Shown piece by piece: positions 1-64,000 of a stretch of 64,000 nucleotides of DNA. Position 1 is the first letter of the stretch. Every line of letters starts with the position of its first letter. Origin of the DNA: Astropecten irregularis (lineage: Eukaryota; Echinodermata; Asteroidea; Paxillosida; Astropectinidae). Position numbers and translations under genes: made by a program. The DNA is taken from NCBI GenBank assembly GCA_963971285.1, contig OZ020248.1, positions 3,906,001-3,970,000 of the forward strand, written 5' to 3'. Below the pieces are notes generated by a model. That model was not told where the DNA came from and made no database searches. It saw only the letters and a program-made list of their open reading frames with translations.

Positions 1-91
1 GTTTACACCAAGGAAATTTGTTTGTGCTTAGCAGTTTTTTAGCACTTGAAGTACTGAGTTCCTTGACAGTGACTCAGTGTGGGGTTGTGGG

Positions 92-245
92 GTGTTGTGG
101 CCTAGTGGTCTGGTGTGTCATACTCAAGGTCTTGTGGTCAATCTACAGAATGTGGGTTCAAATCCAGCCATGGGCTAGTGATGCTTGCATCCTTGGGCAA
201 GACGCTTTATCACACATTGCTCCTCTTCACCCAGGTGTATGTATT
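92..245 (+). mobile_element. tRNA-derived SINE, 5' half
   Basis: The stretch begins with an A-box-like segment (GGCCTAGTGGTCTGG) and has a B-box-like GGGTTCAAATCC about 55 bases later. It continues with a non-tRNA body ending near a 'cacccaggtgta' motif. An inverted relative lies at 17665-17826. The copy is truncated; similar SINE 3' material occurs at 897-1060. I call it a SINE and not a tRNA gene because no cloverleaf closes. Confidence 0.7.
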
Positions 246-896
246 GTATCTGTTAACATTATAGGAGAGCCTCTTGACAGTGATTTGGTTCGCTTTTAGG
301 CAATCCGCAGGGGTGTTTTCAGTTTGTTCCTGTTGTTAATGTCTTGAATGTAATATCATGTTGTCTGTACTGCTGTTATCCTGAGATATAATAAATGGCC
401 GATTTAAACAAAGCTACAAGAAGTTGCTGTTGTCTCAGTATGTAATTTAGTTTGTGTCTTCTATTCTTTTCTCGCTGTTAAACGAGCTTCCTCAATTACG
501 CATTGTTTATTTGTTTATATTCAGTCATTATTATAATGATTTATTTTATTCATCTGTCGTGCTCTCTCTTGTTTAATTTAACCATGATAATGTACCGTTT
601 AAAAGTTTTGTTTAGCTTGTATATTATTTGTTTATTTATTCGTTTGTTTGTGTTTGTTTTTGTTATCTTGCTGTTCTCTTGTGTCTGTCTGTTCCAGTGT
701 TCCAGTCTATTATGTGTCTTCATTACTTGTTAGTGTTTCCTGTATTGTATTGTATCATTATGTTAATAGGCATGTATTTATAAGCTTCGGCTTTTTATCA
801 CCATGCCTCCATCTATAAATTCATTTTCTTTACTGTTATACTGCTCATTGTATTGACTATAAATGGAAATAAATGTCATTGAATTGAAATGAAAAT
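246..896. other. AT-rich stretch, no gene seen
   Basis: This is T-rich, low-complexity DNA. Short open frames here consist of hydrophobic low-complexity residues and have no splice context. I see no gene or clear repeat. Confidence 0.6.
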
Positions 897-1060
897 GAAA
901 AAGGTGTAATATGTGTATACCTGCGAGGGTAGAGATGGCTTTGTGATTTGATTAGCTCCTGTGCACTGAATACGGGAGCCAGGGCTGTATACTCCCCAGG
1001 GAGTTGAGATGGTTTCAGGAATGTAAATTATGACCCAATGCCCAGGGATAAAAATTGATC
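897..1060 (+). mobile_element. SINE 3' segment
   Basis: The text runs from 'tacctgcgagggtagagatgg' through 'actccccagggagttgagat' to 'gacccaatgcccaggg'. This reads like the 3' half of a tRNA-derived SINE whose 5' half type occurs at 92-245. The copy has lost its tRNA-like head. The family assignment is from memory of similar invertebrate SINE text. Confidence 0.5.
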
Positions 1061-1941
1061 TGGCCCCAGAACTTTTTCTGTCAGTTAGTCGTTGAAGTTT
1101 TGAGAGAAAAGAAATGGTGTGATATGCCTACTGAAAAAAACTGACATGCTTCCATAGTTCCATTCACAATGCACGTGAAAAAATTGCATAAATATGAACA
1201 CAAATCAGTAATGGTACGAAGGGTTAAAAAAATCACTATTTGGGCCTAGTCTGATGCCTTTCTTTGGAACCAAAAAGAGAAAATTATTCCATTTTTCTTT
1301 TTTAAATGAAAAGGAAAGCAGACCAAACCTCTTTCGTTCATTATGGGAATAATTTCAATAAACAAAAAATAATAATAAAATAAATAATAAAATTATTTTT
1401 ATGGACAGCAGATGATAAGTATTATAAAACTGTATTTATTGGCCCAATCTAAGCAAACAAAGAAAAAGAAAGAAAAAAAGGTGAAAACAGCCAACCAAAG
1501 AAACAAACAAACTCGACGTTGAAAAATTTACACCATCTCTACATCACAGAATGATTTATGTACATTGATTATATCAAGGAACAATAAACCTTTCAAAAAA
1601 CGAGAAAAGAAAAGAAGATTGGATTTTTATACCTTTATATGCCACACCTATTAAAACCAAAGATTTATTTTTGCTGGTGTGTGCCATATCTCATTTTGCT
1701 AAGGCAATGACATTTTCAGGGAGACGGGGGTGCAGCCCGTCGCTGCATTATTCAAACGGGAAATTTTCACCTCCAATTTTCAACCGTAGGAGGACTCGAG
1801 ATGGATAGAATTTTCATTGAAGTACGGACAGGGTGATCAATATTGACCAAGGACTGTCTCTCTGTGTCAAACTGTGATATCAACCAAAACTTGATAGGAT
1901 CAGCAAATTGTTCATGCTGCATGAGCCCACCCCACCCCCTA
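1061..1941. other. Unique AT-rich DNA, no gene seen
   Basis: A-rich sequence with several adenine runs. No open frame with splice context and no recognised repeat before the TTAA element at 1942. Confidence 0.55.
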
Positions 1942-2270
1942 TTAAAGGAATAATACGTGATTGGTAAAGGTAAAGGTGACAGAACAGGCACACTTTGTCT
2001 GATCCAATAAACCTATGAAAATTTGAGCTCAATCTGAGTCACGCGAAAATAGCGAAACCCCGACTCAATTTTGTTCATATAAAACAAAGAATGGTTTTGA
2101 TCTTATGCCGAGATCAAAACTGTTTTCGGTCTTTGTTTGACTAATTTCTGGATAGATACACCTTTTCAGGCAGAAATATTTTAACGGTATGTTTCTACCA
2201 GCACCATCTTCATACCCTGAAAGTTATACGTAACTTTGGGTATGTTACCAATCCCGTCCTGTACCTTTAA
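1942..2270. mobile_element. TTAA MITE, family B
   Basis: The element starts TTAAAGGAATAATACGTGATTG and ends in an inverted CCTTTAA with TTAA at both borders. Inside is the family B signature GTGACAGAACAG followed by a segment matching TTTGTCTGATCC, also seen at 8778-9124, 38878-39195 and 61495-61635. TTAA borders with matching short ends are typical of non-autonomous piggyBac-like elements. No transposase is encoded. Confidence 0.75.
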
Positions 2271-2279
2271 TGCCAAATT

Positions 2280-2545
2280 CATACATGTACTTTTTTGTCA
2301 AAGAAATGTAGATTCATGGGCAAAAATATCAAGGAAGATACAGTAACAGTCATCTGTGAAATTCCCAGTCCTATACGGTGCCCACTTTTTTAGAAAACAG
2401 TGAAAAATGCCCACTAAATTTGTTTTTGATCATTGGTTTTACATGTACCTTTTTTCTGGATAAAAACATCATTCACCATTTTTTATACCCTGTACATTAT
2501 AGGTAAATCTGTGGAGATTTCTGTTTCGGTATGTGGGCTTGATTT
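2280..2545 (+). mobile_element. TTAA MITE, family A, truncated copy
   Basis: The interior contains the family A blocks 'gattcatgggcaaaaatatc', 'aaggaagatacagtaacagt' and 'cggtgcccactttttt', in the same order as in complete copies at 8301-8641 and 23572-23935. The terminal TTAAAGGTAG end is missing on the left, so this is a decayed copy. Confidence 0.7.
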
Positions 2546-3873
2546 CACGAAAGGCTAAGACAGATCATAACATGCCTATATTCAATCTTAATTGCTAAGC
2601 AAAGTGCGAAATGATTGCTACACAATTTGTGAAGAATAAAACTTTCAGGTTGAGGCGTGTACTAGTAACGAACAAGATAATAGTGTGGTTTCGTATCCAG
2701 TGCGAGATGCGGTGGTCGCCATGACACATGACACTTTGAGCGCACATTACATTATTTACAGTGTGAAATTAACTATGTATATCATGCGCAAGACGACAAA
2801 GAAAGGTGGCGCAGGAGGAACATCGAACATCAGAAATATCTTCCCACATATTTGTGATGTTTGGTACATCGTACATCACAAATTCACAAATATCTGCGCA
2901 GTTTTGTTATGCGATGTTTGCACATTCATTATAATGTCATATAACGATACATCGACATCCCAAATCTGTGCACATCATGTGTTTTTATAGTGACATGATT
3001 TTTTTTCTGAATAATCTTTGATGCTTTAGTTTATGATAATTAGAAATTAAGTGAAATGTACACAAACAAATATTAAACAGTGGTCAAAAGAGCAATACCA
3101 GTATGCAGTTAATGGTTGCGATTCACCCATAATGTCATGTGTCATGACGGCCACAAAAACGCATAAGGACACTATAGTGTGTTTACTGTGTTTTTCTTTA
3201 TTCGTCTGCAATTATAAATGCAGTAATTTTGCAGCTCAGCTCTTGCTGTTGATACTGACCAAACTCGGAAAGAATTTCATAAGATCTGCACGTTCTGCAC
3301 ACAAGTACAAGTACGTGCAAGGCTGCAAGACAAAGTTATGGAATCGAAAATGCACCGTCACATGTCAAATTAAGATGGTTGATGTTTTCACATCGTTCAG
3401 GTCATGCACAATCTATCTGGGGGTGGGGTGGGGTTTTTGGGGGGGGGGGCTGGGAGGATGATGAAGGTTTCCATGGAAACAACTGGACGGATGACGAGAG
3501 GAGTTTCACCGGAGCAAGACATAAGTCTGAGAGTCCAAAGTACTGTTTATCCCGGGGGATGCATGGTGGCTGGTGACCATGTACTTTGCCCGGATATATA
3601 AGATTCCACACGGGTTTCAGGAAACCATTTTTAATGAAAATGAAACAAGTCCGTTCAGTTCGTATACGCCGTAAACATGTTTTTGTATCATTAATGCTGC
3701 ATGGGGTTTTGAATGAATGTGCACAACTGCAGAGGTTTGGGTGAACATGGTGATTATATATAGCAGTAATGCCAGATTAATTCAAAGTTATTTGTCTTTT
3801 TTTTCTTTCTAAACATTTTGTTTTGTTGTTATTTCAAAATTCACCGTTGCCACAAAACTGATTATTTTCATAT
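2546..3873. other. No supported gene; possible orphan promoter
   Basis: Mostly unique sequence. At 3467-3480 there is a perfect palindromic X-box-like site. A TATA-like 'tatataag' follows at about 3595. A 36-codon open frame starts near 3638 after this and is not recognisable. I do not call a gene here. Confidence 0.4.
3467..3480. promoter_or_regulatory. Perfect X-box-like palindrome (RFX-type)
   Basis: The 14-base palindrome GTTTCCATGGAAAC fits the RFX-factor X-box consensus (two GTTNCC half sites around AT). It lies about 125 bp upstream of a TATA-like motif. No downstream gene is proven, so a chance palindrome is a real alternative. Confidence 0.3.
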
Positions 3874-4268
3874 GGGTATGTTTAGACGGTGTTTTAAATT
3901 CCCCAAACCACCGTTTTATCATAATCTGTTTAACAATTTGTGTCTGAAAGGTTTATATTTAATCGGTTTGTATCTAAAACATATTGAGTTTTTATCCACC
4001 GCTAAAACCCCAAGTTTAAACTGCTTGGGAGGAGGGTTTAGCGCTTAAAACCGATCGAGTTTACTGCTAAAACGCTGTCGGAACGGAATAACTTTCCAAC
4101 ATCTGGCTTGCCGCGCAACGATCATGTAGTACAATCATGTACATTGCTTGTTTATATTCCACATGCAGTATGTTGTTGTGCGTGCGCGTGCGCTGTTGGC
4201 TCGAAGACCGGTTCTCCAAAGTCTCCCATTGGTTTTAACTAAAACCCTGTCTGAACGCATATACCCAA
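3874..4268. mobile_element. Candidate MITE with imperfect terminal inverted repeats
   Basis: The left end GGGTATGTTTAGACGGTGTT is imperfectly complementary to the right end, which reads 'aaccctgtctgaacgcatat' and then 'accc'. The right interior block 'gaagaccggttctccaaagt' recurs at about 39892, so part of this sequence is dispersed. No coding content. Confidence 0.4.
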
Positions 4269-5252
4269 TGCTTCATTGACTGCTTATTTTGTGATTTTCA
4301 ATGTTTTACGCTTGTCTGATGTTGGCACTTTGTCATACTGACAAGACAGACAAGAGTGCAAATTCAAAATGGAACTTCCTATACTCCTCAGTATTTTATT
4401 TTGATCACTGATAAGGATCATGAAGACTCTGCCTTGCCCGCTGTTTGACTTTTATAGATCCGATAAAAATCTGAAGGCAATTACTGCCACTCAACGGGGA
4501 ACAAGCTGCATCCTTCCTTCCGCCCCCTCCTGTATTTGAGTGCCACAACCCCCCCCCCCCCCACCCCAGACCCCCCCCCCCCTCCCCCCTCCTGCCAGCC
4601 CAAAAATCATAACATGTGCAAAATTGAAATTGACAAATTATTAAAACACCCCCACCCACACGCACACACTTTTAAACTATAAATATACATTTGTACTTTT
4701 ATACAGAGTTCAAAAGATAGCTGGACAAATTAAAGCAGCGACTGACAAATACTGAACCGTTGCGGCGGCCGTAGACACTAACTAACACACGCTGTGAATA
4801 TCTTTATTATTATCACAAGAGTCATTGTCCTTCCCAGTAGCTTTCTATCTCTAGATTTTTACTTTTTTATATTCCTCTTTTTTTTTTCTACGCATCATTA
4901 TTTTGCACAGTCACAGTCTCAGTGAGCCGACAATTTGTAAGAGCTCCAATTTTAAAAGGACACAGGAGTTATTGCATCCAGGCAGGTGTGCTTTTGAAGT
5001 ACGTAGTAGTAGCGAGATATGTGTTTTGTATACATTTTTAAAAGCGTGCACGTGTATCTTTTGATTTTTTTTGGGGCGTAAATCCATTTAGATCTTCTTC
5101 ACGTTTTTTCATGCAAGATTTGACGAGTGAAGATTACAGCTGAAACGAGCCTTGACATGAAATATTAAATGCTTGACTGAATAAAGAATGACAGTTGTGC
5201 AGGAGCGCATGCATTGCATGCACCTAGGTTCTTTAAAAGCAATAGTGCACGC
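4269..5252. other. No gene; long C-run
   Basis: Holds a cytosine-rich tract at about 4549-4592, broken only by a few A/G/T. Otherwise unique AT-rich DNA. Open frames over the C-run are low-complexity. Confidence 0.55.
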
Positions 5253-5545
5253 TTTGGTAAAGGTGACAGAACAGCTGCGGTCTGTTCATAATTTGATTTG
5301 TCATGGAATAAAAAACAAACCTGTGAAATTTTCAGCTCAATTGATTATTGGAAACAGCTAGAAAAGAGCGGGAAAACGTTGCAATTGTAACGCGAAATTG
5401 CGAGGTAATTGTAACTGATCTCGGAGAAAAAACAACTGTTTTCAGTCTTTTGTTTTACTCATTTCTGGACAAATATAGTATTTCAGGCATAATAATTTTA
5501 ACAGAATTGTTCTACCATCACCATCTTTATACCCCGTAAGTTTAG
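5253..5545 (+). mobile_element. TTAA MITE, family B, decayed copy
   Basis: Contains 'ggtaaaggtgacagaacagc', then 'acctgtgaaattttcagctc' and a right part resembling the family tail. It is interrupted and its right TTAA end is unclear. Confidence 0.6.
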
Positions 5546-6103
5546 ATCTATGAAGATTTCTAAAGAGGATGTTCAACACTCAACAAACCTCGCTTTATTT
5601 GTTAGAACTGTAATCCTTAAATTACTTGACATTTTTCTCGCAATCCGCAAGCTCTCCAAAATTCAGATACTCTGAATTTTGTCAATGGGGGCAACAGACA
5701 AATCTGTGTGATTTTGTGATGTCAGATATGGGAGCCTTTTCTTTAAAGACAATTAAAATCACTCTTCCCACCCAACAGAGTGTTCAGTATAAACAACCAT
5801 GATACATCTATTGATGCATTTGTTTCTGAACTCAACCTTTAACATTTTAGTGTCCAATAAAGAAAATGAAGAATTCCTCTACACAACAGTCTGAAAATTT
5901 ATCGTCAATTTGTGATACAGGTAATTGAAGACGCGGTATTCTGAAGAGCGCTAGGATCATACTACAAGGACGATTTCACTGCTGGCTGTGAAATGTTTAT
6001 ATACTCTCAGCACCTCAGCAAAGGTATCGTAACTTCCCGGTTCGGGTGATGTTAAAGTGTCGGTGACAAGAAATTTGGTTTGGTAAGGACCAACATAAAG
6101 GGT

Positions 6104-6386
6104 CTGGGTGGATTTCACAAAGCCCTACGATCGATACGAATACGAAGGATAACCCAACGTATCCTACTTATCCTATGTAGGGTTTTACATCCTACGATTG
6201 ATAGTATTAGTAATGATGAGTTTGGTGAAATCGACCCCTGGGGTTTACATGTATCTGACAACGCCCTACGATCGATCGTAACTCGAGTTTTACAAAGGAT
6301 AACCCATCAAATCCTACGTAGGGCTGCAATGCATTTTAAGTCCTATGATTGATAGTAAGTTACGATGAGTTTGGTGAAATCGACTG
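6104..6386. mobile_element. Two adjacent copies of a ~140 bp palindromic MITE
   Basis: Copy one (about 6104-6241) and copy two (about 6246-6386) each run from an end like GATTTCACAAAGCCCTACGA to an end like TTTGGTGAAATCGACCCC, with a central 'tacgtagggctgcaatgca' type block. The same family recurs at 9215-9512 (again a pair), 17826-17960, 48745-48896 and 63178-63326. No coding capacity; ends are inverted repeats. Confidence 0.75.
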
Positions 6387-6639
6387 CTGGTTGCACAAAT
6401 CGCTTGATGACAGTGTTGAACTTTTAAGAACCCCCCCCCCCACACACACACACATAACTTGAATAGCACTAAATGATTGCTATTTTTTGCTAGTCCAATT
6501 TATAATGAAAACAAGAAGAACACATCATGGGCGCATGTGCAGTGTTGTGGCTTGCAAGCCCACTCTGCTTGGACAGGCGTGCTGCTTTCTCAAACGGCCC
6601 AAAAGCCTACCTTTGCCAGCTACGCCAATTCTTCAATTG

Positions 6640-6782
6640 TCTAAGGCCGTGTCCCAAATCTCTGGCTGCGACCGCAGATTACACACAAGTCTATGGAGAC
6701 GGCTGCAGTCACTGGCTAGTGGCTACCATAGGTGCGTGTGTAATTTGCAGCCGCAGCCAAAGATTTGGGACCCGGTCTAAGT
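6640..6782. mobile_element. Palindromic MITE, GTCCCAAATC ends
   Basis: The left arm starts AGGCCGTGTCCCAAATCTCT and pairs with the right arm ending 'aaagatttgggacccggtct'. Arms of about 43 bases flank a ~55 bp centre. The overlapping open frames are shadows of this hairpin. Confidence 0.7.
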
Positions 6783-7399
6783 TTAAATTCTGCCGTCCAG
6801 CTTATCACAAAGAAAGTATTGCATGTTGAGTATTGTTCTTTGGAATTCTATATCTTCTACTGATATGCAGTGAAAGCATGATGGGAATTAGAAGAAACAA
6901 AAAAAAAGACCAAACCTGCTTCCATAATTACATCTATCAAGTATAGAATGACCACAGTGAGTGGCCAATATGGCTACTTAATGCAAACTGGAGGACCCTT
7001 GTGCCATATGGACTTACAATCCGCCTGAAAACACTCCACGGTCATTATAATAAAGCTTGCTCATGATGAGGGCGGATCAAATTCCGGCGAAATGTCATTT
7101 ATATGTATACTCATTCACCCGGCGACCGGTCAGACGGTGTGTACCACACATGGTTCACATTGCAAACTGACAAACAAACGAAACACGAGAGACTGTGCCG
7201 AGATTACTTTAAGACATTCAAAGAAAAGCTGAACAAAAACCAACAAAATGATTGATGTGGGATTCGAACCAGCAATCAAAGACACTCACTTGTTCATACA
7301 AAAGTAGGATTATAACCAAGTTCAACTGGAGTTACCCATTTTCTCCTCTGAACCCTAATTGTACTACTCGTTTCTGTTGCCACATTGTGTTGCCAATCT

Positions 7400-7775
7400 T
7401 TAAAGGTATTATCATACTTTGGTATAGCATACCGAAACAGAAATCTTCACAGATTTACCTATAACTTACAGGGTATAAAGATGGTGATGGTAGAAACATA
7501 CCATTGCAATCTTCCTGCCTGAAATGCTGTATTTATCCAGAAAAGAGTAAAAACAATGCCCCAAAACAATATTTATCTTTTAAAGATCACAAATGACGTT
7601 GAAACGATTTTTAAATACTGTGGGCGTTTTTCACTGTTTTCTCAAGAAGAGGGCACCGTATGGGACTGAAAATTTCACAGATGACTGTAATACTGTAATA
7701 CTGTTTCTTCCTTGATAATTTTGCCCATGAATATGTATTTCTGTGATAATAAACAAAGTATGATATCACCTTTAA
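7400..7775 (-). mobile_element. TTAA MITE, family A
   Basis: Borders are TTAA on both sides and the ends are variants of AAAGGTAGTATCATACTTTG. Internal blocks ('gtataaagatggtgatggta', 'cccatgaatatgtatttctg') match the family in reverse orientation. The 136-residue minus-strand open frame starting near 8021 runs into this element and is not a gene. Confidence 0.85.
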
Positions 7776-8300
7776 TAGCAACAAAACATTTAATGGGGTC
7801 ATGCTTCTTGGCAAAAGTCCATTGCAAATAAACACATCAAATATCACGAAGGTGAAAAAAGTGCTGAAATGAGAAAAGCAGTATTCAAGCAAAACCCAAA
7901 AACAAAAGCATAAAGGAAAAGAACAAAAAAAAATAGCAAAAGGAAACTGAAAAATGTTGATGTATATCTCAAGTAGCTTTGCGTCCCATCCTTTCATATA
8001 ATGGATAACGTGCACGTTCATGGTACAGTCTCAAATTAGTCCAGCCACTACGGAAGTCGGACCTAAAGTACTTAGCATTCTGCTCTGATGATAACCCCCC
8101 TAAGAGCAAACCACAAAGTAACAAGGAGAGAATACAGCTTCCAAGATTCAAAAACGAAATGGAACGAAGAGGAAATGGCAGGCTAGCTAAAAATTGAGAG
8201 GCAGACTTAAAATATATCACAATTTCTAAAAGATTCCGTGACTAATTGGACTTGTGTCAAAAGCCCGGGTGGCCCTGCTAAACAATGGATTTCCTATTCA

Positions 8301-8641
8301 TTAAAGGTAGTATCATACTTTGGTTTTTGTCAAAGAAATACAGATCCGTGGGCAAAAATATCAAGGAAGATACAGTAAAAGTAATCTGTGAAAATTTCAG
8401 TCCCATACGTTGCCCACTTTTTGAGAAAACAGCGAAAAACGGCCACAGGATTTCTTAAGTGTTTTCTCTTTCTGTCGTTGTTTTACTAATTTCTGGATAA
8501 ACACACCATTTCAGGCGGAAACATTTTAACAGCATGTTTCTACCAGCACCATCTTCATACCCTGTAAGTTATACGTAAATCTGTGAACAATTCTGTTTTG
8601 GTCTCTTACCAAAGTATGATACTACCTTTAAGGCGCATCAA
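8301..8641 (+). mobile_element. TTAA MITE, family A, well-preserved
   Basis: Starts TTAAAGGTAGTATCATACTT and ends with the exact inverted form ACTACCTTTAA. It has about 20 bp of near-perfect terminal inverted repeat and TTAA at both borders. A good reference copy of the family. Confidence 0.9.
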
Positions 8642-8777
8642 ATTCTGTACTTTTCTTCCGGCGGTATATTTTAAGGCTCGGCAGGAAAATAGATCACTGA
8701 GATATATTTGTATAAAATAAAATGAATCCTCCTTGAACAACAACAAACAATCTTGTTCCTATAATTTCAAGCTGTTA

Positions 8778-9124
8778 TTAAAGGTATAATACATGATTGA
8801 TAAAGGTCACAGAACAGCACTCACACTTTGTCTGATCCAGCATGTACATGAAATAATAAACCTGTGAAAATTTGAGCTCAATCGGACATCAGAGTCACGA
8901 GGAGATAGCGAAAACCGGACTCATTTTTTTTTATAAAACATAAAGAATGGTTTTGATCTGTTGTTAGTCTTTGTTTTACTAATTTCTGGATAAATACACC
9001 AGTTCAGGCGGAAATATTTTCACGGTATGTTTCTACCAGCACCATCTTCATATCCTGAGAGTAATATGTGAATCTGTGAAAATGTTTGTTTGGGTGTGTT
9101 ATCAATCATGTACCACACCTTTAA
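8778..9124 (+). mobile_element. TTAA MITE, family B, well-preserved
   Basis: Starts TTAAAGGTATAATACATGAT, contains 'ctttgtctgatccagcatgt', and ends 'atcatgtaccacacctttaa'. TTAA borders on both sides. It lies only 137 bp from the family A copy at 8301-8641. Confidence 0.85.
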
Positions 9125-9214
9125 AGTTTCTTGTCAGACACAGCCACAATGGTTCACAGAGCTAGCTAGAGACGAAGCAACAACTGTAACTGACTGAGGG
9201 GAATTGGTGAGCTG

Positions 9215-9512
9215 GGGTCGATATCACCAAACCCATCGTAACTTGCTACCAATCGTAGGAGTTATGATGCACTGCAGCCCTACGTAGGATACGATGGGTT
9301 ATTATTCTTCGTAACTCGAGTTACGATCCATCGTAGGGCTTCATGAAATCGACCCCAGGGGTCTATTTCACCAAACTTATCGTAACTTACTATCAATCGT
9401 AGGACTTTTGATGCATTGAAGGAAGCCCTACGTGAGATATGCCCACTACGATGGGTTATCCTTCGTAACTCGAGTTACGATCCACCGTAGGGCTTCATGA
9501 AATCGACCCCAG
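9215..9512. mobile_element. Two back-to-back copies of the ~145 bp palindromic MITE
   Basis: The first copy (about 9215-9358) ends 'catgaaatcgaccccagg' and the second (about 9359-9512) begins immediately with 'gtctatttcaccaaacttat'. Both share 'ctacgtaggat' or 'cctacgtgagat' type centres and GAAATCGACCCC ends with the copies at 6104-6386. Confidence 0.75.
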
Positions 9513-11559
9513 GACTGTCTATCTTCCCTAGGATGCGGGTAGCTTCTTACCCTCAGAGTAAAGACACAGTAATAAACAAGCTTTCTCTCTGTCTTCAGCA
9601 AGAGAAACTCGCCGATACTTATTAAAAAACAGCAAGTGCCGAGAACTGGTCATCTTACACAGGGAGGGTTGATTCATGGTCAAGTGTGGCACGGCGTCAT
9701 GCCCGTGGAAAACCCATACTCCTCCGGGAAAGAAAGGAAGACTCCCAATGAATATTCACCTCCCATCAGCTCCATCTGGCAAAAAGCCTTCTAGACACAG
9801 ACACACACACAAAATTGACTCCATTAAAGAATAAAGGATCAGCATCAAATCTCCTGTACTCCTACCCAGTCATTCACTATCAAAACTGGAACGAAAACGT
9901 GTCCTGGCTCAAAATGGCCAACTGTGGGATGATGGATGCAAGTACTAATGAAGTTTAGACATCTTTATTCTTCTAGTTGTTGGTTTTTTTTTTTCCAAGA
10001 CATGAGATTCCCGGACGGATGATGGAATGGAGGAGGGATTGGGGCGGTTGGGTGAGAGAGTGCTTCGAAGAGTCGGTGCAGGGGGAGGAATGATCATCAG
10101 AGCAGTGGATGCGGCTTGCTAGGAGCAGTTTGGATGGGGTAGAGGGGTAGAGTAATCTACCCGTCTTGAGAGGGACGAGAAGAGTGGCGTGTCGGGCGGC
10201 GGCGGACGGGCAAAGTAGGAGTGCTCATTATGGCCTTGTGATTAGGCCACCAATTCCAATTTATCATCAAGACGGCCTGTCTCTCTCTCTCTCTCTCTGT
10301 CTGTCTAAACCTGTCCTCTTAGGAGGACCATCAAGGACGTACATGCTAAATGCAAGCTTCCACCATGCTCAACCTGACATCTCGGGAACTAAATTGACAA
10401 TTTCTTGAGATCCCCGTCTTCCAAAATGCATCTCAAACATATTCATCCCGCCAATAAATTGGACGGCATAAAATCATTCGACACAGGGCAGAGTCAGGCG
10501 GGGGATTTGAGCAAAATTCACTTTGATGTTTAGTCTCCAATCCATCACATGAATGTGCGTTGACATCTGACATTTCAAAGATCGTAATTTGGGTAAAAAA
10601 AAAATAGCACATTATCTCTTTATCGTCTCAAAACGGCTTTTAATGTAGTGGATCTGGGTCATAAGAAAAGGCTACATGTGCACTGTATACATGTTTTATT
10701 ATTAGGTTTATAGTACTATTAATGAAAGTTCCAACGGCATCATCAGATCTGATAGAATATCATTCACCAAATAGAGCAAGTCTAGATAAATCAGCATCGG
10801 TCGTCTTATTCACTCCTTATGTTCTGACGTCGCCTTGAAGTCTACTAACTTCTTCTTCGTTTTACATCGGCCATCAACCTTGTTCAAATGTCGGACAGAA
10901 GACCCAGTTTCTTCCCTTTTCTTCCCGGCGTACTGTTTCACTTCAATTTCCGAGGGGAAAAATAGCAGTTACTCGGTCTGAAGAGATAACACCAGACAGG
11001 GATTTGATATGTCTGATGTGGCCTCCAAAGACAAATTCCAGGCTTGACAAACTTCTACGTTGACACCTTCCCCGCCTACCCACCAGCAAATTGATGAGTG
11101 TCTTTAATATGAAAATGAACCAGTGTTCTAGGCTCATTTCAAGCCTGAGTAGATTGCCCTACTCGCTTTGATGCGCCGACACCACACTGTGTGTGATGAT
11201 GTGTATATGTATGCATATTGTGTTTAGTATTAATGTTATACACCTTGTCAAGACGGATCAATCTCGGGACGTACATGCATGTGATCAGACACAAAGTGGC
11301 ACCATGTTCGCTGCAAGCGTTTTATTTTGGTGAAGCAGAGCCAGCTGAAGCAATTCGAACAGAGAGATAAAAAAAAAAAACGAGGCAATTTGGAAAGCCA
11401 GTAAATTGGGAAGCTCTGTAGGAATGGTGTACACCTGCATCACCTCCAACAGAATCCTGGCTAGGACTTGCTACTTGCAGCTACTACCATGAGAGACACA
11501 CAATAAGGATGACTACCATAAAGTATTACATATAGAGCAACTCATAAACCATTCTCGAC
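9513..11559. other. Unique DNA, no supported exon
   Basis: Unusually repeat-free for this window. It includes a GC-richer block around 10000-10240 and a (CT)n tract at about 10280-10298. On the minus strand 10119-10235 is open with a proline run and ends in TAG. Its splice phase does not join the large upstream gene directly, so it is not called as an exon. Confidence 0.45.
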
Positions 11560-11910
11560 TTAAAGGTAATACAATGTATCATGCTTTGATTTTTGCCAAA
11601 GAAACGCAGATTCATGGGCACAAATATCAAGGAAGATACAGCAACAGTCATCTGTGAAATTTCCAGTCTCATAAGGTGCCCACTTTTTGAGATAGAGTGG
11701 AACACGCCCACGGTATTTCAAAAATCTTTTCACTGTTATTTTTTAATCTTTTGAAGATCAAAATTGTTTTTTTTTAGTCAATTGGTTTTATTCTTTTCTT
11801 GACAGCATTTCAGGCAAAAATACTTGAACGGGATGCTTCTACCATCACAATCTTTACACCCTGTATGCTATAGGTAAATCTGTGTACATTTCTGTTTCAG
11901 TATGCAACCA
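11560..11910 (+). mobile_element. TTAA MITE, family A, diverged copy
   Basis: Begins with TTAA and a diverged left end (AAAGGTAATACAATGTATCA). It carries 'aagatacagcaacagtcatc' and 'cataaggtgcccactttttg'. The right end decays after 'ctgtttcagtatgcaacca'. Confidence 0.75.
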
Positions 11911-12686
11911 ATAGTAAAAAAAAAACGCCTAATATCCATCATAGCCACATTAGATCGATTCCAGTTGCAAACCACAAACATAAACAAATAAAGAGACTTC
12001 TGCAGAAAGAAACAAACATTAATGGATTGTAGATTTGATCGTGACTGAGTGTGCACGATGAAACAAAACCCAATATTGATATTTAAATTGATATAACAAC
12101 TTCTAATCTCACAACCCATTGCCCAGCACATTATGTGTCTGTTTGTGCCGAGACACCCTGCAGTGCATTCTCTCCATATAAAAAGGAATCGCCGAATTCA
12201 CTTCCCTCCCCTCGTCGTCTGGGGGCTCTCACACACAGACTCTTTGGAGAGCTTCCAACAGATTATTGTACAAACCCGTCAACAACCTTTACAAGTGGGT
12301 AATTACAAAATACGCTCATAATATATCAATTCATCATATCTCTACAAAAAAGCCAAGTCGGCAGGAATAATTGATGAGGTTATTATCCAGAAATCCTTGC
12401 AATTCTCGGAGAAGGTAAGTTTTTACATCGGCTATTTTGGTCCTTGAAACTCGGGAATGACTTGAGGGGGAGGTACGGATGATCGAGATGTTGGAGACTT
12501 GGACACTTGCCAGAGTTTTCATCTGAGATGGCCTCGCAGACATGCACTACATACTTCATTACAAATATCAAATATGTTGTTAACATAAAAAAATAAATCA
12601 TTGAAATGCAGCCAAAAAGGGTCATTTCAGTTGAAAAGCGTTCATACATACACTGTATGGAGTTTACTTAAAGGGGAGCATATTGC

Positions 12687-13084
12687 TTAAAGGGGAGCAT
12701 ACAGGATTTGTAAAGATGTGCGTTTTGGCTGAATTTGGTGCTTAAGCAGAAGTGAAGGTCTTAACCTTCTTACAGACGTTGTTTCATGTACCTTTTTACG
12801 CTTTGTTCATCTGGATAGCAGAAATACGGCCGAAATAATCTTGCCCCCTCCGAATCCCTCACGGGTACACCACGCTTTCGAAATGCTGGTAAATCTTTCG
12901 GACGAACGATCTTTTTAAAAGAGACTAAATCTTGATTTCCTTGATAAAATCCAGTATCTGATGAACCAAGATTTCCCATGGTGACTGTTTGCACTGTTTA
13001 CGAACTGTTGAGTCCATTTTCTGTCTCAACTCAAACTGAATAATCTTTTTTGGAGGCCTTGCAAATCCTGTACGCTGCATTTAA
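12687..13084 (-). mobile_element. TTAA MITE, family C
   Basis: This is the reverse complement of 16936-17315. Shared blocks include 'ggacgaacgatctttttaaa', 'accaagatttcccatggtga' and the ends GGCAGCGTAC... and ...CCCTTTAA. TTAA lies at both edges. The internal open frames are element sequence, not genes. Confidence 0.8.
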
Positions 13085-13460
13085 CTAAAAACAAATACTC
13101 ACATGCAGGCCTATAATTATGTACTGTACATTACTGCATATACAATTAAAATCCAAATTAAAGAAAATCTAAAATACAATCTGTGAATAAAGAACACCGT
13201 CATGTACACAGTCCAATCTGATGAAAATTGGCAAGACGTCAAGACGTCCACGATGAAAAAATAAGAAAAAATGAATTCTTTAAAAAGGCAAACACCCCCC
13301 CCCCCCCCTTAAAAAAAACACCCTTAATGCAATCCGGCAATCCGTTTTACGCACCACAATCAAAATTTGAATCGCGACCCAGTTTTCACTTGTTGGATAT
13401 AGCTCCCAGGCATTTCACACCATCATCATCCCAGACGGGCCAAGTCAACAAAAATGTTGC

Positions 13461-13815
13461 TTAAAGGTAGTATCATACTTTGGTAAGACACCAAAACAGA
13501 AATGTTCACAGATTTAGATATAACTTACAGGGTACGAAGATGGTGGTGGTAGAAACATACCGTTAACATTTTACCGTCTAAAAAGGTGTATTTATCCAGA
13601 AATTAGTAAAACAATTCAACCGAAAATCTTTTTGATCTTTTAAAAGATCAAAAAATAAAAGAGAAAAGACTAAAGAAATACTGTGGCCGTTTTTCACCGT
13701 TTTCTCAAAAAGTGGGCAACGTATGGGACTGACATTTTCACAGATGACTTTTACTGACTTACTGTATCTGTCTTGATATTTTTGCCCATGAAACTGTATT
13801 TCTTTGATAAAGAGG
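13461..13815 (-). mobile_element. TTAA MITE, family A
   Basis: Starts at TTAA with AAAGGTAGTATCATACTTTG and holds the inverted family A interior up to 'cccatgaaactgtatttctt'. It then breaks before the far terminal repeat, so one end is deleted. Confidence 0.8.
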
Positions 13816-14279
13816 CAAAAAAGAAAACAGGCTGCAGGGCCTAGGACAACAAACAGACATATTTTTAGACAAATGTTCAACTGAAATAATCCCACGATTG
13901 CCTACAGTATACCAAAATTATCCGATATAAAAAAAAAACTCAAACACAAATCAAAATATCCCTCTACCCCCCCCCCCACTCAAATAAAAAAAAGGATAGA
14001 AATCCAATGAAACTAAATAAATAGTGCTCTGCATAATGAAGGTGATGGGGCAACAAACCTCGGATCAGATTGCGCGACAAAGCAAATATTGGTGCTGGGC
14101 CGAGAGAGTGTTGTTGAATGGAGTTAATTTCGGCCGGCAAACAGAGTTTGGCATTTATGCGAATGGAAAAGAGTCCAACCAACTCCACCCTCCCCCCCCC
14201 CTCCCCCCCCCCCCGCAAACAAAAATAAACAAACTGAAATTGGCAGATACAAGTTACATGGCAAAGCATTTGAGCATTA

Positions 14280-14648
14280 ATTAAAAGTAATATATATCAT
14301 ACTTTTGGCTTTTGTTAATGAAATGCAGATTCATGTGCAAACAAATATCAAGAAAGATACAGTAACAGTCATCTGTGAAATTTCCAGTCCAATACGGTGC
14401 TGGCTTTTTCGAGAAAACAGTGAAAAACACCCATGGAATTTCTTTTATCTTTTCACAACTATTTTTAATTTTTTAAAGAGCAAAAAATATTTTCGGTCGT
14501 TTATTTTTATAATTTCTGGATAAATACACCATTTCAGGTGGAAAAATTTTAACATGTTTCTACCATCACCATATTTATACCCTGTAAGATATACGTAAAT
14601 CTGTGAAGATTTCTGTTTTGGTTTCTTACCAAAGTATGATACTACATT
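14280..14648 (+). mobile_element. TTAA MITE, family A, diverged
   Basis: The interior matches family A ('atcaagaaagatacagtaac', 'cagtccaatacggtgc'). The right end is 'accaaagtatgatactac' followed by a mutated border. Both outer ends have decayed. Confidence 0.75.
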
Positions 14649-16935
14649 CCCAAGACAAAAGACATGATGGGGGTGTTAGAGTAGGAAACAAAAAAACTAT
14701 GAAAAATAGATGAAACAAATTAGTACTTTCCATTTCCAATACAATAAAATATGTAACAGACAAATTTGCCGAGTCTGCATTTCCATCTCAGAAAATAAAA
14801 TATCTATCAAATTTCAAAAATAGTCAAAATCAATTCCTAAATTATTCAATTCCGACCGATTCGGCGAGTTTATGTTTCACGAGAAGACAGTAAAATAATC
14901 CCCTCGTGTGTTTTTTTCCCCAAAGAAAAGAAAAAAAACGAGGGGATTCTGCGTTCTGGGGTGGTGAAACCCGACTAGCCATCGACGGTCGGCTTTCCAG
15001 CCTTATCCAAACGTCTTGTGTCTGTTCGTTTCTATCAAGACAAATCTCAGATTACCTTGGTAACCATGGTGATAGATACAAATAAATAGACCATGGCTCA
15101 AAGGGGTACTTGAAAAAATAACTGAATTGTTTAAAATTAATTTGCGTAAAAAAAAAAAATTCTAACAAATAATCTGTATTGACATTGTGCGTCCGTACTA
15201 AATTCAAAATTTCATTTCTCGAAATGATGAAAAAAAAAAACAAACAAACAAACAAGGAATACATTTAGATGCATTGTTATGGATACAATGTCTTTAAAAA
15301 GCATAGTTAGTTGTTTATGTGTATTCGATGAACAAAATTGACAAAATTTAGCTTAAATTTGAAACTTGAAAAACAAAAAACAATGAAAAACCCCTAAAAC
15401 ATTTCATGAAAAGTCTCCATTAAAACCTGTTATCATCCCAGTATCATGAGTTTTGATTCGATTTCTTCTTCTTCTTCTTCTTTTTTGGTCAGTAAAAGCT
15501 AAATAATCCTGGCAGCCATCCAACTCGTTGTCACGGTAATTGAGTCTCAGCAGGCCAATTGCCGGTGCCTGGGGAGTCCCCGGGGGGTGGGGGAGCAGGG
15601 GGGAGGGATTTAATGATCTTCGGATCTGACGTCCCTTGGAATATCCACCCTCCTGCGCTCATAATTATACATGTAATAACATCATTTGCCCGATACCGTG
15701 CTGATCCCCATATGAAAATATGAGATTCACGATACATTTTTTTAAAAACATTAGCGGGGAGTCTGGGGCTAGACCGAGTGACGCATTTGTGTGACGTAAC
15801 CAGAGGCCTTGAATGGTGACGTTATACAAAAATCTATGAGGCTCATTAATAGAAGCTCATTTCAATCATCATAATATGCAATCATTATAAAACCTGATGG
15901 ATATTATATATATTTGTTTTTAACAAAGAAAGTTCATCAATACAAGTAATGATTGATAAACTGCTGCAAACCGCTCATCAGCCAAAATAATGACCGAAAC
16001 TTATAAAATGCTTGAAGTTAGGAGGGCCTAGCAGGAGAAGAAAGTTTTCCTTTACTTATACTGGCACAAGAAAAGGCATTTCAGGTTCATCATATTTTGT
16101 CTGATTATAGAGGTAACCTGTTTATGACCAGCCAGCCCACAAACAAACCAACAGACTGACCAAACAACCAACCACTAATCAAATCAACCAAATAATCACA
16201 CAAAAAACATCCATAGGCCCCTATACAGGGATGTGATTTGCAGCCCGAAAACAAAATCTGAAAACACGAAAGGAAAAAGCTGAAATTCAAAAGTTCATAT
16301 TTTGTACACTGGAGCAGATGTACCAAAAAGCTGACATTTTGAGTTTAAAAAAATTGACATCAGATTAAAATTTGAAGTCTCACATGCCTGGATATACAAA
16401 TAGAAATAGCCAATTCAAAGAATTTCTACAAATCTCATTCCAAAAAAATTAATCATTTTAGATACTGACACCTCCCCCCCCCCTCCCCTGAACACATTCT
16501 ACTTCAAATGAAACACTTATTTAAAGTGATGACATCATCTGATTTTAAAATAATTACGTCTTTGATCTACGACGCACAGATCGGTCGTCTCGAGTCGAAA
16601 AAGCCCGCACTGTAGACAATGTTTCGTATAGTCAGTGTACGTGTGCGCAACACACACTAAGTTTATATAAAAAAGTAATAGTACAGTCGCCACTCGCACA
16701 CACTAAATAGCCTAAAAAATCCTGCCAATTTCATCATGCAATCGAGTTTTAAAAAGATTCTAAGCCTTCACGACTTAACCTCTTGAATGGACCTCAGGGA
16801 CGGTAGGTGCGAGAGGGAAGGAATGGAAGAGCCGGCCAAATTGGAACTCTGAAGAGCCTACGTGACTGAAAAAGAATCCATCTATCAACAAGTGTGGAAC
16901 CGAGAGACTCAAAGACATAAAATATGCCTTGTGTA
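14649..16935. other. No supported gene
   Basis: AT-rich DNA with adenine runs and a (TTC)n tract at about 15467-15483. A short segment near 15958-16030 belongs to the dispersed repeat also seen at 24880-24990. Open frames here lack splice context and recognisable domains. Confidence 0.5.
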
Positions 16936-17315
16936 TTAAAGGCAGCGTACAGAATTGGCAAGGCCTCCAAAAATAAATTACCGGTATTGAGTTAGAGACA
17001 GAAAATGGACTCGACAGTTCGTAAACAATGCAAACAGTCACCATGGGAAATCTTGGTTCATCATATGCTGGGGTTTTCAAGGAAATCAAGATGTAGTGTC
17101 TTTTAAAAAGATCGTTCGTCCGAACGATCTTTTTTGCATTTCGAAAGCGTGGTGTAACCGTGAAGGATTCGGAGGGGGCAAGATTATTTCAGCCGTATTT
17201 CTACTATCCAGATGAAAAAGGTACATGAAACAACATCTGTAAGGAAGTTTAAGACCTTCACTTCTGTTTATTGTACCAAATTCAGCCAAAACGCACAATC
17301 ATATGGTCCCTTTAA
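16936..17315 (+). mobile_element. TTAA MITE, family C
   Basis: TTAA borders with ends AAAGGCAGCGTACAGAATTG and CATATGGTCCCTTTAA. It is the inverted partner of 12687-13084. A 16-base local palindrome around 'gatcgttcgtccgaacgatc' at about 17110-17130 is a notable internal hairpin. Confidence 0.8.
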
Positions 17316-17664
17316 ACCTGGTCGTGTCTTGTTATAATGTGGCCCACTTACGGGAGGCTCTATTTTCTGTGCAATTAATGTGGATTCAACAGCAGGTCTG
17401 GGTTTCACTTTTGGTTTTGTGGGATTTATCGCTTTTACAATAGGTTTTTTGGTTCTTTGGGGGTTTTATCACTTCTTTCTCAGGTTGGCAACTCATTGCA
17501 GACGTGACAAGTAGTCAAGTTGAGGGAAAGAAATATTTCCTGTCACTTGCAAGATATTTTCCATTTTAATTAGCCTTTCAAAAAGAGCCTTCTAGAATAG
17601 AAACGTCAAGCTGCTCCTAAATCTAAAAATGTTTAATTTAAAATTGTGAACACTGTCTTAACGT

Positions 17665-17826
17665 ACATGTATACCCTCACACCCATTTACACCTGGGTGA
17701 AGAGGAGCAATATTTGACAAAGCATCTTGCCCAAGGACACAAGCACCATAAGCCCATGGCTGGATTCGAACCCACAATCTGTAGATTGACCACACAAGAC
17801 CTTGAGTGCGACACACCAGAGACCAG
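17665..17826 (-). mobile_element. tRNA-derived SINE, 5' half, inverted
   Basis: Reverse complement of the 92-245 type. It contains 'cacctgggtgaagaggagca', 'cttgcccaaggacacaagca' and a B-box complement GGATTCGAACCC. It abuts the palindromic MITE at 17826. Confidence 0.7.
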
Positions 17827-17960
17827 CGGACGATTTCACAAAGCCCTACGATCGGTCGTAACTCAAGTTATGAAGGATAACCCTTCGTATCCCACGCGTA
17901 GGGCTGCAATGCATCACGAATGATAGTAAGTTCCGATTAGTTTGGTGAAATCGACCCCAG
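17826..17960. mobile_element. Palindromic MITE, GAAATCGACCCC family
   Basis: From 'cgatttcacaaagccctacg' to 'tttggtgaaatcgacccc', with the family centre 'cgtagggctgcaatgcatca'. Single copy directly joined to a SINE fragment. Confidence 0.75.
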
Positions 17961-19254
17961 AATCAATACATTTTCCAAATCACACTAAGAACATGACAAA
18001 TACTTGAGCAACAAGACAAAAGTATCATAGAATCTGCAACATGCACAGATTCAACTGCAAACCAAAACAAAAACACCGAAAAAATACTGTGAAAAACAGG
18101 AGGTATAGATTCAAAAGTGAAGTCCGTAGCAGGAAACAGGATTAACCTGAAAAAGAAACAACTCCCCCCTTTTCCCAGGGGATTTGGAAAAGAAGTTGCA
18201 AGGCCTTCCCCTCCCACAGTTAACAAAACATCTTGAGCCACACAATCTGCGCAACAACAACAAATGCTACACTCACGCTCTCCCCTCACAATAAACAAAA
18301 AGCAAGAAATTCGGGGGGGGGGGGGGAATTCAAGAGAATTCAAAAAATTGTATCCTTGATTCTGCAGACACAAAGAATGACGACGATTCGTGAAGCTTCA
18401 CTTCATTTTTTTATACGGCGTGATCAAAGGACTGCCCCCCCCCCCCCCTTCCTCGAAAAAAGAAGCTACGTGTTTATGTGCAGTTGCCGTGGATACAAAT
18501 GTACATGGTATTTATTTCCAGTTCCAATTCAAACTAGACTATCTAGACTACATGCAAATCGCATTAGCCTCATTGGGAGTGTTTGGGACTGGCACTTAAG
18601 CAACACACGAGGGCGCAATGAATAAATCTTGTGTCAAGTTCCTCATGTTCGTTCATGAGCAGTAAGTAACACAATGCTACAATATGGCCAATTGTGCATA
18701 GCTATACTTTATGTAGCTTTCTAGGGGCCTGTTTGTTTAATGCACCGGATCCCAAATTTTGGGATCCATGTCATATGCAGGGTACGCTAAAATGGGATCC
18801 GGATCCGCAGGATTCGTCATAAACAAACAGGCCCTTGAATTCACCTTCTTTCGAAAATAATCATTATAATATGCACACTAAAACCAATAAAACCAATACA
18901 GTATAATTATGTGCAATAAAACATATTTTAGTAGAAACACTGCAGACGACATTTATACAAATAATGTATCTTAGTAGATATGTAAAATTGGCACAGCCTG
19001 GCTTTCATATGTCAACAATTACCCAATATGCAATGCAAAAAAAAATCTAGCCAATCAAATGCAGAATATATTCTGAATCTTGCATATATCACAAAAGGGA
19101 CATATCTGTTTTGTGTTACACACAAATATGAAGCAATTGGACAACCTAATTTGAAAATTGGGTCTGAATCTAGATTGAAGTGACTTTTAGAGGTTTTTGC
19201 TAAGAAACATGGACGGAGATGGTCATGCCCCAAACTGATACTTTCAGACTGACC
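17961..19254. other. No supported gene
   Basis: Contains G-runs and C-runs (about 18313-18326 and 18436-18450) and the palindromic element at 18725-18834. Minus-strand open frames near 18000-18370 are cysteine- and proline-rich translations of low-complexity DNA. The missing 3' exons of the large gene could lie here or further left, but I could not identify them. Confidence 0.45.
18725..18834. mobile_element. ~110 bp palindromic MITE, GGGCCTGTTTGTTTAA ends
   Basis: Left end 'gggcctgtttgtttaatgca' and right end 'cataaacaaacaggccct' are inverted repeats around a 'ggatccc...gggatcc' core. A second copy is at 62677-62834. Confidence 0.75.
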
Positions 19255-19690
19255 AGTCATTTTGTATCAAGTGGACCAGACGTTGACCAAGTAATGATTG
19301 CAATGTAGGTAATAACCAGTGAATAATTACTGGATATTAGTTAAACAATGAACTGGTCATCATATGATTTATCACCGGTTAATGGTCCAAATAATGACCA
19401 GTCAATGGTTAATTTTAAACCAATGAAAAATTGTTGGTCAATATCAAAACGGCTAGAGATCACAGTCAAGTACCATGATGACCAATGAGAAATGACCGGG
19501 CGGTCAATATTTCCACAAGTCCAATAATAAATGACCAGACACCACTCAACTTATGACCTGTCACAAGTAAAAGTAAATGACAGATGGTCAACGGTCAACA
19601 CTCCAACGTGAATGGATGGTCAATAAATGACCAATGACCTATGGGTAATAAAATGAATGCCTTACCATGATACCAATGAGTAATGACCAA
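19255..19690. repeat. Degenerate TGACCAGT/AATGACC repeat array
   Basis: About 430 bp in which 'tgaccagt', 'aatgacca', 'ggtcaat' and close variants recur every 10-25 bases without a fixed period. It looks like an old minisatellite that has drifted. It continues for a few bases beyond the MITE inserted at 19691. Confidence 0.6.
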
Positions 19691-19858
19691 TAGGGCTCTG
19701 CGCTTGAGCTATTTATAGAATACGCCCTTTGTTATTGACAGCTATAGTTACCAGGATGTTCGGACAAACATCACAACGTTTACGTGTAAGTTAATGTGGC
19801 AACGTGTGACTTGTTTGTCCGAACTTCTGAATGTGACGTCACATGTGCGGAGCCCTAT
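19691..19858. mobile_element. MITE with AGGGCTC...GCGGAGCCCT ends inside the array
   Basis: Starts AGGGCTCTGCGCTTGAGC and ends TGACGTCACATGTGCGGAGC + CCT. Inverted internal blocks 'gttcggacaaac' and 'gtttgtccgaac' confirm the palindrome. The ends resemble the elements at 42395-42585 and 51299-51513. It interrupts the TGACCA array. Confidence 0.7.
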
Positions 19859-19948
19859 TGACCAGTCAATTACTGTCCAACTAGCCGGTGTCAACTACGA
19901 AATTACGAACAACAACTTAAGGAATAGACAAAAGAAGAATCCGCTTAC

Positions 19949-22900
19949 CTCTTTATCACAACTTGCAAAATAGACGTAACACTTGAAAGCCTTGGAAATA
20001 GTACACGTAGTATCGCTGATGAAAAAAAATCAAAAGAACAAAATCATTCCAACGGAAATTACACCCCGAGGCCCCAAAAATTTAACATGAAAATACTTTG
20101 GACAGAAAAAAAGTGTAAAAATCACTCAATGAAAAGGAGAACTGTGATGATTGGAAGGGTGTGGCCACATGAGAATAATAATGGAAGTTTATGTAAATCA
20201 GGCCTGCCACACCAAAAAACAAAGACAATAAACAACTTCAACAAAACTAACGAGGTGAAATAATTGTTTCTCAATTAGTTCTTCCCTTCTGATAAAAAAA
20301 AATCATTATTTTCGATATTTTCAAATGAAAAACCATGAAAATAAATTGCTGTGATGAAAATGTACAGGCAGAACTAATTGAATTATGAACCTTATACACC
20401 GCCTGAGGTTGAATTGATTTTTATAATGTTTCATGGAATGGGGAGGGGCCGAGAAAGTGTGTGTGTGGGGGGGGGGGGGGGGGGTTAGTGGTTGCTCTAA
20501 CATCTTGGATTTCCCACAGGGGCCAATTTCACATCCCTGCTTAGCACAAACAAATTTGCTAACCATGGCATTTCTGTCTTAATAATAAAAACAGGATTGT
20601 TACAACCAAATTTCCATGTGTTGTATCACATGTTTTTTTGGCTGTTGTTTGCTGAGCATGAATATCAAAATGGAATTTTTAATGGTTGCTTGTTTTATCG
20701 AGCAAGACATTTTGTGCTCAGCAATTTTGTTAGTGCTTAACAGCTCCATGAAATTGGCCTCTGGACCGTTATAACAGATTTCCTAAGCGTTATTCCATGT
20801 ATTCTCATTGAGGTGATTCCTACAGTATCATTGGGCCACTAAGGTGACTCTGTATTACCATAAACTATAAACACACTCCCCCACCCCCACCCCCACCCCC
20901 ATCTCTAATGTCAATATTACCTCCCCACACCCCAACAAAATTTGTCACTCGATCTCCAAGGAGTATTACCCCACATACTCAGTTTTCAAGATCACGTCGT
21001 TCCGTCAGTCATCTCAAAACTCCTCTCCATTATTATATAAATGGTGTCCCTTTCTTAACGTCCTCGATATGAGGTCAGCTTTCCACTCTACTAATCTTGT
21101 CATCAGATCTCCCAGTCAGTGTGCAATATTTTTGTTCCGGAGACAAAGTAGTACATCTCATCATGATGATTCTGAGATGGAACATGTCCAAACGCCGAGC
21201 TAGCTAGACATTTTATGTCTCCAATCCATTTGACATGATAAAAATCGTAACGGATCCGCACAAAAAACCCAGGTCTGTGCTTACCCAGCGACGTAGGCAA
21301 AGTACAGCAGCGCGTCGACACGCCGTCCGCAGGACGAGATCTCCGGATAGCAGTGCTTCATGAAGATCTTATCTTCCTCCGTCGCTTCCCAGGTGATAAG
21401 ATTGGTTTCGCCCAGCTCCAGTAGAACATCCTGCCACGGCCAGAAGCCACACAGTCAACGACATGAAAAATATCATGTGACATCCGAGTACGGGAAGCCG
21501 GAGTGGTTTTTAGGCAAATTAAAACAAGAAAACAAAACAAAAACCCTGTTAAATCTTGGGAAGGAGAAGTAATTCTGCTTCGGGCTAATAAAAGGAAATG
21601 TGTTTTCTTTTATACACTATAATACACTACCATTAGCAAAGATGGATTTAGATTTTGAAATCTGCAGAACTTCCGTATGCTTATCTTCAGCTGACTGCTG
21701 TTGGGTTTTGTTTTAAAAGTGAAATGTCTTCATTTGTTTTTCCCCAAAAACCTCAGAGGCCTTTAAAGGTACTGTCATACTTTGGTAGCATACCGAAACA
21801 GAAATATTCACAGATTTACCTATAACTTGGTAGAAACATACCGTTCAAATTTGTCTGCCTAAAATGCTGTAGTTACCCAGAAAAGAGTCAAACCAATGAC
21901 CAAAAACAATTTTGATCTTTTAAAGATCTAAAATAATGGAGAAAATATTTTTAAAAAATACTATGGCTGTTTTTCACTGTTTTCTCAAAGAGTGAGCAAT
22001 TAATGTATGGGACTGGAAATTTCACAGATGAGCTGTTACTGTATCTTCCTTGATATTTTTGCCCATGAATCTACACTTCTTTTGACAAAAACCAAAGTAT
22101 GATATAACCTTTAAAACAGAACACAAATTGCAAACTGTAGATCTATAACTTGTTTAAATCAGATTCTGTAAAAACATACAGTTGAAGTGGTGGGGCCTTA
22201 AAAAAAAAGAAAATTTGATTTACTTTCTCTACAAGCAATAAACTACAGCCGGATCGATACGTCGGGCCTTCCTAACTCTAGGCATTATAGATTTTTATTT
22301 TCCGGTCACCCTTAATTTGGAAGGCCCATTTTTTAGAATGTTTTTCTTCCGTATTCGAGTAAATTTTACTTTAATCATCAAATAATCACAAGGGAAACTG
22401 ACTAAATTCAGTCCGTTTCCCTTGTGGTTATTTGATGATTATATTAATTAAAAAGCCGTATCCTCTTTGAGTGATCCCCCATGTACCATTCCCAGGTTGC
22501 AGCATTGCTTGCATGTATCATTGAAACGATACCTGGTGCACGGCGGTATGTGCGTGGTTTCATGGCTTCTGACTGCCAAACGAACAAAGATAATTGACTA
22601 TTGGGGTCACCACCAACGTAGGGCTGGATAGCTCAGTTGGTAGAGCACCTGTACGGTATTCAGGAGGTCGCCGATTCGAATCCCGCTCCAGTCAATTTTT
22701 CTTTGTTCACTTTTCAATGACTTTATTCATTCAGTTTCCCTTGTGGTTATTTGATGATTACAATTTTTTTTTCATAGAAGATAAATTGGGAAGGGAAGAG
22801 GGGACCGGAGGGGCTTTAAAACTTATTTGTCAAGCGTGCATGGCATTTTTTGGAAGTTTTAAATAAGTTTTGACAAAAGTCTCACCTTGTATTTCTGAGA

Positions 22901-25900
22901 AGAACCGATGAACGGAAAAGAATAGAAGAAAACAAAATTAGTAGAATGTTGAAAAAATAAAAATTTTCGGGTGAATAAACACAACGGACAGGAAATGGGG
23001 ATTTAAGCTACAGCGTAAAGGCATTTAGTAATAATACATGTTCAAATATAGCAAATGTACCCAAATGTGGGCAAAGTCTCAAAACGAATCAATCACATTT
23101 TGTTCAGTAAACACGTATTTGTCCCTGGTATTCATCACTGGTATTCATCACTGGTATTCATCACTGGTATTCATGCATTACACACTGTCCCTTCATTCAG
23201 TGAATCTCTGGCGAGCAAATAACACAGTTATGTCCCGAAATGAAAGAGCAAAATATCAACATTCTGAGCAAATATCAATACACTGAAGGAAATTGCTTCC
23301 ATCATAATGGGGGATTTTTTACTGTAATCTGTAAAGCACTCCTAATGGGTTTCTAAATCCTGCTATAAAGTACTATACACTCACCGATGAATTATACCCG
23401 CAATCCTTCAGTACTGTAGAAATAGCGCTCTCTATTACTGAGGTTCCCCCCTCCTGCGTAGAAGACAGAATTTTGATTTGGTTTAGTTTAGAATATAGAG
23501 GCATTTTGTTTCAACCTTTTCAAGAAAATACACTTTGTTTTAAAATTCTATCAGCCCGATCAGTGTAACACTTAAAGGTAGTATCATACTTTGGTTTTTG
23601 TCAAAGAAATACAGATTCATGGGCAAAAATACCAATACAGATACAGTAACAGTCAACTGTGAAAATTTCAGTCCCATACGGTGCCCACTTTTTGAGAAAA
23701 CAGTGAAAAACAGCCATAGTATTTCTGTCAAGTCTTTTCTCTTTTATTTTTGATCTTTTAAAAGATCAAAAAGATTTTTGGTCGTTGTTTCACTAATTTC
23801 TGGATAAATACACCATTTCAGGTGGTATTTTAACGGTAGGTTTCTACTAGCATCATCTTCATACCCTGAAAGTTATACGTAAATCTGTGAACATTTCTGT
23901 TTTGGTCTCTTACCAAAGTATGATACAACCTTTAAATCAACTTCTAAGATAACACAATTTTATGCAATAAAGGTAACATCATACTTTGGTAGCATACCAA
24001 AAACAGAAATCTTCACAGAATAATCTATAATTTGGTCATGGTAGAAACATACCGTTCACATTTTTCTGCCTGAATTGCGGCTTTTTTCCACAAAAGAGTA
24101 ATAAACCAAAGACTAAAACAGTTTTAATGTCAAGGAGATAAAATCTCATGTGGACAGATTTGAAAATACAATGAGTGTTTTTCACAATTGATGTTATGTA
24201 GTCCCCATTCAGTCCCTCACACTGAAACAAATATGAAGGCCTACATTATCTAGGATCAATTGCTGGAATTAATGCCTGGACAGATTTTGGTTGGGTTTTT
24301 TTGTCAAATTTATTCCAATTCTGTGTCTGGTGCATCAGCGTCATGTGAACATTAAATTAAAAGTGAACTGGAACGGGATTCGAACCAACAACCTCTAGAA
24401 TAATGTACCGGCACTCTTACCAACTGAGCTACAACCCTACATTGTATATAGGTTATTTACGTGACGTCATTGGCCGTCAAGCACAATGATTGCACACGCG
24501 AAACAATACGCTTCAGTGCACACACAACGTACAGTGTCCTACGGGTAACCATGGACAACATAGAAAAGCTTGATGGCCAATCACGTGATTTTATGATGTC
24601 GGTGAATAACCTCTTTACATGTATGTAGGTGGTGTCCCAAATAGTTAATTAACTTTGTTTGTTAGGCAGTCAGAACATTATAAAATCTCTCAGATTTCTT
24701 ACCCTGCCAACAGAAGTACAGCCAACATACTTCACTTTATGTACAGAACTGAAAATTAAACAAAAGAAGAATTACACTTTAATGAATACATAAAGAAGCA
24801 AAGAAAAAAGCTAATGTTCAACCTAGTGCAGCAAAGCTGTCAAGGCTCGCTGCAGCCTTGCATGTTAGTTTACCAACAAGTAATAAATTGCTGCAAACTG
24901 CTCATCAGCCAAAATAATGACCTGAATAAAGTGCTTGGAGTAAGCAACGTGTTAAAAACGTGTCAGGCCCTCCTAACTCCAAGCATACTAAATAAATGTT
25001 TAACATTTCACGTGTACGGCCCAACAGACAGACGGATGTCCATATTGCCTGACAGGATGGATGTATGGATTGTACTATTACATAGGCTCACTCAGCTTCG
25101 CAGCTCGCCCCAAAAGAGTAATAAACATCTGAAATTGATATAATTAGTGGTTTCTCTTAGGCTTGGGCCTTTGACAGTGGCAAGGTGATATTTCTTTCCA
25201 GCGGCGATTAACAATGGACTATAAATGGTCAATGGCCACACCTTAAAAGTGGACGCCAAACTGAAGACCAAAGCAATAAATGGTATGGACTTTGAAACAT
25301 TCAAGAGGTTGATGAAGGAAATACTTCAAAGAAGCAAAGAAAAAGTCATTGAAAAGTGAGCAGGATTCGAACCAGTGACCTCCGGCACTCTTACCAACTG
25401 AGCTATCCAGCCCTATGTTCATTTTGGCAGTCCGAAGCCATATTAACCAGTCAGCTGCCCTTGTGATCATTGGATAAAAAGAAAAACTTTTATGGAAACC
25501 GACCGACCTTCCGCTTAGCTTTGGCAAGACTTCCTTTTCCTCGTCTTTTGATGACTTCCGATGGAGGGTAGGATCTCGGTCGAGGGGCACCTTGAAACCT
25601 TCATACTCATCCCTCAAGACAGACAAGATGTCCTTCACATTGTAGAAGACCTTACCACTTCGTAGATGACACTGTTGGAGACAAAAAAATGCTTCACAGA
25701 GTTGACTTGAAAAGGGTTCACCATCGGCCACTTAGCAAACATTACGCAGCTCCATAACTAGTACTGCATATCTTAAAAAAGGCCTCTAATCATGAAGAAA
25801 ATAAGTTAAAGCTCATCACTGCCTCGGTTACTATGAAACTCATTATGAGTTATGAGTCACCATACAAAAAGAGTAAAAAACTGTTCGAAAAGAGATTTTA

Positions 25901-28900
25901 AATCATGCGCAGCTGGTAAAATATAACCAAAGTGTGATGTCTTCATAATATATGCAATGACCCGTGGACGAGTACATTTTGGTTGACACTCCAATTATGA
26001 ATGCAACCCTTGCCTCCATGCTTTTCTTGCTTGGAATGGCAACGCAGCACTAGCGCATTTTGGCCACTACGTACTCTGGCGTGTACGAACGTGTGGTACT
26101 AGACTGTAGTACATGGAGTGTCTACCAACAATGATGTCACAAGCCCTTGCTTCAAGATTAAGACGTGACCTCTGTTTTTGAGATTCGCCGATAAGAGGGG
26201 AGAACAGAAAATCGCGTTTTTTGTTGATTCCACATAATCTCCTTTTTAATCTAATTGTTGGGGTGTCAGTATTGCCAAATAAGAAGCATTATAAGAAGAA
26301 AAACACTAATCCACTCATTTTATTTGAGCACCACTTTAAGAAAGGAAGCTGATGAGATAACGAGGACAGCTTTGCACTGGACTCCAGAAGGAAGGAGAAG
26401 GCGTGGTCGGCCCAAGAACACCTGGCGACGGACCGTGGAAAGTGAAATGTCTAACCTCAACCAGACCTGGGGATCACTTCAGAGATTGGACATTCCTGAT
26501 TCATATTTTTGTGGAGAAGGGGCATGACCGGGAAGGGTTTCAGAAATAGACTTCTGAGGTGAATTTCTTTTTGTAGAAATTACAGAAAAATTCAAAAGAT
26601 GATCGATGAAATAGGATCTTTTCAGCACAGAATTTTCTGCTTTCATTTTATGCTTACAAGCATAGCCATGAAATTGGGCCCAGATGATTCACATTATTAA
26701 ATTGGATAATAATTTATCTAATTTATAGATAGATTTATAGCTCATACCTTTATGACTGATATATACACAGGCCATCCCTCGTGTTGCTTCAATAGTGCAG
26801 GGATCTGTTTGAAGAAAAAAAAAAGATTATTTAAACAGCAATTCACAGGGAGATAATTGTAGACGGTCTTTTTCAACACTGCGATATGTTGCTTTCTTCC
26901 TTGCACTAGCCAAGCCATTGGCATGATTCCAGGGGCCTTTTCAAAACCTCTGCTCCAGCTCCGGCTTCGTATCTGTCATCCATATGCAGAAAATATGGGT
27001 TGTGGTTTTTCATTGAAGCTGAAGGTTTTCTTTTTCAAACCAGAGAATCTACTTCCGAACTGCAGACAAAAGCCTCTATTTTGATACCTGTTATTTTAGA
27101 AAAGATTCACCAAATGGAGCCGGAGCCAGAGCCTGGGCTGGTTTGGAAAAGGTCACATTCCTCTATGCCACATCCGTCTCTACCACGCCCCCTCTCAACC
27201 ACACCCCTCTCTGTCACACGCCTCTCTGCCACACTCCTCTTGGCCACAACCCTCTCTACTCAGCCCCTCTCAACCTCTCTGCCACACGCCTCTGTCACAC
27301 CCCTCTCTGCCACACCCCTCTTGGCCACACCCCTCTCTACTCTGCCCCTCTCAGCCACACCCCTCTCAGCCACACTCCTCTCAGCCACACCCCTCTCAGC
27401 CACATCCCTTTCTGCCACACCCCTCTCAGCTACACCCCTCTATGCCCACAGCCCTCTCTACCATGCTCCTCTCAGCCACACCCTTCTCTGTCCCCTGATT
27501 CATGCCCTAGACATCACTTACCTTCCCTCCTTTGGAGCTGCCATACAGTGATTCTCCATACAGCTCATCAAGTATATCACCCGGCTCTATCCTGTCCTGT
27601 AAAGTACAGGGGCAGTGAAATACACAATTTTATGTTATTAAACTTCACGTCCAAGACTTTGTCCACAAGTTTGGCCCATGTCTCCCTAAACCACAAACTG
27701 GCCATACTGCTTGACAGACTGTAAACTTTCTTACAAATGGCAAACCAAAAAATGCTAGCCAATCAAAATGATCTTATACTGAACACAAACTAAGCATACG
27801 GTACACCAAACTTTACTCTACAAAAGGCTGTTTTATTTCAACTGGTTTTTGTCTTCTCTCCGATATGGCTCTTTAAATAACATGGCAGGGTCCACAGAAA
27901 TGATCCATTATAATGGCCGCCTATTACAGCGATTTAAACAACAATGTTTGGTATGTTTTGAACACTGTTTTGCCCAGTACAGCCAAATGTTGGAAATAAC
28001 GGCTTTACATGATTTGTATGACTTACTTTATGGGCGGCCACACTGTCAATTTTGACCTCGGCGACAACGACCCTCTGATTGAGATGCCTGATGACCACGC
28101 CCAGATCTTTACAGGGAACAAACTCGTACTGTCGGTAGACGGGCAAGGTCCACGTTTCATCTAGAAAACTTGCATTCTGTTAGGAAACCGACATGATGAG
28201 TGATGAGCCAAACAAAAGAATCATCAAATAAACGGACTAGCATCCTTTTGAGTGATTCCCCAGTAAAACCGTTTCTCAGGTTGCAGCATTGCTAAAGGTT
28301 GCACGTATCTTAAATGATCCTTGGGATATAGCGGTATGTGAGTGGTTTCATGGCTTCTGACTGCCAAACGAACAAAGATAATTGACTATTAGGGACACCA
28401 CCAACATAGGGCTGGGATGGCTCAGTTGGTAAAAGCACTGGTAAAGTAACAAGGGTGTTACAGGTTCGAGTCCTACTCCAGTCAATATTTCTCTGAGTAT
28501 GTTCAGCTTTCACTGAACAAACGATGAAAAATCAATAATTTGAGATATCATCTGATCTAAAAATGAGTCTGAAAAAAACAGCGTGGGGCATTCTACCAAG
28601 TTGGGGCAGGATTCGTGATGGTGTACCCGTTTGCATCAGTAAACTGGCACCTTTTATCATCCCTTTACTTGATGGTGCACATTCACTGTTCTTCAAATGA
28701 GAATGAAGTCAATCTACTCCTTGAACAGGGGGAAACACTCACATGCTATTGATATAATTAATGAGCCACCGCCGTTTCATATGAACATTGTCAAATCCTG
28801 CCCCTTAATAATCTTACCTTTATATTGAGGTCAAACTTGATTTCGGAGGCCCAAAATAAAAGTGAAGTCAGTGATTCTGGACAAAATAAAAACAGATATT

Positions 28901-31900
28901 AAAGGCAATTAAAATTGCTATCTCAAAATATAAAAACAAAACAAATTCATGTATGCAAATGCGTACACTATATTTCTTATAATTATCACAATTACATTTG
29001 TATGCATCATACAATATGGCCAAAAAACAACTTCTTAATGTTGAAAAAGGTACCAGCATATACACACAGTATATGTACAGTACCAGCAGATTACCAGTCC
29101 CATGCACCTGCCAGAGTTTATACAGGAAAACATTTTGGCTGGTAATCTTTGTTTGCTATAAAAGTCAAACTTGTTTGGTGCTTAGCAGTTCTGAGTATTT
29201 AATACCATGTAAATGCTAATTATACACAATTTTTATATAACATGATACAAGCAGTGCAGAATTTGTACTTAGTATAAAATAATATGACTATTTTGATCCA
29301 GTCTTCAGCTATAGCGTACTTTCATATTGCAACCAATACTTTCTTTGATATCTGTTTATAAAAAGCTGGTACAGTGTGTACATGTACTGTATATTCAAGG
29401 AAATTCCATCTGAAAACATGCAAAACGGTACCAGTGGAATGCACACAAAGTCCTATACAATAACAAACATTCATTTGTTGTTTTCTCATGAACAGATTTT
29501 GATGATATTTTCACAGGTTAGTTTTCTGAAACTTTATTTGCATTTTATTTTAAAACTACCGGTAGACTGATAGGAATGAAAGGTGTTCTCCAAATTAAAA
29601 GGCAACATGACCAAAACTTTTTGAAAAGGAAAGCAAATAAAAAATATCGCTCTGAAGATTCAACTCTGTTAAAGCCGAAGTAAGTTTTGCATTTTGAGAA
29701 TTTCCGACACTCACCTACAAGAAGTTCACTGCCAATAATGGACATCAAAGGGTCGTACCAGATCTTAGAAGAAAAACAAGATGGACAAATAACAAAAAAT
29801 TAGGGGTTAATAATTAAGGGTTAATGTTAGCTACGGTTTGTTTGTTTTTGTTGCCTTCGTAATGATTTCATCCCTTCATAACTGAATCTAATTAAGCTCC
29901 CAACTCCAAGTGCCACAAATATTAATAGCACACCAATTTGGGCTCATCGGTTACCAACCAAAAGACACAATTATTATTAAAGGTAGTATCATATTTGGTA
30001 AGAAACCAAAACAGAAATGCTCACAGATTTACGTATAACTTAAAGGGTATGATGATGGTGGTGGTAGAAACATACAGTTAAAATGTTTCCGCCAGAAATG
30101 GTGTATTTATCCAGAAATTAGTAAAACAACAACAGAAAATCTTTTTGATCTGTTAAAATTAAGATAAAAAATAAAAGAGAAAAGACTTAAAGGGTCTCTG
30201 CAATGCGAATATTATGGCCTGAACATGTGCCAATAAAAAAACTGCACATGGGGATTGTGATTTTACCCACTTCCTCACACTGATTCAGGGTTAAAAACAG
30301 GTTTTTCATTTTGTATGCTAATTAGCATTTCCATATTCATGAGTAAAACTGTGATGTCATCTGGGGAACTGACAGCAGTAACTCAATTGATTTGTGCACA
30401 AAAAGTTGCGGTTGTTTTATAGGTTTTCTGACAAAACTTTCCCCCTCAATGGTTTTTTTTGTGCTGAATATGTTCCTTCCACTTAACTGGTGGTGTAATT
30501 TTTTTGACAAACCATTTCTTGGGGTCATGTTTGCCTCTTCATTTGTTTATGTTTTTTCATTGAATTTTGGCTGTTGGTTCCCTACATGAGTATGCATGAA
30601 AATCCCCCATTTTGCAAAGCCGTTCAAAAGAAAACCAAATGCTGGTTTGAAACCAAAATAAGACTTGCCATTCATTATTTATCAGTATATTCTCTGTATG
30701 AAGACAATAAAATAACCTGACTAAAAAAAGCACTGCAGCCGCCCTTTAAGAGATACTGTGGCCGTTTTTCACTGTTTTCTCAAAAGGTGGGCACCGTATG
30801 GGACTGAAATTTTCACAGATGACTGCTACTGTATCTGTCTTGATATTTTTGCCCATGAATCTGTATTTCTTTGATAAAAACCAAAGTATGATATTACCTT
30901 TAAATACATTATGACATTTTGTCCCCAGCTCAGATTCTAATCTTGATAAAGGGGCCCACACCAATCGGACTAAACACTTTACACACTAAACAAGTACATA
31001 GTATTATATCCTACCTCCAGCATGTGTGGGTTCTTGAGAATTTGTTCCACAGCCACGCCCAGAATCCTCTTATGCAGACAGATACGGATCAGGAGACGGC
31101 CACGCCCCTGGTGGGATCTCACCTAGATTCAAACAGGAAATTGTAGGGAATTCTTGTTTTAAAGGTACTATCCCACTTGGGAAGGAAAACAATGTTCACA
31201 GATTTACCTGTAACTTACAGGGTATAAAGATGGACCGGACAGTACAAACATACCGTTAATTTTTTCCGCCTGAAATGCTGTATAAAAAAAACCCTGAGAT
31301 AAATAAATAATGAATAAAACTTTTTAGGCCTTGAATCGGCTAGCTAGTAGTTTAAAGGTTTATCATACTTTGGTAAGAAAACAAAACAGAAATGTTCACA
31401 GATTTACGTATAACTTGCATGGTATAAAGATGCACTTGGTGCAAACATACTGTAAGAACATTTCGGTCTTTTGTTTTACTCATTTTTGAATAAATACCCT
31501 GATACAGCATTTCAGGCAGAAACAATTTTACGATATGTTTGCACCAAGTGCATCTTTATACCATGCAAGTTATCGTAAAAATCTGTGAACATTTCTGTTT
31601 TGTTTTCTTACCAAAGTATGATAAACCTCTAAACTACTAGCCGATTCAAGGCATCAAAATTTTCATTCATTATTTATTTATCTCAGGTTTTGTTTTTATT
31701 TCTTACCATCTGAGCTGAAACGGACACGGTTTGAGATTTCATCTTGAATTTCAATATATACCTACCTTGTGTGAGGACTTGCACGCATCAATGGCCATAG
31801 ACAGCATGGGATGGAGTCTGTATGACAGAAGCACCAGAACGTCAAAAAACCAGGTTACTAAGTATATGACTAATGGCCAGGGCTCAAAATATCCACTAGA

Positions 31901-34900
31901 CCGTGGACCGAGTCTAGCGATTTCATTGTTGGTCCAGTATAAAGGGTGTACTGTACTAGTCCGGCTGTCTAGTCATTTTGTTTTCCTTGCACAATTTTAA
32001 AATGGTACCTAAATTGATGATTTTGTGGCTTTATTTCTTACTTTATCAACACAATTTATTGAATAAAACCCCACACCTTTTGAGGAATGTCATTTTCAAA
32101 GCTACTGTACCATCAATCTTTCTTGTAATTACATGTCGTTCGACTTCACTACAAAAACAATTATGTTCTTCCTGTCACACAGTGTTACAATGCATATAAT
32201 TACTGTTTTTCTCATGATATGCCACATGTCTAGTGAAAAAAATTCAGGTCTAGTAAAATGCTTCAGTTACTAGACCTGGGGCCGATTTCATAAAGCTCTG
32301 CGGCGCGGCACAACTCGATTTGCGACGCGTCCTAGCTAAAACGCGTCGCATCTATGCGGTGAGTCCATAAAGAAAGGATGCGTCTTAACTCTGCGACGCG
32401 TCGTGAGTTTTATGAAATAGGCCCCTGCTGTCCAGACCATGTTAACACACAAACAACGATGGCAGAAAATTAAACAAACAAACTGGAAGGATTCAAACAA
32501 ACTAAAATATAACACAACAAAAAAATTGTGTACAGGTATTTATATCACCGGACAGCCAAACGGACAGAAGTATAACCAACTGGACAAACAGACCAAATAA
32601 AAATACAAATTATTTCATAAAACACATAATACTTAATATTCATATGGTACCATAATAAATCCCTGCTTTAAAAAAAAAGACAAAAAAAATAAACAAAATA
32701 CCCCCCCCCCAAAAAAAAAAAAAAAAAAAATGAATTTGAAGACTAACATATGGCCAAGCAATTAATAAATATAGCTTTCGTACCTGGCTCATAAAGGTTA
32801 TGGCTCAGACGCAGGCAGCCATAGTGTTCGGATGAGTGATTATATACATGTGCAAGTAATTGCATTTAAAACAAAATAGGCTGTTTTGCAGTGATAACCA
32901 TTGCAGGTGTTTTCAACCTGGGGCCAACTAGCACAACAATTTGCTAAGCATGACATGTCTGTCTTAGTAAAAACAGGATAAACAACAAAATTCCTGTGTG
33001 TTGTGTATCACTTGCAATTGTTCTTTGGCTTTTGTTCACTGAGCATGAATATCAAATGGGATTTTCAATGGTGGTTTTTTTTTTATTGGGCAAGCTTATT
33101 TTGTGCTAAGCAATTTTTTGTGATAAGCAGCTCTATGAAATTGGCCCCAGGCTATTACGAGGCCTAACTGGAAAGGTCTGTGCCTTCATATGCTGTGTTT
33201 TTATTCAAAATCATGACACCACGCAGGTATGTACACATGGAAAACTTTATGTTGATTTTGGAAAGCATACACTATGCACAAATAATTAACCAAGTTATAT
33301 TCTACTGTGCATACATACATGACATATGTACATTATGTAAATAATGTGCAATAAATGAAGAATCACTTTCCATTTAAATTGCACCAAAAAAAATCAATAC
33401 AAGTAAAAAAAAAACTAACGCAAAATGCTCTTCAACCAAAATAATTACCTGAAATATATATAAAATGAGTAAGATTTGACATTTTGATCCCAACAGGATC
33501 TCATAATCCTGTCAATGACTGAAAGAGCCTTTAAAAAAAAGCTAGCCTTTGAGAAAGATCCTGCTACGATTGAAACATCTAACACTAACCCTCTGCACCT
33601 ACCAAACAAGACAAAGAGCCGTTTACCACACATTACCACAGTCTCCACAGGGGGATTGGATCATAAACCACCCATTACCACACTGTGGTATATTGTGGTA
33701 GTCAGGATACCGCACTTACCACAGGAAAAAAAAAACATGTAAACTGTGGTATAGAGGTTATTCATCGACGTCATAAAATCACGTGATTGGCAGTCAAGCT
33801 TTTCTATGTTGTCCATGGTTACGCGTAGGACACTGTACGTTGCATGACACTGCATGAGCACTTTGAAGTGTATTGTTTGGCGTGTGCAATCATTATGCTT
33901 GACGGCCAATGACGTCACGTGAATATCCTCTATATTTAAGTGGGTTAGGGTTAATCCTCACCAAAATGCCAGGTACTTTACATACAATGTACCATTTCAC
34001 TTCTAAATCTGAGTGCACGGTATATTAATCTTCACCCAATCACACTATAACTGAAACACAATATACCAGCATTTGTATTGGGCTCAATAGACTGTGACAT
34101 TTCCATATGTTCATGCATTTTGTTTTGTTTTCCCCACTCGTTTATCAAGTACATGCAATGTAAAACTACCAGTAAACATGAAAGAGACTGTATTTCCAGA
34201 TGTCCGATTGAGCTCAAATTTTCACAGGTTTAAAATATCATGTACAGTATATGTTTGACGGATCAGGCAAAGTATGAGTGCTGTTCTGTGACCTTTACTA
34301 ATCATGTATTATGAATGATCCTTGGCATATAGCAGTATGTGAGTGCTTTCCTGGCTTCTGACTGCCAAATGAACAAAAACGGATAATCGACTATTAGGCC
34401 GCACCTTTTTATTACTGTGATTCTCATATCTTTTTCACCTTGAGGGAGGGCCGGTCGGTCGAAAAAAAAAGAAGTTTGGTGGAGAAAAGACATCTGGCTG
34501 AATACCGGCACAAAAACACAAAGAAAACGATGAGAAATGTTCATTGATTTCACTGTAATCTCGTTTAAATTTTTTTTTTTTTTCTGTGATAGAAAGTATA
34601 AAAAAAGGTAGGCATATTGGCAAAATTTGTATCCAGAAATTCTGGAATAAAAAAAAAAAAATTCTTGAATTTACATTACCCCAGTATGTCATTCTGGACA
34701 GGGTAGGCAGCAAAAAAAAGTTCATTTTTTTCAGTCGGAGCCCAAAATATGGGTCGGTCGGAAATGAGAACCACAGTAATAAAAAGGGGCGCCCTTTGGG
34801 ACACCACCAACATAAATGGCTAAGTAGTGAGTCAGTTGGAAGAAAACAAGTATGATGTTCATTTCCAGAAGAAAAAAAACGCAGCCAAGAATGTATACCT

Positions 34901-37012
34901 TTGAGCATGAAAGTTACTCGATACTAAAACTTGCCCGCTTTTTACAAATAATTTTTTAAAAATGTAAAAGATGGATTTCTGTTACCTTTCACTTGAATGA
35001 GCTGCTGCTTCCATCCAACACCAGTAATCTCTCTTGTACAGACCAAAGATAGAACCTGGCTCTAAGGAAAATAAAAACAAACATATATTCATTTTTCTTT
35101 TTTCATAAGGTACTACCCCCGGTTTTTAAAACAAAGTTATACTCAATTAATAAGTAAACCTACTTGGTCCAGAGTGGGTCCAGGATTTTCCGAAAGGGGG
35201 ACGTGGAAATAAAATGCTAAATGACTGACATTATGTTACGCTGGGCCACGAAAGTAGCAAACTTAACAGTGACGGATACATTTTGGGGCAATCAAAGCCT
35301 GAGAAACTGCCAAATTTAATTCTGTCTCCCCCTCTTTTTTCTTCTCATTTTGAGTCTTTTTTTTTTAGTCTTTTTTTGATTTAATAAGGTGCCATTTCAC
35401 TGACAAGAAACAGGGACATGGTCAAAATTTGTTCCCTAACTTGGTGGAATGATGAGCCTTATCTGCATCGTGTGTAGACTTACTCTTGATGCCCTTCCTG
35501 AATATACCTTCCACCGTCTCACAGAGTATTTGAAGGTCTGGGTTACTGTCTCTAATTGGTTGCTTGCTCTCCTTCAATCTCAACAACACAGCTATTAATA
35601 AGAGACGGAACAAATCATTTTGTTTTAATATGTAATAATTCATCATAGGCCAAACACAATACACACATTATGATACTGAGAAATTCCAGATAGGTATTTA
35701 AGCCAGGAAATAAGTATTTCTTTTTAATTTCTTTTTAATCTAAAATATACCGTATGGTCTCTGGAAATTGTTAGCCATTTCCGGCTTTTCGGCGATTGTG
35801 AATACAGTAAAAGTAGGTTCCAAAACTAGTCTATAAAAAAACCGAAATAAAAGCCACTTTTGTGACGTAATGTAACCCGTTGGTGGTTATATTTGTGGAA
35901 AGAAGGCAGGGCTTAGGGTAAAATGGTAACCAAATTGCTAAATTTCATATACAAGCAGACGAGATGCTTTATAATCTGAATATAGTCTGGTTTCTGCTCT
36001 GATTTTCGGACGACTCTGTTGGGTCTGCTTACCAGACTAACCAAACCAGAGAAAACAGCATGTCGTGGCTTGAAAGGCTGTTTTAATTTTATAAAGCAGG
36101 TAAGAACTAAGAAGATTGTATTTTTATACTGTAAATTTGTAATATTGTAGAAATTTCTTCAATCTGGGGTAACGAACTCGGGAACATTTGCTGAAAGTGA
36201 AAAATATCATTTTGGATAAACCGACTTTAGATCCCCAAATGACAACAAAGACACCACAAATCTGCTTGAAAATCGCCAATTCTCTTGTCCAAAAAACAAA
36301 ATGTCAGGATAAAATTTAATATGTAAAGCATTTTAGCCGGACCCTATTTATTTAAATGCACAGTCTTAAGCTAGGCCTATACACCCAGTAACTGCGGCGC
36401 TGAACTCCCTTATTCAATTTTGGCTCCGAAATGACTCAAAATTATCGTCTGTTTTTTCTTAAAAACACATCGATTAATATTAAAATGGCTTTGACTTTTG
36501 AGGGGAAATTATGTAAAACAGTAACAAAAAAATGCGCCATAATTTACAGACGAAACACTCAATATTAATTATTATATAGTCTGGTTTCCGACCTGATTTT
36601 TACGACTCATGAGATTGTTGGGTTGGGTACCAGACTAACCAGGCCAGAATGTCGGTGATTGGCTGCTGGTAGTTTGTGACAAAATGGAGACGCGCGTCTG
36701 ACAGGTTGTTTTCAAGTTCGCAAGAAGAGGGCAAGGAAATTGTATTTTTACACTGAATTATTGTCGAAACATGTTCAATGTAAGGGTTTCAGGACTCAGG
36801 AACATTTGCTTGAAGTCACAAACCTCGTTTTGGAAAAGTAGAAGCTAAGTTATAGTATTATTTTCTATTTTGTGAAAATAATCCTGTTGTACTAAACTGA
36901 GGTAGGCCTAACGTTAGGCCCCTAAGTTCCTAACCCCGTGTAAACACATCATCAACAATCACTGATCACGCCTACCTTTTAAGTTACTAAGTAGCGGATC
37001 TCTGGTTGCCAT
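19949..37012 (-). CDS. RUN-PDZ-PTB domain protein, 3' end not found
   Basis: Sixteen exons in one continuous reading phase: 36976-37012, 35484-35591, 34986-35061, 31766-31817, 31015-31122, 29715-29763, 28818-28876, 28027-28176, 27522-27596, 26748-26804, about 25500-25671, 24703-24734, 23385-23453, 22886-22894, 21285-21430, 19949-20015. They give about 422 codons with no stop, so more exons lie to the left. The start is ATG at 37012 (MATRDPLLSNLK). Residues 1-165 read as a RUN domain: an early LQILCETVEGIF helix, then FGLYKRDYW, then GRGRLLIR, then a final helix with FDLNIK. Residues 187-257 resemble a PDZ domain (DLGVVIR, EPGDILDELYG, GWPVYISVIK). A charged linker follows. Residues 315-422 resemble a PTB/PID domain (VKYVGCTSVG, YPEISSCGRR, YFAYVAG, KCYVYFASC). 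RUN domains bind small GTPases, so a trafficking adaptor role is inferred. The exon 11 donor is weak (GTTTCC); a strong alternative GTAAGG inside it, also in phase, would skip the linker. Confidence 0.8.
20518..20764. mobile_element. ~240 bp dispersed element, AATTGGCC ends
   Basis: From 'ggccaatttcacatccctgc' to 'ccatgaaattggcctc'. A second copy at 32909-33149 shares 'gagcatgaatatcaaa' and 'ttttgtgctaagcaattttt' type blocks. Short inverted ends suggest a MITE. Lies in an intron of the RUN-PDZ-PTB gene. Confidence 0.7.
21763..22114 (-). mobile_element. TTAA MITE, family A (intronic)
   Basis: TTAA borders, left end AAAGGTACTGTCATACTTTG and right end CAAAGTATGATATAACCTTT. The interior is the inverted family A sequence. 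Sits between exons 14 and 15 of the RUN-PDZ-PTB gene. Confidence 0.85.
22374..22760 (+). mobile_element. Foldback plus tRNA-derived SINE (intronic)
   Basis: A hairpin at 22374-22444 has arms 'aatcatcaaataatcacaag' and 'cttgtggttatttgatgatt'. Then comes a SINE body, a tRNA-like head at 22619-22692 (A box TAGCTCAGTTGGTAGAGC, B box GATTCGAATCC) and a repeat of the 'cccttgtggttatttgatga' segment at about 22738. The tRNA-like part can form an acceptor stem and D arm, but T-arm mispairing and the same loop in other copies (for example 58455-58575) mark it as a SINE. Confidence 0.75.
23125..23174 (+). repeat. 13-bp minisatellite, four copies
   Basis: CTGGTATTCATCA is repeated nearly four times in perfect register. 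It is too short and unspaced to be a CRISPR array. Confidence 0.9.
23572..23935 (+). mobile_element. TTAA MITE, family A, well-preserved (intronic)
   Basis: Starts TTAAAGGTAGTATCATACTT and ends CAAAGTATGATACAACCTTT + AA, with TTAA at both borders. A decayed inverted copy follows at 23970-24190. Confidence 0.9.
23970..24190 (-). mobile_element. TTAA MITE, family A, truncated
   Basis: Left end 'taaaggtaacatcatacttt' and a short stretch of family interior. The right half is deleted. Only about 35 bp from the preceding copy, and in the opposite orientation. Confidence 0.75.
24365..24447 (-). mobile_element. tRNA-derived SINE head, inverted
   Basis: The reverse strand reads TAGCTCAGTTGGTAAGAGTG with B box GGTTCGAATCC and a trailing CCAGTTCACTTT, like 25340-25425. 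It is called a SINE because of this shared non-tRNA tail. Confidence 0.65.
24446..24620. mobile_element. MITE with GGTTATT(T)AC...TGACGTCA ends
   Basis: Palindromic element from 'ataggttatttacgtgacgt' to 'gatgtcggtgaataacctc', with a TGGCCGTCAAGC/GCTTGATGGCCA inverted core. An inverted second copy is at 33752-33938. Confidence 0.7.
25340..25425 (-). mobile_element. tRNA-derived SINE head, inverted
   Basis: The reverse strand carries GGATAGCTCAGTTGGTAAGA and GGTTCGAATCC with the 'actttttcaatgacttt' type tail. It lies 75 bp downstream of exon 11 of the RUN-PDZ-PTB gene, in the intron. Confidence 0.7.
26270..26527 (+). mobile_element. Non-LTR retrotransposon fragment (C-terminal end)
   Basis: The plus strand encodes ALHWTPEGRRRRGRPKNTWR followed by 'RTVESEMSNLNQTWGSLQRL', a layout common at the C-terminal end of animal LINE reverse transcriptase ORFs. 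Only about 85 codons remain and the upstream enzyme domain is missing, so this is a dead 5'-truncated copy. It is antisense within an intron of the RUN-PDZ-PTB gene. Confidence 0.65.
26930..27155. mobile_element. ~230 bp dispersed element, GCTCCGGCTTCG family
   Basis: Starts near 'ttttcaaaacctctgctcca' and ends 'aaaaggtcac'. It shares 'ccagagaatctacttccgaa' and 'gtggtttttcattgaagctg' with 37396-37655. A partial start of the family appears again at 63955-64000. GC-rich outer ends are inverted repeats (TCCGGCTC / GAGCCGGAG). Confidence 0.7.
27163..27487 (+). repeat. ~15-bp minisatellite (CCACACCCCTCTCAG)
   Basis: About 20 tandem units of 'ccacacccctctcag' and variants (some 14-mers and 30-mers). 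Because the period is mostly divisible by three, two long overlapping open frames (183 and 193 codons) run through it. They translate as SATPL and CHTPL repeats and are artefacts. It lies just downstream of exon 9 of the RUN-PDZ-PTB gene. Confidence 0.9.
28240..28505 (+). mobile_element. tRNA-derived SINE, long copy (intronic)
   Basis: Body 'gtttcatggcttctgactgc' and 'gaacaaagataattgactat', then a tRNA-like head TGGCTCAGTTGGTAAAAGCA and GGTTCGAGTCC. Same arrangement as 22450-22700 and 34320-34860. Confidence 0.75.
29977..30903 (-). mobile_element. TTAA MITE, family A, split by a nested TTAA element
   Basis: The outer copy has TTAA borders with ends AAAGGTAGTATCATATTTGG and CAAAGTATGATATTACCTTT. 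At 'agaaaagact' the family sequence stops and resumes after 30749 with 'gagatactgtggccgttttt', which is continuous in other copies (13665-13690). Confidence 0.9.
30187..30749. mobile_element. TTAA MITE, family D, nested in family A
   Basis: Starts TTAAAGGGTCTCTGCAATGC and ends CACTGCAGCCGCCCTTTAA, with TTAA at both junctions. Inside are 'tgctaattagcatttccata' and unique AT-rich sequence without a long coding frame. It sits between exons 5 and 6 of the RUN-PDZ-PTB gene. The TTAA is duplicated by the insertion, as expected for this transposon class. Confidence 0.85.
31160..31289 (-). mobile_element. TTAA MITE, family A, truncated
   Basis: Left end 'ttaaaggtactatcccactt', then 'acagggtataaagatgg' and 'tccgcctgaaatgctgtata'. 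The rest is missing; the break abuts the large palindrome that follows. Confidence 0.65.
31290..31692. repeat. ~400 bp near-perfect palindrome built on half of a family A MITE
   Basis: Left arm: 'ctgagataaataaataatga', 'ccttgaatcggctagctagt', then a family A end and 'ggtataaagatgcacttggt'. The right arm repeats all of these inverted ('accaagtgcatctttatacc', 'ctactagccgattcaaggca', 'tattatttatttatctcagg' nearly). Arms of about 170 bp enclose roughly 60 bp. The inverted duplication includes about 55 bp outside the MITE, so it is larger than the element's own inverted repeats. It is intronic, 75 bp from exon 4 of the RUN-PDZ-PTB gene. Confidence 0.85.
32278..32427. mobile_element. ~150 bp palindromic MITE, GCGACGCGTC core
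   Basis: Begins 'ggggccgatttcataaagct' and ends 'gagttttatgaaataggccc'. Several inverted GCGACGCGTC/GACGCGTCGC blocks give a strong hairpin. Single copy in this window. Confidence 0.75.
32909..33149. mobile_element. ~240 bp dispersed element, second copy
   Basis: Matches 20518-20764 in order and orientation ('catgacatgtctgtcttagt', 'actgagcatgaatatcaaat', 'tatgaaattggccccagg'). Confidence 0.7.
33752..33938. mobile_element. MITE with GGTTATT...TGACGTCA ends, inverted copy
   Basis: Reverse-complement partner of 24446-24620: 'agaggttattcatcgacgtc', 'gttgtccatggttacgcgta', 'gacggccaatgacgtcacgt'. Confidence 0.7.
34320..34860 (+). mobile_element. tRNA-derived SINE split by a MITE
   Basis: The SINE body 'ggcatatagcagtatgtgag' to 'gataatcgactattagg' is interrupted, then resumes with 'gacaccaccaacataaatgg'. 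Uninterrupted relatives at 28310-28420 and 22530-22620 show these parts are normally contiguous. A decayed family B fragment precedes it (about 34200-34320). Confidence 0.7.
34398..34795. mobile_element. MITE inserted in a SINE, GCACCTTTTTATTACTGTG ends
   Basis: The left end 'gcacctttttattactgtga' pairs with the right end 'ccacagtaataaaaaggggc'. An inner CCGGTCGGTCG block pairs with 'gggtcggtcgg'. The interior has T- and A-runs only. The 157-residue minus frame over it is not a gene. Confidence 0.75.
35965..36235 (+). repeat. Direct repeat, copy 1, intron 1 of the RUN-PDZ-PTB gene
   Basis: Shares 'atagtctggtttc', 'gttgggt', 'accagactaacca', 'attgtatttttatactg' and 'ggaacatttgct' in order with 36577-36845. 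The copies are about 610 bp apart and moderately diverged. Confidence 0.65.
36577..36845 (+). repeat. Direct repeat, copy 2
   Basis: Second copy of the unit above. It also holds a CCAAT-box-like 'gtgattggctgctgg' about 310 bp from the exon 1 end on the opposite strand. No transcript is evident. Confidence 0.65.
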
Positions 37013-37261
37013 CTTGTCCTGTTTTGTTCTACTTCACGGCCACGATAACCACTGCACTTAACACATTCACCCTGTCGAATCAGAATAATTACATATTGTC
37101 TGTAATTTGTTACTTTTCTGGCGTTTTTCGCGACGTCAAATCACGTTCAGCTCTCTCCATACTGAATAGAAAAGTACACGGCGACAAAATAATTCATTCG
37201 ATCAAGGGTAAAATAAATAGCGCCCTCCACAGTCCACCTGAATGCAGGCACAAACAAGTAT

Positions 37262-37393
37262 TGGGTGCATTCGTTTAGCTACCACGGGTCAGTCCTTAAT
37301 GGGAATGGTCGCGCTATACGACACAATTTTAAGCCAGAGAATGGCGACGAGGTTGACTGGTGTTGACCCGGGGGAGCTAAACGAATGCACCCA
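37262..37393. mobile_element. 132 bp MITE with perfect 19-bp inverted ends
   Basis: Left TGGGTGCATTCGTTTAGCT and right AGCTAAACGAATGCACCCA are exact inverted repeats. It lies 250 bp upstream of the start codon of the RUN-PDZ-PTB gene. Confidence 0.85.
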
Positions 37394-37395
37394 TT

Positions 37396-37655
37396 CTGGG
37401 GCTTTTCTCAAAGATCGGCTCAGGCTCCGGCTTCGTCTCTGCAAATTCATTCTATTCTGAGAATAATTATGGGTTGTGATTTTTCATTTAAGCTGAAGCT
37501 CTCTTTTCTTTTTCAAACCAGAGAATCTACTTCCGAACCGTAGTCAAAAGTCTCTATTTTGATACCCGTAATTTTAAAAATAATGCATTCACGAAATCGA
37601 GTCGGAGCCGGAGCTAGCTGAGCCGGAGCCGAGCGAGAAAGGTCACTATAGCCGG
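37396..37655. mobile_element. ~260 bp dispersed element, GCTCCGGCTTCG family
   Basis: Copy of the 26930-27155 element with inverted GC-rich ends (CTCAGGCTCCGGCTTC / GAGCCGGAGC). It directly abuts the 132 bp MITE. Confidence 0.7.
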
Positions 37656-38149
37656 TGTAGAAGTTAAATCTGTCCCCTCTCTAAATGAGTCCACGCGGAC
37701 ACATTTGCGCCGTTGTGCCCATTATACAGCTGTGCGGGGGACACGTTCACTCGGATTAATCTGTCCGCCTCCGAGTATATTTGTCCCCCCTTCCCCATGG
37801 ATAATTTGTGTCCACCGGTTAAAGGTCCCCCGGCCCCACCTCGTGCTAGTGACAGTCTACCACCCAGACGGTTAGTGCATTTAGTTTGGCATTGTTTTAG
37901 TGCCAGGGTGCGTAAAAAAAATGATGATTTTTAATGCTCTTTTAGATCACGTCAAAGATGATGAACTGCCACTGGACGGATCGCGACTTCCTGTGCGTGA
38001 AGCCATGCAGCGGCCAAGATTGGTAAAGGTTACAGAATAGCACTCACACTTTGCCATCATTGACTTGCGATAAAAATGGAGAAAGCTGCAGACTTTCTAA
38101 CCTTTTCATTCTTGAATATCACTAAAGTAAAACACAAAACTATGTCTAT

Positions 38150-38735
38150 ACTTAGCCTGGTGTCTGTACAATTGTATGTATGTAAATCTGTGCGTTATTT
38201 TGAGGAATGTGAGTTTTATCCGTAAATACTTGACTCGTCCTGCAACAGAAAAGATTGTTCATGCGCTTATTTCATCCCGTTTAGATTTTGGAAACGCTTT
38301 GCTTTATCAGTTGCCTCAATCTCAGCTGTCCAAGCTGCAGAAATTACAAAACAATGCAGCTCGCGTTGTCACATTTAACCGTAGATCAAATACTTGTTTA
38401 CTTACTGTACCAAAATGTAACAAGTTATGGGGGGATAGGTCCTTCTCCCATGCAGGGCCTGCATTATGGAATGAATTACCATTGGAGGTTCGTCAAATCA
38501 CTAGTCTTGATCTGTTTAAGAAAAGCCTCAAGACATTCTTGTTCTCCTCATTTTTCGGTTAATGCATTTTTGTTATTGTTTGTATTCGTATATATATGTA
38601 TACATGTATGTATTTATTGTTTCTTTCTGAACTAATTAAGCTGTGTGTAGATAGAGCGCCTTGAGCATCTCATTTGATGGAATTGGCGCTACTGATAAAT
38701 ATCCATTATTATTATTATTATTATTATTATTTAAT
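38150..38735 (+). mobile_element. Truncated non-LTR retrotransposon (LINE) 3' end
   Basis: The frame 38176-38562 reads like the C-terminal end of a CR1/L2/Jockey-type ORF2 product: ISSRLDFGNALLYQLP, KLQNNAARVV, then GDRSFSHAGPALWNELPLEV. A block between the NNAAR and GDR motifs is missing, so there is an internal deletion. After the stop come a short 3' UTR with 'gagcgccttgagcatctcat' and an (ATT)n tail at 38703-38731, typical of LINE 3' ends. Dead copy. Confidence 0.85.
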
Positions 38736-38877
38736 TGTGACATTTTGTCCGTTGGAATTGGAATACATTGACAAACCTAGCGGATTCTACCCCGAGTCGC
38801 ATACTCACATCATTCGATGTAATAGGCCTATTTATGACAGTATGCAAATGAATGTAATGAAAATGTATGTACTGAAT

Positions 38878-39195
38878 ACAATGATTGGTAAAGGTCACAA
38901 AACAAAACTAACACTTTGTCTGATCCAATATGTGCATGAAATAATAAACCTGTGAAAATTTGAGCTCAATCGGACATCTGAGTCACCAGCAAATAGCCGA
39001 AAATCCGACTCAATGTTTCTTATAAAACAAAGAATGGTTTTGATCTAACCCCGAGACCAAAATTGAGTTTTCGGTATTTGCTTTACTTATTTCTGGATAA
39101 ATACAGCATTTCAGGTGGAAATATTTTAACGGTATGTTGCTACCGGCACCATCTTCATACCCTGAACCTAGGTAAATCTGTGAACATTTTTTTGG
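38878..39195 (+). mobile_element. TTAA MITE, family B, partly decayed
   Basis: 'atgattggtaaaggtcacaa', 'actttgtctgatccaatatg' and 'tgaaaatttgagctcaatcg' match family B. The right end dissolves into the C-run at 39205-39231. Confidence 0.75.
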
Positions 39196-39204
39196 GGGGT
39201 AGCC

Positions 39205-39231
39205 CCCCCCCACCCCCCCCCCCCCCCCCCC
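39205..39231 (+). repeat. Cytosine-rich run
   Basis: Almost uninterrupted C with a single A. It follows the decayed end of a family B element. Confidence 0.9.
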
Positions 39232-40025
39232 GCCATGTTTCTTTTAACAACCGCTTCGGTAAAGAGCCGAAAAACGATTTTATCGAAAAGAATTTTAAAC
39301 TAGAATGACAGGAACGTCATTCACTCATTTTTTTAAATGAGTCATAGCAGGCCCCTAATTATACTTGTTGTCATTGATTTCGCTATGTGAACATCACTCA
39401 TTTAAGATTTGTGTTATCATTATTAGGCCTACTATTTTTGACTTTGCTTTTTACCAAACTTTCCGATTACATGATACGTGCGACTCTCCACTGAAATGAA
39501 AATAAATGACAGAAACATATTCACTGAACTTTGCGAGATTTGTGTACATTGTATTTACTTCAGATTCGACTACAATAAGGCGATGCATGTACAGATGCTA
39601 AAAATCAAGAGGAGATAGTAAAACAAAAAGTACTTTGAATATTTATGATAAATACAAAGTCATATATTATTTAATACCTTATTTATGTTAATAGCATTAT
39701 GGCTGTTTGAACCCATGTTGAATCTGTGTATGAGCTTTGTTTTATAGCTCCATTGTATGAGGTCTGTGTAATTGTCACCAGAATTAATTCTGGGCTCAGT
39801 CAACATGTGAATTCCCCAATAATAATTTTTATATGATGATATAATAAATTCTCTATTATAGGTGCAAGAAATACATATCGCTGTTGACTTGAAGACCGGT
39901 TCTCAAAAGTCTCCCATTATAATAGATCTTGACTTCACGAAACCCCGTTAACTAATTTAGCTAAAAGTTAACTCTCACTAAACTGAACATTGTGTAATCT
40001 GCAATGCCTCGAAAGAGATTATAGG

Positions 40026-42147
40026 TCAACGTATAGGCTGAAAAGTAAGCAACAGTTCGTGCTGGGGTTTCAGAACCAGTGTCATCTTTGGTACTGGCTC
40101 AGGCTCCCCCTCCACCAAGCAAACACGGAATCGCCTCAGCATCCTGGCTATGAAAACCTTCATCTCGTTCATGGCGAACTGCTGACCGATGCAGTTCCTC
40201 GACCCGGCAGAGAACGGCAGGAAGGCGAAGGGATCCATCTTGGACATGTTCTCAGGCAGGAAACGGGAGGGTCTAAACTCCATGTGGTCGTCGCCCCACA
40301 CCGTTGGGTTGTGGTGCAGCTGGTAGATATTCAGAATAACGACGCTACCTGAAGGAATAACGGCGCCTTCTACCGTCAAGGGGGCTTTCAGTGAACGTGC
40401 GATCTGAACGACGGCGTTATTCATTCGCAACGACTCTTTTATGACGAGGGTCATATATTCCATCTGACGACAATCTTTCCTGTTTGATGGAAGAGAACAA
40501 GAGACAATGAACTGGTGAAGTAATTGCAGCCGCCGCTTAAATTAATCGACATTAATCGTGTACCAAATCCCAAGCAATATCGTGCCTGAAGATACCAAGA
40601 AACATTTAGTGTATAGACCATACCCATCAATGATCGACAATGGTCGTTGATTGAACTCATCCGCAACTACTCTCTCAATCATGAATAACCGCCCAAAACT
40701 GCTTTCCCATTGCATTAGTTTGTTTCAACTGTGGCTAGCTTGCACCAAACTTCATTGAAATAATGTACCTCTTTGCAGGTACACGCAATGCGTCTCGAAT
40801 TCGGAACTCACATGTCAATGTCATCCGAGTCTCTACCGGCTAGAATCTCCTCCACCTCCTCCCGGATTTTGCTCTGATGTTCCGGGTACTTGGCGAGGTA
40901 GTACAGCAGCCACGTCAGGGATGTGGACGTGGTCTCGTGGCCAGCGAAGAGGAAAGTATTGACCTCGTCGATGATTTCCTGGGAAGTGAGACCGGTGCCA
41001 TCGGCATCCCTGGCCATGAGCAGCGTGTCTAAGAAGTCACGAGGCTTGGTGATAGGATCGCCGCTCTCCATCTGTAAGATAGTAAAACTTTTATCGTCAA
41101 CAGCTAGAAACTCGTAGCAGGAACGTCGAGATATACGAATGGTTTCACAACTTTTTTTCCAAATACTTTATAAAAGGGGGAATAAATACCCTTTCTGCTA
41201 ATTCTTTATGGCGCTGATCTATCAGTTTCTGGGTGAATTCGCGGACGTACACGTGAGCATCCGTGTACTGCGAGTACAAAGAACTCAGTCTGAAGATCCA
41301 CGGTGACATTAGTAGAGGTTTGTTGAACCGTCGTTCCTGGAAGGTCCATGCCAACAAATCATTCGCTGTAAAGAAATCCAAGCTACCCTCCGGAGATGGA
41401 CCTTTCAGCTGAAAAGGATAAAAGGATAGCTGAAATTAGGATAATGAGCACTGAATACTTGCAATGTGGCTAATCATATTGGTATACTATACCAAATAGC
41501 ATTACAACCTTTCGTTCCGAGCGAAGGAACTCAGGGTTCCACAATGTTAATTGTCTTTGTACCTGGACATTAGACTTGTAGGAACAAGCAGTGCGGAGAA
41601 TCACGTCAAAGGTGCAAAGGGCGAGCTCGCGGTTGATGCTCATGGGTTTCCCCTCCCCTGCAAGCTTGTCCATCTTCCCTAGAAGGACCTCCACACATTC
41701 GTTGTAAACGGGGATGTAGGCCCTCAGGACGTCCAGGTGAAAGGAGTGGGTTAGGAGGCGGCGGTTCCTCTTCCACTTCGGCCCGTTGGAGAAGGCCAGC
41801 CCTTCGCCGAGCCAATCGATAAAGATGTGTATTAATTGATGTGCCTTGGAAGAAGGCACAGAGTCAGCCAAAACGGGCTTCATGGTGTCCGGATGGACCA
41901 GCATGGGCGCCGGAGTCAGACCCAGCCGAATGGCATAGGCACGGGGGTAGGCTTTGACGGTGTCACGAAGCCACTGTAAGCCCGGATCGAACGGACCCAG
42001 CTTCACGTGCCCCCAAAGCCAGTGCGCTCCCGGTGGGCTGGGAAGCTTGTTGATGGCATTCACTTTATCGATGAAGCTTTTCAAGGCTGCTAGCAACTTG
42101 AACAGGATGAGGGTTGCAAAGATGATGACAATCGTCTGCAAAATCAT
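40026..42147 (-). CDS. Cytochrome P450, clan 4 (CYP4F-like), copy A
   Basis: Four exons in phase: 41563-42147, 41190-41408, 40812-41071, 40026-40479, giving 505 aa and a stop at 40026. All borders are GT-AG. Residues 4-21 form an N-terminal membrane anchor, then the proline hinge KLPSPPG. The I-helix reads FLFAGHETTSTSLTW, the K-helix ESLR is the ExxR motif, FRPSRF is the PERF-type motif, and the heme loop is FSAGSRNCIG with the cysteine ligand. The product should be an ER-bound monooxygenase; relatives oxidise fatty acids, eicosanoids or xenobiotics, and the substrate here is unknown. Many CYP4 enzymes have Glu before GH in the I-helix and bind heme covalently; this protein has Ala, so a covalent heme link is unlikely. 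The gene looks intact. Copy B lies about 5.2 kb to the right in the same orientation. Confidence 0.93.
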
Positions 42148-42394
42148 CGTGGACTGAATTTGGGAATCTGATTCGAGAGAAATTCACTACGGTGGACGAA
42201 AGAATGAAACGACCCGTACAGTGTACACCCACTTCACAAAATGAATAGCCTACTGCAAGCACAGCGTATACTGTTGTGTGTACATGTACAGTAATGGAAA
42301 TCTGTGAACAGATCGTATACTAGTCCGTGAAAGGGCAACATTATTTGTCTGTCTGGCGGGCAAGGTCGTGATAGACTTGGCTCAAGTCGTGTCT

Positions 42395-42585
42395 GGGTCT
42401 AATAGCACTCCGCACTTGCGCTAAAAATAGCACATCGGATCTCAGGCAAATTACATTGCAACCATGCAAACGTGTGGTATGTCCGCGCCGCCGCGTGCAT
42501 GCATGGTGTACACTACGTGCGTGAGTCAATGTTTGTCTGACATCCAGGGACTCGTGTGACGTCATTAGTGCGGAGCGCTAATTTG
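42395..42585. mobile_element. MITE, AGCGCTCCGCAC ends, 5' flank of P450 copy A
   Basis: Starts 'tagcactccgcacttgcgct' and ends 'gacgtcattagtgcggagcg' + 'cta'. An inverted relative at 51299-51513 shares 'gtttgcatggttgtaatg' type blocks. It is absent at the corresponding place of the second duplication unit, so it inserted after duplication. Confidence 0.75.
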
Positions 42586-42729
42586 TGATTTGGCTCAATG
42601 AACAGGAATGTGTATCAAATTTTAGCACATAATGAGATTTGTTTTAGTCTGTTGCTTACTTCTATGACCGTATTTATTTTATTAATATACCATTTATGTT
42701 CGTTGTATTTTCTATATTAATAGGAGAAG

Positions 42730-43274
42730 CCCTTTTCACACGACGCCAAAAAAACTCTCAACCATTGAGACATTTTCTCAAGGTTGCGAAATCTTACAAA
42801 ACGGTTTTACGCTGGCTGCTTTTGCGTCCTTTCACACGGCACAGTGTAACATTTCGCAAGCCTCCCTAGAGACGGAACAGGGGTAATCGACAGACTATGC
42901 ATTTTATGAATGTAAACGCATGCTATATAGTACCAACGTGACGATGAGGGTGAGGGTACAGCACGTGGTATGCAAAGGCCATGAAATCGGTGTACCACGC
43001 ATGCGCATTGGAAAGCACTTCGCAAGGGACGTCGTACAAAAGGGGCTGTTCTCTATTCACACGATAGATCTCAAGGGTCCCTTGATAAATCTTCCGTTAG
43101 CGGAAAATTTTGACGTAGGTCTGGACCTCGGTCAAAATCTCTCAAGGATTCACCAGGGACGTCGGTCACTCTCAAGCATTGGTGTCCTTTCACACGATGA
43201 CACTTTTGTCAGATTTGGCAACCATGAGAGAATTTCTCAATGGTTGAGAGTTTTTTTGGCGTCGTGTGAAAAGG
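42730..43274. mobile_element. ~545 bp MITE with ~55-bp inverted ends
   Basis: The left end CCCTTTTCACACGACGCCAA and following 'actctcaaccattgagaca' pair with the right end 'tctcaatggttgagagtttt' and 'ggcgtcgtgtgaaaagg'. Subterminal copies of 'cctttcacacg' occur inside. The 123-codon open frame within is not a recognisable protein. Confidence 0.85.
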
Positions 43275-43320
43275 CCTTTGGAGGCCTTTAACAAAATTTG
43301 CCGATATTTTTTTGTATTAT

Positions 43321-43704
43321 TTAAAGGCATTGCATACGTTTGGTAATGACTCTGAACATTTATGGCAATAAAAACTTACTTGGTGAGAAGTACAGCTGCT
43401 TTGGATAGTATAATGCATATTGAGAAACGTTCAATTCGAAGTACCGCGGTAATGGAAAAATATGTCACTTTTTATCTCCAAAAATTATGAATCTGAGAAG
43501 CGTTATGGCCGTAACGCTTCTCAGCTATTGAATTACTGTTCTCTGGCGTGAAATAACCGCTCTAGTTTGTCGCCAAAATCTCAAAAACGCTACCACCTTT
43601 TGAATTGAAACTTTCACAGGTTAGTTTTATGGTATATATAAACAATTATATTGGTTTGAAACAAACATTAGGCTCAAATTACCAAACGTATGCAATCCCT
43701 TTAA
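43321..43704. mobile_element. TTAA MITE, family E
   Basis: TTAA borders. The left end TTAAAGGCATTGCATACGTT and right end 'aaacgtatgcaatcccttta' + A are inverted repeats. An internal palindrome 'gagaagcgttatggccgtaa' + 'cgcttctc' sits near the centre. No coding region. Confidence 0.85.
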
Positions 43705-44779
43705 CACAAATAATTATATTAAAATGATAAACATAAAAAACAGTTAGCTTCATAATGGGTTTTCAATTCATCTGGTTTTTCCGCATTGAGTTTTGAAAAC
43801 CAACAGCACTTAACCGCCACTTACAGGCATCATAAAACATTAAAAAGAATTTAAATGATTCATATTAATACTTTATAATAAAGAATGTCTGTAAAATTCG
43901 GCAAACTTCCCTCGAGACCTACATTTAAAAAAATACACTCCAAACATGCACACAAACACACGCCCCGAACAAAATAAACACCACATCAACAAACACGCAT
44001 AACACTAATATAAAGCCCAACTTGTTATTCATACTTATTTCCCTCTTTTGAATTTCTCTTTTAAGTATGATGTTGCCAATCTGGGATGTCTTTATCGATG
44101 TTTATTTGTAAACACACCAAGTTATGTTAAACATACTTTTATTCCCTTTTTAAATTTCCGTTTTATATAAAATTTGGGCCCTTCCTGGAATACATCTTTA
44201 ATCATGTTTACTGTCAAGCTTATTCTATTTTTTAAACAAAATTAATTCATAGTTATACAAGTTAAAATGTAAATTTGCACGAGGGATAAAATAATTATCA
44301 TCACTATAACTAGACATTTAAGTGTTCGTGGACGAACACGGAGCTGTTCCGACTTAGGCCTATTTACCGGTAATAAGCTCTAAGCATTCTTCCAAAACGT
44401 TTAATCCACCTGAACAATCAATGCACGAAAAAAGCAGTAATTTGAGTCATAAAATTGAGCTCTGATTTTAACACCCTCCAAACGAGGGTTTCTACGGTTT
44501 TCAATGTCGAACTGCATGTTTGTATCTGTAACTATGGTAACCGAACGGAAGCACATGCGTGAAACGGTTGTTTTTACTTTCATTACCTTTTGAGGGTTTG
44601 AGGCCTAAATGCCATGTTTTAATAATTATTTTGGCCATTTCAAGTACCAAATTTAATTTTTAGAAATAAGCACCACTGCATTACCGTTTTCACATTAAGG
44701 TTTAATTTTGAAGAAAAAGAACCACAAAAATTCATAAGTGTTAGTAATTCAAGGACAGAAACCATCATAATTAATTACG
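43705..44779. other. Spacer between duplication units, no gene seen
   Basis: AT-rich unique DNA. Contains a short palindrome 'gtgttcgtggacgaacac' at about 44322. No exon-like sequence. Confidence 0.55.
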
Positions 44780-45170
44780 TATCTGAACAGATGTCCAAAA
44801 GCAAGAGGACTGTACATTGAATATTTATGGTAAATACAAACCTTATTCGTCCGTTGAAATGTTAGCACTATGGCTGTTTGAACCCATGCTGAATCTGTGT
44901 ATGAGCTTTGTTTTATAGCGTCATGGTACGAGGTCTGAGATGACTTTGAGAATCAATTCTGAGCCCAGTCAATATGTGAATTTGCCAATATCTGATGATA
45001 AATTTAATATTATAGGTGCAAGAAATACTGCAATTCCACATTACTGCAACTTACTGCATGCATCACCATTAGTTGCCGTAGGGCAAACCTAATTTGCATA
45101 CATGTATTTACTACATGCATGCATAATACTTAACTTTCACTGAACATTGTGTTGCTTAGAGGACATTAGG

Positions 45171-47312
45171 TCAACGTATAGGCTCAAAGGTAAGTAGCAG
45201 GTCGTGCTGGGGTTTCAGAACCAGTGTCATCTTTGGTACTGGCTCGAGCTCCCCCTCCACCAAGCAAACACGGAATCGCCTCAGGATCCTGGCTATGAAA
45301 ACCTTCATCTCGTTCATGGCGAACTGCTGACCGATGCAGTTCCTCGACCCGGCTGAGAACGGCAGGAAGGCGAAGGGATCCATCTTGGACATGTTCTCAG
45401 GCAGGAAACGGGAAGGTCTAAACTCCATGTGGTCGTCGCCCCACACCGTTGGGTTGTGGTGCAGCTGGTAGATGTTCAGAAAGACGACGCTCCCGGAGGG
45501 AATAACGGCGCCTTCTACCGTCAAGGGGGCTTGCAGTGAACGCGCCATTTGAACACCAGGGTTACTCATTCGCAGCGACTCTTTTATGACGAGGGTCATA
45601 TATTCCATCTGACGACAATCTTTCCTGTTTGATGGAAGAGAACAAGAGACAATGAAGTTTCAATAAACTACCAATCGCAAACAACTGCCAAAAATTGCTT
45701 TATAGGCTATCACACTAGTTTGATCTGTAGCTATAACATGCACCAAACTTCATCGAAACAGTATGTCTTGAAATGAACTTACATGTCGATGTCATCCGAG
45801 TCTCTACCGGCTAGAATCTCCTCCACCTCCTCCCGGATTTTGCTCTGATGTTCCGGGTACTTGGCGAGGTAGTACAGCAGCCACGTCAGGGATGTAGACG
45901 TGGTCTCGTGGCCAGCGAAGAGGAAAGTATTGACCTCGTCAATGATCTCCTTGCAAGTGAGACCGGTGCCATCGGCATCCCTGGCCATGAGCAGCGTTTC
46001 TAAGAAGTCACGTGGCTTGGTGATATGGTCGCCGCTCTCCATCTAGTAAGAAATTATAGTAAAACGTTTTAACGTCAACAGTTAGAAACTCAGAAAGACT
46101 TGAAGCTATAATATGCATGGTGAAATTACTAAAAGAAGGTAGGTTTGCGGTGACACCATGTAATCTCTTCTGTGAGAGTGTGTGCATGGTTCTGAAAAGA
46201 ACCGTTGGTATTATCTCGACGTTCCAAACAGTGTGCTCTGTTCGTCCTCAGGAGAGTGTCTCACTTTTTTAATAGTTAGAAACTCGTAGCAGGAACCTCG
46301 AGATATAAGAATGATTTCACCATTTTGTTTTTCAAATACTGTATCAGAGAGGGAACAAATACCTTTTCTGCTAACTCTTTCTGGCGTTGATCTATCAGTT
46401 TCTGGGTGAATTTGCGGACGTACACGTGAGCTTCCGTGTACTGCGAGTACAAAGAACTCAGTCTGAAGATCCACGGTGACATTAGTAGAGGTTTGCTGAA
46501 CAGTCTTTCCTGGAAGGTCCATATCAAAAGATCAGTTGCTGTAAAGATATCCAAGCTACCCTTCGGTGATGGGCCTTTCAGCTGAAAAGAAAATTAACCA
46601 TCAAGATATTAAGGTGAGCACTGAATGGGAACTTGCATGGGGCAACTGGTCGTACAAGCCTTCGTTCCAAAAGATAGAACCGACATGGTTCCAAGTGTTG
46701 TCTTTGTATTACTATTTTTAACCGTACCTGAACATTAGACTTGTAAGAACAAGCAGTGCGGAGGAACACGTCAAAGGTGCAAAGGGCGAGCTCGCGGTTG
46801 ATGCTCATTGGTTTCCCCTCAACTGCAAGCTTGTCCATCTTCCCTAGAAGGACCTCCACACATTCGTTGTAAACGGGGTTGTAGGCCCTCAGGACGTCCA
46901 GGTGAAAGGATTGGGTTAGGAGGCGGCGGTTCCTCTTCCACTTGGGCCCGTTGGAGAAGGCCAGCCCCTCGCCGGGCCAGTCGTTCAAGAGGTGTATTAA
47001 GTCCTGAGACTGGAAAGACGGCACAGAGTCGGCCAAGACAGGTTTTATGGTGTCCGGATGGACCAGCACGGGCGCCGGAGTCAGACCCAGCCGAATGGCA
47101 TAGGCCCGGGGGTAGGCTTTGACGGTGTCTCGAAGCCACTGAAAACCCGGGTCGTACGGACCCAGCTTCACGTGCCCCCAAAGCCAGTGCGCTCCGGGTG
47201 GGCTGGGAAGCTTGTTGATGGCATTCACTTTATCGATGAAGCTTTTTAAGGCCGCTAGCAACTTGAACAGGATGAGGGTTGCAAAGATGCTGACAATAGT
47301 CTGCAAAATCAT
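45171..47312 (-). CDS. Cytochrome P450, clan 4 (CYP4F-like), copy B
   Basis: Exons 46728-47312, 46363-46581, 45783-46042 and 45171-45624 have the same lengths (585, 219, 260, 454 nt) as copy A and encode 505 aa. The start is placed at 47312 because the protein then begins MILQTIV exactly as in copy A; the open frame continues upstream without homology. All motifs are kept (FAGHETT, ESLR, FSAGSRNCIG). Differences from copy A cluster at residues about 98-116 (B-C loop, substrate site 1) and just after ExxR (RMSNPGVQMARSL versus RMNNAVVQIARSL, substrate site 5), suggesting altered specificity. Function class and location as for copy A. Confidence 0.93.
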
Positions 47313-47879
47313 CGTGGAATTAGGGAATCTGATTCTAGAGAAATTCAGAAACGGTGGAAGAAAGAATGAAACGACCCGCACACTGTGCACACTGTGCACA
47401 CTTATTACCAGGATACATGTATGTGTACTATGCACGGAACTAGTATTAGTGTTCTGTGTGCATGGTACCGTGACAGTATGAATATACTAGTAAAGTATGA
47501 ATATACTTGTGTAAACGATACATAGGTAGGTCAATGAAAGGGCACATTTTTCGATAACAAAACAACTTTATATAGGTCAATGGCGTTGCTGAACCCCTTG
47601 CAGGGTAATACACGGGTTTACACTTCCAAAAGTGCGCATGCGTGATAGTGCCTCGTTTCGAAGTCGCGATAAAAACCGCAGAAGTGTAAACACGTGTATT
47701 GTCTTCGACAATGGACGGGCTTACACTTCGAAAAGTGCGCATGCGTAGAAGTGCCTCGTTTTGAAGTTGCGATAAAATCCAAGATGGCCTCCGAAGTGTA
47801 AACCCGTGTATTCTATGTCGCCTCGTAGACTTGACTCAAGTCGTGTCTGAGTCTACCTACCAGTAGTGTCAGGCATTCC

Positions 47880-48371
47880 ACCAGCGAAGTTGAGACACTT
47901 ATGTGCAGGCCACGAAGCTTGCCCAAAAGCGCACTGGAGACGGCTGCCTCATTCCTCCTCCTGCTGTCATTGATGCCCAGCGCCTACCTAGAAGACACTT
48001 TGCTACTCAAGTTGCTGAACTGCCGCTCGACAGGTCTCCCTCAGCACTCTCTACCTGGACGGCTGAACGTTGGACAGACCAATGGAAGTCTTCCAACACC
48101 AGCCTGAAGGAGTAACTCCCAGAATCTTCTACCTCTCCACCTGGCTGTGGTCTGCCTCAAAACCTGGGTCAACTTAAACCGTGTAAGAACAGGAGCTGTT
48201 CGCATACAACATTTTCTGCACAAGATTGGAGCAGACCCATCACCTTATTGCCCCTGTGGAGAGATCCAGACTCTGGAACACAACATCGAGGCATGCCCGA
48301 TCCTCAAATCACCCCTCAGAGCTTCTGGTATCCTGGAGGTGGATGATGATACCATCAGCTGGCTAAATTAG
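47880..48371 (+). mobile_element. Non-LTR retrotransposon 3' remnant
   Basis: Two frames broken by a stop and frameshift: 47903-48115 ends with a TWTAERWTDQWK region, then 48147-48371 reads LNRVRTGAVRIQHFLHKIGA, CPCGEIQTLEHNIEACPIL. The layout (LNRxRTG...LHK...C.CG...EHxxxxCP) is typical of the C-terminal zinc-knuckle end of animal LINE proteins. Dead copy in the 5' flank of P450 copy B. Confidence 0.8.
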
Positions 48372-48744
48372 GATCTTCTCTTGTAGCTGATGTACTTTGT
48401 TGGTAGTCCTCACGCGAACGACCGAGTCTAATTGGATAGAGTCCAACCTTGTGAGATTTGTAATTTGACTCATACAACGAACAGGAATTAATGTGTATCC
48501 AATAACGATTTCTTTGCATCTTTTCATTACTTCTATGATTGTATTTATTGATATACCATTCAGTGTTTTATGTTTCTTGTATTTCTTATTGATATGAGAC
48601 TTCAAGGCATAACAAAATGTGTCACTCTTATCATTCAACAATAAAAATAATCATATTGAAATAATAAACAGAATTTTCAGTTTCAGATGGTTTTTTACTT
48701 CGTCTGGTTTTCCTGCATTGAGTTTTAATTTGCTATTGAGTCCA

Positions 48745-48896
48745 ATGATGATTTCACCAAACTCTTCGTAACTTACTATCAATCGTAGGACTTTTCTTGC
48801 ATTGAAGCCCTACGCGAGATAGGTCCCTTATACGATGAGTTATCCTTCGTAACGCGAGTTACGATCGATCGCGGGCTTCGTAAAATCGACCCTTGG
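48745..48896. mobile_element. Palindromic MITE, GAAATCGACCCC family
   Basis: 'atttcaccaaactcttcgta' to 'gcttcgtaaaatcgaccc', with the family centre 'gaagccctacgcgagatagg'. It sits at the right edge of the duplicated unit. Confidence 0.75.
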
Positions 48897-51224
48897 TAGT
48901 ATAACTCAACTTTTGCGCGCTCACCGCATGCGGCGTATAAAAGACACATCCGGGATCTTGTTCAAAGGATTGTTGAGCTAATGTTCCAAGTTCAACAATG
49001 GGAGGGATCGAAAACCCCTTTTAGGGGCTGTCCCACAGGCGGTGAGAGGGGGGGGGGGCGTTTGGCATAATAAATCCTATTCGTAATTTCATTCAAGCGC
49101 ATTCTTTCTTTGCTTGTTTTCTGAAGTGACCCTGCTCAGCAATAAAGAGGAATTATTATAAATATGATTACACCAAGTAACTGGGGCGCTGAACTTTTAA
49201 TGTTGGGGTTGACGGTCGGTCTATTATCTAGCTCCCCAGAGAAACACATTATTTCATGAACATGCTGGATCAGACAAAGTGTGCACGAGTACTGTTCAAT
49301 TAACTTTACCAATCATGTAATATACCTTTAAAAGTAATCCTAGTGCTTCGTGACCCCTGGATATATTTTTGGAACCAACATTTTTGATTCAAACTGTAAA
49401 TCGACAACTCCCCCCCCCAAAAAAAAAAAAAAAAAAAATCAGGCTGATAATGGGGCAACTCAGAATAACAAAAATCAGACAAAATCATTTTGTGTCTGTG
49501 TGAAAGAAGAATATTTTTAATAAATATATAGTTGGTTGACCACCATTAAACATGTACAGTATAGCTGTCCACCCAATATTATAGGAAACAAAGAGATATA
49601 ATACATAATGGTATAAATAAAACCACCAAATGTGAGGAGAGAATTTAACGAAAAATTATTGTATTATTATAATAAAGATAATACGATGATTATTTACCAA
49701 ACCACTGGTTAGGCGATTTCTACATTGGCTCTAATTTCTACACCTATTTGGCCTAATTCCTGTAAGTAAAAGGTATCAAAAATTGAGGCTTTTTGGCTAC
49801 AGTTCTGCCTTTGGTGATCTACTTCTTGAACAAATCAATTTACTGAAATGTCGAAACCTGTATTTTTGGCAGCTTTTGAAGGTGGCAGAGAAGGTTCTCT
49901 CGAAATGATGTTCATATATACATTTGCCTTTTTGGTTACCAGACAAACGTGCATGTTATTCATACCACCCGCAAATGGTCCTCTGGTTTTTTTTCCTCTG
50001 AAGCGGCTCTGTAAGATTTAGACCAAAGTGAAAATAATTTTGAGTTTTGGTTAAATTTTTGTTCAGTTTATTTTACTTTCATAACCACTGAAGTTGCCTG
50101 GGTGTTACATGTAGATATATGTTGGGGCTATCTCTCTCGGAGATATGACCTCCCTCCACATGACCTCGGGGTCAAAAGCTTTCACTATACTCACATTATA
50201 TCTATAGTATCAATTATTACTATCAAATTCAAACTTACATATTAATAAATGATATATTTATATTAATTTGTATCTGCACAGTGCAAAACTAATTAGACTG
50301 TAATAATCATATTAGTCTTTATCATACAAGGTTTATCGTACAAATGATTAAGCATGGTTTAACATAATTAGTAAAAAAACAACGATATCATACTTCAGCA
50401 AATGGTAATGGGAAAGAGTTACACCGAGGAGAAGGGTCGCACTCAGAAGAATGACAACACACTGTAGACATGAGTGTTTTGCACAAAGATGAACTGTCAG
50501 TTGCTTGTGCTATTTTGTACGGAAAGCTTCATTATTCCTCTTTACAATGATGTGCCATCTGTTGTAATTATGTAATCATGGAATGTGCATTTCTCCTGAG
50601 TAATAGGGCAAAGTCAGAAGTGAAATGTTTCAAAATGCAAATGAGAATCATCCTTGTTTGGACTGTGCTTTCACGCATCAGCGCATCAACACCATTCATC
50701 AAACTCAGTCCATCCTCGAAACGATTGGGAATTCACTAGTGAAAACAATGAATTTCGCAACATTTCATTCTTGACATTGCTGCATATGTATTTATCAGGA
50801 CTGAACATGCCACGATTACATTAGCATAACAAATAACGTGGTTCCAGTAACCAGTTCCGTGGTTCATAGATCAGTAAAAAAGATATCATCCCTCAAACGT
50901 GAGTTGCAGATTTTTTTTTATCTCTCCCTCTCTCTTTTGTCATTTGAACTAATGCTGAAAACGTAGGTAATCTACGTCTGGGACAGAACGTGTTCATGCA
51001 GTACATTTATTAAATTCCGTTAATAACCAAAAAATGTTAATTCTACCATTTGTTTTAATAACATACAGCCTTGTAGCATATTAAATTTCATCAGTTTTCC
51101 ATCCAAAATGTGGTGGATTCTGAATAATCAGGGTTAATGATTTAGTTTCCGAATAATAAATTTCACGGTACAAAAAGTAATAAATAACCCAAGCTCCAGC
51201 CCCAGGTTTTTTTTTGGACTACAG
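48897..51224. other. No gene seen
   Basis: Unique AT-rich DNA. Includes a decayed family B end (about 49262-49332, 'gctggatcagacaaagtgtg'), a G-run near 49049 and C/A runs near 49410-49437. No exon-like open frame on either strand. Confidence 0.55.
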
Positions 51225-51625
51225 TGCAACGCCTCTAAACTGAACGACACGCTGCTATATCGAACATTTAGGCTATACCAAACATCATCCCTGTACCCAA
51301 TAGCGCTCCGCACTAATGACGTCACACAAGTGATTTGGCCAGCGCGAGAATGTACAAAATCCCTGGATGTCAGACAAACATTGACTCAGTCTCACACATG
51401 TAGTGTACACCATGAATGCACACAAGCACACCCACCACACGTTTGCATGGTTGTAATGTTTGTCTGAGATCTGGCTTGCTATTTTTAGCGCAAGTGCGGA
51501 GCGCTATTTTTTATGTGTACAAATACATACCCAATATGGTTCTTTAGATCACTATAACGAACGACCACTATAATAGACAGTATTTGTGCATCCTGCCATG
51601 TTCAATATAGCGACGTTCCACTATA
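51225..51625. mobile_element. Dispersed repeat ('CTATAACGAACGACCACTAT'), split
   Basis: The right part 'cactataacgaacgaccact' and 'caatatagcgacgttccact' matches 57828-58055 in reverse ('tagtgatcgtttgttatagt'). The left part 'cagtgcaacgcctctaaact' is the other flank. A MITE interrupts it at 51299-51513. Confidence 0.6.
51299..51513. mobile_element. ~215 bp MITE, TAGCGCTCCGCAC ends
   Basis: TAGCGCTCCGCACTAATGAC at left and 'gcgcaagtgcggagcgcta' at right are inverted. Inverted relative of 42395-42585. Nested in the repeat above. Confidence 0.8.
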
Positions 51626-52010
51626 TTTACTAACATGAGACTAATCTCTGCACCAAAAAATGCCAATATAATAAAAAACTCAAGTATTACCATCTCAGTC
51701 GTAAAGCCAAGCCACAGGGGTCAGCAGCAATAAAACTGCAGAGAACTGCCAGCACATCAAACAGGCAACTGAAGAGGGGCAAGAGTTGGCAGGGCTTACA
51801 GGTATTCTGGTTTCTGGTGGTATAGCCATCGGTGAGGTTTGATGACAAGATCTAATGACCCTCTTTCGACTGCAATTTTGTGAGGGACACTGTTGCATGT
51901 CAAACACCAGATGCTTCCTAAAACAATCCTCTCAGGACATCCGTTGTACAACTTGGCTGCGAATATTGCATCTGAAACACTCTCTAGCCTTCCGGTCTGA
52001 GCAGGTAGGG

Positions 52011-54961
52011 CTACAATTGCTGCGGGGCGTACGTGCCGTTCAACCGCAACAGTCTGGAAAAATGGGCGTCTCTGAGGACTCTGTTTATGTCCCGGTAGGA
52101 GGAGTTGTCGCAGTGCTGGACGTCCGATGGCGATGCCGATGACGATGCTGCAGCCTCAGTCTGGTCCCCGGACATAAGGTGGAGGTTGCTGAGTGCCGCG
52201 CATGTGGAGGAGTCCAGACTCCCGCTGTGCCAGCCGTCTGGCCGCGGGCCGTTCAGGTTTGGTGACGGCTGGACCTGGTGTCTCATCTGCTGGTGCAAGG
52301 GAGGAGGCGTCGCTTGCTGGGCTGCTGTTGGAGGCTGAGGATGGGGATGAAGCTGCGTGGCGGCCGAGGCTGGCTGGCCGTTGTAGCATGCACCATTCTT
52401 ATTGAAAACACACAGATGAAAACATGACTATGAGAACTTTTTGAAAGGTAAGGAAGGGAAAGGGTAGTCAGAAGCTTGTTGGAGTAGGGCTGAAGGGAAC
52501 ATCATATCAAAGATGCTCTCAATCGCACAAATCTTCGCAATTCTTTAATCAGATTGGAATGCTGAAGAGGGACACTGGCCTAGACAACACCGAGGAGCTA
52601 AGGACTGTCATGCTGGATAGAATGGCCTGGAGGGGATATGTTCATGGTGACCGAGTAGGCATTGGTTAAATTCAATGTCTCCCCGACATAGTAGTAGATG
52701 AGTATTAACAGTTGACATCCTTCATTAGGCATGTGGTCCTTACAATCTTTGAAAGACACATTTTCTGAGAGGAGTGGGAACTATACACTGTTGTGCCCGT
52801 CTGCACTGTAATGCCAATTTCTTTGGCTAGCATCATCATGAGGGCAGAATACTGATAGTTAGTAGAAAATTCCTTGAAAGATTTGAGGATTTTCATGGTG
52901 ACAATTGGTATGTGAGTCTGTTTGCAGAAATACCATGTAAGAATCGTTTGTACTTTCGCACTTCTATTTTGTTCGCACTTCTCGTAAGGTCTCAACGTTT
53001 CAACTACCCTGCTCTAGTCTTCATAGTCTTCTTCTGGACAGATGAAGGCTAGAGCAGGCAATTTGAAATGTTGAGACCTTACGAGAAGTGCGAACGAAAT
53101 AGAAGTGCAAAAGTAGGAATGATTCTTACATGTTTCCGCAAACCGATCCATATAGAATATTCCTTGTGATTAGAAGTGCAGGCTGTGAGAGTGAGCCGGG
53201 ATCAACCACCCTTACTACTATTGGCTGGATTCCGATGGCTCTGACACAAGCAGGGGCTTTTCCAAAAACCTCAACTCAGAGCCTCAGACTGACCCACGTC
53301 CACAGAAAAAAAGGAAATCAAGACTGATCACTATCAGCTACCTTCTTACCTGTAGACTTGAGCTTGAGCCGTCTGCCTCATCAACTCCATTCAAATGGTT
53401 ACTGACACGACTGGAACTATCAACCAAAGAACAACAGGGGACAGTGAGGTAAATGATTTGCGGTAAAACCATGAGACATAAATTATACTATTTTACAAGC
53501 TGGGTGGCTCTGAAATACAGGCGGTTATCTCAAAGTTTCAGAAAGTATGCTCTGGCCATCTTCATGCAGGAGGATGCTGCAGCTGTGAGGTGTAAACTGG
53601 ACAAGTTGTTTAAACACTGACATACAAGAGGAGATGACTTCATTTCAGGTCCACCAGGCACCCTGACATGGTGGCAGCGGTGGGATTTGTCACAAGGAGA
53701 ACTCGGAGAAAAAAAGCCTTATACAGTGTAGGCCTACTGCAAGCCTGGAATTTAACGGAGGCCATACCCTGGTTCTTGGCCTTGGTGCCCCCTTCTAATG
53801 TTTCCATAGACATTATGATTTTCCAATGGAAGTGCCCCTTGCAATGGAAAAGTGGCCTTGCCCCTTTCAGAATCAAATTCCAGGCCTGCTACTGAACTCA
53901 CACACATCCCAAGTTGAGTACAAACCCACGCCACAATTGCTTTACAAGGTGGCTTAACACACTAGCCACCGGTCATAGCTACCCACTTTCACTACTAGAA
54001 ATTTCCAGGAACTACTTTATAGCCTTCGAACGTGTTATCAATGTAACATGGTATGATTTAGATGCCAAATGTCAGGGTGAAAACAGATTAAAATGACAAA
54101 TTTATAAATGTTTCTAAGACAAGCTAACTAAATGCTCCCAGCAGGTACTGGGTAGTATGACAAATTGTCGAACTCATCACAAACCTATACAAGTAAGTAG
54201 GTCAGGAGGGCCTGACGTTTCGATCCTAGAAGGAGCCTTCGATAAAGATCCTGCTAGGATTGAAGCGTCAAGCCCTCCTATCTCATCAGTAAAGATCCTG
54301 CTAAGATTGAAACATCAGGCCCTCCTAGCTCCAAGCATTCATCACAAACCTGTTAAAGTTGAAGTCTATCCTCTTTGGCAGGGGCAAGAGGTCGGAGTCT
54401 TCCAAGTCACGACTTCTCTTTCGGCTGTCAAGAAAGACAAATTAAATAATTGTATTAAATTCAAAATCCTAAATTCCATAGTGAATTATCAATGAATTTT
54501 ATGTTAAAAGAACAAAAGGCAGGTATATTAGTGCACTGGCGTACATAGCTGTGCCTTTTGAAGATCCTTTCTCCATGTAATCCATGGTTCATAACCATTT
54601 CACCTAAAGACCGATCCAACAGCATGTATGATATACTGTCCGTCATTACTGCAGTGTCCCCGCCTGCCTTTTGTCTGGCAACAAAATAATTTGCGCTCCG
54701 CCGCACTCTATAACTGCTGGGGACATACACCCTGCAGTATAGAGTGCGGTGGACGTAAATTATTTTTTTTGCCGGACAAAATATGGGCGAGGACACTGCA
54801 GTAATGGCGGGTGTTTCCTACCTCCATGGTCGCTCCGTCGGATCAGTGTCTTAACTAAACTAGACCTTCCCCCTTTTATCGACTTTGTTTGGGACTCGAT
54901 GGTCATACAGGGAGGAGTAGGCCTACGTAAACTCGAGCACAACAGGCCCACTGGGGTCCAT
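52011..54961 (-). CDS. VCF1: VCF1/FAM104-like p97 (VCP) nuclear cofactor
   Basis: Exons 54927-54961 (tentative), 54350-54424, 53350-53416 and 52011-52397 join in phase to about 187 aa, stop at 52011. The first exon (MDPSGPVVLEFT) is supported only by its phase and a GTAGGC donor. Exon 2 gives a basic-acidic-basic segment (RKRSRDLEDSD...PKRIDFNFN) like the nuclear localisation start of FAM104 proteins. The middle is low complexity, rich in Gln, Pro and Ser. The C-terminus has YRDINRVLRDAHFSRLLRL, matching the conserved C-terminal helix of human FAM104A/B that binds the p97 N domain. In mammals these small proteins bring p97 into the nucleus. The gene is head-to-head with GRWD1. The family is fast-evolving, so identification rests on the two terminal motifs. 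Confidence 0.75.
52912..53134. repeat. ~220 bp hairpin with ~95-bp arms in a VCF1 intron
   Basis: The left arm 'cacttctattttgttcgcac', 'ttctcgtaaggtctcaacgt' is matched inverted by 'gttgagaccttacgagaagt', 'gcgaacgaaatagaagtgca'. The arms end 'ctgctctag' / 'ctagagcag' around a ~25 bp loop. It lies between the last two coding exons. Confidence 0.85.
54180..54345. repeat. Dispersed repeat, GGAGGGCCTGACGTTTCGAT
   Basis: The text 'ggagggcctgacgtttcgat' ... 'gataaagatcctgctaggat' ... 'caggccctcctagctccaag' also occurs in pieces at about 24955-24985, 33486-33575, 58145-58240 and 63875-63925. Inverted internal segments suggest a MITE. It lies next to exon 2 of the VCF1-like gene. Confidence 0.65.
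54642..54810. mobile_element. ~170 bp palindromic element, CATTACTGCAGTGTCC ends
   Basis: The left arm 'cattactgcagtgtccccgc', 'ctccgccgcactctata' pairs with the right arm 'tatagagtgcggtggacgta', 'aggacactgcagtaatggcg'. It lies between exons 1 and 2 of the VCF1-like gene. Confidence 0.8.
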
Positions 54962-55169
54962 GGAGCTTAACATCATTGGCTCCAAAAACACAATAGATCA
55001 GCGCGGATATCCAGGTACTTTCATTCTCATGAACTTGAAGCTACAGACAAATCATGCACAAACCTTCCGTCATCGAGAATTGTTTTCTAAATATTTTTTG
55101 TCAAGAAGCAGAAATCGTGTTCTGTACGACTTGACTTTCATTGTCGAGTCCTAGTTTTTCTAGTTGGAA

Positions 55170-55177
55170 TGACGTCA
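55170..55177. promoter_or_regulatory. CRE-type site TGACGTCA between VCF1 and GRWD1
   Basis: A perfect 8-bp palindromic CREB/ATF site about 210 bp upstream of the VCF1-like start codon and 775 bp upstream of GRWD1. Such sites are common in shared housekeeping promoters; use here is inferred. Note that some MITEs in the window also carry TGACGTCA. Confidence 0.35.
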
Positions 55178-55633
55178 CTCCGTGCTGAGATATAAACTCC
55201 TGCTTATAGGTTTAAATATATGTAGAGGTCATATTTGTTGAAATCAGGGAGTCTTCAAGGAAGGGATAAGATAGCTAGTCACACTATCCTTCAACCCTCC
55301 TCAATCACACAGGCTAAGCCCCGCCCATCCCCTCCACCTTCACAGAAAATTCTGTGCAGATCGGATGGCTAGCTAGCACTACTCAACAAACCAGCTGATT
55401 TTTTGTTTTTAATTGAATAACTGGACGACCAATCGCCTATCATCTATTCCCCACTGCATCAGTGATTCATTGATTCCTTACAAATAAGATTTACGGAATC
55501 AATTCGCACAAATCGAAACATTTTGGCTATATTTACCTCGGTATTGTTTGTGTCATTTTTTTCGCTCGCTCATCAGCTGCAATCGGCTACATAGCGCCCC
55601 CAGGCGGTAGCTGAGGTGTTGAAGTGAAGTCCC

Positions 55634-55808
55634 TTGGCCAACGATCTGGCTACGACTTACTCAAGTTGTCCTCTATAGTGGCTGCAGCTCCCATAGATTT
55701 GTGTCTAGTTTCAAGCCGCAGTTGGCCAACAATCTGGCTACGACTTACGCAGGCTGTCCTCTAGTGGCTGCAGCTCGTATAGACTTGTGTGTACTTTCAA
55801 GCCGCAGC
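55634..55808 (+). repeat. 88-bp tandem duplication upstream of GRWD1
   Basis: Two copies (55634-55721 and 55722-55808) of 'ttggccaacgatctggctac' ... 'tttcaagccgcag', about 85-90% alike. They end about 140 bp before the GRWD1 start codon, so they may lie in its promoter or 5' UTR. Short parts resemble the MITE at 6640-6782. Confidence 0.8.
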
Positions 55809-55950
55809 CGGTCAATTTGGACACTGCCCGATGTCAACATAAAATAATGATCTGGTTCCTAGACGATCACTTATGGCGTAACTGACGTATACAGAGCGAC
55901 GATGGCTAGGCGCCCGACCAGGGCATGATTTCGCAAGCTCGACGAAAAGC

Positions 55951-58900
55951 ATGGCGTCCAACTCTGAAAGTAACGAAGATCGAGATGTTCCGTCTTCGAG
56001 CGACTTGGAAGAGGTTATGGAGGTCGTAGATCCGGATAACAGTGACCCGGAAGAGTCGGATGGCGAAGGCAACGAACGGAGGGTTTACCTGCCCGGTGAC
56101 CCGCTGGACGAAGGCGAAATGCTGGTCCGAGACGACTCGGCCTACCACATGTACCACCAAGCGCAGTCTGGTATGCACGGCCCAATTCTCGGACACTTCA
56201 TAGCTCTCAATAAATGCATCTATTTTCCTGATACGTTTTCCCTTCCCACAACTAATATTAGTTATCACATCTCGCTTGCTAGATTGAACAATGGTAGGCC
56301 TAATGATTGACAATACAATAGCACCCCATAAAATTATGATGGCAGTGTATATTTTGCCCGCACCGGCATTCTTCCTGCATTCCAACTACTTTCTACAAAA
56401 AGAATCTCCCAGTTTCTGGAATTTGACATTCTGTTTTCATGAGACAATGAGTAACAAACTCACCAATTTTTTGTAACAAATCGGCAGTTAAATCATTAAC
56501 TTAAAATTGCATTGCGTGCATGTCTAGAGTTCTGTTCTTGTTGCAGACTCCTCATAATTACCCCCAGACTCAAAACCCTGCCACCTTTCCAAAGCCTTAG
56601 CTTACTGACATAAAAATTGATTTCAAACAAATTGTTGAATGATTCTGTTGCAGGGGCACCATGTCTGAGTTTCGACATTCTGCGAGACACACTGGGAGAG
56701 AACCGCACGTCATTTCCCCACACGGTGTTCACCGTCGCTGGTAAGAATTCAGGGCTTGAGACTTGATCTCCATGGGTGTTGTTGCCTTGGGGTCCCTGGC
56801 TGTTGCCACAGCGCCCAGAACTTAAACCTGAGGGCGACAGAGAGGAAACTGCCCTTGTGGCATTGTGCCCTATGTCAGTCACTGCCACGCTGCCCAGGGC
56901 TCAAACTTTAGTTGTTTCTACAGATGACTGTTTTCTAGTTGCCCTAGGGCTTCGCCATGATAGTTGGTGCCCCAGGTGCCATCATTAAACGTTCCTGTAA
57001 TATTAAACATTTCACTTGCCCTTGGAACTTAGAAATGCCATTTGCTGAAAAGATCTTGACTTGCCAGTTGCCCATTTTGTAATAGCAAGAAGCTCTCTCC
57101 CAGAGGAAAGAATTAACATCAAAGAGAACAGAGGAAGCTTGTAAAAGTATATTAATAACAGAAAGTTGTGTCAGATGTTTTGTCATCGTCCATTTGATCA
57201 CAGTCATCACTTTTAAAATGAAAAGATTTCCACCTTAAAGTGTACTTCAGATGTGTGTTGCCCATGATTTGTCATCAAATCCTGATTCCCTCACTTTCCA
57301 AGCACAGATGTGCGGGAGATTTGGTATGCTAGTTCAGTAACGGCCATGAGGACAGGTTGTATCGCTGTTATAGCAGATGTGCTGTTTATCCTCAGCCAAG
57401 AAGATGTCACACACTCTCCTGAGGACGACCTGAATACACTGGCCGGAATGTCGAGATGTAACTTCTCACCAGTTCTTTTCAGAACCACACATCTATATTA
57501 AAAAGAGTTGTATACATGGTGTCTCCGCAAAACCTTTCCTTATTACAAGAATATGTTCTGAATAGTTCATGCAATGTCGTCTCTCATTCTCTCACTCTCT
57601 CTTTCTCTCTCGCTCCAGGGACACAGGCAGAGAAGGCCCACCTCAACAACGTGATCGTCATGCGGATGACCAACCTCCATCGCACCAGGCGGAAGGACAT
57701 GGAGGAGGACAGTGACGAGGACAGCGACAGCGAAGATGAGGACGAGAAGCCAGAGTTGGAAACAGTGATGATGAAGCACCTTGGCTCCGTCAACAGAATA
57801 CGAGTAAAGATGATTTCTTTTCAATTACGGCGGAACGCCGCTATAACATGTATAAGGAACATGATGGGATGCACAAATATTTTCTGTTATAGTGATCGTT
57901 TGTTATAGTGGTCCTTCATTATTTTTATTGTTAGAACCATATTTGGTATGTATTGATGTATTGTACATGAATTGGGAGCCAAGGATGATGTTCGATGTAG
58001 CCAAATATTTGGTATAGTGGTGTTCATTGTAGTGGTGTCCGTTTTAGTGGAAATCCATTATATAACTTTCATGCCAATATTCATTCACACTCGGTGCCAA
58101 GACCCCTATAATTCTTACTTCCTCAAATTTATCATACTCTGGAATTAGGAGGTCCTGACCTTTTCAACCCTTGCAGGATCTTTTTTAGCTTCTGAGAAGG
58201 AGTCTTCCAGAATCCAAACATCAGGCCTTCTTAACTCTTAAGCATTTTCCTAACTTAAACACACTTTTCTGAGGTTGACCAGAGCATACTGTCCGGAGCA
58301 TCAAGTTCTCACTCACCGGTTCTTCTCAGATCCACACTAAGAGATCCGTGGTGTACCTGCAAACCTTACTTCAAATCAAAGCATTTTATGTGATTGGATT
58401 GACAACCCCCTTCCCTGTCCTCTCTCATGTTTCAAAATCACCTTTCTTTTCTGTCATTGAAAAGTGAACAAAGAAAAATGACTGGAGCGGGATTCAAATT
58501 GGCGACCTCCTGAATACCGTACAGGTGCTCTACCAACTGAGCCATCCAGCCCTACATTGGTGGTGACCTCAATAGTAAATTATCTTTGTTCCTTTCTTCT
58601 CTGATTGGATAGAGCACAGTCATTGGTCAGAAGCAAGTAGCAGCAACGTGGTCCGACACGGGTGGCGTCCACGTGTGGGACCTGAGCCCGGCGCTGCAGG
58701 CTGTGGGCAACGCTCAGCTCATGGGTCGCTTCATGAGGCAGGAGTCCCACAAGCCCCTGTTCACCTTCACTGGTCACCAGATTGAGGGATTCGCCATGGA
58801 CTGGTGTCCGACCACAGTAGGTATGACCCAACCGACGTTCATGATTCAATATCATTGAGACACAGGATTGCATGTACAATGGGAGACTTTTGACTAGCCA

Positions 58901-60775
58901 TTGTTAATCTCAAGAAGGCGCACTTCACCAGTCTCGGGAAAAGTGTGTTGATTTTGTTGTCATTGCGTTTGTGCATGAATATTTGTCGTAAATACAACCG
59001 CCATAAATGATTGCATGGAAATGCCTGGTACATACTGGAATCGTCCAAGCCTAGAATCCACCACACAAAGCTAAGATAATTATGATAATAACTGGTATTT
59101 ACCAAGCGCCTTTACAAGAAGATCAAAGCGCAGAAAGCTGTACAGAACTTAAAGATTCTACTCTCTATCTACATCTTTTCCTTCTTTTGTTTTTGGTCGA
59201 TCTGTGATATACAGGAAATCTGATCACTGGAGATTGCCGGAGGAATATCCACCTCTGGAAGCTGCTGGAAGGGGGCCAGTGGCACGTGGACCAGCGACCC
59301 TATGCCGCCCATACAGAATCTGTGGAGGACTTACAGTGGTCACCAACCGAGAAAAATGTAAGGCGGTTTCCAGGCCTTCATTTTAATAAGAATGAGGAGA
59401 GCTGCAAATTGCTCTTCTTAAATCAACGTAGAGAATTTAGGAGAGTGATTTTCTCTCGTTAACAAAAATCAAGTTTGAGCTGCAAATTTAACTCCTTAAA
59501 TCAACATAGAGCCTACTCATACTAGTGAATAAAGAGAGCAGTTTGCTCTTACTAAACCAAGTTTCCACATGTGTCTGATGTTGGGAAAAAGAGAACATGC
59601 AAAACTTTGCTTGTCCTTTTTGTATTTTCCGCAAAGGGTAAATATTGGCTGGAAAAATGTATGTGATGTTTTGAAAAAAGGGCAGCCAAGGAGCTCTTTT
59701 ATCACTCTCCTTGGAAAACATTAAGGAGAGCAGAGGAGAGTGATCACTCTCAATCTCCTTAAAGATCAAGGTCTGGATTTCTTTTGAGGACAGCATGAAG
59801 CAAATTTGATCAATGACCATTTGGAGTTATACCATTTTGCATTTGACATGTTTTTCAGGGGTGAATTATGAGAAGCTTGAGTACCAATCAGTGTCTTTTT
59901 TGATGACAGGTGTTTGCGTCCTGCTCCGTGGACAAGAGCATCAGAATCTGGGACGTACGGGCAGCCCCCTCCAAGGCCTGTATGATCACAATGGAAGAGG
60001 CCCACAGCAGCGACGTCAATGTCATCCACTGGAACAGGAAGGACCCATTCATCATCTCGGGGGGTGACGACGGGGTCTTGAACATCTGGGACCTGAGACA
60101 GTTCCAGGTGAGAGGACGAGATGGATTTTAATGTCGTTTGCGATTGGAGGGTTGATCTTTAAGTCTGGTGATTCAAGTTGTGAGATTTTCAAATCAATCA
60201 TTGACAAGAAATTTTTTTTTTAAATAAAGAACCCCACTTTTCCTCTTTTCATTCTGTTACCTACCCCACAGGAGTACCAAAGCATGAACCAATATTTCAA
60301 ATCGACCACAAATTGAAAACTGATTTGATATAACCAATATTGGTAAATTCTCCTTGCCGTATATTTGTATCATTTTTGAATTTTGATATGTTTTGGATTT
60401 TTGTAACTTGACCACTATGAATGAACGCTATGAATTTGTAAATGTTTCTGTTTGTAGAAAAAATCGCCGCCAGTGGCCAAGTTCAAGCACCACTCGGGCC
60501 CAATCACCTCCTTGGAGTGGAACCCCTCGGACAGCACGGTATTTGCGGCCTCAGGCTCGGATGACCAGCTGACCCTCTGGGACCTGTCCTTGGAGAGGGA
60601 GCAGCAGGAAGGGGGCGAGGGAGGGTCAAGACTGGAGGACATCCCACCTCAGTTGCTCTTCGTCCATCAAGGACAGAGTGACATCAAGGAACTGCATTGG
60701 CACCCGCAGATTCCCGGAGCGATTATCAGCACTGCCCATAGCGGATTCAACATATTCAAGACGATAAGTGTCTAG
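55951..60775 (+). CDS. GRWD1: Glutamate-rich WD repeat protein GRWD1
   Basis: Seven exons in phase: 55951-56170, 56654-56740, 57619-57803, 58613-58820, 59215-59357, 59910-60107 and 60458-60775, 452 aa, close to the human length. Residues 1-70 are acidic; [11 protein letters not shown] and the [12 protein letters not shown] segment are family hallmarks; an acidic insert ([15 protein letters not shown]) follows near residue 130. The C-terminal two thirds is a WD40 propeller, with repeats ending VHVWDL, IHLWKL, IRIWDV, LNIWDL and LTLWDL. The family (yeast Rrb1) chaperones ribosomal protein L3 for 60S assembly, and the human protein is a histone-binding factor linked to CDC6/CDT1 replication licensing; it acts in the nucleolus and nucleoplasm. 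The start is the first ATG of the acidic exon. It is divergent to VCF1 and convergent with CIAO3. Oddity: the end of the last exon is repeated downstream. Confidence 0.96.
57828..58055. mobile_element. Dispersed repeat in a GRWD1 intron
   Basis: 'ggcggaacgccgctataaca', 'tagtgatcgtttgttatagt' and 'gtccgttttagtggaa' match 51225-51625 in the opposite orientation. It starts about 25 bp after the exon 3 donor. Confidence 0.65.
58455..58575 (-). mobile_element. tRNA-derived SINE, inverted, in a GRWD1 intron
   Basis: The reverse strand reads GGATGGCTCAGTTGGTAGAG, then CACCTGTACGGTATTCAGG exactly as at 22640-22665, with the same CAGTCATTTTTCTTTGTTCA tail. It ends about 40 bp before the exon 4 acceptor. 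Confidence 0.75.
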
Positions 60776-61275
60776 TGCCCTCTGGAGGTGGGATCGACAA
60801 CCCCGCAGTGTCTAGCCTCCTCTAGAGGTGGGATCGACAACCCCCGCAGTTGCTCTTTGTCCATCAAGGACAGAGTGACATTTACGAGCTGCACTGACAC
60901 TCGCAGATCCCGGGAGCAATCATCAGCACCGCCCGTAGCGGATTCAACATATTCAAGACTATAAGCTCCTAGTGCCCTCTGGAGGTGGGATCGGGGGCTC
61001 TTCGTCCATCAAGGACAAAGTGACATCAAGGAGCTGCACGGGCACCCGCAGATCCCGGAGTGATCATCAGCACCGCCCACAGCTGATTCAACATATTCAA
61101 GACGATAAGCTCCTAGTGCCCTCTGGAGGTGGGATCGACAACCCCCGCAGTTGCTCTTCGTCCGTCAAGGACAAAGTGACATTAAGGAGCTGTACTGACT
61201 CCCGCAGATCCCCGGAGTGATCATCAGGCACCACCCACAGCTGATTCAACAAGTTCAATACGATAAGCGTCTAGC
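60776..61275 (+). pseudogene. Three decayed tandem copies of the GRWD1 last-exon tail
   Basis: The coding tail from 60653 ('ttgctcttcgtccatcaagg' to the stop and 'ctctggaggtgggatcgaca') is repeated at about 60850, 60995 and 61151, with units of about 125-155 bp. Copies keep 'attcaacatattcaagac' and the equivalent of the stop-codon region but carry indels and stops (for example GAGCTGCACTGA). A shorter ~43 bp duplication of the post-stop segment lies at 60768-60850. The real stop codon is in the first unit, so these lie in the 3' UTR or downstream. Confidence 0.9.
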
Positions 61276-61956
61276 AGGTGTCAACACGGAACAATTCGTT
61301 TAAAATTTGAAACGAGCCTTGCCATTTCCAGAGGTTTCTTCTTTCAATGCTTTGTAGATACAATCATGTGGACTAGCGTATTTCATTTGAATACGCATAG
61401 TAAAAGAAAGCAATAGCTTTTGTAGCCTTGTAGGGAATTGATGCTTGGGACGTTGATGATTTTATTAGGCTCTCCTTCAAGCCTGTGTACAACGTTGGTA
61501 AAGGTGACAGAGCAGCACTCACACTTTGCCTATTAAATCAAGCATGTTAATGGAGTAATAAGCCTATGAAAATTTGAGCTCAATTGGACATCTGAGTCAC
61601 GAGAAAATACCAATCCTGTACTGTACATTTAAGCTTTTTCCCAAAGAAAGATCCAACTCTAAAAAAAAAAAAGCAATCATAGATTTTCATGTATTAAAGA
61701 ATATTGAGGCTGTGCTTGTGTGCCTTTGAAATTTCCACATCAGTTTTTGGGGAGAAATGTTTAACCTTGAATGGGGTCAAGTTTTGATTTTAGCCCACAA
61801 TGTCGTGAATGCACTTTTAAACTGATTCGACTCTTTTGGGGGCGAGTGCATTCCTGAGTAAACCTTGTGAGTAGGCCTGTTGTGAGGGCAGTATTTCTTG
61901 TTGATGTCCAATCGCTGCATGTTCCAACTGACCACCAATGTATTGAAACAGTTACC
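61276..61956. other. Intergenic; decayed family B MITE
   Basis: Between convergent GRWD1 and CIAO3. About 61495-61635 carries the family B signature ('ggtaaaggtgacagagcagc', 'tgaaaatttgagctcaattg'). The remainder is unique AT-rich DNA. No clear polyadenylation signal was chosen. Confidence 0.6.
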
Positions 61957-62258
61957 TTAAAGGTTATATCCTACTTTGTTTTTTTGTCAAAGAAATACAG
62001 ATTCATTGGCCAAAAATATCAAGGAAGATACAGTTACAGTAACATTCATCTGTGAAAATTTCAGTCCCATACGGTGCCCACTTCTTGAGAAAAAATAATT
62101 TTGGTCACTGATTTTACTCTTTTCTGGATAAATACAGCATTTTACACAGACAAATGTTAATGTTTATGTTTCTACCATCACCATCACCCTGTAAGTTATA
62201 GGTAAATCTGTAGACATTTCTGTTTCAGTATGCTACCAAAGTATGATACTACCTTTAA
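61957..62258 (+). mobile_element. TTAA MITE, family A
   Basis: TTAA borders, left end AAAGGTTATATCCTACTTTG, right end CCAAAGTATGATACTACCTTT. The middle part is shortened compared with 8301-8641. Confidence 0.85.
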
Positions 62259-62676
62259 GAATTTGTAACACATACATGGCCATTTCTCCATCTACCCTGC
62301 AAGTACAGTCAACAATTTGTGCCTCAGGAAAAAATGAACACATTGAAGAAAGTGTTGCCACTTTTATGTAAAAGTTTGTATTTTATTATACAGATATTTT
62401 TTACATAAAATTATTTCCCATTCACCATAATGACATCATATACTGTACATATAGTGGGTGTATTGTAGTACCAATGTACAAGCCTCATTCGTACTCTTCG
62501 TACATAATCAAACCAGGGGCCAGTTTCCAGCATTTGTGCAGCAAGGCACTTGCTGTGGCCATCTTGGTCCGGTTTCCTGACCGCAATGGCAAGATCTCAG
62601 TGGAGTATGTGTATTCATCAATGGGTGCCAGTCTTTTTTGTTTTCGTTGGATGAAAGGGTAATTTGGTGACACTAA
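62259..62676. other. No gene seen
   Basis: Unique intergenic DNA. The short open frames at 62474-62673 on both strands have no homologous features I recognise. Confidence 0.5.
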
Positions 62677-62834
62677 GGGCCTGTTTGTTTAACGCACAGG
62701 ATCCCATATTTAGGGATCCACTTTGTTTAACGCACAGGATCCCATATTTAGGGATCCACGTCCTATGCAGGGTACACTAAAATGGGATCTGGATCAATAT
62801 AATCTGTGATCATGTGCATTAAACAATCAGGCCT
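62677..62834. mobile_element. Palindromic MITE, GGGCCTGTTTGTTTAA family, left arm duplicated
   Basis: Matches 18725-18834, but the segment 'tttgtttaacgcacaggatc' + 'ccatatttagggatccac' is present twice in tandem, lengthening the element by about 39 bp. Confidence 0.75.
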
Positions 62835-63177
62835 TAGTAAATCTTATGTACTTGTAGAGAAGCAAATAAAATGAAAATCTGCATATTCTGTTTTTAATCT
62901 GTACAGTACTGTCGCCACAAAACATGGCAGAATCTTCTTCTTTAAAAAGATAATGACTGCTTGAATTATCTTGGAATTGTTCAAATCTTCATCCATCTTC
63001 ATTATTGATCATTAATAGCTGGTCAGTTAACTTTTTTTTTATTAAAAAAGAATGAACTAATGAACCAAATGTATTTCATATTTCTATTCATGAAGTTGAA
63101 TTGAATATCGTTTTCTTTTCTCCTGTTTTTTTTTTATAGGTGGAAGTGTTTGCATAAGTGTATTTTTAGCCTGATAA

Positions 63178-63326
63178 GGGGTCGATTTCACCAAACTCTT
63201 CATAACTTACTATCAATTGTAGTACTTTTGATGCATTGAAGCCCTACGTGGGAAAGGTCCCCTACGACGGGTTATCCTTCGTAACTTGAGTTAGGTTCGA
63301 TCGCAGGGCTTCGTGAAATTGACCCA
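63178..63326. mobile_element. Palindromic MITE, GAAATCGACCCC family
   Basis: 'ggggtcgatttcaccaaact' to 'gcttcgtgaaattgaccca', closely similar to 48745-48896. Lies about 210 bp downstream of the CIAO3 stop. Confidence 0.75.
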
Positions 63327-63534
63327 TGGGCTCCCAAATATAATTTATTATAATAATTTTCCGTTTGTAAACATTCGTGGGTCCTTGGGTAAATGGTGTG
63401 TAGTTGGAGGTGGGATCGCAACTCCTCGTAATCCTGGCCAAGATTTAAGCTTTTCACAGCTGCTTCCTCAAGAGTCAAGACATCCTGGCCAATGCAGTAA
63501 TTCCAATGATTCCGTTGATTCCGTTCGTAGTTGG

Positions 63535-63776
63535 TCACCATTTAATTGTCAGAGCATTGTTCATCTTTTCGACTTCGTGGTACTCGGTCTCTAGCAGAGC
63601 CCGGGCTTTCTCGCTGTTGACCTCTCCCAGCCAATCGGAGTAGAGCTCATCGACGCGAGGATTATCTTCGGGTTTCCTGGTGTTGAGTGAGTTGTACAGG
63701 TCCTCCACTCGAGTCAGTAACTCCTTGGGAAGCTCTCCGTCCTGAGGCCTGATTTGACCGCCTCCGTTCAAACAAC
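63535..63776 (-). CDS. CIAO3: CIAO3 (NARFL/Nar1), last coding exon, partial gene
   Basis: Only the terminal exon lies in the window; the gene continues to the right. It follows a TTTTTTGGTGACCAG acceptor, and a split glycine codon gives GCLNGGGQIRPQ, the conserved iron-only-hydrogenase-like signature whose cysteine is an iron-sulfur ligand. Then come KELLTRVEDLYNSL, a conserved ELYSDWLGE and AxxLLETEYHEVEKMNNAL, ending in a C-terminal tryptophan (IKW, then TGA at 63535-63537), all matching the CIAO3 C-terminus. CIAO3/Nar1 links early cytosolic iron-sulfur assembly to the CIA targeting complex (CIAO1, CIAO2, MMS19), and the family's C-terminal Trp takes part in that contact. It is convergent with GRWD1. 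Confidence 0.93.
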
Positions 63777-64000
63777 CTGGTCACCAAAAAAGAAAAAAAC
63801 TAGGTGAGGGGCAAATCTTTCAGAAAAAGCTGGCAGCTCTCGTGTGCAAAAACCTTTTAACCTTCGATTTTAATATAAAGATCCTACTAGGAACGAAACG
63901 CGTCAGGCCCTCTTAACTCCAAGCAGAAAGCAACTGGGTTACCTCTGGTTAAGTAGGGCTCTTTTCCAAACCTCGGCTCCAGCTCCAGCTGTGGCTGTGG
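63777..64000. other. CIAO3 intron with repeat starts
   Basis: Upstream intron of the CIAO3 exon. Contains a piece of the GGCCCTC dispersed repeat (about 63875-63925) and, from about 63955, the start of the 26930/37396-type element (CTCCAGCTCCAGCT), cut by the window edge. Confidence 0.6.

Follow-up and report, generated by a model that had tools for sequence, protein, structure and literature searches.

The locus considered here lies on the minus strand of a 64,000-nucleotide stretch of Astropecten irregularis DNA (contig OZ020248.1; hereafter the window), and it raises the question of whether a RUN domain, a PDZ-like module and a PTB module are carried on a single protein chain, whether such an architecture has a known counterpart, and what a protein of this make-up could do in the cell. 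Reading from 37012 to 19949, a chain of 15 exons was assembled, with 37012–36976 as first exon and 20015–19949 as last, in place of the 16 exons counted in the sequence-only reading of this DNA. Translation of the spliced exons gave 421 aa, free of stops and with unbroken phase, and every one of the 14 introns had GT-AG borders, where 13 are counted between exons and the 14th is the donor of exon 15. As the gene model of a three-module adaptor family, these 421 aa are nearly complete.

The coding character of the stretch was interrogated with an exon chainer devoid of domain knowledge, which combines generic splice matrices with a codon table taken from neighbouring cytochrome P450 genes; first exons are outside the scope of such domain-blind chaining. 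The first chaining was trained on seven P450-like stretches totalling 1042 codons, with four underlying open reading frames matching Pfam p450. At a penalty of 4 it recovered 13 of the 14 internal exons among 15 chosen, the remaining two lying outside the model, and at penalties of 6 and 8 it recovered 11 of the 14 with 12 chosen. The score at penalty 4 amounted to 129.9, against 23.7 for the plus strand of the same stretch and 12.1 and 11.5 for the two strands of 19900–2830. Since part of the background of this run came from two control stretches and from an intron of the RUN-PDZ-PTB gene itself, the chaining was repeated with a cleaner set, comprising 592 codons from Pfam-matched P450 parts only, a both-strand background from the whole window and five controls. 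In the second chaining, the internal exons recovered numbered 10, 6 and 5 out of 14 with the penalty set to 4, 6 and 8 (extra exons: 0, 1 and 1); the scores were 85.9, 66.3 and 52.4, and the best control reached 10.2, 6.3 and 4.3. As the chain scores stood far above the controls in both runs, the stretch is coding well beyond the controls, though blind chaining leaves some exon borders unfound: exons 2, 3, 13 and 15 were not recovered by the second chaining at any penalty (4, 6 or 8), and their support comes from splice sites, phase and domain matches.

Along the minus strand, exon 1 (36976..37012; aa 1–13) supplies the start codon, an ATG at 37012 that has an A at −3 and is closely preceded by a stop in the same frame, and closes with the donor gtaggc. 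The RUN region starts in exon 2 (35484..35591; aa 13–49) and proceeds through exon 3 (34986..35061; aa 49–74), which holds the FGLYKRDYW motif, both exons being supported by splice sites and phase and chosen in the first chaining. Exon 4 (31766..31817; aa 74–91), exon 5 (31015..31122; aa 92–127), which contains the RUN block with GRGRLLIR at aa 97–104, and exon 6 (29715..29763; aa 128–144) were likewise supported by splice sites and phase and were retrieved by both chainings. Exon 7 (28818..28876; aa 144–163) reaches the end of the Pfam RUN match at aa 163, and exon 8 (28027..28176; aa 164–213) combines the end of the RUN region with the first part of the PDZ region; the two were chosen in the first chaining and, at penalty 4, in the second, which at penalties 6 and 8 took exon 8 in a shorter form, 28106–28027.

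The PDZ region continues in exon 9 (27522..27596; aa 214–238; RIEPGDILDELYG), supported by splice sites, phase and domain match and recovered by both chainings, and finishes in exon 10 (26748..26804; aa 239–257), found in the first chaining and in the second at penalties 4 and 6. Exon 11 (25508..25671; aa 258–312), found in the first chaining and at penalty 4 in the second, is the linker that joins PDZ to PTB in phase. The PTB region opens in exon 12 (24703..24748; aa 312–327) with VKYVGCTSVG, an exon missed by the first chaining at penalty 6 and found by the second at penalty 4, and runs on through exon 13 (23385..23453; aa 328–350), missed by the first chaining at penalty 6 and by the second at all penalties. 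The PTB core, with ISSCGRR and FAYVA, falls in exon 14 (21285..21430; aa 351–399), which has splice-site, phase and domain support and appears in both chainings. Exon 15 (19949..20015; aa 399–421) bears the PTB strand FKCYVYF and leaves the 3' end open; the first chaining missed it at penalty 6 and the second throughout.

Comparison of the protein with Pfam placed three modules in order along the 421 aa, namely RUN at aa 35–163, PDZ_2 at aa 187–256 and PID at aa 316–417. The RUN match (PF02759) of the full protein reached an E-value of 2.3e-13 and 50.8 bits, over the curated cut-off of 22, and covered model positions 2–130 of 131. The PID/PTB match (PF00640) gave 9e-4 and 19.7 bits with the full protein, just below the cut-off of 20.9, and rose above it with the excised region (2.3e-5; 24.9 bits). 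For PDZ_2 (PF13180), 0.0061 with the full protein lay below the curated cut-off and the excised region (5.9e-4; 20.5 bits) was still below the cut-off of 27, while PDZ (PF00595) returned 13.1 bits for the excised region against a cut-off of 23.2. Among solved structures searched with phmmer, the nearest relative of the RUN region was the RUN domain of FYCO1 (PDB 7bqi; E 6.3e-6; aa 17–172), the top matches of the PDZ region were PDZ chains of Dishevelled, none with an E-value below 0.74, which share the segment RIEPGD, and no PDB match to the PTB region was obtained up to E 10. NCBIfam, a prokaryote library, gave no match for the protein. Matches to Cdc42 (E 0.43 or worse, over the linker and the PTB start), to ACP53EA (E 0.023 at best) and to CFLAR, riboflavin synthase and triosephosphate isomerase were dismissed as chance.

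Taken together, the Pfam and PDB results indicate from sequence that the RUN assignment is sure and the PTB assignment good, and that the PDZ domain is likely but divergent, for which "PDZ-like" is the safe wording. The earlier observation is thereby correct in its essentials, and the proposal of RUN, PDZ and PTB on one chain is partly supported: RUN, PDZ-like and PTB matches follow one another in this order on a phase-consistent exon chain, the RUN and excised PTB matches exceeding their cut-offs and the PDZ match falling under its own. It had also named EPGDILDELYG as the carboxylate-binding loop of the PDZ module; this segment aligns instead with RIEPGD of Dishevelled (E 0.74), which is a later segment of the domain. 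The position of the carboxylate loop is presumably taken by KDLGVVI (aa 186–192), in the exon before EPGDILDELYG, instead of by GLGF. The FYCO1 match of the RUN region ends (aa 172) and the PDZ match begins (aa 187) within one and the same exon, exon 8, which argues that RUN and PDZ belong together.

The PTB (PID) match ends at model position 115 of 140 with the last helix missing. Candidate continuations in phase 0 were therefore sought on the minus strand over 40 kb downstream, that is in 1–19949 of the window and the next 20 kb, and were ranked by splice score, PTB-helix pattern, and codon and helix scores; a small PTB tail profile built from six PTB fragments of the same genome served to rank 662 candidates. 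The best candidate, at 3892400 of contig C11 (SKTILSSIALGFGRTTWFV, then a stop), attained 18.2 bits, against 14.4 bits for the top of 662 shuffled tails and 9.3 without extension, and it raised the Pfam PID score from 24.9 to 30.3 bits. A second candidate, at 9271 and with a poor acceptor, scored 17.5 bits, above every shuffle, and brought the PID score to 27.6 bits; an exon at 16857 with a good codon score brought it to 25.1 bits. Being 33.5 kb away and chosen among many, the exon at 3892400 is treated as a lead only, and neither the last PTB helix nor the stop codon was placed with confidence within the 40 kb downstream.

With regard to the surroundings of the gene, two tandem cytochrome P450 genes (40029–42183 and 45174–47486) lie upstream on the same minus strand, and each of them has two open frames with a Pfam p450 match, to the start of the profile in one frame and to its end in the other. 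Farther along the window, on the plus strand, the interval 55882–60772 contains an acidic open frame (55882–56307) with no Pfam match and a WD40 open frame (60458–60772), both of which look like GRWD1. A minisatellite (27160–27490; 15-base units, 22.5 copies, 72% matches) occupies part of the intron separating exons 9 and 10, and long low-complexity open frames run through it on the plus strand. Rfam returned two tRNAs that exceed its cut-off, at 22622–22694 (+) and 58479–58551 (−); the former lies within the intron that separates exons 13 and 14, on the strand opposite to the gene. Similar peptide-like strings, such as ENFSPIRCPLFEKTVKN, occur at 23544–23753 (+), 30746–30985 (−), 13578–13901 (−) and 7611–7769 (−), and their recurrence on both strands suggests a dispersed repeat.

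The protein was further searched against the whole genome, an assembly of 475.7 Mb in 168 contigs. All 14 matches (14/14) fell at the RUN-PDZ-PTB locus, so that a protein search of this sensitivity reveals neither a second copy nor a paralogue. Profile searches of the same genome yielded 7 RUN and 10 PID single-frame matches; neither profile matched at the RUN-PDZ-PTB locus, probably because its exons are short. Elsewhere in the assembly, cox1 on contig C168 looks mitochondrial. Translated with genetic code 9, it has N for AAA in the motif STNHKDIG and at 4 other sites, and I for ATA in that motif, in agreement with the cox1 consensus, while code 5 would place K and M there; code 9 is used by echinoderms and flatworms, and the genome is taken to be an echinoderm's. 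A second, stop-free cox1 match on contig C131 (G000:C131:32162-33484) may be bacterial, from a symbiont or a contaminant. A third, partial match, on contig C25 (G000:C25:9951047-9952018), contains 7 TGA and may represent mitochondrial DNA copied into the nucleus.

As to whether the architecture is new, we take the CDD entry cd13168 (PTB_LOC417372), covering chicken LOC417372 and relatives, to describe uncharacterised proteins that begin with a RUN domain, continue with a PDZ domain and end with a PTB domain. This entry is a vertebrate one that has, like the present protein, RUN, then PDZ, then PTB in one chain, the likeness being one of description and not of sequence. The protein is most likely a member of this catalogued but unstudied family. 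The earlier statement that it has no obvious named counterpart is consistent with the human RUN proteins, none of which is known to have the RUN-PDZ-PTB order, but it is probably wrong in view of the chicken family. The stronger notion, that this architecture has never been catalogued before, could draw on the lack of a known human protein of this kind and on a literature search in which no description of a RUN-PDZ-PTB protein was found; we nevertheless deem it very improbable, as cd13168 assigns exactly that order to the chicken protein and its relatives. Two reviews on RUN domains (PMC7431699 and PMC3634510) use the words PDZ and PTB 0 times in their main text.

Whether the three modules belong to one gene was weighed against the possibility that two genes stand side by side on this strand, in which case RUN and PDZ would belong to a gene whose end lies around exon 10 or 11, and PTB to one that starts around exon 12. 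The connection between PDZ and PTB depends on a single linker exon followed by exons 12 and 13, which are weakly coding, their codon scores being −1.6 and −1.0 with a codon table trained partly on the gene itself; exon 13 was missed in most chaining settings and exon 12 in several. Owing to the smaller number of exons recovered in the second chaining, the probability assigned to two genes was raised slightly and stays low. Against such a division, phase is continuous from exon 10 to exon 15, the second chaining at penalty 4 runs from exon 11 to exon 12 and on to exon 14, and the chicken family has the three domains in one chain. Two separate genes are improbable, and a single RUN-PDZ-PTB gene is the reading we carry forward.

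Several known proteins share parts of this design. FYCO1, whose RUN domain is the closest solved relative, is a vesicle-transport adaptor; it continues after the RUN domain with a coiled coil and FYVE and is not known to have PDZ or PTB. Its basic block is kept only in part, reading GKGR where the present protein has GRGR. PLEKHM1 and PLEKHM2/SKIP carry PH domains and are not known to have PDZ or PTB, and the match of the present protein to a PLEKHM-type RUN domain (8jc5_C) is weak (E 0.45). RGS12 and Mint/X11 unite PDZ and PTB in one protein as here and are not known to have RUN; RGS12 has RGS, RBD and GoLoco in addition, and in Mint the PTB stands ahead of the PDZ domains, unlike the order found here.

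The identity of the RUN partner can be approached through the basic block. PMC5379943 reports that H60, R117, R119 and R123 of the PLEKHM1 RUN domain, and R92 and R94 of that of SKIP, are required for Arl8b binding; no paper on a PLEKHM1 RUN-Arl8 structure was found in the literature search. The arginines of GRGRLLIR, R98, R100 and R104, have the same R-x-R-x3-R spacing as R117/R119/R123 of PLEKHM1, a comparison by spacing that covers these three of the four PLEKHM1 residues. RUN domains are described as binding Rab and Rap GTPases in PMC7431699, and as binding motors and filaments as well as Rap and Rab in PMC7431699 and PMC3634510. An adaptor of the same build with a partner other than Arl8, be it Rab or Rap, or with no GTPase and a motor or the cytoskeleton instead, is accordingly a serious contender, to which we give somewhat less than an even chance. 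The retention of the three-arginine spacing that PLEKHM1 needs for Arl8b speaks for Arl8 and against such a partner, but this argument is weak because RUN domains at large may share arginines of this kind.

Our favoured reading, held with moderate confidence, is that a gene without a detectable second copy encodes a RUN-PDZ-PTB adaptor, most likely of the cd13168 PTB_LOC417372 family, that would link selected membrane proteins to the transport of vesicles. PTB domains bind NPxY-type tails and PDZ modules bind C-termini; combined with the presumed GTPase binding by RUN, these ligand types suggest a protein that a small GTPase would recruit and that would then act as a transport adaptor. In this mechanism, the RUN domain would bind a GTP-loaded small GTPase of endosomes or lysosomes (Arl8 or a Rab) via its R-x-R-x3-R block, and the adaptor would thereby sit on the vesicle. 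The PTB domain would bind an NPxY-type motif in the tail of a receptor or cargo, and the PDZ-like domain could add a second contact, to a C-terminal peptide, with the outcome that particular membrane proteins would be coupled to the movement of vesicles. We infer a single transcript for the RUN-PDZ-PTB protein, as well as all of its binding partners, its pathway and its transport role.

A bolder version, which we regard as unlikely, is that of a conserved deuterostome adaptor, absent from the human RUN set, that ties GTP-loaded Arl8 or Rab directly to NPxY receptor tails and a PDZ ligand, whereby a chosen receptor, and not the whole organelle, would call for lysosome or endosome transport. If the RUN domain does bind Arl8 or Rab and the PTB domain receptor tails, the protein would connect the sorting of receptors directly and physically with the movement of vesicles, and, as no human RUN protein is known to have this order, one would have to ask what has taken its place there.
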